A program made the position numbers and the translations under genes. Positions 1 to 64,000 of a stretch of 64,000 nt of DNA are shown one piece after another. Within the stretch, counting starts at the first letter, position 1, and each line of letters begins with the position of its first letter. The notes beneath the pieces are model-generated. The model was given only the letters and a program-made list of their open reading frames with translations, was not told where the DNA came from and ran no database searches. Location of the stretch: contig NZ_CP114901.1 in NCBI RefSeq assembly GCF_027497175.1, positions 124,001 to 188,000 on the forward strand, given 5' to 3'. The stretch is from Verrucosispora sp. WMMD573. GTDB lineage: Bacteria; Actinomycetota; Actinomycetes; Mycobacteriales; Micromonosporaceae.

Positions 1-357
1 TACGAGGTCACCCTGAGCCTGAAGGACCGTCCCGACGCCGCCCGGCCCGGTCAGAGCGTGCAGGTCACCGTCACCCTCGACACGGCCGAGAACGTCGTCG
101 CGGTGTCTGCCCTGGCGGTTACCAGCGCCGGCAGCCGGAATACCGTGACCGTCCTGCACGACGGCGCCCCGGTCGTCCGCTCAGTCGAGGTGGGCCTGCG
201 GGGGGACCAACTTGTCGAGATCACCTCCGGCCTGACCGAGGGCGACCTGGTCGTGCTGCCCAGCACCGGCGGCACCGACCCGAACACCGGCGGCGGTAGT
301 CGTGGTGGACCGGCGGGCGGCGGGCTGACCGGTGGCGGCGGGCGCGGCAACCGGTGA
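1..357 (+). CDS. Efflux membrane-fusion protein (MacA/HlyD type), C-terminal fragment
   Basis: The open frame runs in from the left edge, so only the last 118 residues are visible. The segment has the beta-rich character of the C-terminal domain of RND/ABC membrane-fusion proteins (a GQSV..VTVTL strand pair, then a V..GLRGDQLVEITSGLTEGD motif typical of MacA-like adaptors) and ends in a glycine-rich tail. The next gene starts inside its stop codon (4-bp overlap), giving the adaptor-ATPase-permease order of MacAB-type exporters. In Gram-positives such adaptors are membrane-anchored and couple to a MacB/FtsX permease. The substrate cannot be told from sequence. Confidence 0.75.
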   Translation, partial: YEVTLSLKDRPDAARPGQSVQVTVTLDTAENVVAVSALAVTSAGSRNTVTVLHDGAPVVRSVEVGLRGDQLVEITSGLTEGDLVVLPSTGGTDPNTGGGSRGGPAGGGLTGGGGRGNR

Positions 358-1097
358 CCCTCTACCTGGTCGGCGGAACTCGCCGCACGACCGAGGGCGT
401 GCGCCGTCCGGTGCTCGATGTCCGTGACCTGACCAAGGTGTACGGGCAGGGCGAGGCGACGGTGTACGCGCTGCGCGGGGTGTCGCTGACCGCTGCGGCC
501 GGCGACTACGTGGCGATCATGGGATCCTCCGGATCCGGAAAGTCGACGTTGATGAACATCCTCGGCTGCCTCGACGTGCCCAGCGCCGGCACCTACCGCC
601 TGGACGGAGTCGACGTCAGCCGGCTCGACGACGCCCGACTGGCCCTCGTCCGCAACCGGCGCATCGGGTTCGTCTTCCAGTCGTTCAATCTCATCCCCCG
701 CACCTCCGCCGTGGCCAACGTCGAAATGCCCCTGGCGTACGCCGGTGTCAAGCCGGCCGAGCGACGTCGACGGGCCCTCGCGGCCCTGGACATGGTAGGT
801 CTCGCCGGTCGGGCTGGCCACGAGCCGAACCAGCTCTCCGGCGGACAACAGCAACGCGTCGCCCTCGCCCGCGCCCTGGTCACCGAGCCCGCGCTGATCC
901 TCGCCGACGAACCCACCGGAAACCTCGACAGCCACTCCACTGAGGAGGTGCTGGCCATCCTCGACCAGCTGCACACCGCCGGCCGCACCATCATCATGAT
1001 CACCCACGAGACGGAGGTTGCCGCCCGAGCCCGCCGGCTGGTCACCCTCTTCGACGGACGAATCACCACCGACATACGACAGGACGGCACCCGGTGA
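354..1097 (+). CDS. MacB-type ABC transporter ATP-binding protein
   Basis: This is a 247-residue cytoplasmic ATPase that would power the downstream FtsX-like permease. Visible motifs are Walker A GSSGSGKST (about residues 57-65), the Q-loop in FVFQSFNLIP, signature LSGGQQQR, Walker B LILADEPT and the H-loop histidine in MITHE. This is the LolD/MacB lineage. The GTG start at 354 overlaps the adaptor stop. A GTG at 399, nearer the start of homology, is an alternative because the first 15 residues are not typical of the family. It overlaps the permease by 4 bp, so translation is probably coupled. Confidence 0.9.
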   Translation: MTLYLVGGTRRTTEGVRRPVLDVRDLTKVYGQGEATVYALRGVSLTAAAGDYVAIMGSSGSGKSTLMNILGCLDVPSAGTYRLDGVDVSRLDDARLALVRNRRIGFVFQSFNLIPRTSAVANVEMPLAYAGVKPAERRRRALAALDMVGLAGRAGHEPNQLSGGQQQRVALARALVTEPALILADEPTGNLDSHSTEEVLAILDQLHTAGRTIIMITHETEVAARARRLVTLFDGRITTDIRQDGTR

Positions 1098-2329
1098 GCC
1101 TGCTGGAGATCCTCCGCTTCGCCGGCCGTGGCGTCGCCGCCAACAAGCTACGCTCGGCGCTGACCATGCTCGGCATCCTCATCGGCGTCGCCGCGGTCAT
1201 CCTGCTGGTCGCCGTCGGCAACGGCTCCGCCCAAGCCGTCAACCGCAGCATCGAGGCGCTGGGCACCAACACCATCACCGTGTCCAGCACCGCCCGAGGC
1301 GGGACGACGCCATCGGCGCTCACAATCGACATCGCACAGTCCCTGCACGACCCGGCACTCGCCCCCGACGTCCGGGCGGTCTCACCGGTGGTCAACACCG
1401 CGCCGACGATGACCCACGCCGGGACCGAGCACCCGGTGGCACAGCTCCTCGGCACCCACCCGACCTACTTCGGCTCGTCCAACAGCCCACTCGCCGCCGG
1501 CACCGCCTTCACCGACCAGGACGTGACCCAGGGGCGGCGGGTGATCGTGCTCGGACAGACCGTCGCCACCGAACTGTTCGCCGACACCCACCCGGTCGGC
1601 CAGCAGGTCACCGTCGGCGGCGCCCTGTTCACCGTCGTCGGCGTCCTCGCCGAGAAGAGTTCGGCGTCCGGCTTCTCCGACCCCAACGACCTCGCCGTCG
1701 CCCCGCTCACCGCCGTGCAACAGACCCTCACCGGGTACGGGCCGGTGAACTCCATTCTCGTCGAGGCCACCGGGCCGGACCGCGTTGACGCCGCCCAGCA
1801 GCAGGTCACCCAGATCCTCAACCAGCGCCTCAAGCTGCCGGCCGGCACCGCCGCCACCGGCCGTGGTGGAGGTGGTGGTGCGGGAGCCACCCCGTACCGG
1901 ATCCAGAACGCCGCTCAACTGCTCGCCACCCGCACCGAGACCGCACAGACCTTCACCGTCCTGCTCGGCGCCGTCGCCGGCATCAGCCTGCTCGTCGGCG
2001 GCATCGGCATCACCAACATCATGCTGGTGACCGTCACCGAGCGAACCCGGGAAATCGGCATCCGCAAGGCCCTCGGCGCACCCCGACGCACCATCCTCAC
2101 CCAGTTCCTCGCCGAAGCGACAATGCTCAGCGTCCTCGGCGGCGGCCTCGGCGTGGCCGCGGCACTCATCGGCAGCCGATTCACCATCGTCGGCGTGCAA
2201 CCGGTGATCGTGCCCAGCTCCGTCGCCTTGGCACTGGGCGTCTCCGTCGCGATCGGGCTGTTCTTCGGCAGCGTCCCCGCCAGCCGCGCAGCCGGCCTGC
2301 GCCCCATCGACGCACTCCGCTACGAATGA
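1094..2329 (+). CDS. MacB-like FtsX-family ABC permease
   Basis: This is a 411-residue membrane permease. It has one N-terminal transmembrane helix (about residues 20-42, LTMLGILIGVAAVILL), a long extracytoplasmic MacB periplasmic-core domain with a glycine-rich stretch, and three C-terminal helices including the conserved TERTREIGIRKALGA loop. The four-helix FtsX arrangement is that of type VII mechanotransmission ABC systems, which export macrolides, peptides or lipoproteins. The GTG start overlaps the ATPase stop. It ends a three-gene operon whose first gene is cut by the window edge. Confidence 0.9.
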   Translation: MSLLEILRFAGRGVAANKLRSALTMLGILIGVAAVILLVAVGNGSAQAVNRSIEALGTNTITVSSTARGGTTPSALTIDIAQSLHDPALAPDVRAVSPVVNTAPTMTHAGTEHPVAQLLGTHPTYFGSSNSPLAAGTAFTDQDVTQGRRVIVLGQTVATELFADTHPVGQQVTVGGALFTVVGVLAEKSSASGFSDPNDLAVAPLTAVQQTLTGYGPVNSILVEATGPDRVDAAQQQVTQILNQRLKLPAGTAATGRGGGGGAGATPYRIQNAAQLLATRTETAQTFTVLLGAVAGISLLVGGIGITNIMLVTVTERTREIGIRKALGAPRRTILTQFLAEATMLSVLGGGLGVAAALIGSRFTIVGVQPVIVPSSVALALGVSVAIGLFFGSVPASRAAGLRPIDALRYE

Positions 2330-2340
2330 CAGGTGACCCC

Positions 2341-2805
2341 ATGACGACCGACCTCGATACCGCGCTCGCCGTCGGACCCCGCCCGTGGCGGAACCGCGCC
2401 ACACCGTGGCTCGCTGCGGCGCTGCTGCTCGTCGGCGGCTTTGCTGGCGGCGCCCAGGCGCAGCAGGCGTACGGACCGGACTCCGGCCCTGCACCGGCGG
2501 GACGCGGGACGGCGGTCGACGGATCGGCCGGTGGGGCCCGCGGTGGCGGTGCCCGTGGCGGTGGCGCCGCTCCCCCGGCCGCCACCGCCACCCCGGCCAC
2601 CACCGGCACCGTGACTGACATCGACACAGACACGATGACGATCCGGCGCGAATCCGGTGAGGTGATCACCGTGCAGACGGACGACCGTACGCAGATCCGG
2701 CTGCCCGGCGCGCTCGAGGACCTCCGCACCGGCGACACCGTCGTGGTAACCGGGAACACGCAGAGTGACGAAATCACAGCCGCCACCGTCACCCGCCAAA
2801 ATTGA
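2341..2805 (+). CDS. Small membrane-anchored protein with DUF5666-like domain
   Basis: A protein of 154 residues. It has a charged N-terminus, one hydrophobic helix ending in an Ala-X-Ala-like site (TPWLAAALLLVGGFAGGAQA), a Gly/Ala/Arg-rich low-complexity linker, then a roughly 65-residue beta domain (GTVTDIDTDTMTIRRESGEV... DTVVVTGNTQ) that resembles DUF5666. An upstream in-frame ATG at 2326 overlaps the permease stop, but the ATG at 2341 is preceded by AGGTG at a good distance and is preferred. Its position directly behind the MacB-like genes suggests co-transcription. A role as an accessory or secreted partner of the exporter is inference. Confidence 0.65.
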   Translation: MTTDLDTALAVGPRPWRNRATPWLAAALLLVGGFAGGAQAQQAYGPDSGPAPAGRGTAVDGSAGGARGGGARGGGAAPPAATATPATTGTVTDIDTDTMTIRRESGEVITVQTDDRTQIRLPGALEDLRTGDTVVVTGNTQSDEITAATVTRQN

Positions 2806-2809
2806 CGGC

Positions 2810-2995
2810 TCATCGCGGATTCACAGACCCGACAGACCTCGTCATCATGACCGAGTCGACCATGCCGGGTGATCCCTTCTGCAGATGCCCGTCGGTGCGG
2901 GCACCTGCGGCGTGCTGGTGAGCGCGACTGGTCATCGAGTCCACGCTGACCGTCCAGTCGATCCGTCCCCGGGCGTCGCCCTGCGCCTGCAACAC
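2810..2995 (-). pseudogene. IS5-family transposase fragment
   Basis: A short minus-strand reading frame carries the motif RIDWTVSVDSMTSRAHQHAAG, which is the region around the first catalytic aspartate of IS5-type transposases. Nothing upstream or downstream completes the protein and no terminal repeats are visible, so this is a relic. It differs in sequence from the intact IS5-type element at 3479-4412. Confidence 0.6.
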
Positions 2996-3033
2996 TGATC
3001 TGGGTCAGGAGGCTGCGTGGCGCGGGTGCTGGC

Positions 3034-3478
3034 TCAGGGGAGGTCAGGTTCTGAGTGCTCGGCCACGAGCCGCTCGCCCGCCTCGTCGTCGACCAGCGCA
3101 TTGTCGACCAGCCATTCCACCGCCCGCCGCTTGGCGCGCATGTCGCGAAACGTGCGACACACCGGCAGGAGGCGCTGATACTCCTCATGCAACTCGTTCT
3201 TGAACCGGCGGAAGGCGCCCCTGCCCTGGATCACTCGGGCGAGCCTGCGGCCAGCCGCCGCGTCACTGATCCGTTCGGCGAAGTCAGCCATGTCCTGATA
3301 CCAGCGTAGGACGGCAACGGATCAACCACGACCAGGTCGAGGTCGTCGAGGTCGACGGACGTGTGTCCGTCGATGCCGCCGTCGGTCGTCCAGAACACGA
3401 CCTCGCCGGTCTTCGGGTTGATCAGCCACCGGTGCTCGTAGTCGGTCTGGTCCTCTAGCGCGGCGGCGAACTCTTTTA
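3034..3478 (-). pseudogene. UPF0158-family protein, frameshifted and cut by an IS
   Basis: Two adjacent minus-strand frames make up one UPF0158 protein. The first (from 3478) reads LKEFAAALEDQ...NPKTGEVVFWTTDG...VVVDPLPSY. The second (3034-3305) reads WYQDMADFAERISD...GRGAFRRFKNELHEE. Joining them needs one extra base near 3312, where TACGCTGG probably derives from TACCGCTGG. The N-terminal end is removed exactly where the IS5 element begins. Function of the family is unknown. The gene cannot make a normal protein as it stands, unless the frameshift is a sequencing error. Confidence 0.7.
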
Positions 3479-4412
3479 GAGGGTGTTTGAGAAGTTCTCG
3501 TGATGGGTGGCGTGTCGCGCCGTCGGTTAGCGGCCGTTGGTCCATAGTGGCTCGATGTCGCGTCAGCGTCGCTACCCCTCGGACCTGACCGACGCCCAAT
3601 GGGCGCTGGTCGAGCCGCTGCTGCCACCACCGAGAACCGGTGGCCGGCCGGAGAAACATCCACGCCGCGACGTGGTGAACGCGATCCTGTACGTGGTGCG
3701 GACCGGCTGCTCGTGGCGGCAACTGCCGGTCGACTTCCCGCCGTGGCAGACGGTGTACTGGTACTTCACCCGCTGGGAGGAAGACGATGTCACCGAGCGG
3801 ATCCTCGTCGCGCTGCGCCGAAGGGTCCGCGCCGCCCAAGGCCGCGCCGCCGAACCCACGGCAGGCATCATCGACTCCCAGAGCGTCAAAGGCGCCGACA
3901 CCGTCGGCCGGGACACCCGTGGCTACGACGCGGGCAAGAAGGTCAACGGCCGCAAACGGTTCATCGTCACCGACACCCTGGGTCTGCTCCTAGTCGTGTG
4001 CGTGATGGCCGCGAGCGTGCAGGACCGCGACGGAGCGAAGACGACTCTGCTGTCGGCGTACCTGTTCACCCCGGTCCGGTTCGTCTACGCCGACGCCGGC
4101 TTCGCCGGAACCCTGGTCGACTGGTGCCAACGCATCCTGCGCACCACCCTGGAAATCGTACGCAAGGCCCCAGGCCAGAAAGGATTCGCCGTAATCGCCC
4201 GCCGATGGGTCGTCGAGCGCAGCCTTGCCTGGCTGACCGGCCACCGCAGACTGGCCCGCGACTACGAACGCCACCCCGCCACCTCCGAAGCCATGATCCG
4301 CTGGGCCGCCATCAACGGCATGCTCCGCCGCCTCACCCGCGGCCGACCCGCACGCCGTCAACGAGCCTGGACCCTCGACAACCTCAAAGCCTGACCCTTC
4401 TCAAACACGCTC
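3479..4412 (+). mobile_element. IS5-family insertion sequence, 934 bp
   Basis: The element is bounded by imperfect 16-bp inverted repeats: GAGGGTGTTTGAGAAG at 3479-3494 and the complement of GAGCGTGTTTGAGAAG at 4397-4412. A TA dinucleotide lies directly outside each end (3477-3478 and 4413-4414), consistent with a short target duplication. It carries one intact transposase gene and interrupts the UPF0158 reading frame on the left. Confidence 0.85.
3555..4394 (+). CDS. IS5-family transposase
   Basis: A DDE transposase of about 279 residues. It starts SRQRRYPSDLTDAQWALVEPLLP, has the N-terminal DUF4096-like block, the first catalytic aspartate in IIDSQSVKG (about residue 104), the second in YADAGFAG, and the C-terminal glutamate in RRWVVERSLAWLTGHRRL. 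All three acidic positions and the full length are present, so the enzyme is probably active. The ATG at 3555 is preferred over an ATG at 3537 because it matches the usual family start. The gene fills the element between its inverted repeats. Confidence 0.9.
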   Translation: MSRQRRYPSDLTDAQWALVEPLLPPPRTGGRPEKHPRRDVVNAILYVVRTGCSWRQLPVDFPPWQTVYWYFTRWEEDDVTERILVALRRRVRAAQGRAAEPTAGIIDSQSVKGADTVGRDTRGYDAGKKVNGRKRFIVTDTLGLLLVVCVMAASVQDRDGAKTTLLSAYLFTPVRFVYADAGFAGTLVDWCQRILRTTLEIVRKAPGQKGFAVIARRWVVERSLAWLTGHRRLARDYERHPATSEAMIRWAAINGMLRRLTRGRPARRQRAWTLDNLKA

Positions 4413-4486
4413 TAAGGAGACCTGTCGATGACGGCGCGGGCGACGGCGTGTGAGGCCGGGTTGCTCGAAACGCAGCATCGGAAGCT

Positions 4487-4505
4487 GGCTGTACAGCCAT
4501 CCGTA
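4487..4505. repeat. 19-bp direct repeat, copy 1 (contains GGCTGTACAGCC palindrome)
   Basis: GGCTGTACAGCCATCCGTA occurs exactly here and at 5447-5465. The first 12 bases are a perfect palindrome. The sequence that follows (ATCTTGATCTTC) resembles the sequence directly before the tRNA fragment at 5558. This could be an arm-type integrase site of a lost integrative element. Confidence 0.6.
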
Positions 4506-4583
4506 ATCTTGATCTTCGTAAGGCAAGAGACAGCGCACCGCCCGCAAGGTCGGGAATCTCCGGAATCGTTTGACCGGTGCCGT

Positions 4584-5324
4584 ATGAGCTTTCCGCTGTC
4601 GCCTACCCTGCACGTTGTGAAGGGATGGAGTGCTCCTGATGTAATCGGGGCAGTGGGAGGCGTTGTCGGCCTCACAGGTGTTCTCGTGACGTGGGTGCTA
4701 GGCGTCAAGTCGCTACGGGTGGCGCGTGGGTCAGTGCAGGTCTCCAAGGAAGCTAAGGAGGAAGCACGACGATCGGCCGATGCGGGTGAGCGAGCTGCTT
4801 TGGCGGCAGAGCAGGCAACTCTGGCTGGTGAGCGATCAGCAGATGCGGCCCAAGAGTCAGCTCGGCAGGCTGCTCAGGTTGTTCAGGTAGAGCGTAAGCG
4901 CGAGCATGATCGGCTATGTCCCGGCCCCGTGCCACAAATACGTGCGGAACTGGAATCCAACCCACGGGGCGAGACCCTGCCGCGAACTTTGTTCGGCGAG
5001 ATCTCTGTACCGCGAGATTACCGCGTCCGAGCAGAGGCAGTGATCGAGGGCGGATCACGCAGCCCCATCAGCTTACCGCTGCTCCTACATGCTGGCCGGT
5101 CCTACCGGTTTGCCATCGAGACGTGGCCGCCCGGTCGAACGAGGCCACAGGCGGAGTTCATCTTGTTCCGGTTCTGGGTTCCGGTAGAAGAGGTAGACAA
5201 GGTTGGCGGATGGGGATGTCCCTGCGACCGTCCAATGATCGACGGAAGCGAGCAAGGCCACTGGGAGTGGCGGGCACCCATCGAGTACACCCCCAAGACA
5301 GTCCCAATTGCGTTTTATGGATGA
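4584..5324 (+). CDS. Membrane-anchored hypothetical protein with coiled coil
   Basis: I do not recognise a family. The protein (246 residues from ATG 4584; a GTG at about 4617 is an alternative start) has one N-terminal transmembrane helix (IGAVGGVVGLTGVLVTWVLG). A long Ala/Glu/Arg-rich helix follows (SKEAKEEARRSADAGERAAL...), likely a coiled coil, then a beta-rich C-terminal domain of about 130 residues. The GC content and codon use look lower than in the flanking chromosome. It lies between the IS5 element and the tRNA-fragment attachment site, between two copies of a 19-bp repeat. That suggests cargo of a decayed integrative element. Confidence 0.55.
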   Translation: MSFPLSPTLHVVKGWSAPDVIGAVGGVVGLTGVLVTWVLGVKSLRVARGSVQVSKEAKEEARRSADAGERAALAAEQATLAGERSADAAQESARQAAQVVQVERKREHDRLCPGPVPQIRAELESNPRGETLPRTLFGEISVPRDYRVRAEAVIEGGSRSPISLPLLLHAGRSYRFAIETWPPGRTRPQAEFILFRFWVPVEEVDKVGGWGCPCDRPMIDGSEQGHWEWRAPIEYTPKTVPIAFYG

Positions 5325-5446
5325 CCTTGCGGTACTGGCAGGTATACCACTCGAAGGGTTGAGCTACACGCGACCGAGGTGCCGGGCGCGAGGCAACAGC
5401 AGACTGCGGGGAGGGCAGTTGACGAGTATGAGAGGCAGCGAAGGTT

Positions 5447-5465
5447 GGCTGTACAGCCATCCGTA
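5447..5465. repeat. 19-bp direct repeat, copy 2
   Basis: An exact copy of the repeat at 4487-4505, followed at once by another GTACAGCC unit. It lies about 95 bp before the tRNA-Arg fragment. The stretch 5325-5557 holds no convincing gene. Confidence 0.6.
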
Positions 5466-5557
5466 CAGCCAAGCCAGCCACCCAAGGCCGACGGGAGCCG
5501 ACAAGCGCCGACACTCCGGCCACTGACGGGATCTCCCGAACAGCCGTCCGTGATCTT

Positions 5558-5600
5558 CTTCTAATCCCAAGGCCGCAGGTTCGAATCCTGCCGGGCGCGC
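5558..5600 (+). other. 3' half of tRNA-Arg(UCU): probable attachment-site remnant
   Basis: The segment contains the anticodon-loop-like CTTCTAATCC, the variable region, the full T arm (GCAGGTTCGAATCCTGC) and the acceptor 3' strand CGGGCGCGC, as in actinobacterial tRNA-Arg(UCU). The 5' half (D arm and acceptor 5' strand) is absent upstream. Such isolated 3' tRNA ends are left at the distal junction when an integrative element enters a tRNA gene. By orientation, the element would lie to the left and ordinary chromosome to the right. Confidence 0.75.
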
Positions 5601-5782
5601 TGCACTGCATGGCTCTGACCTGCGGTTTCAAGCGGTTTTCGCGATCTTCATTAATGGTATTCTTTGATTTAGGCACACCTTAGGTGAGCCCGGATGTGCA
5701 GCCCTCGCACGACGAAGCACCAGACGAGTGGTGACTGCGAACGCCAACTCTCGGACAGTGAACCCGCCCCGGATCTTGTAGA

Positions 5783-5959
5783 GACTTCCTCACCTCGCAC
5801 CTGCCCTTCGGGCGGTGGGGCGAGGTCTTCGGCGACGAAGTCGTCGCCGCCGCGATGATCGACCGCCCCGTGCACCACGCCGAGATCCTCACCCTCGCAG
5901 GCGAGTCCTACAGCACCAGAGCCCGCCGAGAACTCCTCGCAAAGGACCGCGACAAGTAG
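5783..5959 (+). pseudogene. IS21-family helper ATPase (IstB) C-terminal remnant
   Basis: An open frame without a start reads DFLTSHLPFGRWGEVFGDEV...MIDRPVHHAEILTLAGESY and then stops. This is the C-terminal end of IstB, the ATPase partner of IS21 transposases. The ATPase core and the IstA gene are missing. The following 40 bp, with repeated CAGGGGGGTCA-like units, may be the old IS21 terminus. Confidence 0.7.
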
Positions 5960-6236
5960 AACGCCCCCCAGGGGGGTCAATCCCAATCCGTCGCCAGGGG
6001 GTCAGTCCCCTGGCGCCGCATGTCGCGCAATGATGGCTATTTGATTCTGGCTGTGAGCATGTGACCACAGAAATTGTGGGAGGCCGGAGGCTAGCCCGTG
6101 CGCTCCCGCGCCGTCCCACCGCGATCACCCCGCCCCGGGCTGCGGCCAACCACGCATTCCTCATGCCTGTTGCGGCATCCTCCAGATACCGATGGGGAGC
6201 CAGGTCTCAGGTTAGTACTCCAGCCGGGGATTGTGA

Positions 6237-7181
6237 TCACGGCTCGATGAGGGCTTGTCGGGCGTAGTGGCTGGTCATGGCTCGCGCTTGGTGGCGCCGT
6301 CGGCGGATCGACCAGAGCAGCGGGTCGGTGTGGCGTCGGGTGGGTTCGATGATCAGGATGTTGAACAGGTGGCGTAGCTCGTTGACGGTCATCGGGATCA
6401 GCCCGGTCGGCTGGTGGCGGTGGCCGGCGGTCGCGGTGGCCAGGAACGCGTGGGCGAGGATCGTCAGGGTGGTCCAGCGGTGCCAGGAGGTCCAGAGGCG
6501 GTGTTGGTGCTGGTCCAGGCCGAGGCCGGTCTTCGCGGCTTGGAACGACTCTTCGATCTTCCAGCGGCGCCCGGCCACCAGGACGAGGGTGCGTAGCGGG
6601 ACGACCTCGGGTGACCAGCAGCGGTAGAAGGCCAGTTCACCGGTGCGGCGGTTGCGGCGGATCAGTAGCCAGTGGTGCCCGCCGTGGGCGTCGATGGACT
6701 GCGGCAGGGCGGTGAAGGACCAGTCGTAATAGCGATAGCCTTTTGCGCCTCGACCGGCGGACCTTCGCTGCCAGGCGGTGGCGGGAAGACCGGCGGCGAG
6801 CGCGTCGACGCGGTAGACGCCCGAGCCGGTGGTGACCTGATGCGAGCAGGCCACGGCCAGGACGTAACCGAGTCTGAGGTGACGCAGTCGGGCGGCCAGG
6901 CGAGGGTCGTTGCCGTAGGCCTCGTCGCCGGCCACCCACCGACACGGCAGCTCGGCGGCGACCGCCTCGTCGATCATCCGGGACGCCAGCTGCGGCTTCG
7001 TGGCGAACCGCACCCGTTCGGGAACGCCGGCCTCAGCCCGGCGTTCGGGGTCGTCGCACCACGACTTGGGCAGGTAGAGGGCCGCGTCGAGCATCGCGTG
7101 ACCACCCTCGGTGGCGTAGACGAGGTGCACGGCGAGCTGACAATTCTCGATTTTCCCGGCCGTGCCCGAGTACTGCCGCTG
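6237..7181 (-). pseudogene. IS701-family transposase, C-terminal part (after intron)
   Basis: This is the 3' part of the transposase, resuming at QRQYSGTAGKIENCQLAV and ending ARQALIEP. It carries the second catalytic aspartate (VAGDEAYGND) and the glutamate (WKIEESFQAAK) of the DDE core. Joined to 9597-9971 in frame (125 + 314 codons plus stop) it gives a full 439-residue transposase. The joint falls inside the conserved GVQRQY segment, so no residue is lost. The gene is disrupted because the intron lies on the opposite strand and cannot be spliced from this mRNA. Confidence 0.85.
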
Positions 7182-7714
7182 GTGCGCCGCGAGGCGCTCT
7201 GTTGTATTCCCAGCTCAGCTGGGAGGAACTTGGAGGGAGGTTCTTGGGTCTGATGGCTTACCCGGAGCTGAAAGGCGATGGGGACAAGAGCATGCCAGGA
7301 AACCGGCGGTCATGGTCAGGCGTCTGACGTGATGCGTCGTGGGACCCGCGCGATATGGCGAAGGCTGGATTGCTTGAAACCCAATCTCCAGACGATGAAA
7401 AGTACCATCCGCCGGAAATGACGCCTGGAACCGGCGCCGCGTCCTGCTCCGGCTTTACAGCGTGGTCGGGGCAACCTCCGGGGCGCAGGGCGATGCCCAG
7501 CGAGGGCATTCAAGGAGATGAGTGGGTCGCCTACGTCGTGCTGTCACGTGCAACAGAGACGAACGCGGGATCGCCTACGGGGCGCGAGCCCTACGGCGAC
7601 GGAGCGCTCGTAGTAGTCGCCGGGGTCGCGTCCGGCCGAGGAGGACGGGAAAGCCGTCTGCAGGGCGAAGGAGCGCAGGTGATCGGACACCACAGGAATC
7701 GGGAGGTATGCGAA

Positions 7715-9493
7715 ATGCAGAGCGCCGAAACGGTGCTGGGTGTCCTGCGTGAACGCGGTAGGCGTGGCCTGCCGTTGGATGAGTTGTATCGGCAGTTGTT
7801 CAATCCGCAGTTGTATCTGCTGGCCTACGGACGCATCTACGCCAACCAGGGCGCGATGACACCGGGGGCCAGCGCGGAGACCGTGGACGGCATGTCGCTG
7901 GGCAAGATCGGTCGCATCATCGACGCGATGCGTCAGGAGCGCTACCGGTTCAGTCCGGTGAAGCGGGCGTGGATCCCGAAGAAGAACGGGAAACGGCGAC
8001 CGCTTGGCCTGCCCACCTGGTCGGACAAACTCGTCGGCGAGGTGATGCGCCTGCTGTTGGAGGCGTACTACGAGCCACGGTTTTCCACCCGGTCCCACGG
8101 GTTCCGTCCCGGCCGGGGCTGCCACACCGCGCTACGCGAGGTGGCGACCACCTGGACGGCGACGGCCTGGTTCATCGAGGGTGACATCTCCGACTGCTTC
8201 GGCACGCTGGACCACGAGGTCATGCTGTCGACGCTGGCGGAGTGCATCCACGACAACCGGTTTCTGCGGCTGGTGCGCAACATGCTCACAGCCGGATACC
8301 TGGAGGACTGGGTCTGGAACGCCACGCTCAGCGGGGCTCCGCAGGGTGGGGTCGTTTCCCCGATCCTGTCGAACATCTACCTGCACCGGTTGGACACGTT
8401 CGTCGAGAATGTTCTCATCCCCGAGTACACCCGAGGCGAACGCAGGGCGAAGAACCGTGCGTACTGCCGGGTGCAAGACGCGGCCGCACGTGCCCGTGTC
8501 CGTGGTGACCGCACCACGGCCCGGAAACTGCGCCAGCAGTTGCACAGTCTGCCCAGCCGGGACCCGAACGATCCCGGCTACCGGCGGCTGCGCTACGTGC
8601 GCTACGCCGATGACACCCTGCTCGGGTTCGTCGGACCACGAGCCGAAGCCGAGGACATCAAACGGCGTCTCGCTCAGTTCCTGCGCGACGATCTCAAGCT
8701 GGAACTGTCCGAGGACAAAACGCTGATCACGCACGCCCGCACAGGCGCGGCGAGATTCCTCGGCTACGAGATCACCGTCCAGCACGGCGACCACATGCAC
8801 CATCGTGGAAACCGGACGGTCAACGGCACGATCGGGTTACGCGTGCCGAAGACGGTGATCAAGGCCAAGTGCGCCAGGTACTTGCAGCGCGGCGAACCCG
8901 CGCATCGGACCCTGCTGGTCAACCACGATGACCACACCATCATCGCGACCTACGGAGCCGAGTACCGAGGCATCGTCCAGTACTACCTGCCCGCCGGAGA
9001 TGTCTGGCGACTGAGCCGGCTGCGCTGGGTCATGGAGACCTCCATGCTCAAGACGCTGGCCCTCAAGCACCGCTCAGCGGTGTCGAAGATGACCCGGAAA
9101 TACCGGGCGTCCATCGACACCCAGCACGGCAAACGGCGGTGTTTCGAGGCCCGCGTCGAGCGTGAGGGCAGGGCACCACTGGTCGCCCGGTTCGGCGGCA
9201 TACCACTCAAACGGCAGAAGACCGCGGTCCCCATCGACCGCAGTCCTGTCCCGGCCGTCACCCGCAAGGAGTTGATCAACCGGCTCCTCGCAGGCAGGTG
9301 CGAGGTCTGCGACGGCACGGTGGACGTCCAGGTCCACCACGTCCGCAAACTCGCCGACCTCAACCAGGCCGGGCAGTCACGCAAGAACACCTGGACGAAG
9401 ATCATGGTCAAGCGCCGACGCAAGACGCTCATCGTCTGCGCCGACTGCCACCACCAGATCCACTCCGGGAACAGCGCCGCACTCACGCAGTAG
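7715..9493 (+). CDS. ltrA: Group II intron reverse transcriptase/maturase with HNH endonuclease
   Basis: The protein has 592 residues from the ATG at 7715, which has GGGAGG about 9 bp upstream. The frame is open further upstream, but that DNA is ribozyme domain I-III. The RT fingers and palm carry AWIPKKNGKRRPLGLP, SHGFRPGRGCHTAL, the catalytic YADD in RYVRYADDTLLGF, and QGGVVSPILSNIYL. A maturase domain X follows. The C-terminus is a zinc-binding HNH nuclease (CEVCDGTVDVQVHHVRKL...CADCHHQIHSG). All catalytic residues are present, so splicing and retrohoming could still work. Confidence 0.93.
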   Translation: MQSAETVLGVLRERGRRGLPLDELYRQLFNPQLYLLAYGRIYANQGAMTPGASAETVDGMSLGKIGRIIDAMRQERYRFSPVKRAWIPKKNGKRRPLGLPTWSDKLVGEVMRLLLEAYYEPRFSTRSHGFRPGRGCHTALREVATTWTATAWFIEGDISDCFGTLDHEVMLSTLAECIHDNRFLRLVRNMLTAGYLEDWVWNATLSGAPQGGVVSPILSNIYLHRLDTFVENVLIPEYTRGERRAKNRAYCRVQDAAARARVRGDRTTARKLRQQLHSLPSRDPNDPGYRRLRYVRYADDTLLGFVGPRAEAEDIKRRLAQFLRDDLKLELSEDKTLITHARTGAARFLGYEITVQHGDHMHHRGNRTVNGTIGLRVPKTVIKAKCARYLQRGEPAHRTLLVNHDDHTIIATYGAEYRGIVQYYLPAGDVWRLSRLRWVMETSMLKTLALKHRSAVSKMTRKYRASIDTQHGKRRCFEARVEREGRAPLVARFGGIPLKRQKTAVPIDRSPVPAVTRKELINRLLAGRCEVCDGTVDVQVHHVRKLADLNQAGQSRKNTWTKIMVKRRRKTLIVCADCHHQIHSGNSAALTQ

Positions 9494-9501
9494 TCACCGG
9501 A

Positions 9502-9535
9502 GAGCCGGATGCTCGGAAACGGGCCCGTCCGGTTC
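9502..9535 (+). ncRNA. Group II intron domain V
   Basis: The 34-nt hairpin GAGCCGGAT...GTCCGGTTC with a GAAA-type tetraloop is the catalytic core of the intron ribozyme. It lies just after the stop codon of the reverse transcriptase gene, as usual. Confidence 0.88.
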
Positions 9536-9596
9536 GGGAGGAGGGCGTTGGAAAAGGACCTGCCCCGGCAGGCACCTCGTCAACGCCCCACCTCAC

Positions 9597-9971
9597 CACG
9601 CCGACGGTGCGCCGACCTTTCTTCAGATCACCCGTCTCGTCGATGACCAGCACCGCCTCGTCGTCACCGAGATGCTCGCCGACGAACGCGCGGACATCGG
9701 CACGAACCGCGCCGTCGTCCCACGTCACCCGGGTCAGCAGGTCCTGCATCCCGTCCGGGTTCGCGTCTCCGGCATGCTCGGCGATCGTCCAGCAGTTCTT
9801 CCGCGGCAGCGGCGCCAACAGACCCCGCACGAAGTCCCGCACTCGCCGACGCGGCTCCGGCCTGCGGAAACGCTGCCCGACCGTCAACATCAGGTCGTCG
9901 AACAACACCCGCCACCGTTGGGCGTCTACCCTGTATCCGGCAGCCACCGCTGCGTCATGGTCAGTCCACAC
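9597..9971 (-). pseudogene. IS701-family transposase, N-terminal part (before intron)
   Basis: This is the 5' part of the interrupted transposase, from a GTG at 9971 through VLVIDETGDLKKGRRTVGV, which holds the first catalytic aspartate. The last codon, GTG, abuts the intron end at 9596. The ARWR...RRRVRDFVRGLLAPLPRKNCW block is the usual N-terminal signature of IS701-family transposases. Confidence 0.85.
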
Positions 9972-10103
9972 AACCGTCCATGATCGACGGTGGCTGCCTT
10001 CGTCTCCGCATCGGTACTGGCCCGCAGCTCAGCCGAGGTCAACATCCCCGGCTGGAGTATTAGCCCGGGGTCGGGCTGGGTCACGACGGGTTACCATGCC
10101 GTC

Positions 10104-10334
10104 ATGAACTTCGAACGGATCACCGTCGACCCGGCCCAGATGGGCGGTGCACCGTGCATCCGTGGGTTACGCATCCCGGTCGCTACGGTCGTGGCAATGA
10201 TCGCGGACGGCATGAGCGCAGACGAGATCGTGTCAGATCTGCCAGACCTGACCGTTGAAGACGTCTGGGAAGCGCTGCGCTTCGCCGCCGAGGCTGTCCG
10301 GGAGCGGGAGCTGCCGCTACACCACGCGGCATGA
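10104..10334 (+). CDS. DUF433 antitoxin (VapB45-like)
   Basis: The protein has 76 residues (MNFERITVDPAQMGGAPCIRGLRIPV...). The motif GG.PCIRG.RIPV..V..M...G....EI..D.P.L is the DUF433 signature. Such proteins are antitoxins paired with DUF5615 PIN-like toxins. The downstream gene starts inside this stop codon and encodes the first residues of exactly that toxin, but is cut after 24 residues. The antitoxin is therefore orphaned. The insertion of the IS701 element 41 bp upstream may have removed its promoter. Confidence 0.85.
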   Translation: MNFERITVDPAQMGGAPCIRGLRIPVATVVAMIADGMSADEIVSDLPDLTVEDVWEALRFAAEAVRERELPLHHAA

Positions 10335-10423
10335 AATTCCTGATCGACAACAACCTGTCGCCAGCGGTTGCCGCAGGTCTGCGCGCTCAGGGGCATGATG
10401 CCCCGAGGTCTCCCACAACCTGA
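10331..10423 (+). pseudogene. DUF5615 PIN-like toxin, 5' remnant
   Basis: MKFLIDNNLSPAVAAGLRAQ followed by GHDA is the conserved start of DUF5615 (Mut7-C/PIN-like) toxins, with the first acidic residues of the nuclease site. After about 24 residues the sequence changes abruptly into a flavin monooxygenase gene and the frame stops at 10421. The normal length is about 110 residues, so the toxin is inactive. The 4-bp overlap with the antitoxin is the usual operon layout. Confidence 0.75.
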
Positions 10424-11462
10424 ACATTCTCTTCGACGCCGACCTCGGCGCCCACGTCGCCGACCGGCTCAGTGCCGTGTACACGATCAGCCGTCCCGAC
10501 CTACACGGGACGTTCCTCGCCGTCGACAACGAACGGCGCTGGCTGTTCAACATGGTCGCCGATCGAGACGGCCCAGGCCTGGACCAGATCGACGACAGCA
10601 GGTGCGTGGCGATGATCCGCAGTGCTTCCGAGCTGCCCGGGCTGCCGGTCAGGCTCGTCGCGCGGCAGGTGTGGCACGCCGCCGCCCAGGTAGCGGACCG
10701 GTTCCGCCTCGGCGTGGTGTTACTGGCCGGCGACGCCGCCCACCTCACCACCCGTACGGTGGGTTCGGCCTGAACTGCGGCATTGGTGACACCGACAACC
10801 TCGCCTGGAAACTCGCCGCCGTACACCACGGCTGGGCCTCCTCCGCGTTGCTCGACACCTACCACGACGAACGGCGACCGGTGGCGCTGGCCACCGCCCA
10901 CGAGAGTCATCTGCGGCTGACCGACGCCCTCGCCGCCCACCGGGCGGGGGCACCGCCACGTGCCCGTCCCAGCGACGGACTCGTCCTCGGCTACCACTAC
11001 GCCTCCGCCGCTGTGGTCCCCGACGGCACTCCGGTACCGCCCGGTGATCCGGTCACCGACCACCAGCCGACCGGTCGGCCCGGACACCGCCTTCCGCACG
11101 CCTGGCTGGACGACGACCCGTCCCGCTCCACGCTCGACCTCCTGGCCGACGACGGATTCACCCTGCTCGTCGCCGACGAGACGGCCGCCGCGTTCCAGCC
11201 GATGGTGGAGAAGGCCCGGCAGCATCACATCCCGGTGGCGACCCGTCCGCTGACCAGACTGCTGTCCCGGGAACGCCTGCGGCAGTACCTCGACATCTGC
11301 GGCGTCCCCCCGGGTGGCCTCCTCGTCCGACCTGACGGGCACGTGGCCTGGCGACAGGGTGACGTTGACGTGCCACCGCGCAACCTCATCGCGGACCTTG
11401 TCCGGCCGGCGTCAAACAACCAAACACATCGACGGAACCGAATGACAGGGGTAGCCGACTGA
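10405..11462 (+). pseudogene. FAD-dependent aromatic monooxygenase, truncated and frameshifted
   Basis: The sequence begins mid-protein (NLNILFDADLGAHVADRL), contains the second FAD-binding motif GDAAH, and continues YGGFGLNCGIGDTDNLAWKL with a thioredoxin-like C-terminal domain, as in PheA/TfdB-type hydroxylases. The first third, including the GxGxxG dinucleotide site, is missing. A one-base loss in a run of C near 10751 shifts the frame between GDAAHLTT and PYGGFG. Two independent lesions make it a pseudogene. The left junction with the toxin fragment marks an old rearrangement. Confidence 0.8.
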
Positions 11463-11500
11463 TTGAGTAGAGGTCATCCACCAAGCAGAGGGGCACCGTC

Positions 11501-12211
11501 ATGGACCGTCGAAGCGTCCTGCGCGCCACGATCGCGACCGGAGCCACAGCCACCGCCGTCGGCGCGGTCGCAGGCGCCTCGGCGGCCACCGCCAGTCCAC
11601 CGAAGCGGCCCGTGCGGGTGCACATCCTGATGTACCCCGGGGTGGAGGAAATGGACTTCGCCGGGCCGGTCGAAGTATTCGGCATGGCCCGCGGGCTCGG
11701 CGGTGACATCACCACCACCCTCGTCACCGTGGACGCCACCAGCCCGGTGACCGCCACCCACGGCACCCGGGTCGAGGCGACCGGCCGCTGGTCACCCCGG
11801 GAGGCAAACCTCCTCGTGGTGCCCGGCGGCGGCTACCGGCGGGCGGACACCCCAGGCGTGGCGTACGAGATCCAGCGTGGCGTCCTGCCCGCAGCCATCC
11901 GCGCCGCGCGTCGTCGCGGCCTGACCATCGCCGGCATCTGCACCGGCACCATGCTCCTGTCGGCGGCCGGACTCACCGCCGGGCGACCCTGCATCACGCA
12001 CCACCGGGCGGCCGACGATCTGCGGGCCCAGGGCGGCATCGTCACCGACGCCCGCGTGGTCGACGATGGCGATCTGGTCACCGCCGGTGGCGTCACCTCC
12101 GGTCTGGACCTCGCGCTCTGGCTGGTCGAGCGCCAACTCGGCGCGGCGCTCGCGGTCCAGGTCGAACAGGTGCTGGAGTACGAACGACGCGGCACCGTCT
12201 GGCGCGCCTGA
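11501..12211 (+). CDS. Secreted DJ-1/PfpI-family protein
   Basis: The protein has 236 residues with a twin-arginine-like leader (MDRRSVLRATIATGATA... to about residue 33) and then a class I glutamine-amidotransferase-like DJ-1/PfpI domain. The nucleophile elbow is AGICTGTMLLSAAGL, with the expected cysteine, and HHRAADDLRAQGG follows. This subgroup is close to the AraC-linked and isonitrile-hydratase-like DJ-1 proteins, but no DNA-binding domain is attached. Export by Tat would place it outside the membrane. The substrate is unknown. It is flanked by pseudogenes on both sides and is probably monocistronic. Confidence 0.8.
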   Translation: MDRRSVLRATIATGATATAVGAVAGASAATASPPKRPVRVHILMYPGVEEMDFAGPVEVFGMARGLGGDITTTLVTVDATSPVTATHGTRVEATGRWSPREANLLVVPGGGYRRADTPGVAYEIQRGVLPAAIRAARRRGLTIAGICTGTMLLSAAGLTAGRPCITHHRAADDLRAQGGIVTDARVVDDGDLVTAGGVTSGLDLALWLVERQLGAALAVQVEQVLEYERRGTVWRA

Positions 12212-12284
12212 CCCCACGCGAGGCGATTCGCTCTGTCAGTTCCTCGGCGACGGGACGGCAACAGGAATCGCCGGACGGGCGTCA

Positions 12285-12575
12285 TCCGGCAGCGGTGAGG
12301 TCGCGTTCGCAGGCAAGTTACCGGAATGCCTCGATTCCGGTGACGGCCTCGATACGGCGTTGTCCGCCACCGACCGACGACTCGCCGGTGAGTGCGAGGG
12401 AGCCGATCTGCGCGGAGTGGTCGACGTGGGTACCGCCGCACAGCTCGCGGGACCACTCGCCGCCGATCTCGACGACCCGCACGGTCGCGTCGTAGGTCTC
12501 GCCGAACCGGGCCGAGGCACCCTCGGCGCGGGCCTGTTCCAGGGGCAGGTAGCGAACGGTAACGATGTCGCCGGC
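12285..12575 (-). pseudogene. Alanyl-tRNA synthetase-like editing-domain fragment
   Basis: The minus strand reads [11 protein letters not shown]...[22 protein letters not shown] then [34 protein letters not shown]. The CGGTHV zinc/editing motif and the GESS.G.G.RRIEA block are those of the AlaRS C-terminal editing domain. A TAA interrupts the likely continuation (EAFR*LACERDL). The catalytic domain is absent. This is too short for AlaRS and lacks the start of a stand-alone AlaX. Confidence 0.7.
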
Positions 12576-12631
12576 CTGGGCGCCGTGCGCGGCGTGGCAG
12601 TCGCCGGGCCGCCGGCCGTCGCGTTCTGGCA

Positions 12632-12665
12632 GGTGTCGCCGGCACCTCACGATGCCGGCGACACC
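12632..12665. repeat. Perfect 13-bp inverted repeat (hairpin)
   Basis: GGTGTCGCCGGCA at 12632-12644 pairs exactly with TGCCGGCGACACC at 12653-12665 across an 8-base loop. It lies at the seam between two pseudogene fragments on the minus strand. No T-tract is present, so terminator function is only possible. Confidence 0.5.
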
Positions 12666-13272
12666 GACCAGCCGCCGTCGGGGCACCGGGTACCCGCTAG
12701 CCATCCGGCAGCGGCCGCCGGCACACCTTGCGCGGTACGGTCCAGCGCGGGAATCGCGGAGGACTGACTGAACGCGTTGCTGAAATCACCCCACGCCGAC
12801 CGGTCGGTAAACCGGCCGCCGGGGGCGCCTGGAGCAAATCCAGCCGGGCGATGAGGCCGACACCGCCGACGTCGGTCGGGTCACCGCCATGGACCGCGAC
12901 GGCGAGAGCGAGCTTGGCGGTCGCGCCCGCGTACGCCTCGGTGGTGCCGTCACCGATGTACCCGTCACGCACGTCCGGCCGGGTGGCCCAGGCCAGGGCT
13001 TGCGCGCCGAAGTCGTCGGCGACACCGCCGGCGGCGAACGCGAAGACCGCGTCCAGGGTCAACCCCTGGTCCGGGTACGCGACCCCGTCGAAGACGGCCT
13101 CGAAGCGTTCCCCGTCGACAAGCTGTCGGGCCAACCAGCCCGCAGCCGCATCGGATCGGACGACGCCGAACTGCGGGGGCGCGGCGATCGCGGGTGTGGT
13201 CAGAGTGAGGGCGGCGAGCACACCGCAAAACAGGGCGAGCAGGCGGTGCCGGCTCAGGCGGACCGCACACAC
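12647..13272 (-). pseudogene. Secreted terpene-cyclase-like (prenyltransferase/squalene-repeat) protein, frameshifted
   Basis: The gene starts with a signal peptide (LLALFCGVLAALTLTTPAIAA) followed by alpha/alpha-toroid-like repeats (AAGWLARQLVDGERFE..., LTLDAVFAFAAGG, AYAGATAKLALAV). The frame breaks near 12838. The other frame continues the same protein ([20 protein letters not shown]...[10 protein letters not shown]) to a stop at 12647. Relatives are about twice as long, so it is also truncated. In actinomycetes such proteins often sit near B12-riboswitch-controlled genes, but the riboswitch here reads away from it. Confidence 0.6.
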
Positions 13273-13469
13273 GCGGTTGTTCAGCTGTCGCGCCAGTCTC
13301 GTCTGCTCCCAAAGCCACTGTCAATCCGCTACCGATCGCACACGGTGGGTCGTGGCGGCGAGGTTCGTGGCGATCGCGGCCACGGGCCGACGCTCGGCGT
13401 CGGAGTGATGGGGCAGCTCGCCGCAGGTACCCGGCTGGACTGTCGTCGGCCTGGGTCAGGATAGGGTGG

Positions 13470-13668
13470 CCGACGGCGCTGGTTCGCCCGACCGTTCCTG
13501 GTGGGGCGTCGAAAGAGGGAACCCGGTGAAAGTCCGGGACTGCCCCGCAGCGGTGAGTGGGAACGACCGCCGTCACCACGCACTGGGCCACCCGGCCTGG
13601 GAAGCGACGGCCAGTAGAAGACCGGCCGATTTCGGTCCCGCCCACGAGTCCGAAGACCTGCCCGCGCT
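13470..13668 (+). promoter_or_regulatory. Cobalamin (B12) riboswitch
   Basis: The plus strand carries the conserved core GGGAACCCGGTGAAAGTCC, then GCCCCGCAGCGGTGA, and the 3' box GAGTCCGAAGACCTGCC, in the right order and spacing for a cobalamin riboswitch. The next gene on this strand is the thioesterase at 13797, 130 bp further on. The intervening DNA is GC-rich and could hold the expression platform. A B12-regulated thioesterase would be unusual, so the original target may have been deleted. Confidence 0.85.
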
Positions 13669-13796
13669 GCGTACACAAGGTGTGTGCGCTGCCGTCGACC
13701 TCGAGGGCGGGTCGGGCGGGTGACGCGCCACGACGGCGTGTTCCTCGACGTGCGCGCCCCACCGGTTGCCGGCATGCCGCCCGAGGACGGAAACCC

Positions 13797-14309
13797 GTGC
13801 ACAACACGACCTCACTCGCCGGCCGACCACCGTCGGCCTCCCACCTGACCCTGTCGCAGATCATGGACCAGCACCACACCAACCTGATGGGTACGGTCCA
13901 CGGCGGCCGAATCCTCAACCTCATCGACTCGGTCGCCGGAGTGGTCGCCGCCCGGCACTCCGACGGCCCGGCCGTCACCGCTGCCATCGACGAGACCGCC
14001 TTCCTTCGCGCGGTCCGCGTCGGCGACGTCGTGCACGTCGACGCCCGCATCACCTGGGCCGGACGCAGTTCCATGGAGGTCACCGTCAAGGTCACCGCCG
14101 ACCGATGGGACCGAGCCGTACCACCGACCGACGTGGCCACCGCCCACCTCGTCATGGTCGCCGTCGACGACAACGGCCAACCCCGGCCGGTGCCGCCACT
14201 GCTACCTCAGACCGACGGCGACCGGCGCCGCTACCGCGAGGCGCAGATCCGCCGCGAACACCGACTGACCCTGCGCCGTGCCCTGCTCGACGGCACCGAG
14301 GAGTCCTGA
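13797..14309 (+). CDS. Acyl-CoA thioesterase (hotdog fold)
   Basis: The protein has 170 residues and starts at GTG 13797 with GAGGA 9 bp upstream. The reading frame is open upstream, but that region is the riboswitch. The sequence QIMDQHHTNLMGTVHGGRIL and DETAFLRAVRVGDVVHVDARI is the 4-hydroxybenzoyl-CoA/YciA-type hotdog domain, which hydrolyses acyl-CoA thioesters, usually as a hexamer. The HGGRIL helix contains the expected active-site region. It lies downstream of a B12 riboswitch, so its leader RNA may respond to cobalamin. Confidence 0.8.
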   Translation: MHNTTSLAGRPPSASHLTLSQIMDQHHTNLMGTVHGGRILNLIDSVAGVVAARHSDGPAVTAAIDETAFLRAVRVGDVVHVDARITWAGRSSMEVTVKVTADRWDRAVPPTDVATAHLVMVAVDDNGQPRPVPPLLPQTDGDRRRYREAQIRREHRLTLRRALLDGTEES

Positions 14310-14387
14310 GATGCTCGGACTCTCCACGGCAGCCCTCGCGTCACCGCCACCGCACAACTGGCTCTGCTCGGCGCCGTCTTCATACAA

Positions 14388-14927
14388 ATGCAGGTCACTG
14401 TCGACATCACCCTCTGCACGGGCGCCGGACGCCTCGCCCGACGGATGGCTGACGGCCGCTGGTCACGGCGCGTCAACCCGCCGACGATCAGCCGGGTCGA
14501 GACGGGAAAACGGACGCTGAGCCTCGACGTGCTCGTCCCCCTGGCCGCCGCGCTACAGGTCAGCCTCGACGTGCTCTTCGAGGCGACCAGCGACGAGGAC
14601 GTGGTGATCCGTCCCGTGCAGCACCGCTCGGGTTCGCGCACGACGTGGCCGCTGAGCCGCGTCGATGGGCGCACCATGGCGATGAAGGTTCGGTTGGAGC
14701 CCGAGGCGACGATGCCGGCCCAGCGGGTCCATCCGGGCTATGACTGGCTTTTGGTGCTCGAAGGCAGGGTGCTGCTGTGGCTCGGCGAGCGGCAGATCGA
14801 GGTGGCAAAGGGTGAAGCAGCCGAATTCTCCACGATGACGCCACACTCGATGACGGCGCTCGACCGGCCGGCCGAGCTGATCATGATCTTCGACCGCGAG
14901 GGGCAGCGCGCACACCTGCACCAGTGA
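14388..14927 (+). CDS. XRE-cupin family regulator, possibly degraded N-terminus
   Basis: The second half of a helix-turn-helix is recognisable (PPTISRVETGKRTLSLDVLVPLAAAL), followed by a cupin-2 barrel (MPAQRVHPGYDWLLVLEGRVLLWLGERQIEVAKGEAAEFSTMTPHS). Family members of about 190 residues start with a complete five-helix XRE domain. Here helices 1-2 are not recognisable and the N-terminal 35 residues look like out-of-frame sequence. The DNA-binding domain is probably damaged, so this may be a recent pseudogene. The start is uncertain. Confidence 0.55.
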   Translation: MQVTVDITLCTGAGRLARRMADGRWSRRVNPPTISRVETGKRTLSLDVLVPLAAALQVSLDVLFEATSDEDVVIRPVQHRSGSRTTWPLSRVDGRTMAMKVRLEPEATMPAQRVHPGYDWLLVLEGRVLLWLGERQIEVAKGEAAEFSTMTPHSMTALDRPAELIMIFDREGQRAHLHQ

Positions 14928-15068
14928 GCGTGGAACCGGCAGGAATGGACACCGGCAGGTCCGCACCGATCACGCGGCATCGCCAGGGCGGCGATCTCCT
15001 GGGCCGCCGCACGACCGAAATCCCTCCTCGGTCGGTGCGACGGTTCACGCCTGGACCGTCGCCGAGGT

Positions 15069-16502
15069 TTACGCCGTGCCGAAGAAGCTCCTGAGGGCCG
15101 GCATCCGGCGGATCAGGAGTTGGTCCAGGGCGAGGATCACCAGCAGCGACAGGCCGAACAGGGGCAGGAACACGCCGAGGACGGCCATCGCGGCGAGTAG
15201 GAGCCAGTTGCCCCAGATCGGAAGTTTCGCGCGGGGTGCGGCCAGCCCGGAGGCGGTGCCGCGGCGGGTCCACCACATCATCGGCCCGGTGACGCACATG
15301 AAGATCACGGCGAGGCAGAACAGCGTGGACAGGATCTCGTTGGCCACGCCGAGACGCCGCCCCTCGTGCAGGGCGATCCCGTGGGACACGACCTTGGCCA
15401 TGGCGCTGTAGTCGGCGTAGCTGTACTGGCCGACCTTCTCGCCGCTGTACTGGTCGACGTGGACCGTCGTCTCCTGGGTGACGTCGGACTCGGCGGGGTT
15501 GCCGACGTTGTACCACTGGCTGCTCATCACGCTGAACACGCCTTTTTCGCCCTCGGGATACATGATCAGGTACGGCCCGGGAGCGCCCTGTGCCTGCGCC
15601 GTGGCGACGGCCCTGTCGATCGAGATCGGTGTGCCGGCGCCGGTGCTGGTGCCCTGCGGGGCATTACCCGAGGCCCAACCGGCAGGCGCCGACTGACCGT
15701 CGCTGTTCTCGATCTGCTGCCGGATGGTGGACTCGGCACCGGGATCCTCACCCCACAACGACATGTTGCCGTGCGCGGCCAGCTCCGACGCCTTGGCGCC
15801 CCAGAAACCGGTCCACGGCAGGCCGGAGACGACGAGCAGCAGGACGCCGAGGCCCACGGGGAGCCCGACGATGGCATGCCAACCACGGACCCGGGCACCG
15901 CGTCTGCCCTTGGCCTGGGCGCCGCTGCGGGCCTTCCGGCCGAGGAAGAAGATGATGAACCCGGTGATCGTCAACACGATCCCCCAGGAGGCCCCGAGCT
16001 CGACGATCCGGTCCCCGACGCCACCATCGCCGATGAGCAGGTCACCGTGGATACGCTCCGCCCAGGTGGAGACGAGCTGGTCCTGGCTGAGCACGCCGGT
16101 GACCTCGGCGGTGTAGGGGTTCACGTAGACGTTCGAGGTGCTGCCGTCCGCCTGGGCGGCGACGAACAGGGTGGCCCGGTCGCCGATGCCGTCCTGCACG
16201 GACAGGACCGCACGATCCGGGAACTCGGCGCGCACGGCCGCCTCCTGGGCGGACAACGCGACCCGCTGGGCGCCCTCGACCACGGAAACCTTCAGCACCC
16301 CAGGATGCGTGAGGGAGTCCACGTCGTCGCGGAACATGTAGATCATGCCGGTGACGGAAAGCGCGAAAAGCACCGGAATGACGATGAGCGACCCGTAGAA
16401 GTGCCAACGCCAGAACGCGGCGAACCAGTTCGTCCGACGGACTCGCGCGGCGGGCGCCGGCGTCTCCGCGGGAGGCGGCGCTTCGGTCTCTGAGACGGTC
16501 AT
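15069..16502 (-). CDS. PepSY-associated membrane protein (PiuB-like)
   Basis: The protein has 477 residues. A Pro/Ala-rich cytoplasmic N-terminus is followed by four predicted transmembrane segments (FYGSLIVIPVLFALSVTGMIYMF, SWGIVLTITGFIIFFLG, AIVGLPVGLGVLLLVVSGL, and a C-terminal pair) with extracytoplasmic PepSY-type loops between them (HPGVLKVSVVEG... and ISIDRAVATAQAQGAPG). PiuB-like proteins are linked to iron-siderophore reduction and uptake in other bacteria, but their chemistry is not settled. It is divergent from the DUF5134 gene with a 58-bp gap that must hold both promoters. No clear IdeR box is visible. Confidence 0.8.
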   Translation of the reverse strand: MTVSETEAPPPAETPAPAARVRRTNWFAAFWRWHFYGSLIVIPVLFALSVTGMIYMFRDDVDSLTHPGVLKVSVVEGAQRVALSAQEAAVRAEFPDRAVLSVQDGIGDRATLFVAAQADGSTSNVYVNPYTAEVTGVLSQDQLVSTWAERIHGDLLIGDGGVGDRIVELGASWGIVLTITGFIIFFLGRKARSGAQAKGRRGARVRGWHAIVGLPVGLGVLLLVVSGLPWTGFWGAKASELAAHGNMSLWGEDPGAESTIRQQIENSDGQSAPAGWASGNAPQGTSTGAGTPISIDRAVATAQAQGAPGPYLIMYPEGEKGVFSVMSSQWYNVGNPAESDVTQETTVHVDQYSGEKVGQYSYADYSAMAKVVSHGIALHEGRRLGVANEILSTLFCLAVIFMCVTGPMMWWTRRGTASGLAAPRAKLPIWGNWLLLAAMAVLGVFLPLFGLSLLVILALDQLLIRRMPALRSFFGTA

Positions 16503-16560
16503 CCAAGTGGGCCTTTCAACTGTCGCCGGTCACCCGGGTCACATGGTCTAAGTTGTAGTC

Positions 16561-17163
16561 GTGCTTGAGGCCCCATGGGTTCCCGTATTGACGATCGTAT
16601 TTCTACTCACCGGTATCGTCTGCGTCGCCGACCTCGTCGCACGCCGCCGGGCGGTCTCCCGTGACCAGCCCTTCTCCGACGCGGAACTGATCGACATCAA
16701 CCACACCGTGATGAGCGCGGCGATGATCCTCATGGTCTGGGTGATGGTGGAGGGCGCGGTCGCCTGGGCACAGATCGCGGTCTTCGCGATCCTCGCCCTC
16801 GCGCTACTGCCCGCCTACCGACGAACCCGACACACATCGGACCGCGCCGATCTGCTCAGCCACGCCGCGATGGACGCGGCGATGATCTGGATGCTCGCGG
16901 CCATGCCCACACTCATGTCCGAGATCGGCACCGGCGGCGCAGGCTCCGGACACTCCCACGGCGGCAGCGCCTCCAGCGGGCTACCCATGCCGACACCGAC
17001 CTGGGCCGACACCATCAACATCGCCTTCGTGGCACTCACCGCCGCCACCGCCCTGTGGTGGCTGTACCGCACCATGACGGCGTCCCGCCACCGGCTGCAC
17101 TCGCTCAGCTACTCCGTCATGGCCGCCGGCATGGGAACCATGCTGCTACTCATGAACGTGTGA
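16561..17163 (+). CDS. DUF5134 integral membrane protein
   Basis: The protein has 200 residues, starts at GTG 16561, and has about six hydrophobic helices (VPVLTIVFLLTGIVCVADLV, VMSAAMILMVWVMVEGA, IAVFAILALALL, AAMDAAMIWMLAAM, INIAFVALTAATALWWLY, SVMAAGMGTMLLLMNV). The conserved His/Met-rich helix pattern (NHTVMSAAM, SHAAMDAAM) and a GSGHSHGGS loop recall copper-binding DUF5134 membrane proteins. The pairing of His and Met along helices suggests metal handling, which is an inference. It is divergent from the PepSY gene. Confidence 0.75.
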   Translation: MLEAPWVPVLTIVFLLTGIVCVADLVARRRAVSRDQPFSDAELIDINHTVMSAAMILMVWVMVEGAVAWAQIAVFAILALALLPAYRRTRHTSDRADLLSHAAMDAAMIWMLAAMPTLMSEIGTGGAGSGHSHGGSASSGLPMPTPTWADTINIAFVALTAATALWWLYRTMTASRHRLHSLSYSVMAAGMGTMLLLMNV

Positions 17164-17357
17164 GGTGTCGCCTGGACTCGGCCCGCGACGACGCCGCACC
17201 GGGCTCCGTCACCGGCGAACCACTCAGTGCCGCCGAACGCAGGACTCGCGTCGGCCACTCGCGGCCGGAGCAGAAACACGAAGGTACGCCCTGCCTCCGC
17301 CGGTGATCCCGGTGGACCTTCACCTACGGCTGGAGGGCCGCAGCACCCCGCCTTCGC

Positions 17358-18578
17358 TCAGGTGACCAGGGTTCCGTCCGAGATGCTGGCCGACGGCTCG
17401 CTGCCGGGAAGGACCGCAATCGCCGACCCGAAGTCCGGAAGCAGCGCCGCGTACGCCTTTTCCAACTGGACCTGGCAGGTGGTGTAGTCCTCGGCCACCA
17501 CAATGGCATGCCCGATTCGGCCGCCGAATCGGGCCGCCGGAGCCTCCGGTGCCGTCCACAGCGACTCGACACCGTCGGGAAGCTGCGCGGGTCGGCTCGT
17601 GGGTACGGTGTCTTCGACGGTGTCACCGTGACGGAAGATGATTCCGGCGGTATGCCGCCGGGTGTGCCGCAGCCGCGGTTGTCTCCCGAGCGCCGTGTCG
17701 ACCGCCGCCGCGACCAGGTCGACGCCGGTGGCCAAGGGCACCAGCCGGGAGATCAGGTCACCACCGAGCCGGGCGTTGAGCCCGATCAACCGGGGTCCGT
17801 CGGCGGTCAACCGTACCTCGGTGTGGGTGACGCCCTCGCACAGCCCGAGCGCGGCGTGGGCGGCATCGACGGCACGGCGTACCGAGGCCAGGTGCTCGGC
17901 CTGCTGAGGAACTGAGATCAGCCGGCTGGCTGTCGCGAGTCCCGGCCCTGGTCCGGCGTGCCGGCTTCCGGCCGCGACCACGTACAACCGGCCGCTGCGT
18001 ACCACCACTGACTCGACGCTGATCTGCGGCCCGTCCAGGTACTCCTGCACCAGAGCGCCGTCGGCGCCGGCCGCCCCGGCATAGGCGCGGGCCAGATCCG
18101 CCGGGCTGCGAACCAGCCGCACCCCGGTGCCGCCGGTCCCCGAACGCGGCTTGACCACGACCGGGTACCCCAGCTCGGCGGCGGCGCGGAGGGCCTGAAC
18201 CTCGTCGGTGACCAGGACCGACTGAGCCGACGGCACCCCCGCGGCGGCCCATGCCTGGCGCAGCCGGTGCTTGTCCCGGCAGGCGCGGGCCGACGGCACG
18301 GGATGACCGGGTAGCCGCAGCGCGCTGGTGGTGGCCGCGGCGGTCTCGATCCAGTCCTCCTCCCAGGTCAGCACCGCCTCCACGGACTCTTTCCGAGCCA
18401 GTAGCAGCACGGACGTCAGGTCGTCGGCGGCGATCCGGTGTACCGAGTCGGCGTAGCGGATCTCCCACGTCGCCGGAGACTCCTGGGCGAGCACCACGTC
18501 GTGCTCGGCGGCCACTGATGCGAGCATGTGCTCGCGGTCCAGGTCACGTCCGCTACCGAGGATCAGGATCTTGGGCAT
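17358..18578 (-). CDS. ATP-grasp carboxylate-amine ligase (candidate metallophore ligase)
   Basis: The protein has 406 residues. It has a biotin-carboxylase-like N-terminal domain (MPKILILGSGRDLDREHML), then the ATP-grasp core with YPVVVKPRSGTGGTGVRLV (ATP-binding lysine and glycine loop), ALVQEYLDGPQISVES, and the metal-binding HTEVRLT...LIGLNARLGGD. Such enzymes make amide bonds from a carboxylate, an amine and ATP. It is the last gene of a minus-strand run behind two ABC half-transporters. As the cluster contains no NRPS or NIS synthetase, this is the only visible amide-forming enzyme. Its substrates are unknown. Confidence 0.8.
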   Translation of the reverse strand: MPKILILGSGRDLDREHMLASVAAEHDVVLAQESPATWEIRYADSVHRIAADDLTSVLLLARKESVEAVLTWEEDWIETAAATTSALRLPGHPVPSARACRDKHRLRQAWAAAGVPSAQSVLVTDEVQALRAAAELGYPVVVKPRSGTGGTGVRLVRSPADLARAYAGAAGADGALVQEYLDGPQISVESVVVRSGRLYVVAAGSRHAGPGPGLATASRLISVPQQAEHLASVRRAVDAAHAALGLCEGVTHTEVRLTADGPRLIGLNARLGGDLISRLVPLATGVDLVAAAVDTALGRQPRLRHTRRHTAGIIFRHGDTVEDTVPTSRPAQLPDGVESLWTAPEAPAARFGGRIGHAIVVAEDYTTCQVQLEKAYAALLPDFGSAIAVLPGSEPSASISDGTLVT

Positions 18579-18660
18579 GATGGATCCTTACGTCGCGAGA
18601 GCTTCGGGCGATGAATCGGTCTGCGCCGAATCGGCGGGCCCCGGTCACGTCGAAGAGGGC

Positions 18661-20457
18661 TCACCCTTCGAGTTGCGAGGCGAGCAGGTCGACGTACGCG
18701 CCACCGGCGGCCACGAGTTCCTCATGGGTTCCGGTCTCGATCATTCGTCCGCCGGACAGCATGACGATCCGGTCGGCCGTCCTGATGGTGGAGAGCCGAT
18801 GCGCGATGATCAATGTGGTCCTGCCGTGCCGGGCTTCGTTCATCGCCTGGTTGACCGCCTGTTCGCTCGCGGCGTCAAGGTTTGACACCGCCTCGTCCAT
18901 GACCAGGATCGGGGCGTTCTTGAGCAGGGCCCGGGCGATCGCGATCCGTTGCCGTTGACCGCCGGACATGAGCGCGCCGAGTTCGCCCGCGATGGTGTCG
19001 TAGCCGTCTGGCAGTGTCGTGATGAACTCGTGGGCCTGGGCGGCCCGCGCGGCGGCCTCGACCTCCTCGTCGGAGGCGTCAGCGCGGCCGAGACGGATGT
19101 TCTCTCGCAGACTGGTGTTGAACAGGAACGTGTCCTGCGGAACCAGCGTCATGAGGCGGCGAAGGTCCTCCTGCGGGAAGTCGCGAACGTCGTGTCCGCC
19201 CACCGAGATAGATCCAGCGGTGACGTCCCAGAACCTCAGCAGCAGGTTGGCGCAGGTCGACTTCCCTGCGCCGGAGTGCCCCACCAGGGCGACCGTATCG
19301 CCGGGGCGGATCTCGAAACTGACATCTCGTACTGCGGGGGTCAGGTCGCTGCGGTAGGCGAAGGTGACAGCGTCGAAGCGCACATGCGGCACGATCGGGC
19401 CCTCGGGCGGTTGGTTGACCAGGTCCGAGACAGGGGCGGGTGCGTCGAGCAACGTGTTGATGCGGTCCGCTGACGAGGCCACCACGGACAGCTCACGCGC
19501 GACCTCGGTCACCTTCAGCACGGGCAGCATCGCCATCGCCGCGAGCACGACGGCGACCGGGAAGAGAGCGCGGTCGAGTTCGCCCGCGACGACGAGCCAC
19601 GCGCCGAGGGTCAGCACCACGAGTATTCCCAGCAGTGCGATGGTGTCTGTGGCGGCGTACTCGATGCCGCTGCGGCGTCCGTGCGCGGACTTCGCTTCGG
19701 CCAGCCGGACGCTCTGTTTGCGCAGCAGCCCGAGTCGCTGGGAGTGTGCGCCGAAGTTCACCAGTTCACGGAGTCCCTGAAAGGTGTCGGTGTTGTCGGC
19801 ACTGATCTGGCTGAGCGAGTCGCGTAGCTCGTGTCCGTGTCGTTCGGCCTGACGCCGCAACCATGCCGGTACTGAGGCGAGAAGTACCAGCACCGGAACC
19901 AGGACGCAGGCCAGCGACCAGTGGAACCAGCCGAGTGCGACGGTGGTCGCCACGGGCACGGTCGACGCTACCGCGAGCGGACTGAGAGTGTGGGCGAAGA
20001 ACAGCTCGATCTGTTCGACGTCTGCGACCGCGGCGGAGCCGAGGTCGCCGGAACGCCGTTCGAGCATGTAGCCGGGCGAGAGCCGTTCGAAGGCGGTGTA
20101 CACCTTCGCCCGGGTGTCGGCCAGCGCGCGGAAGGCAGCGATGTGTGCGTAGGTGCTGTCGGCGATGCTCAGGACGACCAGCGGCACGATGAGGGCGCCG
20201 AGTGCGATCAGCCAGCCGGTGAGCTGGTCCAGCGGGGCTCCCGTGGCGGCTCGTGCCACCACGTAGGCGCCGATGCCGGATGAGGCGAGCAGGAGCAGTT
20301 GGTGCAGCGCGCCGGCCAGATAGGCCACCACGATGAGCCGGCGGTGCTCGCCCAGGAGGGGCATCAGGCTCCTCAGCCTGGTGACCAGCGACCGGCCGTG
20401 CCCGTCTCCCGTGTCGTGGTCGTGGTCGTGGGAATGAGTGTGGACTGTCAAGGTCAT
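18661..20457 (-). CDS. ABC half-transporter with His/Asp-rich N-terminal tail
   Basis: The protein has 598 residues. A metal-binding-like tail (HTHSHDHDHDTGDGHG, residues 6-21) is followed by a six-helix exporter-type membrane domain and an ATPase with Walker A GHSGAGKST, signature MSGGQRQR and Walker B ILVMDEAVSNLD. With the upstream partner it forms a heterodimer like YbtPQ or IrtAB, which have an exporter fold but import metal-chelates. The 4-bp overlap with that partner supports coupled translation. The His tail is unusual and points to zinc or another borderline metal as cargo (inference). Confidence 0.85.
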   Translation of the reverse strand: MTLTVHTHSHDHDHDTGDGHGRSLVTRLRSLMPLLGEHRRLIVVAYLAGALHQLLLLASSGIGAYVVARAATGAPLDQLTGWLIALGALIVPLVVLSIADSTYAHIAAFRALADTRAKVYTAFERLSPGYMLERRSGDLGSAAVADVEQIELFFAHTLSPLAVASTVPVATTVALGWFHWSLACVLVPVLVLLASVPAWLRRQAERHGHELRDSLSQISADNTDTFQGLRELVNFGAHSQRLGLLRKQSVRLAEAKSAHGRRSGIEYAATDTIALLGILVVLTLGAWLVVAGELDRALFPVAVVLAAMAMLPVLKVTEVARELSVVASSADRINTLLDAPAPVSDLVNQPPEGPIVPHVRFDAVTFAYRSDLTPAVRDVSFEIRPGDTVALVGHSGAGKSTCANLLLRFWDVTAGSISVGGHDVRDFPQEDLRRLMTLVPQDTFLFNTSLRENIRLGRADASDEEVEAAARAAQAHEFITTLPDGYDTIAGELGALMSGGQRQRIAIARALLKNAPILVMDEAVSNLDAASEQAVNQAMNEARHGRTTLIIAHRLSTIRTADRIVMLSGGRMIETGTHEELVAAGGAYVDLLASQLEG

Positions 20458-22190
20458 GCGAGCGCACCAGCCTGGGTAGCGACGAGTTCGGCGTAAAGGC
20501 CCTTGCGTGCCACCAGGTCGGGGTGGCTGCCGAATTCGACCACCCTGCCGGACTCCATCACCACGATCCGGTCGGCGCCGCGCACGGTGGACAGCCGGTG
20601 CGCGATGATGATCGTCGTCCGACCGAGGGTCAGGTCACCGAGAGCCTGGGTGATCTCCGCTTCATTGGCGGCGTCGATACTCGATGTCGGCTCGTCGAGC
20701 ACGAGCACGGGAGCGTCCTTGAGAAGCGCACGCGCGATCGCGATGCGCTGCCGCTCGCCGCCGGACAGTTTCAGGCCGCGTTCGCCGACGACGGTGTCGA
20801 GGCCCCGGGGCAGGCGGGTGATGAAGTCGGCGGCCTGGGCAGCGGTCACCGCACGTCGGATCTCCTCGTCGGTGGCGTCGGGTCTGGCCAGGAGCAGGTT
20901 GTCGCGAACGGTGCCGTGGAACAGGTAGGTGTCCTGTGAGACCACGCCGATCATCGATCGCAGGTTACGCAGGGGTAGCTCACGGATGTCGCGATCATTG
21001 ATGCGGATGGATCCTGCGTCGGTGTCGAAGTAGCGCATGAGCAACCCGATGATGGTGCTCTTACCCGCTCCCGAGCGTCCCACGATGGCCACCCGTTCGC
21101 CCGGCGTTATGACCAGGTTGAACCCGTCCAGTGCCGGCGCCCGCCGGGTCGGGTAACAGAATCGGAGATCGCGGAACTCCAGGCCCGGAGGATCGCAGGG
21201 CAGTTCCGGTGCCGTGGTTGCCGTGTCTTTCACCACCGGTTCCAGATTCAGCACGTCGGCGACCGCGCGGCCGGCTGGGATGGCGTAGTAGGCCGAGTGG
21301 TAGGCCGCCTCCAGTTCGGTCATGGGCCGGAACGTCTCGCGGGTGAGCATCAGAATCGTGAACAAGCCCGCGACGCTCACCGAGCCGGTGGCAGCGTGCC
21401 AGGCGCCCAGGCCCACCGCGGCCGTGGTGCCGATCGGGACCATCAACGCGCCGATACTGGACGTGCCGCACCAGGCCACCATCAGCCCGATGGAGTCACG
21501 GCAGAACGCCTCCCCGCGTTCGATCAACTCTCGACCACGCCGGCCGCTGGCATTGAATGCCTTCAGTGTCGCCATCCCCTGAACAGCGTCCAGACTCTCC
21601 GAGTACATGCTTCGGTAGGAGACCGTCCAGCGGCTGCCACGTTCCCTGATCGACTTCTCTCCGGCCAGCTTGGACAACGGGGCAAGCAGCGCACACGCCA
21701 GCACGACCAGACCCACTACCGGGTCCACCGCTATCACGTACGTCGCAGCGAGACAGGAGCCCAGCACCGACGCCAGCACCGTCGGGACGAACCGACTCAG
21801 CAGCGGATCGAGCAACTCCACGGAGTCCACGAGCGTCGACTGCAGGTCACCGGTACGCATCCGCTGCGCCTGCCCGGGACCGATCTCCATCAACTTCAGG
21901 GTCAGTCCTTCACGCACCGCCTCCTTGACCCGGGCCGACACCCGCGGCGCCCACGAGTCCCGCACCACGATCAGCGCGATCCGCAGCACCTGCAGCACGC
22001 CGATCACCACCAGCGGCGTCGCCAGGCCGGCGATGTCGGCCGACGAGAAGACCGTGGACAGTAGGTCCGCGATCATCAGGCCTTGGCCGACATAGGTCGC
22101 CGTCACCAGCAACATCAGCCCGACCAGGCCGGCGATCTCCACCCATGACCGCGGACGCAGGCCAAGGAACAACTTCACGGTCGACCACAC
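20454..22190 (-). CDS. ABC half-transporter (YbtPQ/IrtAB-like), partner subunit
   Basis: The protein has 578 residues and starts at GTG 22190, with GGAGG at good spacing. A six-helix membrane domain (VEIAGLVGLMLLVTATYVGQGLMI...) precedes an ATPase with Walker A GRSGAGKST, signature LSGGERQR and Walker B VLVLDEPTSSID. It overlaps the following half-transporter by 4 bp. A perfect inverted repeat (22267-22285) lies 77 bp upstream, marking a promoter between it and the SbnA-like gene. Whether the pair exports the ligand or imports its metal complex is open. Confidence 0.85.
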   Translation of the reverse strand: MWSTVKLFLGLRPRSWVEIAGLVGLMLLVTATYVGQGLMIADLLSTVFSSADIAGLATPLVVIGVLQVLRIALIVVRDSWAPRVSARVKEAVREGLTLKLMEIGPGQAQRMRTGDLQSTLVDSVELLDPLLSRFVPTVLASVLGSCLAATYVIAVDPVVGLVVLACALLAPLSKLAGEKSIRERGSRWTVSYRSMYSESLDAVQGMATLKAFNASGRRGRELIERGEAFCRDSIGLMVAWCGTSSIGALMVPIGTTAAVGLGAWHAATGSVSVAGLFTILMLTRETFRPMTELEAAYHSAYYAIPAGRAVADVLNLEPVVKDTATTAPELPCDPPGLEFRDLRFCYPTRRAPALDGFNLVITPGERVAIVGRSGAGKSTIIGLLMRYFDTDAGSIRINDRDIRELPLRNLRSMIGVVSQDTYLFHGTVRDNLLLARPDATDEEIRRAVTAAQAADFITRLPRGLDTVVGERGLKLSGGERQRIAIARALLKDAPVLVLDEPTSSIDAANEAEITQALGDLTLGRTTIIIAHRLSTVRGADRIVVMESGRVVEFGSHPDLVARKGLYAELVATQAGALA

Positions 22191-22266
22191 GCCGACACCT
22201 CCACACTGACGAGATCACCGACCGCAGGAAACCGGCCATCGTGAGCCAGCCCCTACCGTCGCTTAC

Positions 22267-22285
22267 GATAACGGGAACCGTTATC
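22267..22285. promoter_or_regulatory. Perfect palindromic operator, probable Zur site
   Basis: GATAACGGGAACCGTTATC consists of two exact 8-bp arms with a 3-bp spacer. It lies in the 122-bp gap upstream of the ABC half-transporter pair. The GATAACGG half is shared with the site at 31771 in front of the zinc-independent L28 gene and is close to the sites at 32317, 38256 and 39645. Confidence 0.65.
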
Positions 22286-22312
22286 TCTTCGGACGACAAG
22301 CCACCCTTTTGG

Positions 22313-23341
22313 TTAGTGCACCTGCTCGGGTGTCTGTCCGGCTCGTTCGGCCGGGGCGCGACGCAGCATCGATGCGAGCCGGTCGACGACCCGCGCGTCA
22401 AACAAGCCGTTGGCCGCCATCCACTCGTCGTTGAAGACAGTGTCGAGGTACTTCTCACCACCGTCGCAAACCAGTGCGACGATGGTGGTCTCCGGTCCTA
22501 CGCTCTGCGCACGCTCCAGCGCCTTGTAGACCACGCCTCCCGCCGAGCCGCCCACGAGGATGCCGAAATTCCGGGCCAGGTAACGGCAGGTCTCGAAGGC
22601 CTCCGAGTCGCTGACCTTGATCCCCTCGTCGATCATGCGGTAGTCGAGGGTGTCACAGATCTCCGACACCACCGGCGTCCCGGTGCCTGACTGGTGGTAC
22701 GGAGCCTCCTCCCCGCCGAAATTCACGGAGCCCACCGGCTCGACACCGACGATCCGCAGTTCCGGGATGCGTTCCCGCAGGACACGACCGGTGCCGCAGA
22801 GCGACCCCCCGGTGCCGACAGCCCCATACAGGTAGTGAATGTCCTCGCCCAGATCGTCGTACAGTTCGCGGGCGAGCGGCCGGTATCCGTTCGGGTTTCC
22901 CGGATTACTGTCCTGCGAGGTGCAATACGCGCCTTGCTCGGCCGCGAGCCGCCGAGCCGTGGCGTACCGCTCGGCGGTGGCCAGTCCGTTGTCGTCTCCA
23001 CCGACGTTCAGCAGCTCGGCGCCGTAGGCGAGCATCCCGCGCAGCTTGTCGACACTGGAATGGTTGTCCACCACGGCGGTGAACTTGTAGCCGCGTTCAG
23101 CGGCGATGAGCGCGAGGCCGATCCCGGTGTTGCCGGAGGTGGCCTCGACCAGCCACCCGCCGGGGCCGAGCAGCCCCTGCTCCTCGGCCTCGTCCACCAT
23201 ATTTCTGGCCATCCGGATCTTGGCGGTACCGGTGGGGTTGTACTGCTCCATCTTGAGCAGGACGGTTCCCGCCCCACCCGGCACCGACAGTCTGAGCAGC
23301 GGCGTCCGCCCGATCAGATCGGATACCTTGTCCCTGATCAT
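22313..23341 (-). CDS. sbnA: SbnA-like PLP enzyme (diaminopropionate synthesis)
   Basis: The protein has 342 residues of fold type II (cysteine synthase-like). It has IGRTPLLRLSV at the start, the likely PLP lysine in NPTGTAKIRMA, EATSGNTGIGLALIAAERGY, and the phosphate loop GAVGTGGSLCGTGRVL. SbnA joins O-phosphoserine and glutamate to N-(2-amino-2-carboxyethyl)-glutamate, the precursor that SbnB splits into L-2,3-diaminopropionate. The SbnB-like gene is two genes upstream in the same overlapping run, which favours this reading over a housekeeping cysteine synthase. Confidence 0.85.
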   Translation of the reverse strand: MIRDKVSDLIGRTPLLRLSVPGGAGTVLLKMEQYNPTGTAKIRMARNMVDEAEEQGLLGPGGWLVEATSGNTGIGLALIAAERGYKFTAVVDNHSSVDKLRGMLAYGAELLNVGGDDNGLATAERYATARRLAAEQGAYCTSQDSNPGNPNGYRPLARELYDDLGEDIHYLYGAVGTGGSLCGTGRVLRERIPELRIVGVEPVGSVNFGGEEAPYHQSGTGTPVVSEICDTLDYRMIDEGIKVSDSEAFETCRYLARNFGILVGGSAGGVVYKALERAQSVGPETTIVALVCDGGEKYLDTVFNDEWMAANGLFDARVVDRLASMLRRAPAERAGQTPEQVH

Positions 23342-24492
23342 TGCTCACCCTTCGCACAGATTCGCATCAGACAACGCACAAAGACGTCGTTGTCCTCGGG
23401 AAGCGACAATGAGGCTCGGATAAAGTTCTCGTACCCCGGCTCACGCCAGGCCTTGACGACGATCCCGACGCGGTGCAACTCCTGTGCCACCCAGTCCGAG
23501 CGGCAGCCCGTGTCGATGAACACGAAGTTGGCCGACGACGGTGCTACGCGGAAGCCCGCCTCGCGCAACCCGTCCGTGACCCGAGCGATCTCGAGGCCGG
23601 TCCGGCGGACGGTCTCCGCCAGGTGCGCGTGGTCACCCAGCGCGGCGATGGCCGCGTCCTGAGCCAGCTGGTTGACGTTGTAGGGTGCGCGAACCCGGTC
23701 CAGTGCCTGGACCAGGGCGGTGTCGGAAGCGACGCCGTATCCCACCCGGACACCCGCCAGGCCGTACGCCTTGGAGAAGGTGCGCAGGACGATCCACGGC
23801 CGGTGCTGCTCGCGCAGCAGCGCCAGCCCGTCGGGATAGCCCGGGTCGGGCCGGGCGAACTCGCAGTACGCCTCGTCGAGCACCAGCAGAGCCGACTCCG
23901 GGGTCTCGGCCACGAGGTGCGCCAACTCGCCGACGTTGAGCATCGCGCCGGTCGGATTGCAGGGATTGGCGAGGAAGACCAGTTTCGGGCCCGCGGCCAG
24001 CGCGTCACGCCAGGCGGACGGGTCGAACCCGAACTCCTCGGTGACCGGGACTTTCTCGACCCGGGCGCCCACCATGCGGGGAAAGATCTCGTGCAGGCTG
24101 AAGCCCGGTGCCTGAGTGGTCACGAGGTCGCCCGGATCGAGTACCGCCTGGCACAGCAACTCCAGGATGTTCTCCGAACCGTTGCCGAGGACGACGCGCT
24201 CGGCAGGTACCGCCAGGCGCTCCCCGACAGCCTCCGCCAACCGTCTTCCCGTGGGGTCGGGATAGCGGGAGACGCCGCTGGCCAAACGTCCGCGTACCGC
24301 TTCGGCCACCGCCGGGGAGGAGCCGAACGGGCTTTCGTTGTTGGACAGCTTGATCACGCGGGCGGCGCCGCTGAGGGCGGCCACCGCATCCGGGTCGGCG
24401 CCGGGGTCGTAGGCGGGCAGGCCCGCCACCACCCGGCGCACCACGGATGCCGAGGTCGTCGCCGCGACGGCACCGGCCTCGACCGCGCTCAC
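23338..24492 (-). CDS. HisC-like class I/II aminotransferase
   Basis: The protein has 384 residues of fold type I PLP aminotransferase: VIKLSNNESPFGSSPAV, GNGSENILELLCQAVL, NPCNPTGAML, and the Schiff-base lysine in TFSKAYGLAGVRVGYG. It is closest in style to histidinol-phosphate aminotransferases. It overlaps SbnB- and SbnA-like genes by 4 bp on both sides, so it belongs to the diaminopropionate pathway operon, not to histidine synthesis. It may convert an amino acid to an oxo acid, or the reverse, to supply a second building block. The substrate is unknown. Confidence 0.82.
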   Translation of the reverse strand: MSAVEAGAVAATTSASVVRRVVAGLPAYDPGADPDAVAALSGAARVIKLSNNESPFGSSPAVAEAVRGRLASGVSRYPDPTGRRLAEAVGERLAVPAERVVLGNGSENILELLCQAVLDPGDLVTTQAPGFSLHEIFPRMVGARVEKVPVTEEFGFDPSAWRDALAAGPKLVFLANPCNPTGAMLNVGELAHLVAETPESALLVLDEAYCEFARPDPGYPDGLALLREQHRPWIVLRTFSKAYGLAGVRVGYGVASDTALVQALDRVRAPYNVNQLAQDAAIAALGDHAHLAETVRRTGLEIARVTDGLREAGFRVAPSSANFVFIDTGCRSDWVAQELHRVGIVVKAWREPGYENFIRASLSLPEDNDVFVRCLMRICAKGEQ

Positions 24493-25466
24493 CAGAAATC
24501 GACCCGCTGGCCACGCCCGGCCGCCAGCGCGAGGTCGGCGATGTACCGGCCCAGCGCGGCGTCGGTGACCGCCATCCCGCTGTTGTAGGCGAAGACCACA
24601 TCGCCGGGATCACGTCGGGCCGGTGTCCGGCCGAGCAGGATGTCGGGCAGTTCGCCGTCGATCGGGGGCAGGCTCCCGTCCGGGCCTCGCAGTTTGCCGC
24701 AGGTGACCTGCATCTGCGTGATGTCGGTGGCGATCCGGTAGTCGGCGCCGTGGAACACGTCGTGGACGCCGTAGCCGAGCAGGACGGAGATCGATCCGGG
24801 CTTGACCCAGTCGCGCTGGACCACCTTCGTCACGGACAGACCGGAGGCGCCGATCAGGATGTCCGCTTCGCCAGCGGCTTTCTGGAGGTCGTCCACGATC
24901 TCCACCTCGCGACCGTCGACACTGTTCTGAACGGCCCGTAGACCGTCGGCATAGGTGCCGCTCACCTGCAACCGCTCCAGATTCGGAAGCGCCGCGACCA
25001 GCATCGGCAGGGCCATCTGCCCCTGCACGCCGGTGCCGATGACCAGGGCGGTGCGGGCGTCCGGGCAGGCCGCACGGGCGAACAACGCGCTGCTGGCCGA
25101 CGACCGCAACGGCCCCAGTTTCACCACGTCCATCAGTGCGATGGGCATCCCAGTGGTGTCGTCGGCGATGAAGATGAACGAGTGGAATCGGTAGTCATCG
25201 CGGCGGCGGCTCGGGTCGAACTCGTAGACGGCCTTGAAACACACGGTGTCGCTGCCGCCGTCCCGGGCCACCATCGAGTAGCTGAGCGAGTGGTCGTCCG
25301 GGTCCTCGATCACCGTCTTGACCGGGTTGTTCGACCCGCTCTCCCGCAGAGCGCGGTAGGCGCCCTCGACGACCTCAAGCACCTGCCGATAGTCGAAGTT
25401 CAACCCTTCCTGCTCCGACTGCGGCAACAACCACAGCTGTCCGGGGGCGGCGTAGCTCTGTGACAT
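24489..25466 (-). CDS. sbnB: SbnB-like dehydrogenase (diaminopropionate synthesis)
   Basis: The protein has 325 residues of the ornithine cyclodeaminase/mu-crystallin family, with LWLLPQSEQEGLNFDY near the start and the NAD-binding ALVIGTGVQGQMALPML. SbnB oxidatively hydrolyses the SbnA product to L-2,3-diaminopropionate plus 2-oxoglutarate. The start at ATG 25466, preceded by GAAGGAGAAA, is preferred over an ATG at 25532 that would run into the upstream gene. The 4-bp overlap with the aminotransferase supports an operon. Confidence 0.87.
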   Translation of the reverse strand: MSQSYAAPGQLWLLPQSEQEGLNFDYRQVLEVVEGAYRALRESGSNNPVKTVIEDPDDHSLSYSMVARDGGSDTVCFKAVYEFDPSRRRDDYRFHSFIFIADDTTGMPIALMDVVKLGPLRSSASSALFARAACPDARTALVIGTGVQGQMALPMLVAALPNLERLQVSGTYADGLRAVQNSVDGREVEIVDDLQKAAGEADILIGASGLSVTKVVQRDWVKPGSISVLLGYGVHDVFHGADYRIATDITQMQVTCGKLRGPDGSLPPIDGELPDILLGRTPARRDPGDVVFAYNSGMAVTDAALGRYIADLALAAGRGQRVDFW

Positions 25467-25494
25467 GGGAGTTTCTCCTTCGTGTCGAGACTGC

Positions 25495-26859
25495 TCAGAT
25501 CCCGTCCAGTCGCCAGCGCGGTGATCCGTCACCGAGCCGGAGGACCGCTTTCAACGGCAGCGCGGTGTCGTGGAACCGGGATTCGAGGAAGTCTGAGTGG
25601 TAGCCGGCGGTGTTGAGGTAGACGAGGTGGTCACCGGGGCGTACCGGTCGGGGGAACCCGATCTTGCGCCAGGTGACCATGTCGTTCTCCAGACAGGTCG
25701 AGCCCGCGACGCAGGCCGGGAACTCCTCCTCGGCGACGGACTGGGCGGAGAGCAGGATGGGGTCCGGCAGATAGTCGGTGTTGAACCACTGTTCGCAGAG
25801 GCTCAGGCTGTTGCCCGCGACGGTGGCGATGGCGTACCCGTCGGTGTCGCGCCGGTCTTCGACCTGTTGCACGCAGAACACGGTGAAGCCGGCCTGATCC
25901 AGCAGCGACCTGCCCGGCTCGACGATGAAGCGGATGCCGGTGCGGACTGCCTTCGCCGACAGGCTCTCGTCGCCGTCGACGGGATGGTTCATGATCATGT
26001 GTGCGGCCTGGGTGGTGGGCAGTCCTCCGTACGGATAGAAGTGCAGGCCCCTGGAGGTCTTGGTCCCGTGGTAGTGGGCCGGCTCGTTGTGCTGGAGGAA
26101 TTCGTCCCAGAGCTGCGGATCGACGTACCGCATGGGTAGACCGCCGCCGATGTTGACCAGGTCGGCGGCCTGTGCGCCGCGTCGCTTGGCGTCGAGGCAG
26201 TATTCGATCATCTCGTTCGCTGCTGTCGCCCGTTCCTCAGGCGAGTAGCCGTTGAGGTGGAACGAGAATCCACAGAGGCTCACGTGCTCGACGAGCTCCA
26301 GACACTGATCGACCGCCGCGTCACGCTCGGCCGCGGCCATGCCGAAGCGACTTCCCGGCTGGCTCCCGGTCCGAGCCCGCAGTAGCACCCTGACCTGTCG
26401 ATGCGCGAGTCTCGCGGTGGCGGCCAGCCGGCGGAGTTCGCTGACCGAGTCGACGGCGACCAGACAGTCGTGCTGGACACCGAGAGAGTGCAGAGTGTCG
26501 TCCTTCTCGGGGCCGGAGATGCCGATCCGGTGTCCGGGCACTCCGCCGGCCAGGGCTTTGACCAGTTCGGCGGCGCTGGCGACGTCGACTCCGATGCCGG
26601 CGGCGGCGGCCGACCGGGCGAAGCAGTCGGCCTTGTTCGCCTTCTTGGCGAACAGGATGTCGATGTCGGCGCCCGTCTCGGCGAACGCCTGCCGAAGCGC
26701 CGCGATGTTCTCTTCGAAGACCTCCGGCAGCACGACGTGCAGCGGTGAACCCAGGCCGTCCAGGAGTTCGGCAAGCAGGGCTCGGTGGCCGTCCAGAAGC
26801 GTGGAGACCGTGGGATGCCGAAGGGCGGTGAGCGTGAAGGGTTGGACTCCGGTCAGCAT
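25495..26859 (-). CDS. Y4yA-family PLP-dependent decarboxylase (SbnH/DapDC-like)
   Basis: The protein has about 454 residues (fold type III; start at ATG 26859, with GTG 26889 and ATG 26919 also in frame). It contains DILFAKKANKADCF with the PLP lysine, SFHLNGYSPEERA, EPGRSLLDQAGFTVF, and TCLENDMVTW with the catalytic cysteine-acid pair. Relatives decarboxylate meso-diaminopimelate or ornithine, or act in siderophore assembly (SbnH, Y4yA). It is the first gene of the biosynthetic run, with 28 bp to the SbnB-like gene. A likely role is decarboxylation of a diaminopropionate- or amino-acid-derived intermediate. Confidence 0.83.
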   Translation of the reverse strand: MLTGVQPFTLTALRHPTVSTLLDGHRALLAELLDGLGSPLHVVLPEVFEENIAALRQAFAETGADIDILFAKKANKADCFARSAAAAGIGVDVASAAELVKALAGGVPGHRIGISGPEKDDTLHSLGVQHDCLVAVDSVSELRRLAATARLAHRQVRVLLRARTGSQPGSRFGMAAAERDAAVDQCLELVEHVSLCGFSFHLNGYSPEERATAANEMIEYCLDAKRRGAQAADLVNIGGGLPMRYVDPQLWDEFLQHNEPAHYHGTKTSRGLHFYPYGGLPTTQAAHMIMNHPVDGDESLSAKAVRTGIRFIVEPGRSLLDQAGFTVFCVQQVEDRRDTDGYAIATVAGNSLSLCEQWFNTDYLPDPILLSAQSVAEEEFPACVAGSTCLENDMVTWRKIGFPRPVRPGDHLVYLNTAGYHSDFLESRFHDTALPLKAVLRLGDGSPRWRLDGI

Positions 26860-26909
26860 CGGCTCAGTTACTGATTGCGACGTTGTCACCTCGCCATGTC
26901 TACTAGACT

Positions 26910-26924
26910 TGATAACCATGTGCA
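26910..26924. promoter_or_regulatory. Candidate Zur-type operator (strong half-site)
   Basis: TGATAACCATGTGCA lies between the divergent decarboxylase (minus) and substrate-binding lipoprotein (plus) genes. The left half TGATAAC equals the half-site of the zinc-island operators, while the right half is degenerate. If it is the operator, it favours the downstream decarboxylase start at 26859. Confidence 0.4.
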
Positions 26925-27048
26925 ATAGGCGATCGATGCTAGTCGCTTTCCGCATGACGACCCCACGGGGCGGCACCGTGATCATCCTGAATGGAATCGC
27001 CCCCCGCGCCCCTTCGCTGCCGCCGCGCGGGCTGCTAGCCTGCCAGCG

Positions 27049-28074
27049 ATGAAAACGACAACGGGTATCAGAGTCATGACCGCTGCGACGATGCTGGTCC
27101 TCGCGGGGTGTTCGAGCGGCGAGCCCCCCGGCGCGACCGCTCCGGCGGTGTCAACGGCGCCGGGTGGAACGACCTACCCGCTGACCATGAAGAACTGCGG
27201 CACCGACGTGACCTTCGAAGCGGCGCCACAACGGGTCGTCACGCTGAACCAGACGGCAGCCGAGATCCTCATCAAACTCGGGGTGGGCGACCGGGTCGTC
27301 GGATCGGGTTACGAGATCTACAAGCCACCGGCCGAGATGGCCGAACCCTACGGGAAGATCCCGCAACTGGGTCCACGCGGCGAGCCGGTCAAGCACGAGA
27401 AGCTGCTGGAAGCGCAGCCGGACTTCGTCTACAGCGGTTTCGGGAGCTTCCTCACCGCAGAGCAGGCCGGCGATCGCAAGCAGTTGCACGACCTGGGCGT
27501 GGCAACCTACGTCACCGAGTTCGACTGCAGCTACCACGTCAGCGTGCCGGACGCGGACTTCGACATGTTGTACGACGAGTACCACGCCCTGGCCAAGATC
27601 ATGAGTGTTCCGGACGCCGGAGAGAAGCTGGCGGCCGAACAGAAGGCCTTGGTGGACCAGGCGGTGGGCGCTATGAAGAACAAGGACAAGCCGCTGACGG
27701 TGCTGTGGTTCTACTCCACCTACGACGGGACGCCGTGGGCTGCGGGTCCCGGCGGTCTGCCGCAGCACGTCTCCGAACTCGTCGGGGTGCAGAACATCTT
27801 CGACGACGCGAAGACCAAGTGGGCCGAGGTGAGCTGGGACGAGGTCGCCGCCCGGAACCCCGACGTCATCATCCTGGCCGACCTGACCAGGGGCGAGCCC
27901 AACGACACCGCGGCGGAGAAGATCGCCCTGCTCAAGAAGGACCCGCTCACCAGCAAGCTCGGCGCGGTGACAGGCGACCGTTTCATCACCATCCCCGGCG
28001 CCCAGATGGACCCCTCCTACGGCAGTGTGGAGATGGTTCCCGCCCTGGTCGAAGGTCTGAACAAGTTCCGGTGA
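27049..28074 (+). CDS. FecB/BtuF-type substrate-binding lipoprotein (metal-chelate)
   Basis: The protein has 341 residues with a lipoprotein signal (MLVLAGC, lipid cysteine at about 21). The class III binding-protein fold is seen in FEAAPQRVVTLNQTAAEILIKLGVGDRVVGSG, the long central helix, and WDEVAARNPDVIILAD. This family binds siderophores, haem, cobalamin and metal-chelates. The permease and ATPase of the same FecBCD type follow directly, so the operon imports a chelate, presumably the product of the divergent biosynthetic genes. Confidence 0.87.
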   Translation: MKTTTGIRVMTAATMLVLAGCSSGEPPGATAPAVSTAPGGTTYPLTMKNCGTDVTFEAAPQRVVTLNQTAAEILIKLGVGDRVVGSGYEIYKPPAEMAEPYGKIPQLGPRGEPVKHEKLLEAQPDFVYSGFGSFLTAEQAGDRKQLHDLGVATYVTEFDCSYHVSVPDADFDMLYDEYHALAKIMSVPDAGEKLAAEQKALVDQAVGAMKNKDKPLTVLWFYSTYDGTPWAAGPGGLPQHVSELVGVQNIFDDAKTKWAEVSWDEVAARNPDVIILADLTRGEPNDTAAEKIALLKKDPLTSKLGAVTGDRFITIPGAQMDPSYGSVEMVPALVEGLNKFR

Positions 28075-28087
28075 GCGGCCGACGACC

Positions 28088-29185
28088 ATGACGACGAACC
28101 TGCACAAAGCCGCCAGGCGCGCCTCGAACCCGATCACCGGCTCCAAGCCGGCGCCATCGCGTCTGCGGCGCGTCTCGGTGGCGGCCATCATCCTCCTAGC
28201 CATGGTCGGGCTGCTGGCGTCGATCATCGCGGCGTCCCTGTTCGGCAGTGCGAACATCAGCGCTCTTGATGTCGTCTCCACAATCCTGCGGCACATCGGC
28301 CTGGGCGAGATCGCTCCGAACCCGCCGCTGCCGAGATTGCTGGACGCGCTGATCTGGGAGTCACGCTTCCCGCGCGTGCTGCTGTCCGCGCTCGTCGGCG
28401 CAGCACTGGCCGTCTCGGGAGCGGTCCTGCAGGCGATCACCAGGAACCCGCTAGCCGACCCGTACCTGCTGGGGGTCTCCTCCGGCGCCTCGACCGGGGC
28501 AGTTGCCGTCATCCTCCTGGGGATCGGTGGCGGCATCTCGCTGTCAACCGGAGCTTTCATCGGCGGTCTGCTCGCCTTCGGCCTGCTGCTGCTCCTGCTC
28601 GGTGGAGGACGCGTCGCCAGCCCCACCCGCGTGGTGCTCACCGGTGTGCTCGTCGCCCAGTTCTTCGCCGCTGTCACCTCGCTCATCCTCATGATCAGCG
28701 GGGATGCGAACTCCACCCGCGGCTTCACCTACTGGCTGCTCGGTACCCTTGCGGGCGCCAGGTGGGACGGAGTGAATTTCACCGCCGTCATCATCCTGGC
28801 CGGGGTAGTGGCCATCCTTTTCTTCGCGTCTTCCCTGGACGCCTTCACTTTCGGCTGGGACTCTGCGACAGCCCTGGGCGTCAACGTCACAGCGGTCCGC
28901 ATCTGGCTGATGGTGCTGACCTCTCTCATCACGGCGGCCGCCGTGGCCGCCTCCGGCGCGATCGGCTTCGTCGGCCTGCTCGTCCCGCACGCTGTCCGCA
29001 TCCTGGTCAGCCCGATGCACCGCACGTTGCTTCCGCTGTCGGCGGTCGTCGGCGCCATCCTGCTCATCTGGGTGGACACGTTCGCCCGGACGGCGTTCAC
29101 GCCGCACGAACTGCCCGCCGGCGTCATCACCGCGCTCCTCGGTGCGCCGGCCTTCGCGCTGGTCCTCAAGCGTCTGGAGTCCTGA
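28088..29185 (+). CDS. FecCD-family ABC permease
   Basis: The protein has 365 residues with about nine to ten transmembrane helices and the FecCD signatures WESRFPRVLLSALVGAALAVSGAVLQAITRNPLADPYLLG and AASGAIGFVGLLVPHAVR. It acts as a homodimer in a type II importer with the lipoprotein upstream and the ATPase downstream. The stop codon overlaps the ATG of the ATPase by one base. A charged 35-residue N-terminal extension precedes the first helix. Confidence 0.9.
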   Translation: MTTNLHKAARRASNPITGSKPAPSRLRRVSVAAIILLAMVGLLASIIAASLFGSANISALDVVSTILRHIGLGEIAPNPPLPRLLDALIWESRFPRVLLSALVGAALAVSGAVLQAITRNPLADPYLLGVSSGASTGAVAVILLGIGGGISLSTGAFIGGLLAFGLLLLLLGGGRVASPTRVVLTGVLVAQFFAAVTSLILMISGDANSTRGFTYWLLGTLAGARWDGVNFTAVIILAGVVAILFFASSLDAFTFGWDSATALGVNVTAVRIWLMVLTSLITAAAVAASGAIGFVGLLVPHAVRILVSPMHRTLLPLSAVVGAILLIWVDTFARTAFTPHELPAGVITALLGAPAFALVLKRLES

Positions 29186-29991
29186 TGGGCCGCATCAACG
29201 CCAGCGAGCTCTCCTGGTCGGTCAAGGGACACCGGCTGCTGGACAACATCGAGGTGGCGGCCCAGGACGGAAAAATCGTCGGCCTGCTCGGGCCCAACGG
29301 CTCGGGCAAGTCGACCCTGCTACGCCTGCTCGCCGGACTGCGCCGCCCCGACACCGGCACCGTCGAGTACGACGACACCAGCCTGCGCGACCTGAGCCGC
29401 CGGGTGCTCGCCCGGCGGCTCGCCGTCGTCGAGCAGGACGTGACCGCCCACAACCACGTCAGCGTCCGGCAGGTCGTCGAGCTCGGTCGCACACCGTTCC
29501 GGGGCCGCTTCGACGCACTGACCGAGCACGATCAGCGGGTCATCGATGCGGCACTGGAACGGGTCGGTATCACCGACAAGCAGCGCCAGAGCTGGCACAC
29601 CCTGTCGGGAGGCGAGAAACAACGCGCCCAACTCGCCCGTGCACTCGCTCAGGAACCGCGGGAGATCCTGCTCGACGAACCCACCAACCATCTCGACATC
29701 CGCTACCAGCTCGAACTGCTCGAACTGCTGGGATCGCTGAGGGTCACCTGTGTCGTCGCCCTGCACGACCTCAATCTCGCTGCACGCTACTGCCACCACG
29801 TCGTCGTCCTCGACCACGGGCAGGTGTTCGCCGCCGGCGCGCCCGAGGCAGTGCTCACCGCCGAACTGATCAGATCGGTCTACGGCGTGGAGGTACTGGT
29901 CGACCGGGAGCCCACCGCGGGCACTCTCCGCATCACCTACCTGGCTGCCACCGCCCCGCGAACGGCTGACGCGACGGCCATCGCGGGTTGA
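29185..29991 (+). CDS. FecE-type ABC ATP-binding protein
   Basis: The protein has 268 residues with Walker A GPNGSGKST, Q-loop VVEQD, signature LSGGEKQRAQLARALAQ, Walker B ILLDEPTNHLD and H-loop ALHDLNLAAR. This is the BtuD/FecE type serving chelate importers. The start at ATG 29185 overlaps the permease stop (TGATG), which fixes the start. Confidence 0.92.
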   Translation: MGRINASELSWSVKGHRLLDNIEVAAQDGKIVGLLGPNGSGKSTLLRLLAGLRRPDTGTVEYDDTSLRDLSRRVLARRLAVVEQDVTAHNHVSVRQVVELGRTPFRGRFDALTEHDQRVIDAALERVGITDKQRQSWHTLSGGEKQRAQLARALAQEPREILLDEPTNHLDIRYQLELLELLGSLRVTCVVALHDLNLAARYCHHVVVLDHGQVFAAGAPEAVLTAELIRSVYGVEVLVDREPTAGTLRITYLAATAPRTADATAIAG

Positions 29992-30019
29992 CGTCATCCG
30001 TGACTGGAGAACGATACCC

Positions 30020-31258
30020 ATGCTTGACAACGCCGTGGCGGCCCCTCCCGCGCCGACCCCCCTGCTGCGAAGCAAGTCCTTCGTCCGGCTCTGGACCGGC
30101 ACGATGGCCTCCGGCGTGGCGACGTGGGCACTGCCGTTCATCCTCGGTCTGGCAGTCCTCGACCGGTCGCTGACCGGCGTCGGGCTCGGAGTTCTCCTGG
30201 CCACGCGCACAGTGGGTTTCCTCGCCGCCATGCCGGTCGCCGGTGTGCTGGCCGACCGGTACTCCCGGAGGCAGACGGTGCTCTGGTCCGGGCTGATGGC
30301 CGCCCTCGCCACGCCCGTCATGGCGATGAGTTTGGACCGATCGCTGTTGGTGCCCGCAGCCGCGGCGTTCGTGATGGGCGCCGGGCAGGGCGCGTGCCGC
30401 CCAGCTTTCCAGGCACTGACCGCCGAGGTGGTCGCCGAGCCACAGCGGCAACAGGCGAACGCCGCGATCACTCTCGCGGTCCGGGTCACCACCCTGGTGG
30501 CGCCGACGCTCACCGCGCTGCTGGCCGTAGCCGTCTCCACGCCGGTGCTGCTGTGGGGCGTCGGTGCCCTGTGGTTGGTGGCCGCGTTGGTTCCTCCCCC
30601 GGGGAACGATTCGCCTCCACCTTCGACCACCAGGCCGAACATTCTGGCCGACTTCGCCGACGGATTGCGTGAAGCCCGTAGGCATCCCTGGTTCGTCGCC
30701 GGCCTGGCCGCGTTGACCGCGGTGATCGCCACCGGGTACTCGGCCACCTTCGTGGTGTTGCCACTGGTCAGCCGGGACCGCTTCGGCAGCGAGGCCGTGC
30801 TGGCGGCCGCGATGACCACCTACACGATCGGCGCCCTCGTCGGTGCCATGATCATTGCAAGATGGCGGCCCCGGGCCCAGGGTTGGTCCGCGCTGGCCGG
30901 GCTTGCGCTCTACGGACTCGTGCCGCTGAGCCTGCTGCTGCCGGTGCACCCCGTAGTGATCTTCGCCGCGTATGTGCTCGCCGGCATCGGCATCGAGCTG
31001 TTCAACGTTCCCTGGTTCACCGCCACCCAGCGCGAGGTCGAGCCCGCCAAACTCGCCCGGGTGTCCTCACTCGATTTCCTGCTCTCCTACGGCCTCGCAC
31101 CGGTCGGTCTTGCGCTCATCGCACCCGCAATCGACCAGTTTGGCGCGACCGTGGTTCTGACCGTCTGCGCGGTGGTGTGCGTCGCCGCTCCAGCGGCGGC
31201 GGCGGTGGTTCCCTCGTCCCGAGGCTTCTCGGCGAGCCACGGCAGATCGAACGCATGA
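30020..31258 (+). CDS. MFS exporter (EntS-like), candidate metallophore exporter
   Basis: The protein has 412 residues with 12 predicted helices and the A-loop motif LADRYSRRQTVLW between helices 2 and 3, as in MFS exporters such as EntS and related siderophore exporters. It lies 28 bp after the importer ATPase, so it is in the importer operon. Export of the ligand made by the divergent genes is the simple reading. Its 3' end runs directly into the remnant of a zinc-independent S14 gene on the opposite strand, showing a deletion there. Confidence 0.8.
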   Translation: MLDNAVAAPPAPTPLLRSKSFVRLWTGTMASGVATWALPFILGLAVLDRSLTGVGLGVLLATRTVGFLAAMPVAGVLADRYSRRQTVLWSGLMAALATPVMAMSLDRSLLVPAAAAFVMGAGQGACRPAFQALTAEVVAEPQRQQANAAITLAVRVTTLVAPTLTALLAVAVSTPVLLWGVGALWLVAALVPPPGNDSPPPSTTRPNILADFADGLREARRHPWFVAGLAALTAVIATGYSATFVVLPLVSRDRFGSEAVLAAAMTTYTIGALVGAMIIARWRPRAQGWSALAGLALYGLVPLSLLLPVHPVVIFAAYVLAGIGIELFNVPWFTATQREVEPAKLARVSSLDFLLSYGLAPVGLALIAPAIDQFGATVVLTVCAVVCVAAPAAAAVVPSSRGFSASHGRSNA

Positions 31259-31360
31259 CTGCAGTAATCAATGGCCTCGCCGGGCAAGAGTGGACGAGGC
31301 CCGGTGCCGGCTACCGGCTCGTCATCCCAAGATCTCGGCCAAGTCTGCCGTACCAGCCGC

Positions 31361-31434
31361 CGCAGGGCGAAGGCGTACCGGGCGACCAGTTCCTCTCGGC
31401 GGGCCTGCCGGTTGACCAGGCTCTTCTTGGCCAT
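31361..31434 (-). pseudogene. rpsN: Zinc-independent ribosomal protein S14, 5' remnant
   Basis: MAKKSLVNRQARREELVARY is the conserved start of the long, cysteine-free S14 form. After about 25 residues homology stops and the frame runs antisense into the MFS gene. The normal length is 101 residues. The order L28-L33-S14 is that of Zur-controlled ribosomal operons, so a deletion has removed the distal part. Confidence 0.75.
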
Positions 31435-31509
31435 CAGCGTGCCTCGCGAAACTCGACGTGGCGGCGCACGATCGGGTCGTACTTGCGCAGGGTCAAGCGG
31501 TCGGGCCAT
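31434..31509 (-). pseudogene. rpmG: Ribosomal protein L33 with internal deletion
   Basis: The start ATGGCCCG overlaps the L28 stop (TGATG). The end, in another frame, reads PDRLTLRKYDPIVRRHVEFR, the typical L33 C-terminus, stopping in TGATG with the S14 start. Only 76 bases remain of about 168, and 76 is not a multiple of three, so the middle was lost and the frame was destroyed. The two CCCG flanks suggest slippage between short repeats. Confidence 0.75.
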
Positions 31510-31745
31510 CAGAGCTTCACCCCCCAGCTACGCAGCTCGGCGACGACCTTCTCGATGCCCTTGCGGTCCACGGTCTTCAACACCTTCGCCGTCAGGGTGA
31601 GGCTGACCCACCGCCGCTGCGACGGCAGCCAGTAACGGTGGTTCTGCAGGTTCGGGTTCCACCGGCGACGGGTGCGCCGATGGGAGTGGGACACGGCGTT
31701 GCCGAAACTCGGCTTCGCGCCGGTGACGTCACAGCGTCGGGACAC
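31509..31745 (-). CDS. rpmB: Ribosomal protein L28, zinc-independent paralogue
   Basis: The protein has 78 residues (GTG start at 31745, with AAGGAGA 6 bp upstream) containing CDVTGAKPSFGNAVSHSHRRTRRRWNPN. A complete zinc ribbon is missing: only one cysteine is present. In actinobacteria such paralogues replace the zinc-binding form during zinc starvation and are repressed by Zur. A candidate Zur site lies 25 bp upstream. It is the only intact gene of its ribosomal operon. Confidence 0.9.
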   Translation of the reverse strand: MSRRCDVTGAKPSFGNAVSHSHRRTRRRWNPNLQNHRYWLPSQRRWVSLTLTAKVLKTVDRKGIEKVVAELRSWGVKL

Positions 31746-31769
31746 GACTCTCCTTCAGTTCAGTGTTGA

Positions 31770-31789
31770 CGATAACGGTAATAGTTTTC
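31770..31789. promoter_or_regulatory. Candidate Zur operator upstream of rpmB
   Basis: CGATAACGGTAATAGTTTTC shares GATAACGG with the perfect palindrome at 22267, and its right half GTTTTC matches the right half of the site at 32317. It lies directly before the L28 gene, a classic Zur target. Confidence 0.6.
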
Positions 31790-31865
31790 GTTTTTACATC
31801 AGCCGTTCGCACGAGCCTTTACCCGGGGTCGCCCACCACCTCGACCGACACGGCGGAGCCGAGCC

Positions 31866-32312
31866 CTACCCGACCCCACGCACCGTGGAGATCACCGGCA
31901 GGTCGGCGCCGAGCTTCGCCCGCAAGCGCCGCACGTGGACATCGACACTTCGTGCCCCGGTGAAGGGATTCCCCCACACTCGATCGAGCAGCTGGGCCCG
32001 GGTGAACACCCGCCGCGGATGGTCGGCGAGGTGTCGCAGCAGGTCGAACTCGCGTCGGGTGAGAGGAATCTCGCGACCGTCGCAGTAGACCCTGCGCGCG
32101 TGCGGCACGACTCGCAGCAGGGGCGTGTCCCGCGCGACAGGAGGCTCGACGCCGCCACCGACCTGGCGGGCGGCGATGCGACGCACCAGCCGCAGCAGGC
32201 GGATCGCATCGGCGTCGAGCGGCCCCGCCACACCCGGCAACCGGATGGTGACCACCACGCCACCGTCATTTTCCACCGACACCCCCACCCGCTCGTCGCG
32301 CATCACGTGCAT
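31866..32312 (-). CDS. Winged-helix DNA-binding protein (OmpR/PhoB C-terminal type), no receiver
   Basis: The protein has 148 residues (start ATG 32312 or 32303). The first 60 residues form a small domain without receiver motifs (ENDGGVVVTIRLPGVAGPLDADAIRLLRLVRR). The second half is a trans_reg_C winged helix: RRVYCDGREIPLTRREFDLLRHL...VFTRAQLLDRVWG...SVDVHVRRLRAKLG. The lack of a phosphoacceptor domain means it cannot be a normal response regulator. It starts next to a candidate Zur site and is divergent from the CobW-like gene, so it may be a zinc-regulated transcription factor. Confidence 0.8.
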   Translation of the reverse strand: MHVMRDERVGVSVENDGGVVVTIRLPGVAGPLDADAIRLLRLVRRIAARQVGGGVEPPVARDTPLLRVVPHARRVYCDGREIPLTRREFDLLRHLADHPRRVFTRAQLLDRVWGNPFTGARSVDVHVRRLRAKLGADLPVISTVRGVG

Positions 32313-32316
32313 ATAA

Positions 32317-32331
32317 TGACAACCGTTTTCA
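32317..32331. promoter_or_regulatory. Candidate Zur operator (7-1-7)
   Basis: TGACAACCGTTTTCA forms a 7-1-7 inverted repeat with one mismatch (TGACAAC against TGAAAAC), close to known actinobacterial Zur boxes. It sits 5 bp from the winged-helix start and 21 bp from the start of the CobW-like/L31 operon, so it could control both. Confidence 0.65.
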
Positions 32332-32352
32332 GTTTGTGTCGAGAGGATTGCG

Positions 32353-33660
32353 ATGTCGACGTCACCGCTCGCACCCGCCGAGCCCAGCTCTACGGCGGCC
32401 GACACCCGGCCGTCATTGACCGTGCTCAGCGGCTTCTGGCCGTCCGCGACGTACGCCGTCGCCCGCACGCTGCTGGCGGCGAACCCGGCGCTGCTGCTGA
32501 TCCGGCACGATCTCGCCGACCTGGCCGCCGGCACAGTGCACCGGATCGTGCGCGACGGTGCCGGCGTGCTCGAGGACGAGCGAATCACCTTGGCCCACGG
32601 CTGCGTCTCCTGCACGCTGCGGGAGGACGTGCTGCCCACCCTCGCCCGGCTGGCCCGCGCCCAGCCGCACCGCGACCTGCTGTTGATGCTGCCCGAGGTG
32701 GTCGAGCCCGAGTCGGTCGCCGCCGTCTGCGCGCACTGCCTCGTCGACGGCGCACCCATCACCGACCTGATCCGGGTCGACTCCTACGTCACCGTCCTCG
32801 ACGCCGAGCACCTGCTCGACGGCCTGGCCAGCACCGACGACCTGAAGACCCTCGGCATCGCGGCCGCCGACAACGACGACCGGGCGTTGGCCGATGTCGT
32901 GGTCCGGCAGATCGAGTACGCCGACACCCTCGTCCTGTGGGGCGAGTCCCGCGAGGGCACGTACGACACCAGCCGCCTCACGGTGCTGCTACAACGGATG
33001 GCGCCGTGGGCGACGCAGGTCCGCGTCCACGGAGACATAGTCGACGCCGACACGTTGACCAGGCAGCTTCGCCACACCCACCGGCACCGGCCCGAGACCC
33101 CGGGGATTTTCTCCCGTGGTCTACAGGGCTACACCCTCGGCGTGCACGAGCCGGAATCCGACTGCGGGGTCGTCTCCGCCGTCTTCCGGGCCCGCCGCCC
33201 GTTCCACCCGCAGCGCCTGCACAACGTCCTCGAAGACGTCAACGCCGAGATGATCCGCTCGCGCGGGCACTTCTGGCTGGCCAGCCAACCCGACACCGTC
33301 GTCGCCTGGGAGTTCGCCGGCGGCGGCCTGGCCATGGGGTCGCTCGGGCACTGGCTGGTGAGCCTGCCGGAGCAGCAGTGGGAATACGTCGAGGACCAGC
33401 GTCGCCTCGCCGCCGCCCTCGACTGGGACCCCTACTACGGCGACCGCCACCAGCACCTGGTCTTCATCGGCCTCGACGTCGACCCCGTCGAACTGCATCG
33501 CACCCTCGCCGACTGCCTGCTCACCGACGCCGAACTCGCCGACGGTGAACAGATGTGGCGTACCTACCCCGACCCGTTCGCCGGCTGCTTCCCCCTCGGG
33601 GCGGAGGAGTTGGCCGACACCGACACCGATACCAACACCGAAGGAGCGCGACCCGCATGA
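32353..33660 (+). CDS. CobW-like protein without P-loop (Rv0106/Mrf-like)
   Basis: The protein has 435 residues with CobW-family architecture: a CVSCTLRED motif (the CxCC-like metal site) and a CobW C-terminal domain ([18 protein letters not shown]... [13 protein letters not shown]). At the expected Walker A ([20 protein letters not shown]) the GxxGxGKT residues are gone, so GTP hydrolysis is unlikely. The neighbourhood (divergent L28, overlapping L31) matches mycobacterial Rv0106, whose M. smegmatis relative Mrf is reported to recruit the hibernation factor to zinc-depleted ribosomes. That link is from memory and by context. Confidence 0.8.
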
Positions 33661-33920
33661 AGCCTGGTATCCACCCTGAGTACCGACCCGTCGTCTACCG
33701 CGACAAGGACGCCGACTTCGCCTTCCTCACCCGCTCCACCGCCACCAGCGACCAGACCATCGAATGGACCGACGGCAACACCTACCCCGTCATCGACGTC
33801 CAGATCTCCTCGGCCAGCCACCCCTTCTGGACGGGCAAGCAGCGCCTGCTCGACACCGAAGGCCGCGTCGAGAAGTTCCGCGCCAAGTACGCCCGCCGCG
33901 GACCCCAGCAACCCCGATGA
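33657..33920 (+). CDS. rpmE2: Ribosomal protein L31 type B (zinc-independent)
   Basis: The protein has 87 residues: [20 protein letters not shown], then [42 protein letters not shown]. It lacks the CxxC zinc ribbon of type A L31. Type B forms replace the zinc form on starvation and can release zinc for other uses. The ATG overlaps the stop of the CobW-like gene and its own stop overlaps the methyltransferase start, so all three are co-translated. Confidence 0.95.
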
Positions 33921-34780
33921 CCGAGGCGCGCATCGACTGGGCAGCCGACACGTCCCGCCTCGTCGACGCCGCCACCGCCGACCGGGCCTGGTACCGGACC
34001 GTCGCCCGCGAGTTGGTCGCCCCCGGCGACCGGCTCGCGGTCGACGTCGGCTGCGGCGGCGCTGGCATGACCCTCGCCCTGGCCAGGCACATGACCTGCG
34101 GCCGGATCGTCGCCATTGACGCCGAACCGGCGATCGTCGAGGCGGCCCGCGCGCGAGTCCACACCGAGTGGGCGGATCCGCGCATCCGCATCGACGTAGC
34201 ACTCGTCGACATCGATGACGTTGACCGCATCCAGGAGACGGTCGGCGGACACGCCGACCTCGTGTGGGCCTCGGCCGTCGTGCACCATCTCGGTGACCAG
34301 CAACGCGGTATCGATACCCTGGCAGCTCTGCTGGCCCGGGACGGGCGGCTGGCGCTCGCCGAGGGTGGCCTTCCCGCCCGTCATCTGCCCTGGGACCTCG
34401 GGGTCGGCGACCCCGGTCTGGAGTTACGGCTGCACACCGCCGAGGACCGCTGGTTCGTCCGCATGCGCGCCGCGCTGCCCGGCGGACGACCGATGCCGTA
34501 CGGCTGGGACGAGGCGCTGCGCCGTGCCGGTCTGGATCCGGCCACCACCGTGACCACCCTCTCCGAGTTACCCTCGCCGCTTGCGCCGCCCGCACGGCGT
34601 GCCGTCGTGAACCGCCTCGCCAATCGCATCAGCCGGCTCCGCCACACCGGCCTGCTCACCGCCGCCGATCTGCAAACCTGGGACCGGCTGCTCGATCCCG
34701 CCGATCCCGCCTGGCTCGGCGACCGCCGCGATGTGTTCCTCCTGGAGGCGCGCAGTGTCCACGTCGGCCGGCGCGGTTGA
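33917..34780 (+). CDS. Class I SAM-dependent methyltransferase
   Basis: The protein has 287 residues. Motif I is [17 protein letters not shown], followed by [19 protein letters not shown] and an acidic loop [14 protein letters not shown]. This is a Methyltransf_25-like fold. It overlaps rpmE2 by 4 bp and precedes a Fur-family gene by 6 bp, so it is part of the zinc-starvation operon. The substrate is unknown. Ribosomal protein or tRNA would fit the context, as would a metallophore, but there is no direct evidence. Confidence 0.8.
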
Positions 34781-34786
34781 CCGGCC

Positions 34787-35218
34787 ATGACCGAGACCGC
34801 TCCCCCCGCCGACGCGCCGCTGCGGGCAACCGGCGTACGCACCACCCGGCAACGGCAGGCCATTCTCACCGCGCTGACCGGCCGGACCCACGCGATGACC
34901 GCCCAAGCGGTACACACCGCGCTGACCGGTGCCGGTCACCGGATCGGCCTCAGCACCGTGTACCGCGCGCTGCACCGGCTCGCCGAGGTCGGGCTGCTGC
35001 ACTCCTTCGAAGTGGACGGGGAACGCGCCTACCGGCGCTGCCCGGACGCCCCGCACCAACACCTGCTCTGCGACAGGTGCGGCCTGATCACGGAGTGCCC
35101 GCCGCACCTGGTGGAGGCCTGGCTCACCGAACTACGGGCGACAACGGGCTTCACCCCGCACCCCGACCGGATCGACCTGCACGGACACTGCGCCGACTGC
35201 GCCGCAGCGGCACCGTAG
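34787..35218 (+). CDS. Fur/Zur-family repressor (first copy)
   Basis: The protein has 143 residues with an N-terminal winged helix (TTRQRQAILTAL...GLSTVYRALHRLAEVGLLHSFE) and a dimerisation domain with PHQHLLCDRCGLITECP and HGHCADC, giving the usual CxxC...CxxC structural zinc site. The ligand pattern is that of Zur or related Fur proteins. It is transcribed with rpmE2 and the methyltransferase behind a candidate Zur operator, so it may be autoregulated. It is convergent with a second Zur-like gene. Confidence 0.85.
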   Translation: MTETAPPADAPLRATGVRTTRQRQAILTALTGRTHAMTAQAVHTALTGAGHRIGLSTVYRALHRLAEVGLLHSFEVDGERAYRRCPDAPHQHLLCDRCGLITECPPHLVEAWLTELRATTGFTPHPDRIDLHGHCADCAAAAP

Positions 35219-35250
35219 ATCCCGTACCACGGCCTGCCCCGAGCAGGCAG

Positions 35251-35658
35251 CTACCCGGTGGCGCAGGCGGCGCAGGTGCCCATGATCTCCAGGGTGTGGT
35301 TGACGTCGGTGAACCCGTGCTGGCTGGCCATGCGGCGGGCCCACGTCTCCACGGCGGGGCCGGTGATCTCGACGGTGCGGCCACAGTGCCGGCACACCAG
35401 ATGGTGGTGGTGGGTGCGGCTGCACCGCCGGAACAGTTGCTCACCGGTGGGCAGGCGCAAGATGTCCACCTCACCCGCGTCGGCCAGGGCCTGCAGAGTG
35501 CGGTAGACGGTGGTGAGGCCCACTGCGGCTCCCCCCTCGCGGAGCTCCGCGTGCAGGCGTTGCGCGCTGCGGAACTCGTCCGAGCGAGCGAGCAGCTCGA
35601 CCACCTCCGCCCGCTGTCGGGTGTTGCGGACGGCGCCGGGGACCGGATTCATTGTCAT
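35251..35658 (-). CDS. zur: Fur/Zur-family repressor (second copy)
   Basis: The protein has 135 residues. The DNA-binding domain is VRNTRQRAEVVELLARSDEF...VGLTTVYRTLQALADAGEVDIL. The C-terminal domain has THHHHLVCRHCGRTVEI and HTLEIMGTCAAC. The HHHH...C.xC pattern and the GLTTVYRTLQ recognition helix are closest to actinobacterial Zur. It starts at ATG 35658 after a strong GGAGGAGGT. It is 32 bp from the convergent first copy. Which copy senses zinc for the whole island is not decidable from sequence, but this one looks more canonical. Confidence 0.87.
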   Translation of the reverse strand: MTMNPVPGAVRNTRQRAEVVELLARSDEFRSAQRLHAELREGGAAVGLTTVYRTLQALADAGEVDILRLPTGEQLFRRCSRTHHHHLVCRHCGRTVEITGPAVETWARRMASQHGFTDVNHTLEIMGTCAACATG

Positions 35659-35766
35659 CGACAGTCACCTCCTCCTAGCTCCGCCCGGTCCGGGAGTTCC
35701 GAGGACCGCGACGGTGATGCTAGCCGACAAGGTCACCGTGCCGGTCGAGGATCACACTGACGCAGG

Positions 35767-36078
35767 TCAGCGGAGCGGCAGGTCGGCCTCTCGGATGAGG
35801 TCGACGACAGCCTGCCGGTGGCGTGGTGTCTCGATCGGCCCGATCAGCGCTGGCCGTCCGCCCGCCGCGCTGCTGAGCAGGAGCAGCGCGGGCGCCCGAT
35901 GGCAGGCGCCGAGGCAGCCCGCCCGGATCAGGACCGCGTTCCGGCTGGACCGCACCGCTTCGCGGACAGCACCGACGTAATCCGCCGGGGCCTCCGAACC
36001 GCCCGCTCGGCGCAGTGCGTGGCAGCGATGGCCGTCGCAGTAGATGACGGTGACCCCGGCGTGCGCGTTGGCGCTCAT
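35767..36078 (-). CDS. Thioredoxin-like [2Fe-2S] ferredoxin
   Basis: The protein has 103 residues with cysteines at YCDGHRCHALRR and GCLGACHRAP, the four-cysteine layout of thioredoxin-fold 2Fe-2S ferredoxins (a CX4C...CX3C-like arrangement). It is the last gene of the minus-strand run L32-CobW-methyltransferase-ferredoxin and overlaps the methyltransferase by 4 bp. Its electron partner is not visible. A role in metal homeostasis is suggested only by context. Confidence 0.7.
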   Translation of the reverse strand: MSANAHAGVTVIYCDGHRCHALRRAGGSEAPADYVGAVREAVRSSRNAVLIRAGCLGACHRAPALLLLSSAAGGRPALIGPIETPRHRQAVVDLIREADLPLR

Positions 36079-36803
36079 CGGCCATCCGGCGGGCGGCGGA
36101 AAGCCATCAGGGCGTGGTCCGCCCTCCGGTGCAGTACCGTCGCGTCGGACAAGCCGGCCCGCCAGGCGGTCTCCCGGTGCCAGTCAGCCGGCGCGGCGAA
36201 CTCCGCGCAGCCGAGACCGGCCAGGGCGGTTGCCCGCTCACGCAGCAGCGGCGCCATCGCCGGTTCGCCGGCCAGCGTCGTCCACCACGCGGTCCAGGGG
36301 TCCACTCCCATGCCTGCCGGCTGCACCACGGACGGAGCGTCCCGCATCGCGTCACCGACGAGTAGCAGCCCGCCTGGCCGCAGCAGTTGCCGGGCCTCGG
36401 CGTACCAGTCGCGGACCCGGTCTTCGGACAGATAGTGCACGGTCATCAGCGCCAGCACCACGTCGTACGGGCCACCGGCCGGCGCGAGCCACTGCGCGGT
36501 GCCGAGGTCAGCCCGGACGGTGCGCACGTGCGGCAACGCGGTGGCGGTCAACGCCAGCAGGACCGGGTCGACGTCCAGCACGGTGACGTGCGCGCCGGGC
36601 CACCGCCGCAGCACCGATTCCGCGGTGGTGCCCGGCCCGCCGCCGACATCGAGCACCCGCTCCGGTCGCCGCCCGTGAACCTCCTCGGCCGCGGCGAGGC
36701 CGGCGGCGAGAAGCTCGTCCCGACCCGGCTGGTAGTGCCGCATCACCGACTCCCAGTCCCGCCGCCACCGGGCCACGTCAGCGTGAGCGAGCATCGTCGC
36801 CAT
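36075..36803 (-). CDS. Class I SAM-dependent methyltransferase
   Basis: The protein has 242 residues: RVLDVGGGPGTTAESVLRRW (motif I), VTVLDVDPVLLALT (motif II), PYDVVLALMTVHYLSEDRVRDWY, and LLRPGGLLLVGDAM. It lies 6 bp behind the CobW GTPase and overlaps the ferredoxin gene. The sequence is distinct from the methyltransferases at 33917 and 44001, so the zinc island carries three different ones. The substrate is unknown. Confidence 0.8.
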   Translation of the reverse strand: MATMLAHADVARWRRDWESVMRHYQPGRDELLAAGLAAAEEVHGRRPERVLDVGGGPGTTAESVLRRWPGAHVTVLDVDPVLLALTATALPHVRTVRADLGTAQWLAPAGGPYDVVLALMTVHYLSEDRVRDWYAEARQLLRPGGLLLVGDAMRDAPSVVQPAGMGVDPWTAWWTTLAGEPAMAPLLRERATALAGLGCAEFAAPADWHRETAWRAGLSDATVLHRRADHALMAFRRPPDGR

Positions 36804-36809
36804 GATCGA

Positions 36810-38042
36810 TCAGACCCGCACCGGCTCGACGTGGTCGTGCTCGTGCAGGTCGCCCATGTCCCACTCGGGGAACGGATCGGGCAGGGCCCGCCACGTCGGC
36901 TCCCCGGCGGCGGCCTCCGGGTCGGTGAGCAGGCAGGCGGTCAGGGCGTCCCGCAGCCCGGCAGCGTCCAGACCGACGCCGATGAAGACCAGCTCCTGCT
37001 GGCGGTCACCGAACGTCGGATGCCAGCGGGACTCCAACTCGGTCCGCTCGACGGGATCCTCCGGCCACTGTCCCGACACCGCAACCGGGACACCGGCCGG
37101 GTCGCACCGCCCGGACGGACCTGCCTGTGACCAGAGAGCCACCGCGTCCGGCCGGCTGGCCAGCCAGAGGAACCCCTTCGAGCGCACGACACCGAAGGCG
37201 TCCAGGCCGCCGGCGAGCAACTCCCACAGGCGCTGCGGATGGAACGGCCGGTGGTCGCGAAACACGATGCTGGAGATGCCGTACTCCTCGGTCTCCGGCA
37301 CATGCTCGCCGTTGAGCTCAGCCACCCAACCGGGCGCGGTCTCCGCTCGATCCAGGTCGAACCGGCCGGTGTTCATGATCACCGCCGGTGACACCCGACC
37401 GTGCACGGCACGGACCTGCCGGGCCGCCGGGTTGAGCCGGGTCAGCAGCGCCTCCACCACCGTCAGGTCCGCCGGGGACACCAGATCGGTCTTGTTCACC
37501 ACCAGCACGTCGGCGAACTCGATCTGGTCAACCAACAGGTCGGCGATACTCCGGTCGTCGCCCTCGTACGCGGCCAGGCCGCGCGTTTCCAGCGTCTCCC
37601 CCGCGTCGATTCGCGCCAGCAGACCCGCCGCGTCGACCACGGTGACCGTGGTGTCGAGCCGAGCCAGATCATCCAGGATCTGCCCGCCCTCCACCCCGAA
37701 GGCGAACGTGGCGGCCACCGGCATCGGCTCGGAGATCCCGCTGGATTCGATCAGCAGATAGTCGAACCGGCCCAACCGCGCGAGGCGGGCCACCTCGTCG
37801 AGCAGGTCGTCGCGCAGCGTGCAGCAGATGCAGCCGTTGGTCAGCTCGACCAGGCGTTCCTCGGTCCGCGACAATGCCCCACCGTCCCGAACCAGCGCGG
37901 CGTCAATGTTGATCTCGCTCATGTCGTTGACGATCACCGCCACCCGCAGCCCGTCCCGGTTGGCCAGGACGTGGTTGAGCAGGCTGGTCTTGCCGGCACC
38001 GAGAAACCCCGACAGGACCGTCACCGGCAGTCGGCCGGTCAC
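36810..38042 (-). CDS. CobW-family GTP-dependent metallochaperone (ZNG/YciC-like)
   Basis: The protein has 410 residues from GTG 38042. It has an intact P-loop [16 protein letters not shown], the family metal site [13 protein letters not shown], Walker [19 protein letters not shown] guanine specificity (VVNKTDLVS), and a CobW_C domain ([17 protein letters not shown]). Such proteins deliver zinc to client enzymes when zinc is scarce. The C-terminus is His/Asp-rich ([10 protein letters not shown]). The start overlaps the L32 stop (GTGA), and the operon is led by a candidate Zur site. Confidence 0.9.
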
Positions 38043-38218
38043 GGCTGTTCCACCACCTGACGCCCCTTGTACAGGCCGCAGTGGGCACAGGCCCGGTGCG
38101 GCACGACCATCTCCTTGCGCGGACAGGGGCAGGGGGTCAACTGCGGCACGCTCGCCTTCCACTGCGCCCGCCGGTGACGAGTGTTCGACCGCGACATCTT
38201 CCGCTTCGGAACGGCCAC
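38039..38218 (-). CDS. rpmF: Ribosomal protein L32 (zinc-ribbon form)
   Basis: The protein has 59 residues, GTG start at 38218, with AAGGAG 6 bp upstream: [21 protein letters not shown] then [26 protein letters not shown]. Unlike L28 and L31 in this island, it retains the cysteines of a zinc ribbon (CPC...C..C). Its place behind a candidate Zur operator and in front of a CobW GTPase is therefore unexpected and may mean it is a supplementary copy or lower-affinity form. It is too short for automated ORF lists. Confidence 0.85.
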
Positions 38219-38255
38219 AGGAACTCCTTCAGCTCGGGGTCACGGCACAGACTAC

Positions 38256-38277
38256 CGGTATCGGTTATCGTTTTCAC
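38256..38277. promoter_or_regulatory. Candidate Zur operator between rpmF and the His-rich gene
   Basis: The stretch contains TATCGGTTATC, identical over 11 bases to the centre of the site at 39645, followed by GTTTTCA as in the site at 32317. It lies about 40 bp upstream of rpmF and 110 bp upstream of the His-rich protein gene on the other strand. Confidence 0.6.
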
Positions 38278-38330
38278 AATTGCCTTGACCGCCCGCCAGC
38301 CCAGGAGCTGTCGCTGAAACACGTAAACAG

Positions 38331-38346
38331 ATGCGCAAATGAGCAT
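38331..38346. promoter_or_regulatory. Inverted repeat ATGC-N8-GCAT, possible ArsR-type operator
   Basis: ATGCGCAAATGAGCAT lies about 43 bp upstream of the start of the His-rich gene. The form is like operators of ArsR/SmtB-family metal sensors, but no such regulator is encoded in the window. The base match is short, so this is tentative. Confidence 0.35.
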
Positions 38347-38388
38347 GTATCCTTGGTCCCGAAAGCGAGGCGCACCGAGGAGGCCGAC

Positions 38389-38841
38389 ATGAACACGGAC
38401 ACCATCCACCCCACCCATCCCACCGGACACCAGCACACGCACGGCCCCGAGTGCGGGCACGTGGGCGTGCGACATCTCGGGCACGTGGACTTCCTGCACG
38501 ACGGGCACCTGCACCACGCCCACGACGGGCACTACGACGAGTGCAGCGTCGAGGGGCACAGCCCCGCCGAGACGCACGAGCACCGGCACGCCGAAGGCTG
38601 CGGGCACGTGTCGTTCGCCCATGACGGCCACACCGACTACCTGCACGACGGGCATGTGCACCACGCCCACGACGGGCACTACGACGAGTGCGCGTCAAGC
38701 GAGCACGTGGTGGCCGAGGAGCACGACCACGTCCACGGAGACGGGTGCGGCCACGCCCCTGTGCTGCACGGCGACCACCTGGACTACGTGCACCACGGCC
38801 ACCGGCACGCCGCACACGGCGGCCATTACGACGAGCACTGA
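38389..38841 (+). CDS. Histidine-rich triple-repeat protein (probable zinc buffer/chaperone)
   Basis: The protein has 150 residues, 41 of them histidine (27%), with GAGGAGG before the ATG at 38389. Three tandem units of about 31 residues each start CGH and end DGHYDEC or GGHYDEH, with cores like FLHDGHLHHAHDGHYDEC and YLHDGHVHHAHDGHYDEC. There is no signal peptide and no transmembrane segment, so it should be cytoplasmic. I know of no firmly characterised homologue. The repeat pattern, many Asp/Glu and the paired Cys suggest a multi-site zinc binder. The promoter region is shared with zinc-regulated rpmF. Confidence 0.8.
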   Translation: MNTDTIHPTHPTGHQHTHGPECGHVGVRHLGHVDFLHDGHLHHAHDGHYDECSVEGHSPAETHEHRHAEGCGHVSFAHDGHTDYLHDGHVHHAHDGHYDECASSEHVVAEEHDHVHGDGCGHAPVLHGDHLDYVHHGHRHAAHGGHYDEH

Positions 38842-38981
38842 CCCCGATTCCGACAGGGCTCGGTCTCGTCCCGGTCGGGAGCCGGGGTGACTCAGGCGCC
38901 AGTCCGGGCTGCGGCTGCTCCATCGCCATGACGCCAGGGATGGGCGGTGGACCGCCCGCCCGGGCGGCGGAGCACTCATGA

Positions 38982-39635
38982 TCAGTGCTGCGCAGGGGTG
39001 TCGGTGATGGTGTACTCCACCGCACCCGCGAGTCGCACCGTGCGATCGGCGAGGGCTGCGTCGGCGGCGTCGTGACTGGCGTAGACCACCGCCGCGCCAG
39101 CGCGGACCCGTTCGGCGAGCAGGTCGTGGACGCGTTGCCGGCTCGTCGCGTCGAGGGCGACCGTGGGCTCGTCCAGCACGTAGATGTCGGCGACCTGGAC
39201 GAGCGCCTGGGCGATGAGGGTGCGCTGGCGTTGCCCGCCGGACAGCTCACGCAGCCGCCGCCGGGCAAGGTGGACGAGGTCGAGCCGCTCCATGATCGTG
39301 CTCACGGCGGCTCGGTCGTCGTGATTCAGGCGTCGACGTGGCCGGAACCGGCCGATCTGCACGCACTCCGCGACGGTCAGTGGGAGCGCGTCGATGCCGC
39401 TGGTGCGCTGCGGGAGCAGCGCCAGTCGGCAGTCGGCCCGGCGCCGGATGTTGCCCTCGGCCGGCTCCTCGACGCCGGCCAGCAGGTGCAGCAGAGTGCT
39501 CTTGCCGGAACCGTTCGCGCCGGTCACGGCGACCGTGGAGGCAGCTTCCACGCGCAGGTTCACGTCTCGCAGCACCGGGACGCCGGCGTACCGGAAGGCC
39601 ACGTGCTCGACGATCAGAACCTCGGCGCCCAACAC
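38982..39635 (-). CDS. aztA: Zinc/manganese-type ABC ATP-binding protein (AztA-like)
   Basis: The protein has 217 residues: FRYAGVPVLRDVNLRVEAAS, Walker A TGANGSGKST, LSGGQRQRTLIAQALVQ, Walker B IYVLDEPTVALD, and H-loop YASHDAADAA. It is the ATPase of a ZnuC/AztA-type metal importer and is divergent from its permease. The GTG at 39635 lies only 9 bp from the candidate Zur site at 39645, so the transcript is probably leaderless or an internal start is used. Confidence 0.85.
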   Translation of the reverse strand: MLGAEVLIVEHVAFRYAGVPVLRDVNLRVEAASTVAVTGANGSGKSTLLHLLAGVEEPAEGNIRRRADCRLALLPQRTSGIDALPLTVAECVQIGRFRPRRRLNHDDRAAVSTIMERLDLVHLARRRLRELSGGQRQRTLIAQALVQVADIYVLDEPTVALDATSRQRVHDLLAERVRAGAAVVYASHDAADAALADRTVRLAGAVEYTITDTPAQH

Positions 39636-39644
39636 TCCCCCAAA

Positions 39645-39659
39645 TGATATCGGTTATCA
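39645..39659. promoter_or_regulatory. Candidate Zur operator between divergent zinc ABC genes
   Basis: TGATATCGGTTATCA is a 7-1-7 inverted repeat (TGATATC against TGATAAC, one mismatch). It is the best such site in the window and lies in the 47-bp gap between the ATPase and the permease operon. Confidence 0.72.
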
Positions 39660-39682
39660 ATTGCATTATAGTCGACCCGGTG

Positions 39683-40561
39683 ATGGCGTCACTCCTCGAA
39701 CCGTTCACCGTGTCCTTCGTCGTCCGCTCACTGATCGGCGGCGTCCTGCTGGCCGCGGTGTGCGCCCTGGTCGGCGTGTGGGTGATCGCCCGCGGCATGA
39801 CCTTTCTCGGCGAGGCGATGAGCCACGGCATGCTGCCCGGTGTCGCCATCGCGTCTATCTTCGGAGGCAACCTCGTCGTCGGGGCCGCCGCCAGCGCGTT
39901 CGCCATGGCGGTCGGTGTCAACGCGCTGCGGCACAGCCGCGAGTTCGGGCGCGACACCAGCATCGGGCTGCTGTTCGTGGGGATGCTCTCGGTCGGGGTG
40001 ATCGTCGTCTCGCACTCGCGGTCGTTCGCCACCGACCTGACCGCCTTCCTCTTCGGTGACGTGCTGGCCATCCGGTGGCCCGACCTGCTGCTGCTCGCCG
40101 CCGCGGTCGCCGTGGTCGCGGTGGCCTCCGCCGTCTGCTACCGACCGTTCCTGGCGCTCACCTTCGACCCGCGCAAGGCCCGGACCCTCGGCCTGCGCCC
40201 CGAGGTCGCCAACGCCTTCATGCTGGCCCTGCTCACCATCACGATGGCGGTCGCCTTCAGCGTCGTCGGCACACTGCTCGCCTTCGGGATGCTTATCGCG
40301 CCCTCGGCGGCGGCAATGCTCGTGGCGCGCCGGCTGCCGGCGGTGATGCTCACCAGCTTCGGCATCGGTTCGGCCGCGACCGTGATCGGTCTGTGGATCT
40401 CCTGGTACGCGGCGACCGCGGCCGGCGCCACCATCGCCGCCGTCGCGGTAGCGATGTTCTTCGGGCTTCTCGGCGTGCGCCGGGTCACGACCGCAGCGCG
40501 ACGCCATCGGTCGCCGGCCCCCACGCTCACCTCCATCCCCGCACCGGAAGGATCTTCGTGA
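39683..40561 (+). CDS. aztB: Zinc ABC transporter permease (AztB/ZnuB-like)
   Basis: The protein has 292 residues and about eight helices of the ABC-3 family: GGVLLAAVCALVGVWVIARGMTFLGEAMSHGMLPGVAIA, RPEVANAFMLALLTITMAVAFSVVGTLLAFGMLIAPSAAAMLVA. It starts at ATG 39683 (GTG 39680 also possible). It is followed by two secreted components with 4-bp overlaps, so the operon is permease, beta-propeller chaperone, binding protein. It is divergent from its ATPase with the operator between. Confidence 0.9.
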   Translation: MASLLEPFTVSFVVRSLIGGVLLAAVCALVGVWVIARGMTFLGEAMSHGMLPGVAIASIFGGNLVVGAAASAFAMAVGVNALRHSREFGRDTSIGLLFVGMLSVGVIVVSHSRSFATDLTAFLFGDVLAIRWPDLLLLAAAVAVVAVASAVCYRPFLALTFDPRKARTLGLRPEVANAFMLALLTITMAVAFSVVGTLLAFGMLIAPSAAAMLVARRLPAVMLTSFGIGSAATVIGLWISWYAATAAGATIAAVAVAMFFGLLGVRRVTTAARRHRSPAPTLTSIPAPEGSS

Positions 40562-41751
40562 TAACCAGCACCACCGGAAGGCTCCTCGGCGTGGCCGCCC
40601 TGGGCCTCACGCTCACGATCTCCGCGTGCGGCTCGCCAAGCCAACAACCACAGGACGTCGAGGAGACGCCGCACGGCTACATCGAGGGCGCCGAGGAACT
40701 GGCCGAAGCGCAGTCGACCATCGCGTACGCGACCCGCGGCGCCCAGCGGTTGCGCCTGCTCGACCTGCGCACCAGTGCGGAGGACGAGATCGGGCTGTCG
40801 GTCGGTGCCGAACAGCTCACCGAGGACGGCCGCTTCGTCTACGTCGACGGCGGCGACCGCACCCTCGAGATCGTCGACGCCGGAGTGTGGACGGTCGACC
40901 ATGTCGACCACGTCCACTACTACCGGGCACCGTCCCGGTCGGTGGGCACGCTGTCGCTCGACGCCCCGGTCCGGACGATCGCCGGTTTCGAGGCCCACAC
41001 GACGGTCAGCACCACCGACGGGAAGGTGACGGTCCTGGACCGACGCGAACTCGAGGCCGGCAAGGTCACCGAACTGGCCACGATCGACTCGAACAGTGCC
41101 ACGCCGCTGGCCGTACCGTACGCCGAGCAACTCCTCGTCGCCCTGGGCGACGATCCCCGGCGGCCGGCCGACCGGATCGTCGCCATGGACGCGAAGGGCC
41201 AGCCCACCGGTGCCTTCGAGGTGCCCTGCGCGGCGCCCCGTGGGTGGGCCGTCCTGCGTGGCGGCGCGGTCATCGCCTGCGAGGACAGTTTCGTACGGGT
41301 CAAGCTGGAGGGCGACAAGCTCACCGCCAAGACGCTGGCCTCCCCGCGGACACCGGTGGCGTCGGACAGGTTCGGCTTCCGCCCACGCAGCAACGAGGCC
41401 GCGGTGGCCGACCAGGCCGGCATCTGGTCGGTGAACGCCGCCAAGGCCACCCTGCGCTACGTGCCGGCCACCGGCCGCGAACTGGTGGCCGCCGCATCGC
41501 CAGCCGACGGCAGCACGGTGCTCGCCCTCGACGCGTCCGAGAAGCTGATCAGCTACGACCTCGAGACCGGCAAGATCCTCACCGAGAAGCCGCTGCGCGC
41601 CGCCAGCCTGACGCTGGACATCGACCGCGCCTACCTGGCCGATCCGGGAGCCCAGGTCATCCACGAGATCGACTACCGCGACGGACTGCGCACCGCCCGC
41701 ACGTTGAAGGTCGCCGAACGACCGGATCTCGCCGTGGAGGTCGGCCGATGA
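40558..41751 (+). CDS. AztD-like secreted beta-propeller metallochaperone
   Basis: The protein has 397 residues, starts at GTG 40558, and has a lipoprotein-like signal ending TLTISACGS. The rest is repeated beta blades (GAQRLRLLDLRTS, ERTLEIVDAG-like segments, WTVDHVDHVHYYRAPSRS with a His-rich loop, TVLDRRELEAGKV). AztD proteins bind zinc outside the membrane and pass it to the AztC binding protein. The overlap with permease and binding-protein genes supports that role here. The HVDHVHYY segment is a likely metal site. Confidence 0.75.
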   Translation: MITSTTGRLLGVAALGLTLTISACGSPSQQPQDVEETPHGYIEGAEELAEAQSTIAYATRGAQRLRLLDLRTSAEDEIGLSVGAEQLTEDGRFVYVDGGDRTLEIVDAGVWTVDHVDHVHYYRAPSRSVGTLSLDAPVRTIAGFEAHTTVSTTDGKVTVLDRRELEAGKVTELATIDSNSATPLAVPYAEQLLVALGDDPRRPADRIVAMDAKGQPTGAFEVPCAAPRGWAVLRGGAVIACEDSFVRVKLEGDKLTAKTLASPRTPVASDRFGFRPRSNEAAVADQAGIWSVNAAKATLRYVPATGRELVAAASPADGSTVLALDASEKLISYDLETGKILTEKPLRAASLTLDIDRAYLADPGAQVIHEIDYRDGLRTARTLKVAERPDLAVEVGR

Positions 41752-42659
41752 GAGCACGACAGCTCCTCGCGACGCTCGTCGTCGGTGCCCTGCTGACCGG
41801 CGCCACGGCCTGCACCTCACGGGACGACTCACGCATCGTGGTGACCACGAACATCCTCGGCGACGTCGTCAGCGAGATCGTCGGCGACGAGGCCGAGGTC
41901 AGCGTGCTGATGAAACCGAACGCCGACCCGCACTCCTTCGCCATCTCAGCCCGAGAGGCGCACACCATGCAGACGGCCGACCTGGTCGTCTACAACGGCC
42001 TGGGACTCGAAGAGGGCGTCCTGCGCCACGTCGAGGCGGCCAAGGCCGAGGGCGTCCACACCGTCGAGGTGGGGGCCGGCATCGACTCGATGGAGTACCA
42101 GGACGGCGACGCCGCCGGTCTGCCGGATCCGCACTTCTGGACGGATCCGACGCGGGTGGTCACGGCGGTGCGGCTGCTCGCCGACGAGATCGTCGAGCAC
42201 GTCGACGGGGTGGACGCCCGCACGGTGCGGGAGCGCGCGGAGGCGTACGCGAAGAGGGTCGGCGAGCTGGATGCGGACCTCGCGCGGCGGTTCGCCGCCA
42301 TCCCGCCGGAGCGTCGGGTCCTGGTCACCAACCACCACGTGTTCGGCTATCTCGCCGATCGCTACGACTTCACGATCATCGGCGCGATCATCCCGAGCGG
42401 CACGACGCTCGCGTCGCCGAGTTCGTCGGATCTCGCCTCGCTGGTCACCGCCATCCGGACCCACCAGGTCCCGGCGATCTTCGTCGACACCTCACAGCCG
42501 GCCCGGCTCGCCGAGGTGCTCGCCTCGGAGGCAGACATCAACGTCAAGGTGATCGCCCTGTACTCGGAGTCGCTCAGTGATGCCGACGGTGGCGCCCCGA
42601 GCTACCTGGCGATGATGCGCTTCAACACCGAGGCGATGATCGGCGGCCTCTCCGGTTGA
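41748..42659 (+). CDS. aztC: Zinc-binding lipoprotein of ABC importer (AztC/ZnuA-like)
   Basis: The protein has 303 residues with a lipoprotein signal (LLTGATACTS), then the cluster A-I fold: RIVVTTNILGDVVSEIVGD, PNADPHSFAISAREAHTMQTADLVVYNGLGLEEG, DPHFWTDPTRVV, and VTNHHVFGYLADRYDF. The histidines in PHSF, PHFW and NHHVF, and a late acidic residue, form the usual zinc site. The long His-rich loop of ZnuA is missing, as in AztC, which receives metal from AztD. It starts inside the stop of the preceding gene. Confidence 0.9.
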   Translation: MRARQLLATLVVGALLTGATACTSRDDSRIVVTTNILGDVVSEIVGDEAEVSVLMKPNADPHSFAISAREAHTMQTADLVVYNGLGLEEGVLRHVEAAKAEGVHTVEVGAGIDSMEYQDGDAAGLPDPHFWTDPTRVVTAVRLLADEIVEHVDGVDARTVRERAEAYAKRVGELDADLARRFAAIPPERRVLVTNHHVFGYLADRYDFTIIGAIIPSGTTLASPSSSDLASLVTAIRTHQVPAIFVDTSQPARLAEVLASEADINVKVIALYSESLSDADGGAPSYLAMMRFNTEAMIGGLSG

Positions 42660-42702
42660 CACACCCCGGCGTCGGGCCGGGAAGCACCCCGTGTAGGGTT
42701 AA

Positions 42703-42717
42703 TAGAAATGATTGTCA
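42703..42717. promoter_or_regulatory. Candidate Zur operator upstream of second AztD-like gene
   Basis: TAGAAATGATTGTCA matches 12 of 15 bases of the form TGAAAATGATTTTCA, which I recall as the Streptomyces Zur consensus. It lies 23 bp before the GTG start at 42740. Confidence 0.55.
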
Positions 42718-42739
42718 GTTGCAATTGAGGGAGGAGTTC

Positions 42740-43921
42740 GTGAGGCATCGCAGAATCCGCGGCGCGGCCGCCCTGGTGGCGGCCACGCTGGCGCTCACCG
42801 CGTGCGCGTCCGATGCGGACGAGGGCAACGCACCGTCGGCCAGCTCGTCCGCCGCGGCCTCGGTGCAGGAGCCGGTGGCGATCACCTACGACGGCGGCAT
42901 CTACGTGCTCGACGGCGAGGCGCTGAAGGTGGCGCACGACGTCGCCCTGCCCGGCTTCAACCGGGTCAACCCGGCCGGCAACGACAGCAACGTCTTCGTC
43001 TCCACCGAGTCCGGGTTCCAGGTCCTCGACGCGGCCGCCGGCAGGATGACCGACATCAACTACGCAGGCCCCAAGCCCGGCCACGTGGTGCTGCACGGTG
43101 ACCGTACCGTTCTGTTCACCGACGGCACCGGCGAGGTGAACAGCTTCGACCCGAAGACCCTCGCCGACGGCAAGCCCGAGGGGCGCCAGTACAAGACCGC
43201 GCAGCCGCACCACGGCGTGGCCGTGGAACTCGCCGACGGCACCCTCGTGGTGACCCTCGGCACAGAGGAGTCGCGTCCGGGAGCGATCGCGCTGGACAAG
43301 GACGGCAAGGAGATCGCCCGCAGCGAGGAGTGCCCCGGCGTGCACGGCGAAGCCGTCGCCCAGGGCGAGGTCGTGGGCCTCGGCTGCACGGACGGCGTAC
43401 TGCTGTTCAAGAACGGCGCCTTCGTGAAGGTCAAGAGCGCGGGTGCGTACGGCGCCGTCGCCACCCAGGTGGGCAGCGAGAAGTCTCCCGTCCTGCTCGG
43501 CGACTACAAGGTCGAGCCGGACGCGGAGCGCGAGTTCCCCGAGCAGTTCGCGCTCATCGACACGGCGGCCCAGAAGCTCCAGGTCGTGCCGATGCCCGAG
43601 GGCGTCAGCTACAGCTTCCGCTCGTTGGCCCGTGGTCCGCAGGGTGAGGGCCTGATCCTCGGCACCGACGGCAAGCTGCACGTGGTCGACCCCGCCTCCG
43701 GCAAGCTGACCAACTCGTGGCCGGTGGTCGGCGCCTGGAAGGAGCCGATGCAGTGGCAGGAGCCGCGCCCGGCCCTGTTCGTCCGCGGCGACGACGCCTA
43801 CATCACCGAGCCCGCCACCAAGCAGGTGCACCGGCTCGACCTCAGCACCGGCAAGGTCGTCGGATCGGTGACGCTCGACGCCGTCCCGAACGAGATCAGC
43901 GGAACCCTGTCGGCGCACTGA
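42740..43921 (+). CDS. aztD: AztD-like zinc metallochaperone (second beta-propeller)
   Basis: The protein has 393 residues, starts at GTG 42740 after GGGAGGAG, and has a lipoprotein-like signal (LVAATLALTACAS). Repeated blades follow (AITYDGGIYVLDGEALKV, VFVSTESGFQVLDAA, EVNSFDPKTLADG, QPHHGVAVELADGTLVVTLG, CPGVHGEAVAQGEVVGLGC). The two-Cys loop and HHG/VHG histidines match AztD-type proteins better than the copy at 40558. It has its own promoter with a candidate Zur site, and a strong terminator follows. Confidence 0.8.
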   Translation: MRHRRIRGAAALVAATLALTACASDADEGNAPSASSSAAASVQEPVAITYDGGIYVLDGEALKVAHDVALPGFNRVNPAGNDSNVFVSTESGFQVLDAAAGRMTDINYAGPKPGHVVLHGDRTVLFTDGTGEVNSFDPKTLADGKPEGRQYKTAQPHHGVAVELADGTLVVTLGTEESRPGAIALDKDGKEIARSEECPGVHGEAVAQGEVVGLGCTDGVLLFKNGAFVKVKSAGAYGAVATQVGSEKSPVLLGDYKVEPDAEREFPEQFALIDTAAQKLQVVPMPEGVSYSFRSLARGPQGEGLILGTDGKLHVVDPASGKLTNSWPVVGAWKEPMQWQEPRPALFVRGDDAYITEPATKQVHRLDLSTGKVVGSVTLDAVPNEISGTLSAH

Positions 43922-43930
43922 CGTCCCGGT

Positions 43931-43968
43931 GACCGGCGGTGGAGGCGACCTCGTCTCCACCGCCGGTC
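43931..43968 (+). terminator. Rho-independent-like terminator after aztD
   Basis: GACCGGCGGTGGAG at 43931-43944 pairs with CTCCACCGCCGGTC at 43955-43968, a perfect 14-bp stem with a 10-base loop. It ends 2 bp before an in-frame ATG (43971) of the next gene, which favours the later start at 44001 for that gene. Confidence 0.65.
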
Positions 43969-44000
43969 GCATGAGCGAGAACCACTACGAGAGGGCACGG

Positions 44001-44726
44001 ATGAACGGCGACGAATACCACGACTCGGGCGAGTTCCTCGACCTGCTCAGTCTCGACGCGTGGCAGGCACTGCGGGATCCGGTACGGTCCGCGTTGGCCG
44101 GCGCCGCACCGCAGGCGGGCCCCATTGTGGACCTCGGAGCGGGCAGCGGGCTCGGCACCCTGCTGATCGCCGAGGTGTTGCCGGCCGCGCGGATCCTGGC
44201 GGTCGAGCCGTCGGCCGTCCAGCGCGCGGCCCTGCTCTGCCGACTCGGCCCCATCCCCGAGCTGCGGGAGCGGGTCACGGTGATGGCCGCCGCAGCGCAG
44301 GACGCCCCCCTGCCGGACCGGATCGGCGGCGCGGTCGCGATGAACATGATCGGGCATCTGGCACCGCCCGCCCGACGCGAGTTGTGGGGGCGACTGCGCG
44401 ACCGACTCGCCGACAATGCGCCCCTCGTGGTCAACGCACAACCGCCGGCAGAGCCGACGGAGATTCCGGAGGCGGAGTTCGTGAGGGTGCGGGTGGGCGA
44501 CCACACCTACCTGGGCAGCGGAGCGGCACAGCCGGACGGACCGGACACTCTGCGGTGGCGGATGCGCTACCAGGTGCTCGACCATGACGGCCAACCGGTA
44601 CGTGAGGTCACTGCCGCCTACAGATGGCATGTCGTGTCACCGGAGGCGATCATCGCCGAACTGTCCGCAGCCGGTCTCGACGCGGTCACCGGCCCAATGG
44701 ACGTGGTACGCGCGGTAGCGCGCTGA
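44001..44726 (+). CDS. Class I SAM-dependent methyltransferase
   Basis: The protein has 241 residues from ATG 44001, which has GAGAGG 6 bp upstream. An ATG at 43971 is also in frame but abuts a terminator hairpin. Motifs are PIVDLGAGSGLGTLLIAEVLP, RILAVEPSAVQRAALL and DRIGGAVAMNMIGHLAPPARRELWG. The fold is Methyltransf_12/25. It closes the zinc island on the right and is followed by a strong terminator. A third methyltransferase in the island is notable, though the substrate is unknown. Confidence 0.78.
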   Translation: MNGDEYHDSGEFLDLLSLDAWQALRDPVRSALAGAAPQAGPIVDLGAGSGLGTLLIAEVLPAARILAVEPSAVQRAALLCRLGPIPELRERVTVMAAAAQDAPLPDRIGGAVAMNMIGHLAPPARRELWGRLRDRLADNAPLVVNAQPPAEPTEIPEAEFVRVRVGDHTYLGSGAAQPDGPDTLRWRMRYQVLDHDGQPVREVTAAYRWHVVSPEAIIAELSAAGLDAVTGPMDVVRAVAR

Positions 44727-44741
44727 TCCGGGGCTTTCTGG

Positions 44742-44773
44742 CCGCCCTGCTGCCATCAGTGGCAGCAGGGCGG
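44742..44773 (+). terminator. Strong stem-loop terminator
   Basis: CCGCCCTGCTGCCA at 44742-44755 pairs perfectly with TGGCAGCAGGGCGG at 44760-44773 across a 4-base loop, 15 bp after the methyltransferase stop. Confidence 0.7.
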
Positions 44774-45036
44774 TGATCTTGTAAACCGAACACGGATGTC
44801 GGTCTGGACGAGATCACCTCGCTCCCCCGGTGTGGCGGATGCCGCAGGCTACTGCGACATCCGCCAGCGACTCGTCGTGACCCGACTCCGGGCCGGGTCA
44901 GATCGCGGTGAGGGTGAGGGTGGCGGCGTAGGTGCCGGGAGCGGTGTCAGTAGGCAGATCCAGCCGAAGACCGGCGTCCAGTTGAGCGGTTCCGCGGCCC
45001 GCGCCGGCCGGCGCCGATCCGAGGACACAGCCGGTC

Positions 45037-45170
45037 GCGCCCCCTCAATCCCCGACCTACTGATCGCCGCCACCGCCGAAAAGACCGGACTGACCGTCCT
45101 GGCCGTCGACAAGGACTTCGACCTCATCGCCACGCTCACCGGCCAGCCGATCGAAACCCTGACCGGCTGA
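45037..45170 (+). pseudogene. PIN-domain (VapC) toxin, C-terminal remnant
   Basis: The frame reads [20 protein letters not shown] then [17 protein letters not shown] before a stop. This is the C-terminal part of VapC PIN nucleases with two of the acidic residues (DLLIAA and DKDFD). The N-terminal half is absent. The stretch 44774-45036 before it and 45171-45335 after it hold nothing else I can identify. Confidence 0.65.
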
Positions 45171-45335
45171 GCCGCACCCGCAAACCGCAGACCCACCACG
45201 AGCCCCCCACGCCGGGGCCAGGTGACCGGTCCGTTGGCCGAAGGCGTGTTGGGCTTGGTGACCAGGTGGGCTCCGGCGGCGACCGTGCGTTCGATAGCGC
45301 AGGCCGAGATCAAAGCCCAAAGCTAGTCTGACGCC

Positions 45336-45824
45336 ATGGCGCTCAAGCTCCGCCCCCTCGCGCTCGACGACACCGCCGCCGTCCACGACTGGGCCCGCCT
45401 GCCGGAGTCGTGCCGCTACCAGATGTGGGGGCCCAATACGTACGAGCAGACTCAGGCACACGTACAGGCCGCGGTGGCGGCAGGGCCAGACCGCCTCGTT
45501 TTCGCGGTTCTCCTCAATGAGGAGGTTGTGGGTAGCGCCGAGTTGAGGCTGCACGGCCGCAGCACCGGGGAGATCGCGTACGTGGTGCATCCACGACGCT
45601 GGGGACAGGGCATAGCCACCGACGCGGCACGCAAGCTCGTGCGGATGGGCTTCGAGCAGCACCGACGCCACCGCATCTTTGCTACCTGCGATCCACGCAA
45701 CCTTGCCTCGGCCGCCGTGCTTCGCAAGATCGGCATGCGGTACGAAGGGCGGATGCGCGGCACCGCGTACGTTCGTGACGGTTGGCGTGACTCTGACCTG
45801 TACGCGGTTCTTGCTTCCGATTGA
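45336..45824 (+). CDS. GNAT-family N-acetyltransferase (RimJ/RimL-like)
   Basis: The protein has 162 residues: KLRPLALDDTAAVHDWARLPE, AYVVHPRRWGQGIATDAARKLVRMGFEQ (acetyl-CoA loop RRWGQG), RIFATCDPRNLASAAVLRKIGMRYEGRMRG. This is the Acetyltransf_3 type, which acts on ribosomal protein N-termini, antibiotics or amino acids. It stands alone and is convergent with the alginate locus MFS gene 100 bp away. The substrate is unknown. Confidence 0.85.
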   Translation: MALKLRPLALDDTAAVHDWARLPESCRYQMWGPNTYEQTQAHVQAAVAAGPDRLVFAVLLNEEVVGSAELRLHGRSTGEIAYVVHPRRWGQGIATDAARKLVRMGFEQHRRHRIFATCDPRNLASAAVLRKIGMRYEGRMRGTAYVRDGWRDSDLYAVLASD

Positions 45825-45923
45825 TCCACAGCCTCACGCGGTGAGGGGAGCGCTGCGGGCTCGGGCCCCGACGAGACAGGGGACCAGACTGTCATGGCGT
45901 CGACCCCGAGCCGCGTCAGCAGT

Positions 45924-47204
45924 TCATCCGGACGCGGCGACGGTTGTGTCCCGATGGGATCGGTCGCGCAGCACAAGCAGATACACGGCTGCCGTTGCCA
46001 GGCCCCACGCGGCGAAGACGGTCCACGGCACCCACTGCGCGAGGCCCGCATCCAGGTCGAGCAGCCACCCGCCACCGAGGTTGCCGATCAGCCCGCCGAG
46101 CGACAGTACCAACCCGTTGGCGCCGAAATACGACGCGACTGCGCCCGGTGGAGCGAGTCGCGAGACGGTGCCGTGAAGAGTCGGTAGCAACAGCACCTGT
46201 CCCAGGGTGAACACGATGACACCGGTGAGCACCCCCGCGGGTCCTGGCAATGTGCCCAGTAGCCACAGGCCGGCCGCGAGCGCAGTCGTGCCCAGGGCGA
46301 GCGTCTGGCCGGTACGAAGGTACCGCTCGGCGAGCCGGGTCAGCGGAACGGTCGCCACGACCATGACGATGGCCGCGACGCTGTAGACGAGGCCCAGTGA
46401 CGTCGTTCCCGATAGGACCTGCCCCACGCGGACCGGCACCGCGAGGTAGAGCTGACTGAACAGGGCCCACGCCGCGGCACTGACCAGGACAAACCGCCGG
46501 AACTGGCGGTCCCGGGCGACCGTACGCAGCCGGTGCAGGGACGACATCCGGTCCGGCGTGCCGGCATTGTCGCGGTCCGGGCGCAGCCCGAACCAGGTGA
46601 TCGCTCCGGCGAGCAGAAACAGGCCGGCCGCGACGAAGCACAGGGCGGGAAAGTTGGAGGCGGCCAGGATGCCGCCGAGGGCTGGTCCGGCAACGAACGC
46701 GGCGTTGCTGGCCATCTCCCGCACAGCGTAGGCCCGGGTGCGGTGCGGCGCAGGTGTCAGTTCGGCGTACAGGGCGTAGCTGGCGGGGTGGAACAGCGAT
46801 CCGCCGAGACCGGCCAGGACCGAGGCCACCACGAGCCCGGGCACGGCGTCGACGACACCGAACGCGGCGAAGCCGGCGGCGCGTAGCAGCACGCCCAGGC
46901 AGATCGCACGGCGGTGGCCAAACCGGTCGGCGAGCATGCCAGACCAGAGCATCATGCCCTGCTGGCTGGCCGATCGTACTCCGGCGAGCAAACCGGTGAG
47001 TGCGATGCTGAGTCCCAGGTCGTGCAGGAGGTGGTAGGCCAGCAGCGGCACCAGGGCGTAGAAGCCGAGGCCCATGAGGAAGGTGTCGGCCACCATGATC
47101 CGCAGGCCGGGTGACCACCAGGAGCGCTGGTCGGCCGACGGCGCATGCCCCGGCGCGGAAGCCGACTCCGCGCGCCGGGGCTCAGTGCCGGTACGTCCCT
47201 TCAC
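45924..47204 (-). CDS. MFS transporter at the end of the alginate operon
   Basis: The protein has 426 residues with 12 helices and the motif MLADRFGHRRAICLG after helix 2. The order GMLADRFGHRR...VREMASNAAFVAGPALGGILA places it in the drug-H+ or sugar exporter-like MFS group. It lies 2 bp after the KdgK gene in the same orientation, so it is probably co-transcribed. Uptake of uronates or 2-keto-3-deoxygluconate is possible by context, but an efflux role cannot be excluded. Confidence 0.75.
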   Translation of the reverse strand: MKGRTGTEPRRAESASAPGHAPSADQRSWWSPGLRIMVADTFLMGLGFYALVPLLAYHLLHDLGLSIALTGLLAGVRSASQQGMMLWSGMLADRFGHRRAICLGVLLRAAGFAAFGVVDAVPGLVVASVLAGLGGSLFHPASYALYAELTPAPHRTRAYAVREMASNAAFVAGPALGGILAASNFPALCFVAAGLFLLAGAITWFGLRPDRDNAGTPDRMSSLHRLRTVARDRQFRRFVLVSAAAWALFSQLYLAVPVRVGQVLSGTTSLGLVYSVAAIVMVVATVPLTRLAERYLRTGQTLALGTTALAAGLWLLGTLPGPAGVLTGVIVFTLGQVLLLPTLHGTVSRLAPPGAVASYFGANGLVLSLGGLIGNLGGGWLLDLDAGLAQWVPWTVFAAWGLATAAVYLLVLRDRSHRDTTVAASG

Positions 47205-47206
47205 GC

Positions 47207-48307
47207 TCAGCGGTTCACCCGAGCGCCGGAGCCCGCCGCCAGTGCCTCGACCTCCGAGAGGCCGGCCATCGAGGTGTCCCCAGGCGTGGTCATCGCCAGC
47301 GCACCGTGTGCGGCGCCGAGTTCGACGCCGACACGAAGCTCACCACGCTCCATCAGCCCGTAGATGAGGCCGGAGGCGAAGCTGTCCCCACCGCCGACGC
47401 GGTCCAGAATCTCCAGATTCGGCCGATGCCGAGCGGTGACGAAGCCCGTGCCAGCGGACCAGCCGATGGCTCCCCAGTCGTTGACCGTGGCGGTCCGCAC
47501 GGTACGCAGCGTGGTCGCCACCACCGCGAAGTTGGGGTACGACCGGGTGACCTGGTCGATCATCTTCTGGAAGTTGTCCACCTCCAGGTGGGACAGGTCC
47601 GCGTCGGTGTCCGGCACGTCGAAGCCGAGCGCGGCTGTGAAGTCCTCCTCGTTTCCAATCATTACGTCGACCATCCGGGCGAGCCGCTGGTTGACGTGCC
47701 GAGCGCGGTCCTGACCACCGACATCCCGCCAAAGGCTCGGCCGGTAGTTCAGGTCGTAGGAGATGATCGTGCCGTGCCTACGGGCGGCAGCCATGGCCAC
47801 AGCCGCGGTCTCGGCCGCGATCTCGGATAGGCCGGCATAGATACCACCAGTGTGCAGCCAGCGTACGCCGAGGGTACCGAAGAGGTGATCCCAGTCGATT
47901 TGATCCGGTTGTAGCTGGCTGGCCGCGGTATGTCCTCGGTCGGAAGTTCCGACCGCGCCGCGCACGCCGTGGCCACGTTCGGTGAAGTTGAGTCCGTTAC
48001 GGACGGTGCGGCCGATTCCGTCGTACGGCACCCAGTGGATCAGAGAGGTGTCCACCCCGCCCTGGAGCATCAGATCCTCGACGAGCCGGCCGACCTCGTT
48101 GTCGGCCAGGGCGGTGACGACAGCGGTGCGCAGGCCGAAGCAGCGGCGCAGCCCACGCGCAACGTTGTATTCGCCACCGCCCTCCCAGACCCGGAAGGTA
48201 CGGGCGGTGCGAACCCGGCCTTCACCGGGGTCGAGTCGCAGCATCACCTCACCGAGGGAGATCAGGTCGAAGCGGCACTCTGCGGCGGGGCGGATGGTCA
48301 GGGTCAT
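47207..48307 (-). CDS. kdgK: 2-keto-3-deoxygluconate kinase (PfkB family)
   Basis: The protein has 366 residues: FDLISLGEVMLRLDPGEGRVRTARTFRVWEGGGEYNVARGL (substrate-side GG motif), GTIISYDLNYRPSLW, NEEDFTAALGF, and the PfkB anion hole and base in DRVGGGDSFASGLIYG. KdgK phosphorylates KDG to KDPG. In alginate breakdown it follows the DEH reductase and precedes the aldolase, whose gene overlaps its start by 4 bp. The length is slightly above the family norm because of an insert near residues 120-150. Confidence 0.87.
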   Translation of the reverse strand: MTLTIRPAAECRFDLISLGEVMLRLDPGEGRVRTARTFRVWEGGGEYNVARGLRRCFGLRTAVVTALADNEVGRLVEDLMLQGGVDTSLIHWVPYDGIGRTVRNGLNFTERGHGVRGAVGTSDRGHTAASQLQPDQIDWDHLFGTLGVRWLHTGGIYAGLSEIAAETAAVAMAAARRHGTIISYDLNYRPSLWRDVGGQDRARHVNQRLARMVDVMIGNEEDFTAALGFDVPDTDADLSHLEVDNFQKMIDQVTRSYPNFAVVATTLRTVRTATVNDWGAIGWSAGTGFVTARHRPNLEILDRVGGGDSFASGLIYGLMERGELRVGVELGAAHGALAMTTPGDTSMAGLSEVEALAAGSGARVNR

Positions 48308-48759
48308 CGGTCACTCTCTCGGGATTCAGTCACGGCCGCGGTGGTCAACGAGGTCACGTCGTCCCATCGACCGGCGGCCAGCAGCGCGGCGGGGGCCATC
48401 CAGCCCGGGATCACTGGCACCTCGCGCCGCTGGCAGCGGCGTATGACGCCGGTGGAGAAGCCGGGGCAGACGACGAACCGGGCTCCGGCGTCGACGACGT
48501 GGTCGACCTGTTCGGCACTGGTGACCGTGCCTGCGCCGACAGTCAGGTCGGTGCGGTCGGTCAGGGTACGGATAGCGGCCAGGGCCGCGCGGGTGCGTAG
48601 GGTCACCTCGATCGTGTGCACGCCTCCGGCAGCCAACGCCGCACCCAGCGGTGTCGCCCAATCGGCGTTGTCGAGGGCCACCACCGGCAGGATGCGGTCA
48701 GCTGCGAGCATGTCGAGGACGGTGTTTCCGATTTCGGCTGTGGCCAGCGGTCCCGTCAC
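48304..48759 (-). CDS. eda: KDPG/KHG aldolase, C-terminally truncated
   Basis: The protein has 151 residues: AADRILPVVALDNADWATPL, GGVHTIEVTLRTRAALAAIRTL (catalytic Glu), VGAGTVTSAEQVDHVVDAGARFVVCPGFSTGVIRRCQ, PVIPG. Family members have about 205-215 residues and continue with a KFFPA strand bearing the Schiff-base lysine. Here the sequence after PVIPG turns into WMAPAALLAAGRWDDV and ends. About 60 residues of the barrel, including the essential lysine, are missing. It may be inactive, or a frameshift or deletion may have changed the end. It overlaps kdgK and the small gene upstream. Confidence 0.75.
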   Translation of the reverse strand: MTGPLATAEIGNTVLDMLAADRILPVVALDNADWATPLGAALAAGGVHTIEVTLRTRAALAAIRTLTDRTDLTVGAGTVTSAEQVDHVVDAGARFVVCPGFSTGVIRRCQRREVPVIPGWMAPAALLAAGRWDDVTSLTTAAVTESRESDR

Positions 48760-48893
48760 CGGTCGACCCCGCTCGGGGAGGCCGGGTCGAAGTTGTCCGG
48801 GCTGACGTCGAGGCGCTCGTCCGAAGCGCCGTTGAGGTCGCCCTGCTGCTCCGGCGCGGTGCCGATGTCGTTGTGGGACACGTCGGTCGTCAT
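48756..48893 (-). CDS. 45-residue acidic protein of unknown function
   Basis: A small frame starts at ATG 48893, with GAAGAGG just upstream. It overlaps the stop of the DUF624 gene and the start of the aldolase by 4 bp each. The product is hydrophilic and acidic (ASDERLDVSPDNFDPASPSG). The chain of ATGA overlaps on both sides strongly suggests it is translated. No family is recognised. Confidence 0.5.
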   Translation of the reverse strand: MTTDVSHNDIGTAPEQQGDLNGASDERLDVSPDNFDPASPSGVDR

Positions 48894-49615
48894 GGCGTCC
48901 TCTTCACGTACGTGATATGCGCGGCCGGTGCAGTGGCCGACCGGCGACCGGCTGGAAGTTGCCCGGCGTCCGCGAGCCGGAGACCGAGCAGCAGCGGTAG
49001 CGTGGCACCGAGAAGCAGCGGACCGAGGGCCAGCGGTGCGGTGACCACCGGCACCACGACCGTCGCAGCCAGCAACAACAGCCCACGACCGGGCGATGCG
49101 AAAGCGAACAGCAGCGCGTCCCGACCCCAGCGCCCGGCGTCGCCGCCGGGATCCCGGGCGGCGGTGACCGCCAGCGCAAGGTGATAGGGCACCAGCACCA
49201 GAATCAAGCCGGCCTGGAGAGCCAGCAGGGCCATGGCTGGGTAGCCGGGACGAGCAGCGAGGAAGACGATGTTGGCCACGAGCACGGCACCGGCTGCCGT
49301 GGACACCAGCGCGTGGCGCCACAGCCGCCGCCAGTAGCTTCCGAAGGTGTCGAGGGTGCCGAGGAACGGCCGCGCCCGTCCGTGCGTGCGCCACTGCTGC
49401 AGCGCATGTGCGGCGGCGGCCATCGCGGGAAGCCAGGTAACGACGCCCAGGCACAGCAGGAGCAGGGCGCAACCGGCCAGCGCCGGGTAGGCGACGAACT
49501 CCAGCACCCGCAGGGCAATGCCCTCCCAACCCCCACGGGTGGAAGCCCCCGACCCGCCCCGATGGCCGGCCGGCTCACGAGCGGGCCGGGCCGCGACGGT
49601 GGTCAGGCTGGCCAC
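48890..49615 (-). CDS. DUF624 (YesL-like) membrane protein
   Basis: The protein has 241 residues and about five hydrophobic helices (LEFVAYPALAGCALLLLCLGVVTWLPAM, HALVSTAAGAVLVANIVFLAA, LQAGLILVLVPYHLALAV, GLLLLAATVVVPVVTAPLALGPLLLG). YesL-type DUF624 proteins are often encoded with polysaccharide-lyase and sugar ABC-import genes, and their role is not established. It overlaps the lyase gene upstream by 13 bp, so it is part of the alginate operon. Confidence 0.75.
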   Translation of the reverse strand: MASLTTVAARPAREPAGHRGGSGASTRGGWEGIALRVLEFVAYPALAGCALLLLCLGVVTWLPAMAAAAHALQQWRTHGRARPFLGTLDTFGSYWRRLWRHALVSTAAGAVLVANIVFLAARPGYPAMALLALQAGLILVLVPYHLALAVTAARDPGGDAGRWGRDALLFAFASPGRGLLLLAATVVVPVVTAPLALGPLLLGATLPLLLGLRLADAGQLPAGRRSATAPAAHITYVKRTP

Positions 49616-51654
49616 GGCAGCACCCCGGTCACCGGCTTGACGCTGTCGACCACGGTAACGCCCGCCACCTCGACCCGGGTCGCGCCGACCACACCAACCC
49701 GTGCCCGGCCGCCGGCGACGGCCGGCAGAAGGATCACGGCGGCGGCGGCGGCCCGCACCGCCGCGCCGTCGATCCGCCGACCGCTCGGTGCCAGCAGTAC
49801 GGTTTCCCCGTCGGCACCGAACCGCACCCCGACCCCGTCGGCGCAGTCCACCGGCTCGGCGACGGCAGGGGTGGGTGCCAGCGCCGAAGTCGGTTCGATG
49901 CTGGTCAGCATCCGGGTACGGGAGATCGGCGGCACCTCGACCCGGACCGTGTGCAGGGTACGCACGATGCGCAGGCTCGGGGTGCTGGCGGTGGGGTTGG
50001 CCTCGATCTCCGTCGTCGTCCGGCTGACCGCGGCGGTGTCCGGGGCGAACCTGCGTACATGCGCCTGGGCGGGCCCGGAGCGCAGCACGACGTCATCTCC
50101 GTCGAGCTCGGCCGGCCAGTCCGAGTGCAGCAGGAAGGTCCACCCGCGGGGCTGTTCGGCGGCGAGTTCGTCGAGGATGACCAACCGACCGGCCGGTGTG
50201 AAGACCAGTGTCCGGTCCACCTGCCGTACGCCCAGCGCCGGGTCGAACATGGCTGCCGACTCGGCCGTCGCATGCACGACGCCGTCGGTGGCGAGCACGT
50301 CCCGCAGCCGGGCCTGGCGCTCGTACGGCAGGTCCTTGTAGACGTGGTAGCGGTCCTCCCCCGCCCAGCCCTGCCCGTCGACCAACACCAGGTTGTGGTA
50401 TGCGGCCCGTTTCCGGTTGCAATAGCCGTCGTCCACGGCGAGGAACGCGCCGTGCGCACCGAAGACGAAGGCTCCCGCGTCGGGATGGTGGTGCCCGGCA
50501 TTGAGGGTTTCCCAGCCCTTGTCACGACGGAACCGCTCGGCGCTGTCCCAGGCCTGGTGCCCGCCGCCGGGTGCTGCCTTGAAGCTGACGAAGGCGGCGG
50601 CGTCATGCCAGCCGGTCCGGGCGGTCACCTGGCCGAGGTCGGGAAAGTGGGCGGTCGTCGCCACTGTGCGGGTCGGGTCCTCAGCCAGCACGCTCGGGTC
50701 GTACCAGAGCAGTTCGTAGCCGGCCTCCGGCATCACACCCGGCTTCACGCCGGAGGCGTACGCCTCCCGCCAGAAGTAACGCTCAGCGACCCGGTCGGCA
50801 AGCCAGCGGGCCCTACCGTCCCGGTAGACGGCGGCGAACTTGTGGTAGAGCGCGACGCTGTGCCCGGAGCGGCGGTCATGACAGTCGCCGTGGTCGATGT
50901 TCTCCTCGAAGCCGGGCGCACACTGGTGCAGCCGCCAGCCGAAGGTCCGCTGCAGGAAACCGCCCCGCCGCCACCAGTCGATTCCCTCGGCGTCCTGTAA
51001 CAGGTCGAGGTGGATGGCCAGCCATGGCACGCCGTAGCGCCAGTAGACGACGCCCTCGGAGTCGGAGCCGTCGTCGGGCATCAGGTCCAGCACGGTGCCG
51101 AGATTGTCCCGGGCCCGGCCGCTCCACTCCGGCTTGTCGAGTACGTAGCCCGCGGCGGCGAGGCCCGCATAGCAGATCCAGTTGTGGTTCTGCCAGTAAC
51201 TCGACGACCACCAGGAGCCCTCGGTCTCGACCGCGAAGCTGTACAGCCGTTCGCCCTGGAGCGTCAGCTTCGCGCGCAACGCCTCCGCCTCGTCGGCGGG
51301 CAGCTCGTCCCGCAGCCACGAGTACGCCAGCGACAGCCCGTGCAGCAGCCAGCCCGCGTCGAGGTCATGGTCGGGCAGCTTCGCCTTGCCCCAGTGCGGG
51401 TACGACACCGCGATCCTGATCCACCGACGCGCCTCCAACAGGTAGCCCGGTTGCCCGGTGAGACGGTACGCGAGGGCGAGGTTCATCGCGGCAGGGCCGA
51501 AGTAGGTGATGCTGGCGGTCGGGTGTTCTGTCGGCGGGCTTTGCCCGCGGTACCAGTCACACTGCTCGTACAGCCGTCGCCACTGAGCGGCGTGGGTGGT
51601 GGTGAGCGCGGCCCGCAATCCGTCGAGGCGGCCGCCGATGAGCAGGGGTTGCAT
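49603..51654 (-). CDS. Heparinase II/III-type oligoalginate lyase (PL15-like)
   Basis: The protein has 683 residues with no signal peptide, so it is intracellular. An alpha/alpha-toroid N-terminal domain (YFGPAAMNLALAYRLTGQPGYLLEARRWIRIAV, SSYWQNHNWICYAGLAAAG) is followed by beta-sandwich sheets with AGHHHPDAGAFVFGAHGAFLAVDDGY, the His-rich active-site region of heparinase II/III proteins. The size and layout fit exo-acting PL15 oligoalginate lyases. It would release the unsaturated monomer that becomes DEH. Its start overlaps the stop of the second lyase by 1 bp. Confidence 0.78.
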   Translation of the reverse strand: MQPLLIGGRLDGLRAALTTTHAAQWRRLYEQCDWYRGQSPPTEHPTASITYFGPAAMNLALAYRLTGQPGYLLEARRWIRIAVSYPHWGKAKLPDHDLDAGWLLHGLSLAYSWLRDELPADEAEALRAKLTLQGERLYSFAVETEGSWWSSSYWQNHNWICYAGLAAAGYVLDKPEWSGRARDNLGTVLDLMPDDGSDSEGVVYWRYGVPWLAIHLDLLQDAEGIDWWRRGGFLQRTFGWRLHQCAPGFEENIDHGDCHDRRSGHSVALYHKFAAVYRDGRARWLADRVAERYFWREAYASGVKPGVMPEAGYELLWYDPSVLAEDPTRTVATTAHFPDLGQVTARTGWHDAAAFVSFKAAPGGGHQAWDSAERFRRDKGWETLNAGHHHPDAGAFVFGAHGAFLAVDDGYCNRKRAAYHNLVLVDGQGWAGEDRYHVYKDLPYERQARLRDVLATDGVVHATAESAAMFDPALGVRQVDRTLVFTPAGRLVILDELAAEQPRGWTFLLHSDWPAELDGDDVVLRSGPAQAHVRRFAPDTAAVSRTTTEIEANPTASTPSLRIVRTLHTVRVEVPPISRTRMLTSIEPTSALAPTPAVAEPVDCADGVGVRFGADGETVLLAPSGRRIDGAAVRAAAAAVILLPAVAGGRARVGVVGATRVEVAGVTVVDSVKPVTGVLPWPA

Positions 51655-53240
51655 CAGTTCTCCATCCGGTAGATCGAACGGAAGGTCACCGTGGTGGCGT
51701 CGACGGCGGTCCAGTCAACCCAGGTGCGGACCCGTTGCGGGTCGTCCGCCGGCCCCGGGCCGGGCCGGCACATCGCCACCGCGGCGGTCGAGGAGGTGTG
51801 CTGGCCCCGTAGGGTCTGCCGGCCCGGCCACACCGTCTCCATCGACCCGCCGGCGCCGGCGCGAACGGTCAGGTCGACGTCAGGTCTCAGATGGACGGCG
51901 ATCCGGCGGGGCCGGTCGGTCTCCACAGTCAACTCGTCGACCAGCGCGCCGTCGCGGAGGGTCAACCGACGACGGGCCGACACCCCGGGGTACGCGGTGT
52001 CGCAGCCGACACTCACGGAACGGTTGTCGTGCCCGAGCAGGTGACCCGCGCACTCCGCCTGGTCGAGCCCGTCGACGGAGAACGTGGGATGGGCGGCGGT
52101 GGAGGCGTAGTGCTGCCGCCAGCCCCGATGTGCGTACGGCACCTGACCGGGGTCGGGCTGCCAGGGGGTGTCGGCGCCGTACAGATAGAGCGCCAACTTG
52201 TCCCGGTGGCCGTGTGAACCGCCGTGCGGACCGAAGTCGACCACGGCGTGCAGCCCCGATCCGCGTAGCACCGCGTAGCCGGTCGCCGGATAGACCGTCA
52301 CCGGTCCCGGTTGATCTGCACCGGCACCGAGCAGCGGCAGCAGTTCCCGAAGTTCGTCCAGCTCGTACTGGGCCGGCGGCCGGTCGTAGGGGCCGTCGTG
52401 CAGGGCGGGCAGCAGGCCACCAGAGGTAGTGAGGGTGTCCAGCACCCCGGCCATCGCGGTCAGCCGCGACCGCACCTCACCCGGCACCGGGACGTGCGGC
52501 AACGCTTCCAGGGTGAGCAGGTACGCCCGCAGCACGAAGCCGTGGTAGTAGGTGGAACCCTCCCATTCCCAGCCGTCCGGTCGGACCGCCGCGAGCACGT
52601 GGTCACCCATGCCGTGCCGACCGCTGATCCATTCCGGACGGCCGGAGCAGGCCGTCCCGGCGGCGATCAGCCAGGCGGTGTAGTTGGAGTCGAACCGGCC
52701 GTCGGCGACGAGCGCGTCGCGGGCCTGCCCGGCCGCCGTGCCGAGCGCCCGCAGCAGTTGGGTCACCTCGGTGGGCAGGGGCTGCCCGATCGCCCTCAGC
52801 GCCCGAGCGGCCTGGCCGATGCTCACCGCCCAGATGGCCTCGGTCAGCGCCTGGTGGAACAGCCGACCACGCAGCATCCACTCGGCGGCACCGTCGTGCG
52901 GCGCCGCTCCGAGCGCCGCGTACTGCCGGGCGTAGGCGGTCAGCAGGTCGACCGCCAGGTGACGGTCCGCGGCCTGCGGGGACCGGGCGAGCGCCCGGAT
53001 CCGTCGGGCGCTCGCCTGGTGGGCGAGGACCGTCCAGGCCCCTCGAACCGCTGGCTCGTCGATTCGGCAGCCGTGCCGGCAACGGGCGCCGCCCGCTGGG
53101 AAGACACCGTCGAGCAGGCCGTCGTGTTCGAGTTCCACGCCGTGCGCGGGGCAGACGTAGGCGTGCCACCAGCCACCGCGCTCGGCGGGGAGTACCGGCG
53201 CGCGTGGCGGTGCCGCCGGTGCGCCGGTCACCGGAACCAT
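51654..53240 (-). CDS. Heparinase II/III-family protein (second oligouronate lyase)
   Basis: The protein has about 528 residues from ATG 53240 (the frame is open to 53303, inside the SDR gene). It has a GGWWHAYVCPAHGVELEHDG zinc-ribbon-like start with CP.H and C..GC, a helical toroid (FDSNYTAWLIAAGTAC, WEGSTYYHGFVLRAYLL), and a heparinase II/III beta domain (VVDFGPHGGSHGHRDKLALYLYG). The GSHGHRDKL motif carries the conserved histidines. It overlaps the SDR gene by 13 bp. The division of labour with the first lyase is unknown. Confidence 0.75.
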   Translation of the reverse strand: MVPVTGAPAAPPRAPVLPAERGGWWHAYVCPAHGVELEHDGLLDGVFPAGGARCRHGCRIDEPAVRGAWTVLAHQASARRIRALARSPQAADRHLAVDLLTAYARQYAALGAAPHDGAAEWMLRGRLFHQALTEAIWAVSIGQAARALRAIGQPLPTEVTQLLRALGTAAGQARDALVADGRFDSNYTAWLIAAGTACSGRPEWISGRHGMGDHVLAAVRPDGWEWEGSTYYHGFVLRAYLLTLEALPHVPVPGEVRSRLTAMAGVLDTLTTSGGLLPALHDGPYDRPPAQYELDELRELLPLLGAGADQPGPVTVYPATGYAVLRGSGLHAVVDFGPHGGSHGHRDKLALYLYGADTPWQPDPGQVPYAHRGWRQHYASTAAHPTFSVDGLDQAECAGHLLGHDNRSVSVGCDTAYPGVSARRRLTLRDGALVDELTVETDRPRRIAVHLRPDVDLTVRAGAGGSMETVWPGRQTLRGQHTSSTAAVAMCRPGPGPADDPQRVRTWVDWTAVDATTVTFRSIYRMEN

Positions 53241-53995
53241 GCGCCACCGTCGATGTCGATGGTGGCACCGGTGACGTAGCCGGCGGCATCGGAAGCCAGC
53301 CACACGACCGCGGCGGCGACGTCCTCCGGCCGACCACCTCGCCCCAGCGGCACCCCGGCGATGATCGCCTCCTGCGTCTTCGCCGGGGTGAAGGTGTCGT
53401 GAAAGGCGGTGCCGCCAATGAAGCCCGGTGCGACCGCGTTCACGGTCGTACCGGTGCTGGCCATTTCCTTGGCGAGTCCCTTAGTCAGGCCACGTACGCC
53501 AGCCTTCGCCGCCGCGTAGACCGCCGATCCGGCGCCACCGCCGTTCTGCGCGGCCAGCGACGACATGGTGATGACGCGGCCGGCGGTCCCGGCGGCACGC
53601 AGGTGCGGGATCGCCGCCCGGACGGTACGGAAGGTGCTGCCCAGGTTCAGGTCGACCACCTGGGCGTAGTGCTCGTCGGTCATCTCCGCCACCGGGCTGC
53701 GGCCGACCATGCCCCCGGCGTTGCACACCAAGATTTCCAGGCCGCCGAGGAAGCCGGTGACCTCGTCGAGTAGGTCGGTCACCTCCTCGGTGCGCGTGAG
53801 GTCGGCCTGCCGGACGACACTCTTACGGCCCAGTGCCTCGATGGCCGCCGCCACCTCGGCGGCAGGCCCGGCAGAGTGTCCGTGGTGGACGGCGACGTCC
53901 GCCCCGGCCCGGGCCAGCGCCACGGCGATGGCGGCACCGATACCGTGGCCGGCGCCGGTGACGAGCGCGCGGCGTCCGGTCAGGTCGAGAGTCAT
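53228..53995 (-). CDS. SDR oxidoreductase, probable DEH reductase
   Basis: The protein has 255 residues: LVTGAGHGIGAAIAVALARAGA (NAD(P) site), CNAGGMVG, catalytic S-Y-K in SSLAAQNGGGAGSAVYAAAK, and DGGAWF at the end. In alginate metabolism an SDR reduces 4-deoxy-L-erythro-5-hexoseulose uronate (DEH) to 2-keto-3-deoxygluconate. The position between lyases and the sugar ABC genes, with kdgK and eda downstream, supports this role. Start at ATG 53995, 13 bp after the ABC permease. Confidence 0.82.
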   Translation of the reverse strand: MTLDLTGRRALVTGAGHGIGAAIAVALARAGADVAVHHGHSAGPAAEVAAAIEALGRKSVVRQADLTRTEEVTDLLDEVTGFLGGLEILVCNAGGMVGRSPVAEMTDEHYAQVVDLNLGSTFRTVRAAIPHLRAAGTAGRVITMSSLAAQNGGGAGSAVYAAAKAGVRGLTKGLAKEMASTGTTVNAVAPGFIGGTAFHDTFTPAKTQEAIIAGVPLGRGGRPEDVAAAVVWLASDAAGYVTGATIDIDGGAWFR

Positions 53996-54008
53996 CAGGT
54001 GCTCCTTT

Positions 54009-54872
54009 TTACTTGATTCCGGCAGTGGCGAAGCCCTGCACGAAGTAGCGCTGGGCGAACAGGAACAGCACGATCATCGGCACGGTGGCCAGTGTCGAGC
54101 CGGCCATCAGGTAGGACCATTCGGTCCGCTCGGCCTGCTGAAAGGCGGCCAGACCGACCTGGATGACCCGCAGGTCGTCGCGGGTGGTGACCAGCAGCGG
54201 CCAGAGGAAGTTGTTCCAGCTGTTCTCGAAGGTGACCAGGGCGACGGTGGCGATCGCGGGTTTCACCAGCGGGGTCATCACCCGGGCGAAGATCCCGAAC
54301 TCGCCCATCCCGTCGATGCGGGCCGCTTCCTCCAACTCCCGTGGCAGCGACAGGTAGAACTGCCGGAACAGGAAGATCGCGAACGGGGTCAGCGCCCCTG
54401 GGATGATCAGGACCCACCACGAGTCGAGCCAGCCGTAGCCGCCCCGCCCGAGGTAGTCATTGCCGCCGAAGAACGGCATTCCCTTGGCGATCAGGTACTG
54501 CGGGACGATCTTCGTGTAGGTGGGGATCATCATCATCGCCAGGACGGCCATGAACACCACGGTCCGGCCCCGGAACGGAACCCGGGCCAGCGCGTAGCCG
54601 GCCATCGTCGCCAACATCAGATTGATCACCGTGTGGCCGATGGCGATCAACAGGCTGTTGCGGAAGTACGTCCCGAACGGGGCGTAGTCCAGCGCGGCCT
54701 GGTAGTTGCTCCACACCCATTCGGTGGGTAGCAGCTGCGGTGGGTAGGTGGCGATGTCGGCGCGGCTCTTGAGCGACGTCAGAATCATCCAGACGAACGG
54801 CACGATCATGATGAGCCCGCCGAGGCCGAGCAGCAGATGCAGCACCCAACGGGCGTCGAACTTACGCTTCAT
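54009..54872 (-). CDS. Carbohydrate ABC permease (MalG/LacG type)
   Basis: The protein has 287 residues and six helices, with the EAA loop EEAARIDGMGEFGIFARVMTPLVKPAIATVAL. It belongs to the CUT1 family for oligosaccharide uptake. It overlaps the other permease gene by 11 bp. An ATPase is not encoded nearby; CUT1 systems in actinomycetes commonly use a shared MsiK-type ATPase encoded elsewhere. Confidence 0.92.
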   Translation of the reverse strand: MKRKFDARWVLHLLLGLGGLIMIVPFVWMILTSLKSRADIATYPPQLLPTEWVWSNYQAALDYAPFGTYFRNSLLIAIGHTVINLMLATMAGYALARVPFRGRTVVFMAVLAMMMIPTYTKIVPQYLIAKGMPFFGGNDYLGRGGYGWLDSWWVLIIPGALTPFAIFLFRQFYLSLPRELEEAARIDGMGEFGIFARVMTPLVKPAIATVALVTFENSWNNFLWPLLVTTRDDLRVIQVGLAAFQQAERTEWSYLMAGSTLATVPMIVLFLFAQRYFVQGFATAGIK

Positions 54873-55812
54873 CGCCGTCCTTCCCGGTCAGTCGACGGCC
54901 GATCACCGTCAGGACGAGCAGGAAGGCGAAGAGCACCACGCTCTGCGCGCAGGCCGCCGAGATGTCGAACTCACCGAACGCGGTCCGGTAGATCTCGTAC
55001 GTCATCACGGTCGTCGAGTTCGCCGGGCCGCCGTCGGGAGTCAGCACGTACACCTGGTCGAAGACCTGGAACGCGTCGATCATCGAGACGATGAAGACGA
55101 AGAACGTGGCGGGTTTCAGCAGCGGCAGGGTGATCGCGAAGAACTTGCGAACGCTAGAGGCGCCGTCGATGTCCGCTGCCTCGTACAGGTCGTGCGGAAT
55201 GTTCTGTAGAGCGGCCAGGTAGATCAGCATCTTCAGACCGATGCCTTTCCAGATGCTGACCAGGATCACCGCCGGCATCGCCCAGTCGGGGTCCGACAGC
55301 CAGGCCGGCCCGTTCACTCCCACCCAGTCCAGAAGAAGGTTGAACAGCCCGAGGTTGGGCTCGAACATCCACATCCAGACCAGCGCGATCGCGACGGTGG
55401 CGGTGATGTGTGGCATGAAGAACGCCGCACGGTACCAGGCCAGCGCCTTGATCCGTTGGTTGAGCAGCACCGCGATGATCACTGCGATCGCCATCGCCAC
55501 CGGCACGGTGAAGAAGGTGAAGACAACGGTGTGCCAGATCGACAGGTTCCAGATGTCGTCGGCGAAGATCTCGCGGAAGTTGTCCAGGCCGGCCCACTCG
55601 ACGGTGCCGGCGATGACGTCGTAGTTGGTGAAGGCCAGGCCGAACGTGGCCACCACCGGAATGCCGATCCACCAGATCAGGTGGATGACCGATGGGGCCA
55701 GCATCAGGTACGCCGCACGGCGACGTTCGGCACCGAGCCTTCGGCGACGGCGGGGCGGGCGTGGCGCCCGACTCGCGGACGCCACGCTCACGGATTCGAG
55801 GGTGCTGGTCAT
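54862..55812 (-). CDS. Carbohydrate ABC permease (MalF/UgpA type)
   Basis: The protein has 316 residues from ATG 55812. A basic N-terminal tail (PRPPRRRRRLGAERRRAAYLMLAPSV) is followed by six helices and the EAA loop YEAADIDGASSVRKFFAITLPLLKPATFF. It is the partner of the downstream permease. The longer upstream frame overlaps the binding-protein gene and is not used. Confidence 0.92.
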   Translation of the reverse strand: MTSTLESVSVASASRAPRPPRRRRRLGAERRRAAYLMLAPSVIHLIWWIGIPVVATFGLAFTNYDVIAGTVEWAGLDNFREIFADDIWNLSIWHTVVFTFFTVPVAMAIAVIIAVLLNQRIKALAWYRAAFFMPHITATVAIALVWMWMFEPNLGLFNLLLDWVGVNGPAWLSDPDWAMPAVILVSIWKGIGLKMLIYLAALQNIPHDLYEAADIDGASSVRKFFAITLPLLKPATFFVFIVSMIDAFQVFDQVYVLTPDGGPANSTTVMTYEIYRTAFGEFDISAACAQSVVLFAFLLVLTVIGRRLTGKDGDEA

Positions 55813-55813
55813 G

Positions 55814-57094
55814 TCATCCCTTGGCGATCGCTGCCTGGGCCTTGACCACCAGCTCGTCGAGGGCCTGCTGCGGGGTCTTCTGGCCCAGCAGCGCGGACTC
55901 GATGGCCGCCTTGAAGTCACCCCGGATTTCCAACCAGGCCGGGACCCCACCTTCGGAGTAGGCGGCGTCGAGGTTCGCCATGGCGAATTGCGCGGCCTTG
56001 TTGCTCTCCACGTACTCGGAGTCGGCCAGGCTGTTGAGGGCCGGTACGTTACCCCGCTGCTCGTTCGCGGCGAGCGATGCCTGCTCGTCGGTGAGGAAGC
56101 TGACCAGCGCCTTGGCAGCGGCCGGACGCTGGGACTTCGCCGAGACGGTTGCCAGGGTGCCGCCCTGGAACATCGCGGGCCGCTCATTGTTGATCATAAA
56201 GAAGCCGATCTTGTCTTCTTTGATCAGTTCCGGTGCCTGCTCCTCGATCGCCAGCAGGTGGTTGTTGTGACCCACCATCATCGCCGCGCGCCCCTGGGCC
56301 AGCGGGAGACCGGTGGCACCGGGCTGAGTGAAGCCGAAGTCCTCGGACTTGTCGGTGCGGATGATGTCGGTCATCAGTTGCAGCGCACCGACCGCCTCGG
56401 GACTGTTGAAGGCAGGCTTTCCGTCGGGAGTCCACAGCTCGCCGCCGTTGGCCCACATCAGTGGGAGGAACGTCTGACGTAGGTCGTTGGAGAGGATGTC
56501 GACGCCGGCGCGGGTGAGCTTGCCGCTGCCGTCCCGCACGGTCAGCTTGCGGCCGATCTCGCGTAGCTCGGCGAAGTTGCTCGGCGGGGCCGGGATGCCC
56601 GCCTCGGCGAAGATGTCCTTGCGGTACAGGCCGAACCGGGTGTCCAGCATGATCGGCAGGCCGTAGACCTTGTCCTGGTAGATGCCGGGCTCCACCACCC
56701 GCTCGTTGTACCGCTGGGTCAGCTCCTGCTTACTCTCGTCGAGTTCCGCCAGGGCGCCCTTCTCCGCGAACGGCGGAATCCAACCGACCCCCATCAGCAT
56801 CACGTCGTACGGCCGACCACCGGCGATCGAGGTGGTGAGCTTCTCGTTGAGCTTGCCGTACGAGGTGTAGTCCACCTCGACGGTAATGTCCGGGTACTTC
56901 TCCTTGAAGTCGCCGAGCTGCTTCTCCAGCACGGTCTTGCCGTCCGCACCCTCGAAGATCGGGGTCAGCAGCCGAATCGTGCCGCTGGCCTCGTCATCGT
57001 TACTGGGTGCCGAACCGCCACAGGCGGTGGCGAACAGCGTCGCGACGAGCGCCACCGCCATCGCACGCGTTCGACTCCCCCGGGTTCTGGTCAT
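55814..57094 (-). CDS. Sugar-binding lipoprotein of ABC importer (alginate oligosaccharides)
   Basis: The protein has 426 residues from ATG 57094, with a ribosome-binding GGGAGG upstream. It has a lipoprotein signal (MAVALVATLFATACGGS) and an extracellular solute-binding family 1 fold: IRLLTPIFEGADGKTVLEKQ, DVMLMGVGWIPPFAEKGALAEL, GLPIMLDTRFGLYRKDIFAEAG. It is the first gene of the long minus-strand operon that ends with the MFS gene at 45924. Neighbouring lyases and KDG genes suggest unsaturated alginate oligomers as ligand. Confidence 0.88.
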   Translation of the reverse strand: MTRTRGSRTRAMAVALVATLFATACGGSAPSNDDEASGTIRLLTPIFEGADGKTVLEKQLGDFKEKYPDITVEVDYTSYGKLNEKLTTSIAGGRPYDVMLMGVGWIPPFAEKGALAELDESKQELTQRYNERVVEPGIYQDKVYGLPIMLDTRFGLYRKDIFAEAGIPAPPSNFAELREIGRKLTVRDGSGKLTRAGVDILSNDLRQTFLPLMWANGGELWTPDGKPAFNSPEAVGALQLMTDIIRTDKSEDFGFTQPGATGLPLAQGRAAMMVGHNNHLLAIEEQAPELIKEDKIGFFMINNERPAMFQGGTLATVSAKSQRPAAAKALVSFLTDEQASLAANEQRGNVPALNSLADSEYVESNKAAQFAMANLDAAYSEGGVPAWLEIRGDFKAAIESALLGQKTPQQALDELVVKAQAAIAKG

Positions 57095-57175
57095 CCTGGC
57101 CTTCCCTCCCGCAGCGGAACTCCGCCGCCCTGGGTAACCGCCCACATCGCGGTTCGGATTGTCATCGCCAAGTCA

Positions 57176-57188
57176 TGCATCGATTTAC
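57176..57188. promoter_or_regulatory. 13-bp motif TGCATCGATTTAC, ABC-operon promoter copy
   Basis: TGCATCGATTTAC, about 80 bp upstream of the binding-protein start, occurs as its exact complement at 63550-63562 upstream of the fumarylacetoacetase-family gene. Both lie in promoter gaps of the same locus, so this is a candidate regulator site. Confidence 0.55.
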
Positions 57189-57191
57189 TGG

Positions 57192-57203
57192 TACAACGTT
57201 GCA
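57192..57203. promoter_or_regulatory. LacI-type operator with CAACGTTG core
   Basis: TACAACGTTGCA is centred on the palindrome CAACGTTG, the usual core recognised by LacI-family regulators. It lies between the divergent ABC operon and the LacI-family gene, 4 bp from the 13-bp motif. Confidence 0.5.
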
Positions 57204-57354
57204 GCAAGGTTAGGAGCGGTGTGCAGTGCTGTCAATGCCTAGACATGACGGCGAAACACCGGCTTAACTGAGGTGGCTAGGAGTGGTCATCCCGCGGTAA
57301 ACCCCTACACTCGGATCGTTCCGATCCGTCTGAACCAACCGGGAGAAGCTCGAC

Positions 57355-58416
57355 GTGAGTGGTGTGACGATCTACCAGGTGGCCCGAGAGGCTGGCGTCT
57401 CGCCCAGCACCGTGTCGAACTTCCTCAACGGCCGGCCCGGCCGGATGCTCCCGCAGACCCGAACCCGGGTGGCCGACGCGATAGACCGGCTCGGCTACCG
57501 CCCGAATCGCGCCGCCCGGCAGTTGCGTACCGGCCGGATTCAGGTGGTCGGGTTGGTCGTGCCCTCGGTCGCCAACCCGTTCTGGGGCAACTTCGCTCGC
57601 TACCTGGAACGCGCCGCGCTGGCTGACGGGTACCACGTCCTGCTGTGCAACAGCGAGCGGGAGCCGGACCGGGAGCGACGCTACCTCGAGGAACTCTGGG
57701 CCGACGGCATCCGCGGGGTCGTCCTCTGCTCCTCACTGCCCTCCCTGAACCACGTGCTGCCCCTGGTCGAGGCAGGGCTCAGCCTGGTCGCCTTCGACCG
57801 CACCGCACAGGCCGGCGACCCGGGCACCCTGGTGAACATCAGCGTCGACAACGTGGTGGGTTCCCACCTCGCCACCGCCCACCTGCTGGAGCTCGGCCAT
57901 CGTCGCATCGCATTCGTCTCCGGATCGCTGCGCAGCGTCAACCGCCGGGAGCGGTTTCGTGGCTTCACCGACGCGTTGGAGCAGGCCGGGCTGGACCCCG
58001 CCGAGGCGATCGTCTGGTCCGGCGGCGCGGAGCAGGAGCCGTACGGCGATCTCGATGCCGCCGGGCTCGGTCGCACCGCCGCACACGAGTTGCTGCAGTC
58101 CAAGGATCGTCCCACCGCCATCGTCGCCATCAACGACATGTGCGCCCTCGGCATCAGTGCCGGTATCCGGGATGCCGGACTCCGGGTGGGCGAGGACGTG
58201 TCCGTGGTCGGCTTCGACGACATCGTGCTCGCCGATCTGGCGGCACCACCCCTGACCACGGTCCGCCAGCCGATCGGCGACATGGCCGCAGCCGCCTTCC
58301 GGCACCTGCTCTCCCGAATCGACGAGGCCGAGGCCAGCCCCAGTCAGTCCCTGCTGCTCCGACCGGAACTGGTGGTGCGCGCCTCGACCGGACCGGCACC
58401 CGAACCCAGGGAGTAG
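57355..58416 (+). CDS. LacI-family transcriptional regulator
   Basis: The protein has 353 residues, starting at GTG 57355. It has an N-terminal LacI helix-turn-helix and hinge (VTIYQVAREAGVSPSTVSNF...RPNRAARQLRTGR) and a periplasmic-binding-like effector domain (VGLVVPSVANPFWG, VGFDDIVLADLAAPPLTTVRQP). It is divergent from the sugar ABC operon with a 260-bp gap containing a LacI-type palindrome. It is likely the repressor of alginate uptake and breakdown. A uronate or KDG could be the inducer. Confidence 0.88.
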   Translation: MSGVTIYQVAREAGVSPSTVSNFLNGRPGRMLPQTRTRVADAIDRLGYRPNRAARQLRTGRIQVVGLVVPSVANPFWGNFARYLERAALADGYHVLLCNSEREPDRERRYLEELWADGIRGVVLCSSLPSLNHVLPLVEAGLSLVAFDRTAQAGDPGTLVNISVDNVVGSHLATAHLLELGHRRIAFVSGSLRSVNRRERFRGFTDALEQAGLDPAEAIVWSGGAEQEPYGDLDAAGLGRTAAHELLQSKDRPTAIVAINDMCALGISAGIRDAGLRVGEDVSVVGFDDIVLADLAAPPLTTVRQPIGDMAAAAFRHLLSRIDEAEASPSQSLLLRPELVVRASTGPAPEPRE

Positions 58417-58426
58417 GAACACGACG

Positions 58427-59179
58427 ATGACGACAGGCGGCACCCCCCGGGTCAAGTCGGCGGACCGCACCGTCGAGCTGCTGGAACTGCTCGCCACCAT
58501 GCCGGACCGGCGCACCCTCGTGGAACTCGCCCGGGACCTCGGAATCCCGAAGAGCAGCATGCATGGCCTGCTACACACCCTGGTGCAGCGCGGATGGGTG
58601 GAGACCGACACCGGCGGGTCCCGCTACGGTCTGGGCGTTCAGGCGCTGCGCACCGGAGCCGCATACCTGCGCACCGATCGCGCGGTCCGGCGTCTCACCT
58701 CGGTCGTCGACTGGCTGCACCGGGAACTCGACACGACAGTGCAGCTGGGTCGGCTGGTCGGCGGGCACATGGTCTGTCTGCTGACCCGGGAGAAGGCCGA
58801 CGTGCGACCCATGCTCCGCACAGGTTGGTCCTCACCGGCTTACACCACTGCGATGGGCCGAGTCGTGCTGGCCCGCGCCACGGGCGATGACGTGCCGTTG
58901 GCACGGATGCTTCCCGCCTCGGCCGCGCTGCCACCGGCGGCCCTCGACGCGCTGCGGCATGACCTCGCCCGGACGGTCGAGCGAGGTCATGCCGTCGACA
59001 CGAGACTGACCGATCTGGACCACGGCACCGGCGTGGCGGTGGCCGCCCCACTCACACTCGGCCCGTACGACGCGATCGGCGTCTGCACGCCCGCCGACGC
59101 ACTGACCGAGCCGCAGGCTCATGAGATCGCCGCGGCGATCCGGGGGGCGGTCACGGCCGGACTGGCCGGCCGGCTCTAA
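58427..59179 (+). CDS. IclR-family transcriptional regulator
   Basis: The protein has 250 residues: winged helix KSADRTVELLELLATMPDRRTLVELARDLGIPKSSMHGLLHTLVQRG and an IclR effector domain (RPMLRTGWSSPAYTTAMGRVVLA). KdgR-type IclR regulators respond to 2-keto-3-deoxygluconate in other bacteria, which fits this locus. It lies 10 bp after the LacI-family gene, so the two regulators are co-transcribed. Confidence 0.88.
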   Translation: MTTGGTPRVKSADRTVELLELLATMPDRRTLVELARDLGIPKSSMHGLLHTLVQRGWVETDTGGSRYGLGVQALRTGAAYLRTDRAVRRLTSVVDWLHRELDTTVQLGRLVGGHMVCLLTREKADVRPMLRTGWSSPAYTTAMGRVVLARATGDDVPLARMLPASAALPPAALDALRHDLARTVERGHAVDTRLTDLDHGTGVAVAAPLTLGPYDAIGVCTPADALTEPQAHEIAAAIRGAVTAGLAGRL

Positions 59180-59256
59180 CAATCTTGAAATCTCGCGTTG
59201 ACCCGGCAGTCATCTTCTTCTATGGTCACTCGGCACTAGTGCGACATAGTTCACAT

Positions 59257-59270
59257 ATAGGAACTCCTAT
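59257..59270. promoter_or_regulatory. Inverted repeat ATAGGA-AC-TCCTAT before the PL7 gene
   Basis: A perfect 6-bp inverted repeat with a 2-bp spacer lies 15 bp upstream of the alginate lyase start, within the probable 5' leader. It could be an operator for the IclR-family protein. Confidence 0.4.
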
Positions 59271-59284
59271 CTGAAGGATCCCTA

Positions 59285-60451
59285 ATGAGACGAACCACCA
59301 CCATCGCGCTACCCGCTGCCCTTGCCCTTGCCGCCGGTGCGGCGCTTGTCGCCGCACCGGCGCAGGCCGCTACCGCCCTGCCCGTCACCGCCGCGACGGC
59401 CAGCTCCCACGACGGCAACGTGCCGGCCAACGTCATCGACGGCAGCCTCTCCACCCGCTGGTCGGCCCTGGGCGACGGCTCGTGGATCCGCCTCGACCTC
59501 GGTGCCAGCAAGCAGGTCGGCTCGGTCGGCATCGCCTGGTACAACGGCAACCAGCGGCAGGCCACCTTCACCGTGCAGACGTCCACCGACGCCAGCTCCT
59601 GGACGACAGTCGTGTCCCAGCGACAGAGCAGTGGCAGCACCACCCAGCTGGAGAACTACGACTTCACCGACCGGTCGGCCCGCTACGTCCGCATCGTCGG
59701 CTACGGGAACACGGCCAACGACTGGAACAGCATCACCGAGGCGACGGTCTACGGCACCGACGGCAACGGTGGAGGCGGAGGCGACTGCGCCGTCCCCGCC
59801 GACGTGCTCAACCTGACCAATTGGAAGATCACCCTGCCGACCGGATCCTCCGGCAGCCCGACCGAGATCAAACAACCCGCCCTGGACAGCTTCCAGGTCT
59901 CTCCCTACTTCGTCACCGCCAACTCGTGCCAGTCGGTCCAGTTCCGGTCCCCGGTCAACGGGGTGACCACGAGCGGCTCCAGCTACGCCCGTTCGGAGCT
60001 GCGCGAGATGGCGAACAACGGATCGAGCAACGCGAGTTGGTCGTCGACCTCCGGCACGCACACCCTGGTGGTGGACGCCGTGTTCGACACGCTGCCCTCG
60101 ACCAAGCCACACGTGGTGGTGGCCCAGATCCACGACTCCGACGACGACGTCACCGTGTTCCGGCTCGAAGGCACCAGCCTCTACGTCACCAACGATAACG
60201 ACACGCACTATCACCTGGTCACCAGCAACTACCAGCTCGGCACCCGTTTCCAGGCCAAGTTCGTGGTCAGCGGCGGCCAGGTGAAGGCGTACTACAACAA
60301 CGTTCTGCAGACGACCATCACCAAGAGCTTCTCCGGCGCCTACTTCAAGGCCGGCGCCTACACCCAGGCGAACTGCTCCAACTCCTCGCCGTGCAGCAGC
60401 AGCAACTACGGACAGACCCGTATCTTCGGCCTCACCGTGACCCACTCCTGA
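59285..60451 (+). CDS. Secreted alginate lyase: CBM32 + PL7
   Basis: The protein has 388 residues. It has a Sec signal (LPAALALAAGAALVAAPAQA), a discoidin/CBM32 domain (about 30-155; STRWSALGDGSWIRLDLG, ARYVRIVGYGNTANDWNSITE), a Gly-rich linker (GNGGGGGD), then PL7 (about 160-388). All three PL7 motifs are present: ARSELREM, VVVAQIHDSDD and YFKAGAYTQ. The QIH motif is common in enzymes acting on polyguluronate. It starts at ATG 59285 after GAAGG. It would begin extracellular alginate cutting. Confidence 0.92.
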   Translation: MRRTTTIALPAALALAAGAALVAAPAQAATALPVTAATASSHDGNVPANVIDGSLSTRWSALGDGSWIRLDLGASKQVGSVGIAWYNGNQRQATFTVQTSTDASSWTTVVSQRQSSGSTTQLENYDFTDRSARYVRIVGYGNTANDWNSITEATVYGTDGNGGGGGDCAVPADVLNLTNWKITLPTGSSGSPTEIKQPALDSFQVSPYFVTANSCQSVQFRSPVNGVTTSGSSYARSELREMANNGSSNASWSSTSGTHTLVVDAVFDTLPSTKPHVVVAQIHDSDDDVTVFRLEGTSLYVTNDNDTHYHLVTSNYQLGTRFQAKFVVSGGQVKAYYNNVLQTTITKSFSGAYFKAGAYTQANCSNSSPCSSSNYGQTRIFGLTVTHS

Positions 60452-60457
60452 CCGCGC

Positions 60458-60487
60458 GCCGCCCGGGAGCTGCGGCTCCCGGGCGGC
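60458..60487 (+). terminator. Terminator after the PL7 gene
   Basis: GCCGCCCGGGAGC at 60458-60470 pairs perfectly with GCTCCCGGGCGGC at 60475-60487 across a TGCG loop, 6 bp after the stop codon. Confidence 0.7.
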
Positions 60488-60562
60488 CGCACTGTGTCCA
60501 CGATCCTGCCCAGTCGCGGGACCGCACAGCGATGATCCCTTGTGCACGAACAGGAGAGTCCG

Positions 60563-62503
60563 ATGAATCGCGCGAAGTTGAGCGCACGCGGCGCCCTCGC
60601 CGCCGCGGCACTCGCAGCAGGCATTCTCGCGGCACTGCCCGCTCTTGCCGGAGCACACCCCGCAGCCGACCCCCCGGCCGAGCCGAGCCGGTTCGCGGTG
60701 AACGCCACCGAGCCGCTGGCCGTCTGCGCGGTGAGCGCGAGCGGCAACGACGGAAACTTGCCGACGAACACCCGCGATGGTGACCTCGGAACCCGCTGGT
60801 CCGCCGACGGCGACGGCGTCTGGATCCGCTACGACCTCTGCTCGGTTGTCACCACGGGCGCGGTGACGGTGGCGTGGTACAAAGGCGACCAGCGCCAGAC
60901 GACCTTCACCGTACAGACCTCGACCAACGGCACGAGCTGGACCACCGTCGTGCCGACCCGGACCAGCTCGGGGTCGACATCGCTACCCGAGACCTACGAC
61001 TTTCCCGCCGTCGCCGCTCGACACCTGCGCATCCTCGGCTACGGCAACACCCAGAACGGGTGGACCTCGATCACCGAAGTGCGCATTCTCGGGTCCGGCC
61101 CGGGCGCAACTCCATCACCCACGGCCACAGTCAGTCCGACGCCAACGCCGAGCACGCCGCCGCCGGGCGGCGCGATCGTCAACGTGTCCTCGTCGACGCA
61201 GCTCAGCAACGCGATGGCCAACGCCGCAGCCGGCCAGACGATCCTGCTCGCCGACGGCAACTACTCGATCGGCAAGCTCAACGCCAGGCACGGCACCGCC
61301 AACGCACCAATCACGATCATGGCGGCTCATCAGGGCAAGGCGGTCATCACCGGCGGTCAGCTCGAAGTGCTCGACTCGTCGTACGTCACTGTCAGTGGGT
61401 TGACCTGGCGCAACAGCAACACCTTGAAGCTCACCGGCTCGCACCACGTCAGACTGACCCGCAACCACTTCCGGCTCGCCGAGTCGAGTTCGCTGAAGTG
61501 GGTCATCATCCAAGGCGCGGACAGTCACCACAACCGCATCGATCACAACCTGTTCGAAGAGAAGCACCAGCTCGGCAACTTCATCACCATCGACGGATCG
61601 TCCACCCAGCAGTCCCAGTACGACCTGATCGACCACAACCACTTCCGCAACAGCGGCCCCCGCGCCACCAACGAGATGGAGGCCATCCGGGTCGGTTGGA
61701 GCGCGATCTCCCAGTCGAGCGGGCACACCACGATCGAGAACAACCTGTTCGAGAACTGCGACGGCGACCCAGAGATCATCTCGGTGAAGAGCAACGACAA
61801 CACGGTGCGGTACAACACCTTCCGCACCTCGCAGGGCACGCTGTCGCTGCGCCACGGCAACCGCAGCCAGGTGCACGGCAACTTCTTCCTCGGCGGCGGC
61901 AAGGCCGGCACCGGCGGAGTCCGGGTCTACGGTCAGGACCACAAGATTTACAACAACCACTTCGAAGGGCTGACCGGCACCGGCTACGACGCCGCCCTGC
62001 AACTCGACGGCGGCGACGTCGACACCTCGGGGGCACTCTCCGCGCACTGGCGGGTGTATCGGGCCACAGCGGTGCACAACACCTTCGTCAACAACGTGTC
62101 GAACATCGAGATCGGCGCCAACTACACCCTCGCGCCGGTCGACAGTGTCGTGGCCGACAACATTGTCGTCGGTTCTCAGGGCACCCTGATCAACGAGCTG
62201 AAGACCCCCAGAAACATGACGTACGCCGGCAACATCGCCTGGCCGACCGGCTCGGCCAGCGTCGGTACGGCCGTCGGAGTTCGGACCGTCAATCCGCTCC
62301 TGACCAAACAGGGTGAGGTGTACCGGATCGCCTCCGGCAGCCCCGCCGTCAACACCGCCACGGGCAACTACCCGTACCTGACGCATGACATGGACGGGCA
62401 GCCGCGCAGCGGAACCGCCGACGTCGGGGCCGACGAGTTGTCCAGCGCTGCGGTTGATCGAAGCCCGCTCGACGCCGCGAGCGTGGGAACAAACGCGCCC
62501 TGA
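60563..62503 (+). CDS. Secreted polysaccharide lyase: CBM32 + PL6
   Basis: The protein has 646 residues from ATG 60563, with AGGAGAG upstream. A signal peptide (AAAALAAGILAALPALAGAH) is followed by a CBM32 domain related to that of the neighbouring PL7 (TRWSADGDGVWIRYDLC, RILGYGNTQNGWTSITEV), a Pro/Thr linker (TPTPSTPPP), and a long right-handed beta-helix. The PL6 catalytic Lys and Arg are visible in EIISVKSNDNTVRYNTF and LSLRHGNRSQVHGNFFLGG. PL6 enzymes cut alginate, often MG or G blocks, and would complement the PL7 enzyme. Confidence 0.9.
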   Translation: MNRAKLSARGALAAAALAAGILAALPALAGAHPAADPPAEPSRFAVNATEPLAVCAVSASGNDGNLPTNTRDGDLGTRWSADGDGVWIRYDLCSVVTTGAVTVAWYKGDQRQTTFTVQTSTNGTSWTTVVPTRTSSGSTSLPETYDFPAVAARHLRILGYGNTQNGWTSITEVRILGSGPGATPSPTATVSPTPTPSTPPPGGAIVNVSSSTQLSNAMANAAAGQTILLADGNYSIGKLNARHGTANAPITIMAAHQGKAVITGGQLEVLDSSYVTVSGLTWRNSNTLKLTGSHHVRLTRNHFRLAESSSLKWVIIQGADSHHNRIDHNLFEEKHQLGNFITIDGSSTQQSQYDLIDHNHFRNSGPRATNEMEAIRVGWSAISQSSGHTTIENNLFENCDGDPEIISVKSNDNTVRYNTFRTSQGTLSLRHGNRSQVHGNFFLGGGKAGTGGVRVYGQDHKIYNNHFEGLTGTGYDAALQLDGGDVDTSGALSAHWRVYRATAVHNTFVNNVSNIEIGANYTLAPVDSVVADNIVVGSQGTLINELKTPRNMTYAGNIAWPTGSASVGTAVGVRTVNPLLTKQGEVYRIASGSPAVNTATGNYPYLTHDMDGQPRSGTADVGADELSSAAVDRSPLDAASVGTNAP

Positions 62504-62516
62504 CCCGCAGAGAGCT

Positions 62517-62547
62517 CGGGCCGCCGCACGGCAGGTGCGGCGGCCCG
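62517..62547 (+). terminator. Terminator after the PL6 gene
   Basis: CGGGCCGCCGCAC at 62517-62529 pairs perfectly with GTGCGGCGGCCCG at 62535-62547 with a 5-base loop, between convergent PL6 and fumarylacetoacetase-family genes. It could serve both. Confidence 0.7.
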
Positions 62548-62608
62548 ACTCGCGATGTCAACGCATCGCCGGGTCCGCCCGCCCGACCACCATCGATCAG
62601 GCTGGCGC

Positions 62609-63460
62609 TCAGGCGGCAGCGCGGCAGACCTGCCGCTGCTCTCCCAGCCCCTCGATACCGACCCGCACCACGTCGCCCTCCCGCAGAAACGGAAACCGGC
62701 CGGACAGTGCGACCCCCTCCGGCGTACCGGTGTTGACCACATCGCCCGGCTCCAACACCAGGTACTGGCTCAGATACCACACCAGGTGCCGCACGTCGAA
62801 GATCATGTCCTGGGTGGTGGACGCCTGCCGGGGTTGATCGTTGACGAAGCTCGTCACGCCCAACCGCTGGGGATCACCCACCTCGTCGGCAGTGACCAGC
62901 CATGGGCCCAGCGGGTTGAACGCCTCGCAGCTCTTGCCCTTGACCCACTGGCCGCCGGAGTCACTCATCTGGAACTCACGCTCGGACAGATCGTTGGAGA
63001 CCGCATATCCGGCGATGACCTGATCGGCCTCGGCGGGTGATGCCAGGTATCGGGCCGGGCGACCGATGATCACCGCAAGCTCCGCCTCCCAGTCCGTCTT
63101 GGTCGCGCCCTTCGGGATGACGATGTCGTCGTACGGGCCGACGACCGTGTTGGACGCCTTGAGGAAGACGACGGGCTCGGCCGGCGGTGCGACGCCGGAC
63201 TCCGCAGCGTGCCGGGCGTAGTTCAGCCCGATGCACGCGACCGTGCCGGGCCTGGCGATCGGTGCACCCACCCGCATGCCGGTGACATCGATCTCCGGCA
63301 GCTCCCCTGCCGACCAGGCATCCCGCGCCTGCTCGAAGCCCCCGCCGGCGAGGAAAGCGCCATCGATGTCCGTTGCGATGCCCGTCAGGTCGAAATGACG
63401 GCCGTCGGCGAACAGGACAGGCTGCTCACCGCCCCGTGGACCGACTCGCATGAACCTCAT
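62609..63460 (-). CDS. Fumarylacetoacetate hydrolase-family protein
   Basis: The protein has 283 residues: FMRVGPRGGEQPVLFADGRHFDL, PGTVACIGLNYARHAAESG, the metal ligands in DWEAELAVIIGRPARYL, GYAVSNDLSEREFQ, and VNTGTPEGVALSGRFPFLREGD. FAH proteins hydrolyse or decarboxylate 2,4-diketo acids and are found in uronate and deoxy-sugar acid pathways. It shares a 13-bp promoter motif with the sugar ABC operon, so it belongs to the alginate regulon by inference. The substrate is not defined. Confidence 0.82.
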   Translation of the reverse strand: MRFMRVGPRGGEQPVLFADGRHFDLTGIATDIDGAFLAGGGFEQARDAWSAGELPEIDVTGMRVGAPIARPGTVACIGLNYARHAAESGVAPPAEPVVFLKASNTVVGPYDDIVIPKGATKTDWEAELAVIIGRPARYLASPAEADQVIAGYAVSNDLSEREFQMSDSGGQWVKGKSCEAFNPLGPWLVTADEVGDPQRLGVTSFVNDQPRQASTTQDMIFDVRHLVWYLSQYLVLEPGDVVNTGTPEGVALSGRFPFLREGDVVRVGIEGLGEQRQVCRAAA

Positions 63461-63549
63461 GTCTCAACGTCCTCTCGGCGTCTGATCCGCAGGCAGAGAC
63501 CCTCACGTACCCGCCTGCTCCGGCCCCGCCTTGTCAGAGCCCGAACCTA

Positions 63550-63562
63550 GTAAATCGATGCA
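63550..63562. promoter_or_regulatory. 13-bp motif GTAAATCGATGCA, FAH promoter copy
   Basis: This is the exact reverse complement of the motif at 57176-57188. It is about 90 bp upstream of the FAH-family start, similar to the distance in the ABC operon. Confidence 0.55.
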
Positions 63563-63657
63563 CTCGCGATCTTGATCGAAGATACAACCGGGTCGGCAGT
63601 CTGTCAATTGGCCGCGTTTACAACCTGCGTCCATGCCGAACCGCGCCAGACAGGAAA

Positions 63658-63689
63658 GGTCGGGGCCCCCACCACCGGAGACCCCGACC
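63658..63689 (-). terminator. Terminator of the edge PL7 gene
   Basis: GGTCGGGG (63658-63665) pairs with CCCCGACC (63682-63689), just beyond the stop codon of the minus-strand PL7 gene at 63699. Confidence 0.5.
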
Positions 63690-63698
63690 CCTGTCTTG

Positions 63699-64000
63699 TC
63701 AGGAATGCGTGACGAGCAACTTGTACATGCTCACCTGACCGTAGTTGGAACTGCTACACGGAGATGAGTTGCCGCAGTTGGCCTGGGTATAGGCACCGGC
63801 TTTGAAGTAGTTGCCCGACGCGCTGTGTGAGATGGTCGTCTGAAGCACGCCGTTGTAGTAAACCTTGATCTGGCCACCGCTGACGACGAACTTGCCCTCG
63901 AAGACCGTGTTCAACTTGTAGCCACTGGTCACCAGCTTGTGGTGGGTGGTGTTGCCCTTGGTGATGTAGAGACTGCTCCCTTCCAGACGGAAGACGGTGA
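63699..64000 (-). CDS. Alginate lyase PL7, C-terminal part (runs off the window)
   Basis: About 100 C-terminal residues are visible. They read TVFRLEGSSLYITKGN, FEGKFVVSGGQIKVYYNGVL, YFKAGAYTQANCGNSSPCSS and SMYKLLVTHS. The PL7 motif YFKAGAYTQ is intact, and the end is strongly similar to that of the PL7 at 59285-60451, including the paired-Cys loop. It is a paralogue, not a duplicate. The N-terminal part, including any signal peptide or binding domain, is outside the window. Confidence 0.88.
   Translation of the reverse strand, partial: TVFRLEGSSLYITKGNTTHHKLVTSGYKLNTVFEGKFVVSGGQIKVYYNGVLQTTISHSASGNYFKAGAYTQANCGNSSPCSSSNYGQVSMYKLLVTHS

Follow-up and report, generated by a model that had tools for sequence, protein, structure and literature searches.

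EDDS serves as a biodegradable replacement for EDTA, and its metallophore class, named aminopolycarboxylic acid metallophores in antiSMASH 7, is to our knowledge known mainly through EDDS alone; the genes were reportedly named aes by Spohn in 2016. Staphylopine and pseudopaline are small, amino-acid-derived, opine-like zincophores finished by a dehydrogenase, whereas coelibactin is made by an NRPS. According to passages of PMC9252823, Amycolatopsis japonica makes EDDS under Zur control with Asp as precursor, and parts of PMC10486106 treat the EDDS cluster of this species. One published example of the class core combines a cysteine-synthase-like enzyme, a LysA-like decarboxylase and an ornithine-cyclodeaminase-like enzyme (PMC13206832). 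Text in PMC6103462 presents coelibactin as a Zur-controlled actinomycete metallophore, and text in PMC3179956 describes a diaminoethane unit in staphyloferrin B and the use of a decarboxylase.

The window, the whole 64-kb stretch of DNA analysed here (0.124-0.188 Mb of the genome), comes from a soil actinomycete. Judging by its sequence, a gene block in this window is likely to make and recycle a small, EDTA-like chelator that captures zinc when it is scarce. It would be a zincophore system under Zur control and belong to the aminopolycarboxylic acid (EDDS) class, as a variant that bears a HisC-like aminotransferase. The pathway kind is known from EDDS; what is new is the HisC variant, which suggests a different ligand.

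Gene content and zinc neighbourhood

The sequence-only reading had described one continuous block. That block is real, with every gene named in it found among the window ORFs at its expected place:

17358..18578, minus strand: ATP-grasp-fold protein (PF02786)
18661..20457, minus strand: ABC half-transporter 2, exporter fold family (PF00664 and PF00005), with a His-rich N terminus (HTHSHDHDHDTGDGHG)
20454..22190, minus strand: ABC half-transporter 1, exporter fold (PF00664 and PF00005)
22191..22312, no strand: gap ahead of the ABC pair; holds the inverted repeat GATAACGG-GAA-CCGTTATC and a weak Zur-type site at 22272
22313..23341, minus strand: SbnA-like PLP beta-replacement enzyme, core gene 3 (PF00291)
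23338..24492, minus strand: HisC-like PLP aminotransferase, the mark of the branch (PF00155; TIGR01141)
24489..25532, minus strand: SbnB-like dehydrogenase of the ornithine-cyclodeaminase family, core gene 2 (PF02423)
25495..26985, minus strand: type III PLP decarboxylase of LysA/SbnH-like fold, core gene 1 (PF02784, 77 bits; lysA, 103 bits, below cut-off)
26910..26924, minus strand: Zur-type box of the biosynthetic operon (TGCACATGGTTATCA; rank 6 of 63,986 in the box model)
27049..28074, plus strand: FecB-type lipoprotein (PF01497)
27056..27070, plus strand: Zur-type box of FecBCD-MFS (CGACAACGGGTATCA; rank 5 of 63,986 in the box model)
28088..29185, plus strand: FecCD-type permease (PF01032, 289 bits)
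29182..29991, plus strand: importer ABC ATPase (PF00005, 122 bits)
30020..31258, plus strand: MFS carrier (TIGR00900, 132 bits, below cut-off)

PLP motifs are intact in the decarboxylase, HisC-like and SbnA-like proteins, the three that we inspected for them. The described lack of NRPS, PKS and IucA/IucC enzymes was borne out: no IucA/IucC or NRPS condensation domain lies within the window (the genome's 3 IucA/IucC matches are at 4.35-4.63 Mb, and its 21 condensation-domain matches, 20 of them above cut-off, at 2.5 Mb and beyond), and every ORF assigned to the block belongs to some family other than PKS. We therefore rejected an NIS or NRPS product, and the window differs in this respect both from coelibactin, for want of a condensation domain, and from staphyloferrin B, for want of an NIS synthetase. 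Opine-like zincophores resemble the system in idea only, with no nicotianamine-synthase-like gene among the scanned block ORFs. A scan of viral_contigs returned no relatives of the system.

The block adjoins znuABC, two COG0523 genes, two Fur-family regulators and rpmB2:

31509..31745, minus strand: rpmB2, ribosomal L28 paralogue (PF00830), with a Zur-type site upstream at 31776 (rank 7)
32353..33660, plus strand: COG0523/CobW GTPase (PF02492, PF07683), with a Zur box upstream at 32317 (rank 1)
34787..35218, plus strand: Fur-family regulator 1 (PF01475, 80 bits)
35251..35658, minus strand: Fur-family regulator 2 (PF01475, 110 bits)
36810..38162, minus strand: second COG0523 GTPase (PF02492, PF07683)
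38982..39635, minus strand: ZnuC-like ATPase (PF00005), assigned to ZnuC by its position beside ZnuB
39645-39659: Zur box between the ZnuC-like ATPase and ZnuB (rank 2)
39644..40561, plus strand: ZnuB permease (PF00950, 196 bits)
41754..42659, plus strand: ZnuA zinc-binding protein (PF01297, 238 bits)

Two block promoters score as Zur boxes along with the promoters of these zinc neighbours. In a zinc box model trained on other genera, with training boxes picked by eye from Zur-consensus matches, seven zinc-type sites took ranks 1-7 of the 63,986 window positions, two at cluster promoters and five at zinc-gene neighbours; a fixed Zur consensus matched two window sites at <=3 mismatches and, at <=2, a single place genome-wide. 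Among related loci, the 26910 box is retained in L001 and L002 (the latter from Verrucosispora sioxanthis CWR15, with 98% SbnB identity), has two changes in L003 and resembles boxes in L005, L006 and L013, and the 27056 box has counterparts in L002, L003, L004 and L120. Each box overlaps a listed gene start, so that the decarboxylase probably begins at M43 (26859) and FecB possibly at M10 (27076). Counting against the zincophore reading, the 22272 site before the ABC pair is weak (rank 17 of 63,986); closer Zur-type matches lie ahead of this pair in Amycolatopsis L004 and L120. Zinc-loaded Zur would repress both divergent units and perhaps the ABC unit too. The zinc-gene neighbours and two Zur-type promoters thus argue for the small zinc ligand that had been proposed, made without NRPS or NIS enzymes and served by its own transporters.

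Core enzymes, the A. japonica operon and the predicted pathway

The sequence-only reading had named EDDS merely as an analogy and had found no nameable pathway to match. The latter view was not supported by a comparison with the SbnB-Dec-SbnA-MATE operon of A. japonica (L122, 9157-13911), which is very probably the EDDS (aes) operon by elimination and from the antiSMASH papers: it holds the only SbnB-like match of that genome at E<=1e-50 and carries a Zur-type box (AGACAATCATTTTCA). The 6 kb tested from a contig of that genome are 100% identical to plasmid NZ_CP008954.1. Both systems have the SbnA-like, SbnB-like and decarboxylase core, all in one operon in our block, a Zur-type box and an NP-x-G-[ST]-x-K-x-R motif that lacks the Asp seen in cysteine synthases. 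In the window proteins we found NPTGTAKIR, TSGNTG and GTGGS (SbnA-like) and FAKKAN and CLEND (decarboxylase). The block differs in gene order (Dec-SbnB-HisC-SbnA, on the minus strand), in having MFS for MATE and in adding the HisC-like gene, FecBCD, the two ABC half-transporters and an ATP-grasp protein that lacks a Glu, and so departs from the strict aes layout, which has MATE and no HisC. The block and A. japonica proteins are just 40-51% identical (SbnA-like 51%, SbnB-like 40%, decarboxylase 42%), which, with the absence of a MATE exporter, speaks against the zincophore reading.

A ligand based on L-2,3-diaminopropionate (Dap) made by SbnA and SbnB had been proposed, and the block does share these enzyme families, and that of SbnH, with staphyloferrin B synthesis. 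However, the window enzymes fall below the SbnA/SbnB equivalog cut-offs (NCBIfam TIGR03945/TIGR03944; 239 versus 350 bits for the SbnA-like protein and 65 versus 327 bits for the SbnB-like one), as do the A. japonica SbnA/SbnB proteins. Given the kinship of the core to the A. japonica operon, free Dap is an improbable building block, and an N-(2-aminoethyl) amino acid is likelier. In the predicted chemistry, O-phosphoserine would provide a C3 unit, which the SbnA-like enzyme would attach to the amino group of another amino acid, probably Asp. The decarboxylase would then take off the carboxylate that came from serine, so that an N-(2-aminoethyl) amino acid remains. Reductive coupling of this amine to a 2-oxo acid by the SbnB-like dehydrogenase would yield an ethylenediamine carrying two amino-acid arms. 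The HisC-like aminotransferase may supply or change one arm, in which case the product is probably a relative of EDDS and not EDDS itself.

This last role is a guess. The HisC-like protein passes the TIGR01141 cut-off (286.6 versus 276.55 bits), as do three further copies in the host genome. In histidinol-phosphate aminotransferase, an Arg close to the C terminus (that of VRPF, for instance) contacts the substrate phosphate; Lys replaces it in 44 of 44 cluster HisC-like rows, and Arg is present in three of four other host-genome copies compared (L135, L136 and L138; L134 has a gap there).

In the version of the Dap model that had been advanced, an ATP-grasp ligase replaces the usual synthetase and condenses free L-Dap into the zinc ligand. 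The homology to SbnA/SbnB favours this, as do the presence of an ATP-grasp gene in the cluster and its distribution: across 160 Micromonospora genomes, it and the SbnB-like gene are found in an identical set of 4. Across the best 80 of 256 relatives and 17 Amycolatopsis loci, however, ATP-grasp genes lie within ~10 kb, with some loci cut by contig ends, in only 3 of 43 HisC-type, 0 of 37 TauD-type and 0 of 17 plain loci (layouts described below), and are confined to Micromonospora. ATP-grasp ligases hold Mg-ATP with two Glu and an Asn. The window protein retains E254 and N268 and has G266 at the second Glu: the metal-site Glu of IEVNAR is Gly (IGLNAR) here, in its four closest relatives (P0121-P0124) and in all four Micromonospora loci; the remaining 13 of the 18 rows aligned have Glu. 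Given this loss and the restriction to Micromonospora, we rejected the ATP-grasp protein as synthetase; it is probably not the missing enzyme. A plain Dap amide would also need no decarboxylase, and with both core enzymes far under the SbnA/SbnB cut-offs we consider the model quite improbable.

A further rival, with no connection to metals, is a pathway for a Dap-containing antibiotic like dapdiamide or viomycin. Dapdiamide synthesis includes an ATP-grasp enzyme. Passages of PMC3179956 place SbnA/SbnB homologues in clusters of that kind. Set against the Zur-type boxes, the siderophore-type importer, the zinc neighbours and a core matching an EDDS-type operon, such a pathway is barely credible.

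Three layouts and their metal boxes

Comparison of the best 80 of 256 confirmed relatives from a genome scan with 17 fetched Amycolatopsis loci revealed three layouts: plain (EDDS-type), TauD-dioxygenase and HisC-aminotransferase, the last being that of the window. Grouping by gene order gave 43 HisC-type and 37 TauD-type loci, some cut by contig ends (for example L058 and L071). HisC is present in 41 of 43 HisC-type, 0 of 37 TauD-type and 0 of 17 plain loci, and TauD in 0 of 43, 36 of 37 and 0 of 17, respectively, with L054 (an incomplete match) and L030 (without HisC) both scored as misses. The TauD clusters of Streptomyces and relatives (L049-L052, L057-L080) share the three core enzymes but have a TauD dioxygenase for HisC, mostly a peptide-type ABC importer, and IdeR/DmdR-type instead of Zur-type boxes; MATE occurs in 31 of the 37 TauD-type loci.

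These layouts bear on whether the product is [S,S]-EDDS itself, the HisC-like enzyme just raising oxaloacetate supply from Asp. In favour of this, the block shares its three core enzymes with the A. japonica operon and has a Zur-type box. Yet HisC is absent from all 17 plain Amycolatopsis loci, so EDDS seemingly does not need it, while nearly all loci of the other branch carry it (41 of 43 among the best 80 of 256 relatives). HisC-type SbnB rows also split off by a 100*-supported branch in a quick-search tree without bootstrap, where change counts are rough because L119 and L120 are labelled 'other' despite a Zur-type box and L125 'Zur' with its site ~620 bases ahead. Moreover, Amycolatopsis species carry either type: 25 places in 24 of 80 genomes comprise 4 HisC-type and 21 plain loci, of which 2 and 17 were fetched with flanks (the other two HisC-type loci are L004 and L005). 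EDDS itself is thus an unlikely product. An Amycolatopsis review makes no mention of EDDS.

We counted metal boxes from -120 to +140 relative to the extrapolated first codon, a stretch chosen because the real start lies further in, allowing 2 of 15 mismatches for Zur and 5 of 19 for IdeR and Fur. The counts favour zinc: among the best 80 of 256 relatives, 18 of the 20 actinobacterial HisC-type loci have a Zur-type box, where 0.40 would be expected (in L002 and L003 it is the FecB-side box that was counted). Together with ranks 5 and 6 of 63,986 in the window, this points, by sequence, to a metal-responsive promoter site, as expected of the class. In the plain branch, 9 of 17 loci have a box at SbnB. 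Two results count against the zincophore reading: the Fur pattern matches 13 of the same 20 HisC-type loci as well, and the core operons of L019 and L033 lack a box. In HisC-type Proteobacteria of this set, sites before the TonB gene match the Zur pattern in 11 of 22 cases and the Fur pattern in 1 of 22, and the decarboxylase is preceded by a site in 0 of 23; the TonB-gene sites could be of either the zinc or the iron kind, and we therefore argue for zinc in actinobacteria only.

An iron siderophore system would fit the FecBCD importer family and the TauD branch, where 25 of 28 actinobacterial loci (best 80 of 256 relatives) have IdeR/DmdR-type boxes; parts of PMC10920908 likewise describe a Nocardia aminopolycarboxylic cluster with a DmdR1 site. 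In the actinobacterial HisC-type loci of the same set, by contrast, IdeR-type boxes number 0 of 20 against 18 of 20 for the Zur type, leading us to reject iron regulation of this branch in actinobacteria, and the block lies in a zinc-gene neighbourhood. We regard the iron reading as very improbable.

Under the preferred zincophore reading, the MFS carrier would export the ligand, and FecBCD, perhaps also the His-rich ABC pair, would re-import its zinc complex. The carrier stands where most relatives have a MATE exporter (relatives of the window MFS in 4 and MATE in 37 of 43 HisC-type loci, best 80 of 256 relatives). Against this reading, the best NCBIfam matches of FecB and FecCD are an F420-0 binding protein (214 bits, cut-off 392) and an F420-0 permease (331 bits, cut-off 437), both below cut-off. 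YbtPQ chains are among the solved-structure matches of ABC half-transporter 2, not ahead of exporters.

Predicted ligands and reach of the family

A broader reading, which we hold as possible but somewhat doubtful, is that three aminopolycarboxylate branches share one three-enzyme core, with the tailoring enzyme tracking the metal in actinobacteria: the plain and HisC branches would be mainly under Zur and the TauD branch under IdeR/DmdR. The HisC branch would have moved between Proteobacteria and actinomycetes, adding a non-Asp arm, for example one derived from imidazolylpyruvate, to give an undescribed zinc-preferring ligand. An Asp/His hybrid of this kind would be C12H18N4O6, with [M+H]+ 315.130.

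The class thus falls into three layouts, and for two of these the predictions of metal control in actinobacteria are opposite, which makes it testable whether HisC or TauD accompanies a zinc/iron switch of an ethylenediamine chelator. The analysis predicts a zincophore in some Micromonospora and further natural aminopolycarboxylates, and, with the same layout present in Pseudomonas, Acinetobacter and Pseudoalteromonas, the question reaches past actinomycetes.

Gene content of the block and its EDDS-type counterpart

The block at 17358-31258 of the window, which represents bases 124,001-188,000 within a complete 6.5-Mb genome close to Micromonospora/Verrucosispora, contains every gene that a sequence-only reading had placed there. 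Its minus-strand core encodes, in order, a decarboxylase (Dec) and SbnB-like, HisC-like and SbnA-like enzymes; the listed gene ends overlap, and PLP motifs are intact in three of the core enzymes. A 122-base gap 3' of the core is followed, on the minus strand, by two ABC half-transporters and an ATP-grasp-fold protein, and genes for FecB, FecCD, an ATPase and an MFS carrier lie on the plus strand, divergent to the core. The lack of an NRPS or NIS synthetase noted in that reading was borne out, as neither an IucA/IucC domain nor an NRPS condensation domain was found within the 64-kb window. The second half-transporter (18661-20457, minus strand) has a His-rich N terminus, a feature shared with Amycolatopsis locus L119.

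The same reading had named no pathway that matches this gene combination; this proved wrong, as the core matches an Amycolatopsis japonica operon (51%, 40% and 42% identity for the window SbnA-like, SbnB-like and decarboxylase proteins, respectively). One contig of the genome that carries this operon is 100% identical to the A. japonica plasmid NZ_CP008954.1 over the 6 kb compared, and the genome has one SbnB-like gene at E<=1e-50, the first in an SbnB-Dec-SbnA-MATE operon that we take to be aesA-D; AGACAATCATTTTCA lies immediately upstream. Both the window and A. japonica sets miss the SbnA and SbnB cut-offs. The motif NP-x-G-[ST]-x-K-x-R is common to the whole set of 81 SbnA-like rows; the residue preceding its Arg is Ile, Val, Leu or Thr, against Asp in the cysteine synthases compared. 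EDDS production in A. japonica is described as Zur-controlled, with Asp as a precursor (PMC9252823); its cluster is treated in PMC10486106, and antiSMASH 7 has a class 'aminopolycarboxylic acid metallophores' (PMC10320115). Among the papers listed in literature searches, none was seen to describe a branch with HisC or an EDDS-type zincophore in Micromonospora, most subscription journals lying outside these searches.

Three layouts and their metal boxes

Among the matches listed in a protein search, SbnB-like relatives occur in Amycolatopsis, Streptomyces, Pseudomonas, Acinetobacter and others. From a genome scan with one genome per species we retained the best 80 of 256 confirmed loci, which split into 43 HisC-type and 37 TauD-type loci. 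The former mostly follow the order Dec-SbnB-(MATE)-HisC-SbnA (HisC in 41/43, MATE in 37/43, ATP-grasp in 3/43), and the latter TauD-SbnB-Dec-SbnA-(MATE), with TauD in 36/37 and HisC in 0/37. A plain layout (SbnB, Dec, SbnA, MATE) was represented by 17 loci fetched from 21 such Amycolatopsis places, with HisC and TauD each in 0/17 and importer genes upstream in some (L113, L114, L115 and L118). Within Micromonospora, 4 of 160 genomes carry the SbnB-like gene; these four, and no others, also have the ATP-grasp gene. The actinobacterial HisC type is nested inside proteobacterial HisC types in an SbnB tree (quick search, SH-aLRT only), which suggests that this layout spread by horizontal transfer.

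We scored the window with a position weight model of 31 boxes. These were selected by eye close to gene starts in homologous clusters from genera other than Micromonospora, among matches to a Zur consensus, which is a caveat on the model. Its seven top-scoring places among 63,986 are listed below by position; from best to seventh they run 32317, 39645, 42703, 38262, 27056, 26910 and 31776.

Zur-type sites in the window (top seven of the model)
26910, core operon
27056, FecB
31776, rpmB2
32317, ahead of a COG0523 gene
38262, flanked by the second COG0523 gene and a His-rich protein
39645, between ZnuB and ZnuC
42703, ahead of a secreted protein by ZnuA

Six places scored >=14, against 0.3 expected (first-order Markov null, 20 runs). 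When three Micromonospora loci were aligned with the window, the core-operon box fell in a conserved block; two of these loci keep it, and the third (L003) shows two changes. The candidate site of the ABC pair, at 22272, is weaker (rank 17) and sits inside a perfect inverted repeat.

Zur-type boxes were found at the core operon or FecB side in 18/20 actinobacterial HisC-type loci (0.40 expected), with IdeR/DmdR-type boxes in 0/20, whereas 25/28 actinobacterial TauD-type loci have IdeR/DmdR-type boxes (0.29 expected) and 1/28 a Zur-type box. As Zur- and Fur-type boxes overlap in sequence, 13 of the 20 HisC-type loci fit a 19-base Fur pattern as well. Ahead of the TonB gene, proteobacterial HisC-type loci match the Zur pattern in 11/22 and the Fur pattern in 1/22 cases, and nine proteobacterial TauD-type loci in 5/9 and 2/9; given these mixed matches, we claim the predicted split for actinobacteria only. 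In the plain Amycolatopsis set a Zur-type box lies at SbnB in 9/17 loci (0.15 expected) and 0.6-4.7 kb ahead in a further 5 (four at ~4.7 kb); L115, L116 and L121 have none (3/17). In L115 an IdeR-type site stands instead, 72 bases in front of SbnB (1/17), and a FecCD-type importer gene is present, a possible metal switch inside the plain branch.

The TauD branch is probably an iron siderophore family on the EDDS scaffold. Iron control is already known within the class from a Nocardia cluster for which a DmdR1 site and a MATE gene are described (PMC10920908). Loci of the TauD branch (L049-L052, L057-L080) mostly have a peptide-type ABC importer. One with an iron box, in Streptomyces sp. LaPpAH-108 (L057:15804-20100), adjoins rpmB and COG0523 homologues, an odd pairing with zinc genes.

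The zinc neighbourhood and other window features

The block adjoins a zinc-homeostasis hub of rpmB2, two COG0523 GTPases, two Fur-family regulators, ZnuA, ZnuB, a ZnuC-like ATPase and a His-rich repeat protein. Zur targets described in Streptomyces coelicolor include znuABC, yciC (under COG0523) and alternative ribosomal proteins (PMC6103462). With zinc-type boxes at the cluster promoters and zinc genes as neighbours, we judge the earlier assignment to zinc to be right, as predicted from sequence. Further features of the window are listed below.

Other features of the window
3537-4394, plus strand, IS4/5-family transposase
7355-9596, plus strand, group II intron with a reverse transcriptase/maturase/HNH ORF (RF00029 match at 9500-9596)
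13463-13679, plus strand, cobalamin riboswitch (100 bits), upstream of a 4HBT thioesterase-like ORF and overlapping its listed start
15069-16502, minus strand, PepSY-TM gene
31372-31434, minus strand, rpsN2-like short start MAKKSLVNRQARREELVARYA (judged by eye), within 31087-31509, after rpmB2
38389-38841, plus strand, His-rich protein with LHDGHxHHAHDGHYDE repeats (Zur-type site 38262)
42740-43921, plus strand, secreted protein beside ZnuA (Zur-type box 42703), with a weak, under-cut-off PQQ_2 match

The His-rich protein probably binds zinc, and the secreted protein is possibly AztD-like. The rpsN2-like stretch has no Pfam match; its S14 likeness ends beside the MFS gene, and this may be the point at which the metallophore block came in. 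A second zinc locus (G000:C1:1275938-1277265 of the same genome) has a Zur box, TGACAATCGTTTTCA, ahead of a COG0523 paralogue (86% identical). A 99% identical copy of the PepSY-TM gene lies at G000:C1:5365951-5367381, whereas the 25 other relatives searched gave no match at E<=1e-80; the pair looks like a duplication of recent date, perhaps within an accessory island.

The ATP-grasp protein and a proposed chemistry

The ATP-grasp protein scores as such and, among solved structures, is closest to L-amino acid ligases. The Glu of the IEVNAR metal site, which binds Mg, is kept in 13/18 aligned rows and is Gly in the window protein, its closest relatives (P0121-P0124) and the proteins of Micromonospora loci L001-L003; a normal ligase role is doubtful because of this replacement. 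The suggestion that this enzyme serves as the synthetase is thus rejected, given the substitution and the gene's presence in 3/43 HisC-type loci. In Amycolatopsis locus L005 a methyltransferase gene separates the ABC pair from FecB, and an ORF resembling it was seen in L119 (by eye). The ATP-grasp and methyltransferase genes look like lineage-specific additions.

O-phosphoserine is the direct EDDS precursor. SbnA is described as using O-phosphoserine and Glu, and aspergillomarasmine synthase O-phosphoserine and Asp (PMC12751119). By analogy with both, the SbnA-like enzyme would form an N-(2-amino-2-carboxyethyl) amino acid, which the decarboxylase would convert to an N-(2-aminoethyl) amino acid; the SbnB-like enzyme would then join this product to a 2-oxo acid by reductive coupling, yielding a two-armed ethylenediamine, namely EDDS if the 2-oxo acid were oxaloacetate. 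The HisC-like enzyme may feed or alter one arm; it has a Lys in 44/44 cluster rows at a position where other genome copies have Arg (3/4) or a gap (1/4). The block is most likely a cluster for a zincophore, and its likeness to the A. japonica operon would make it a variant of the EDDS class.
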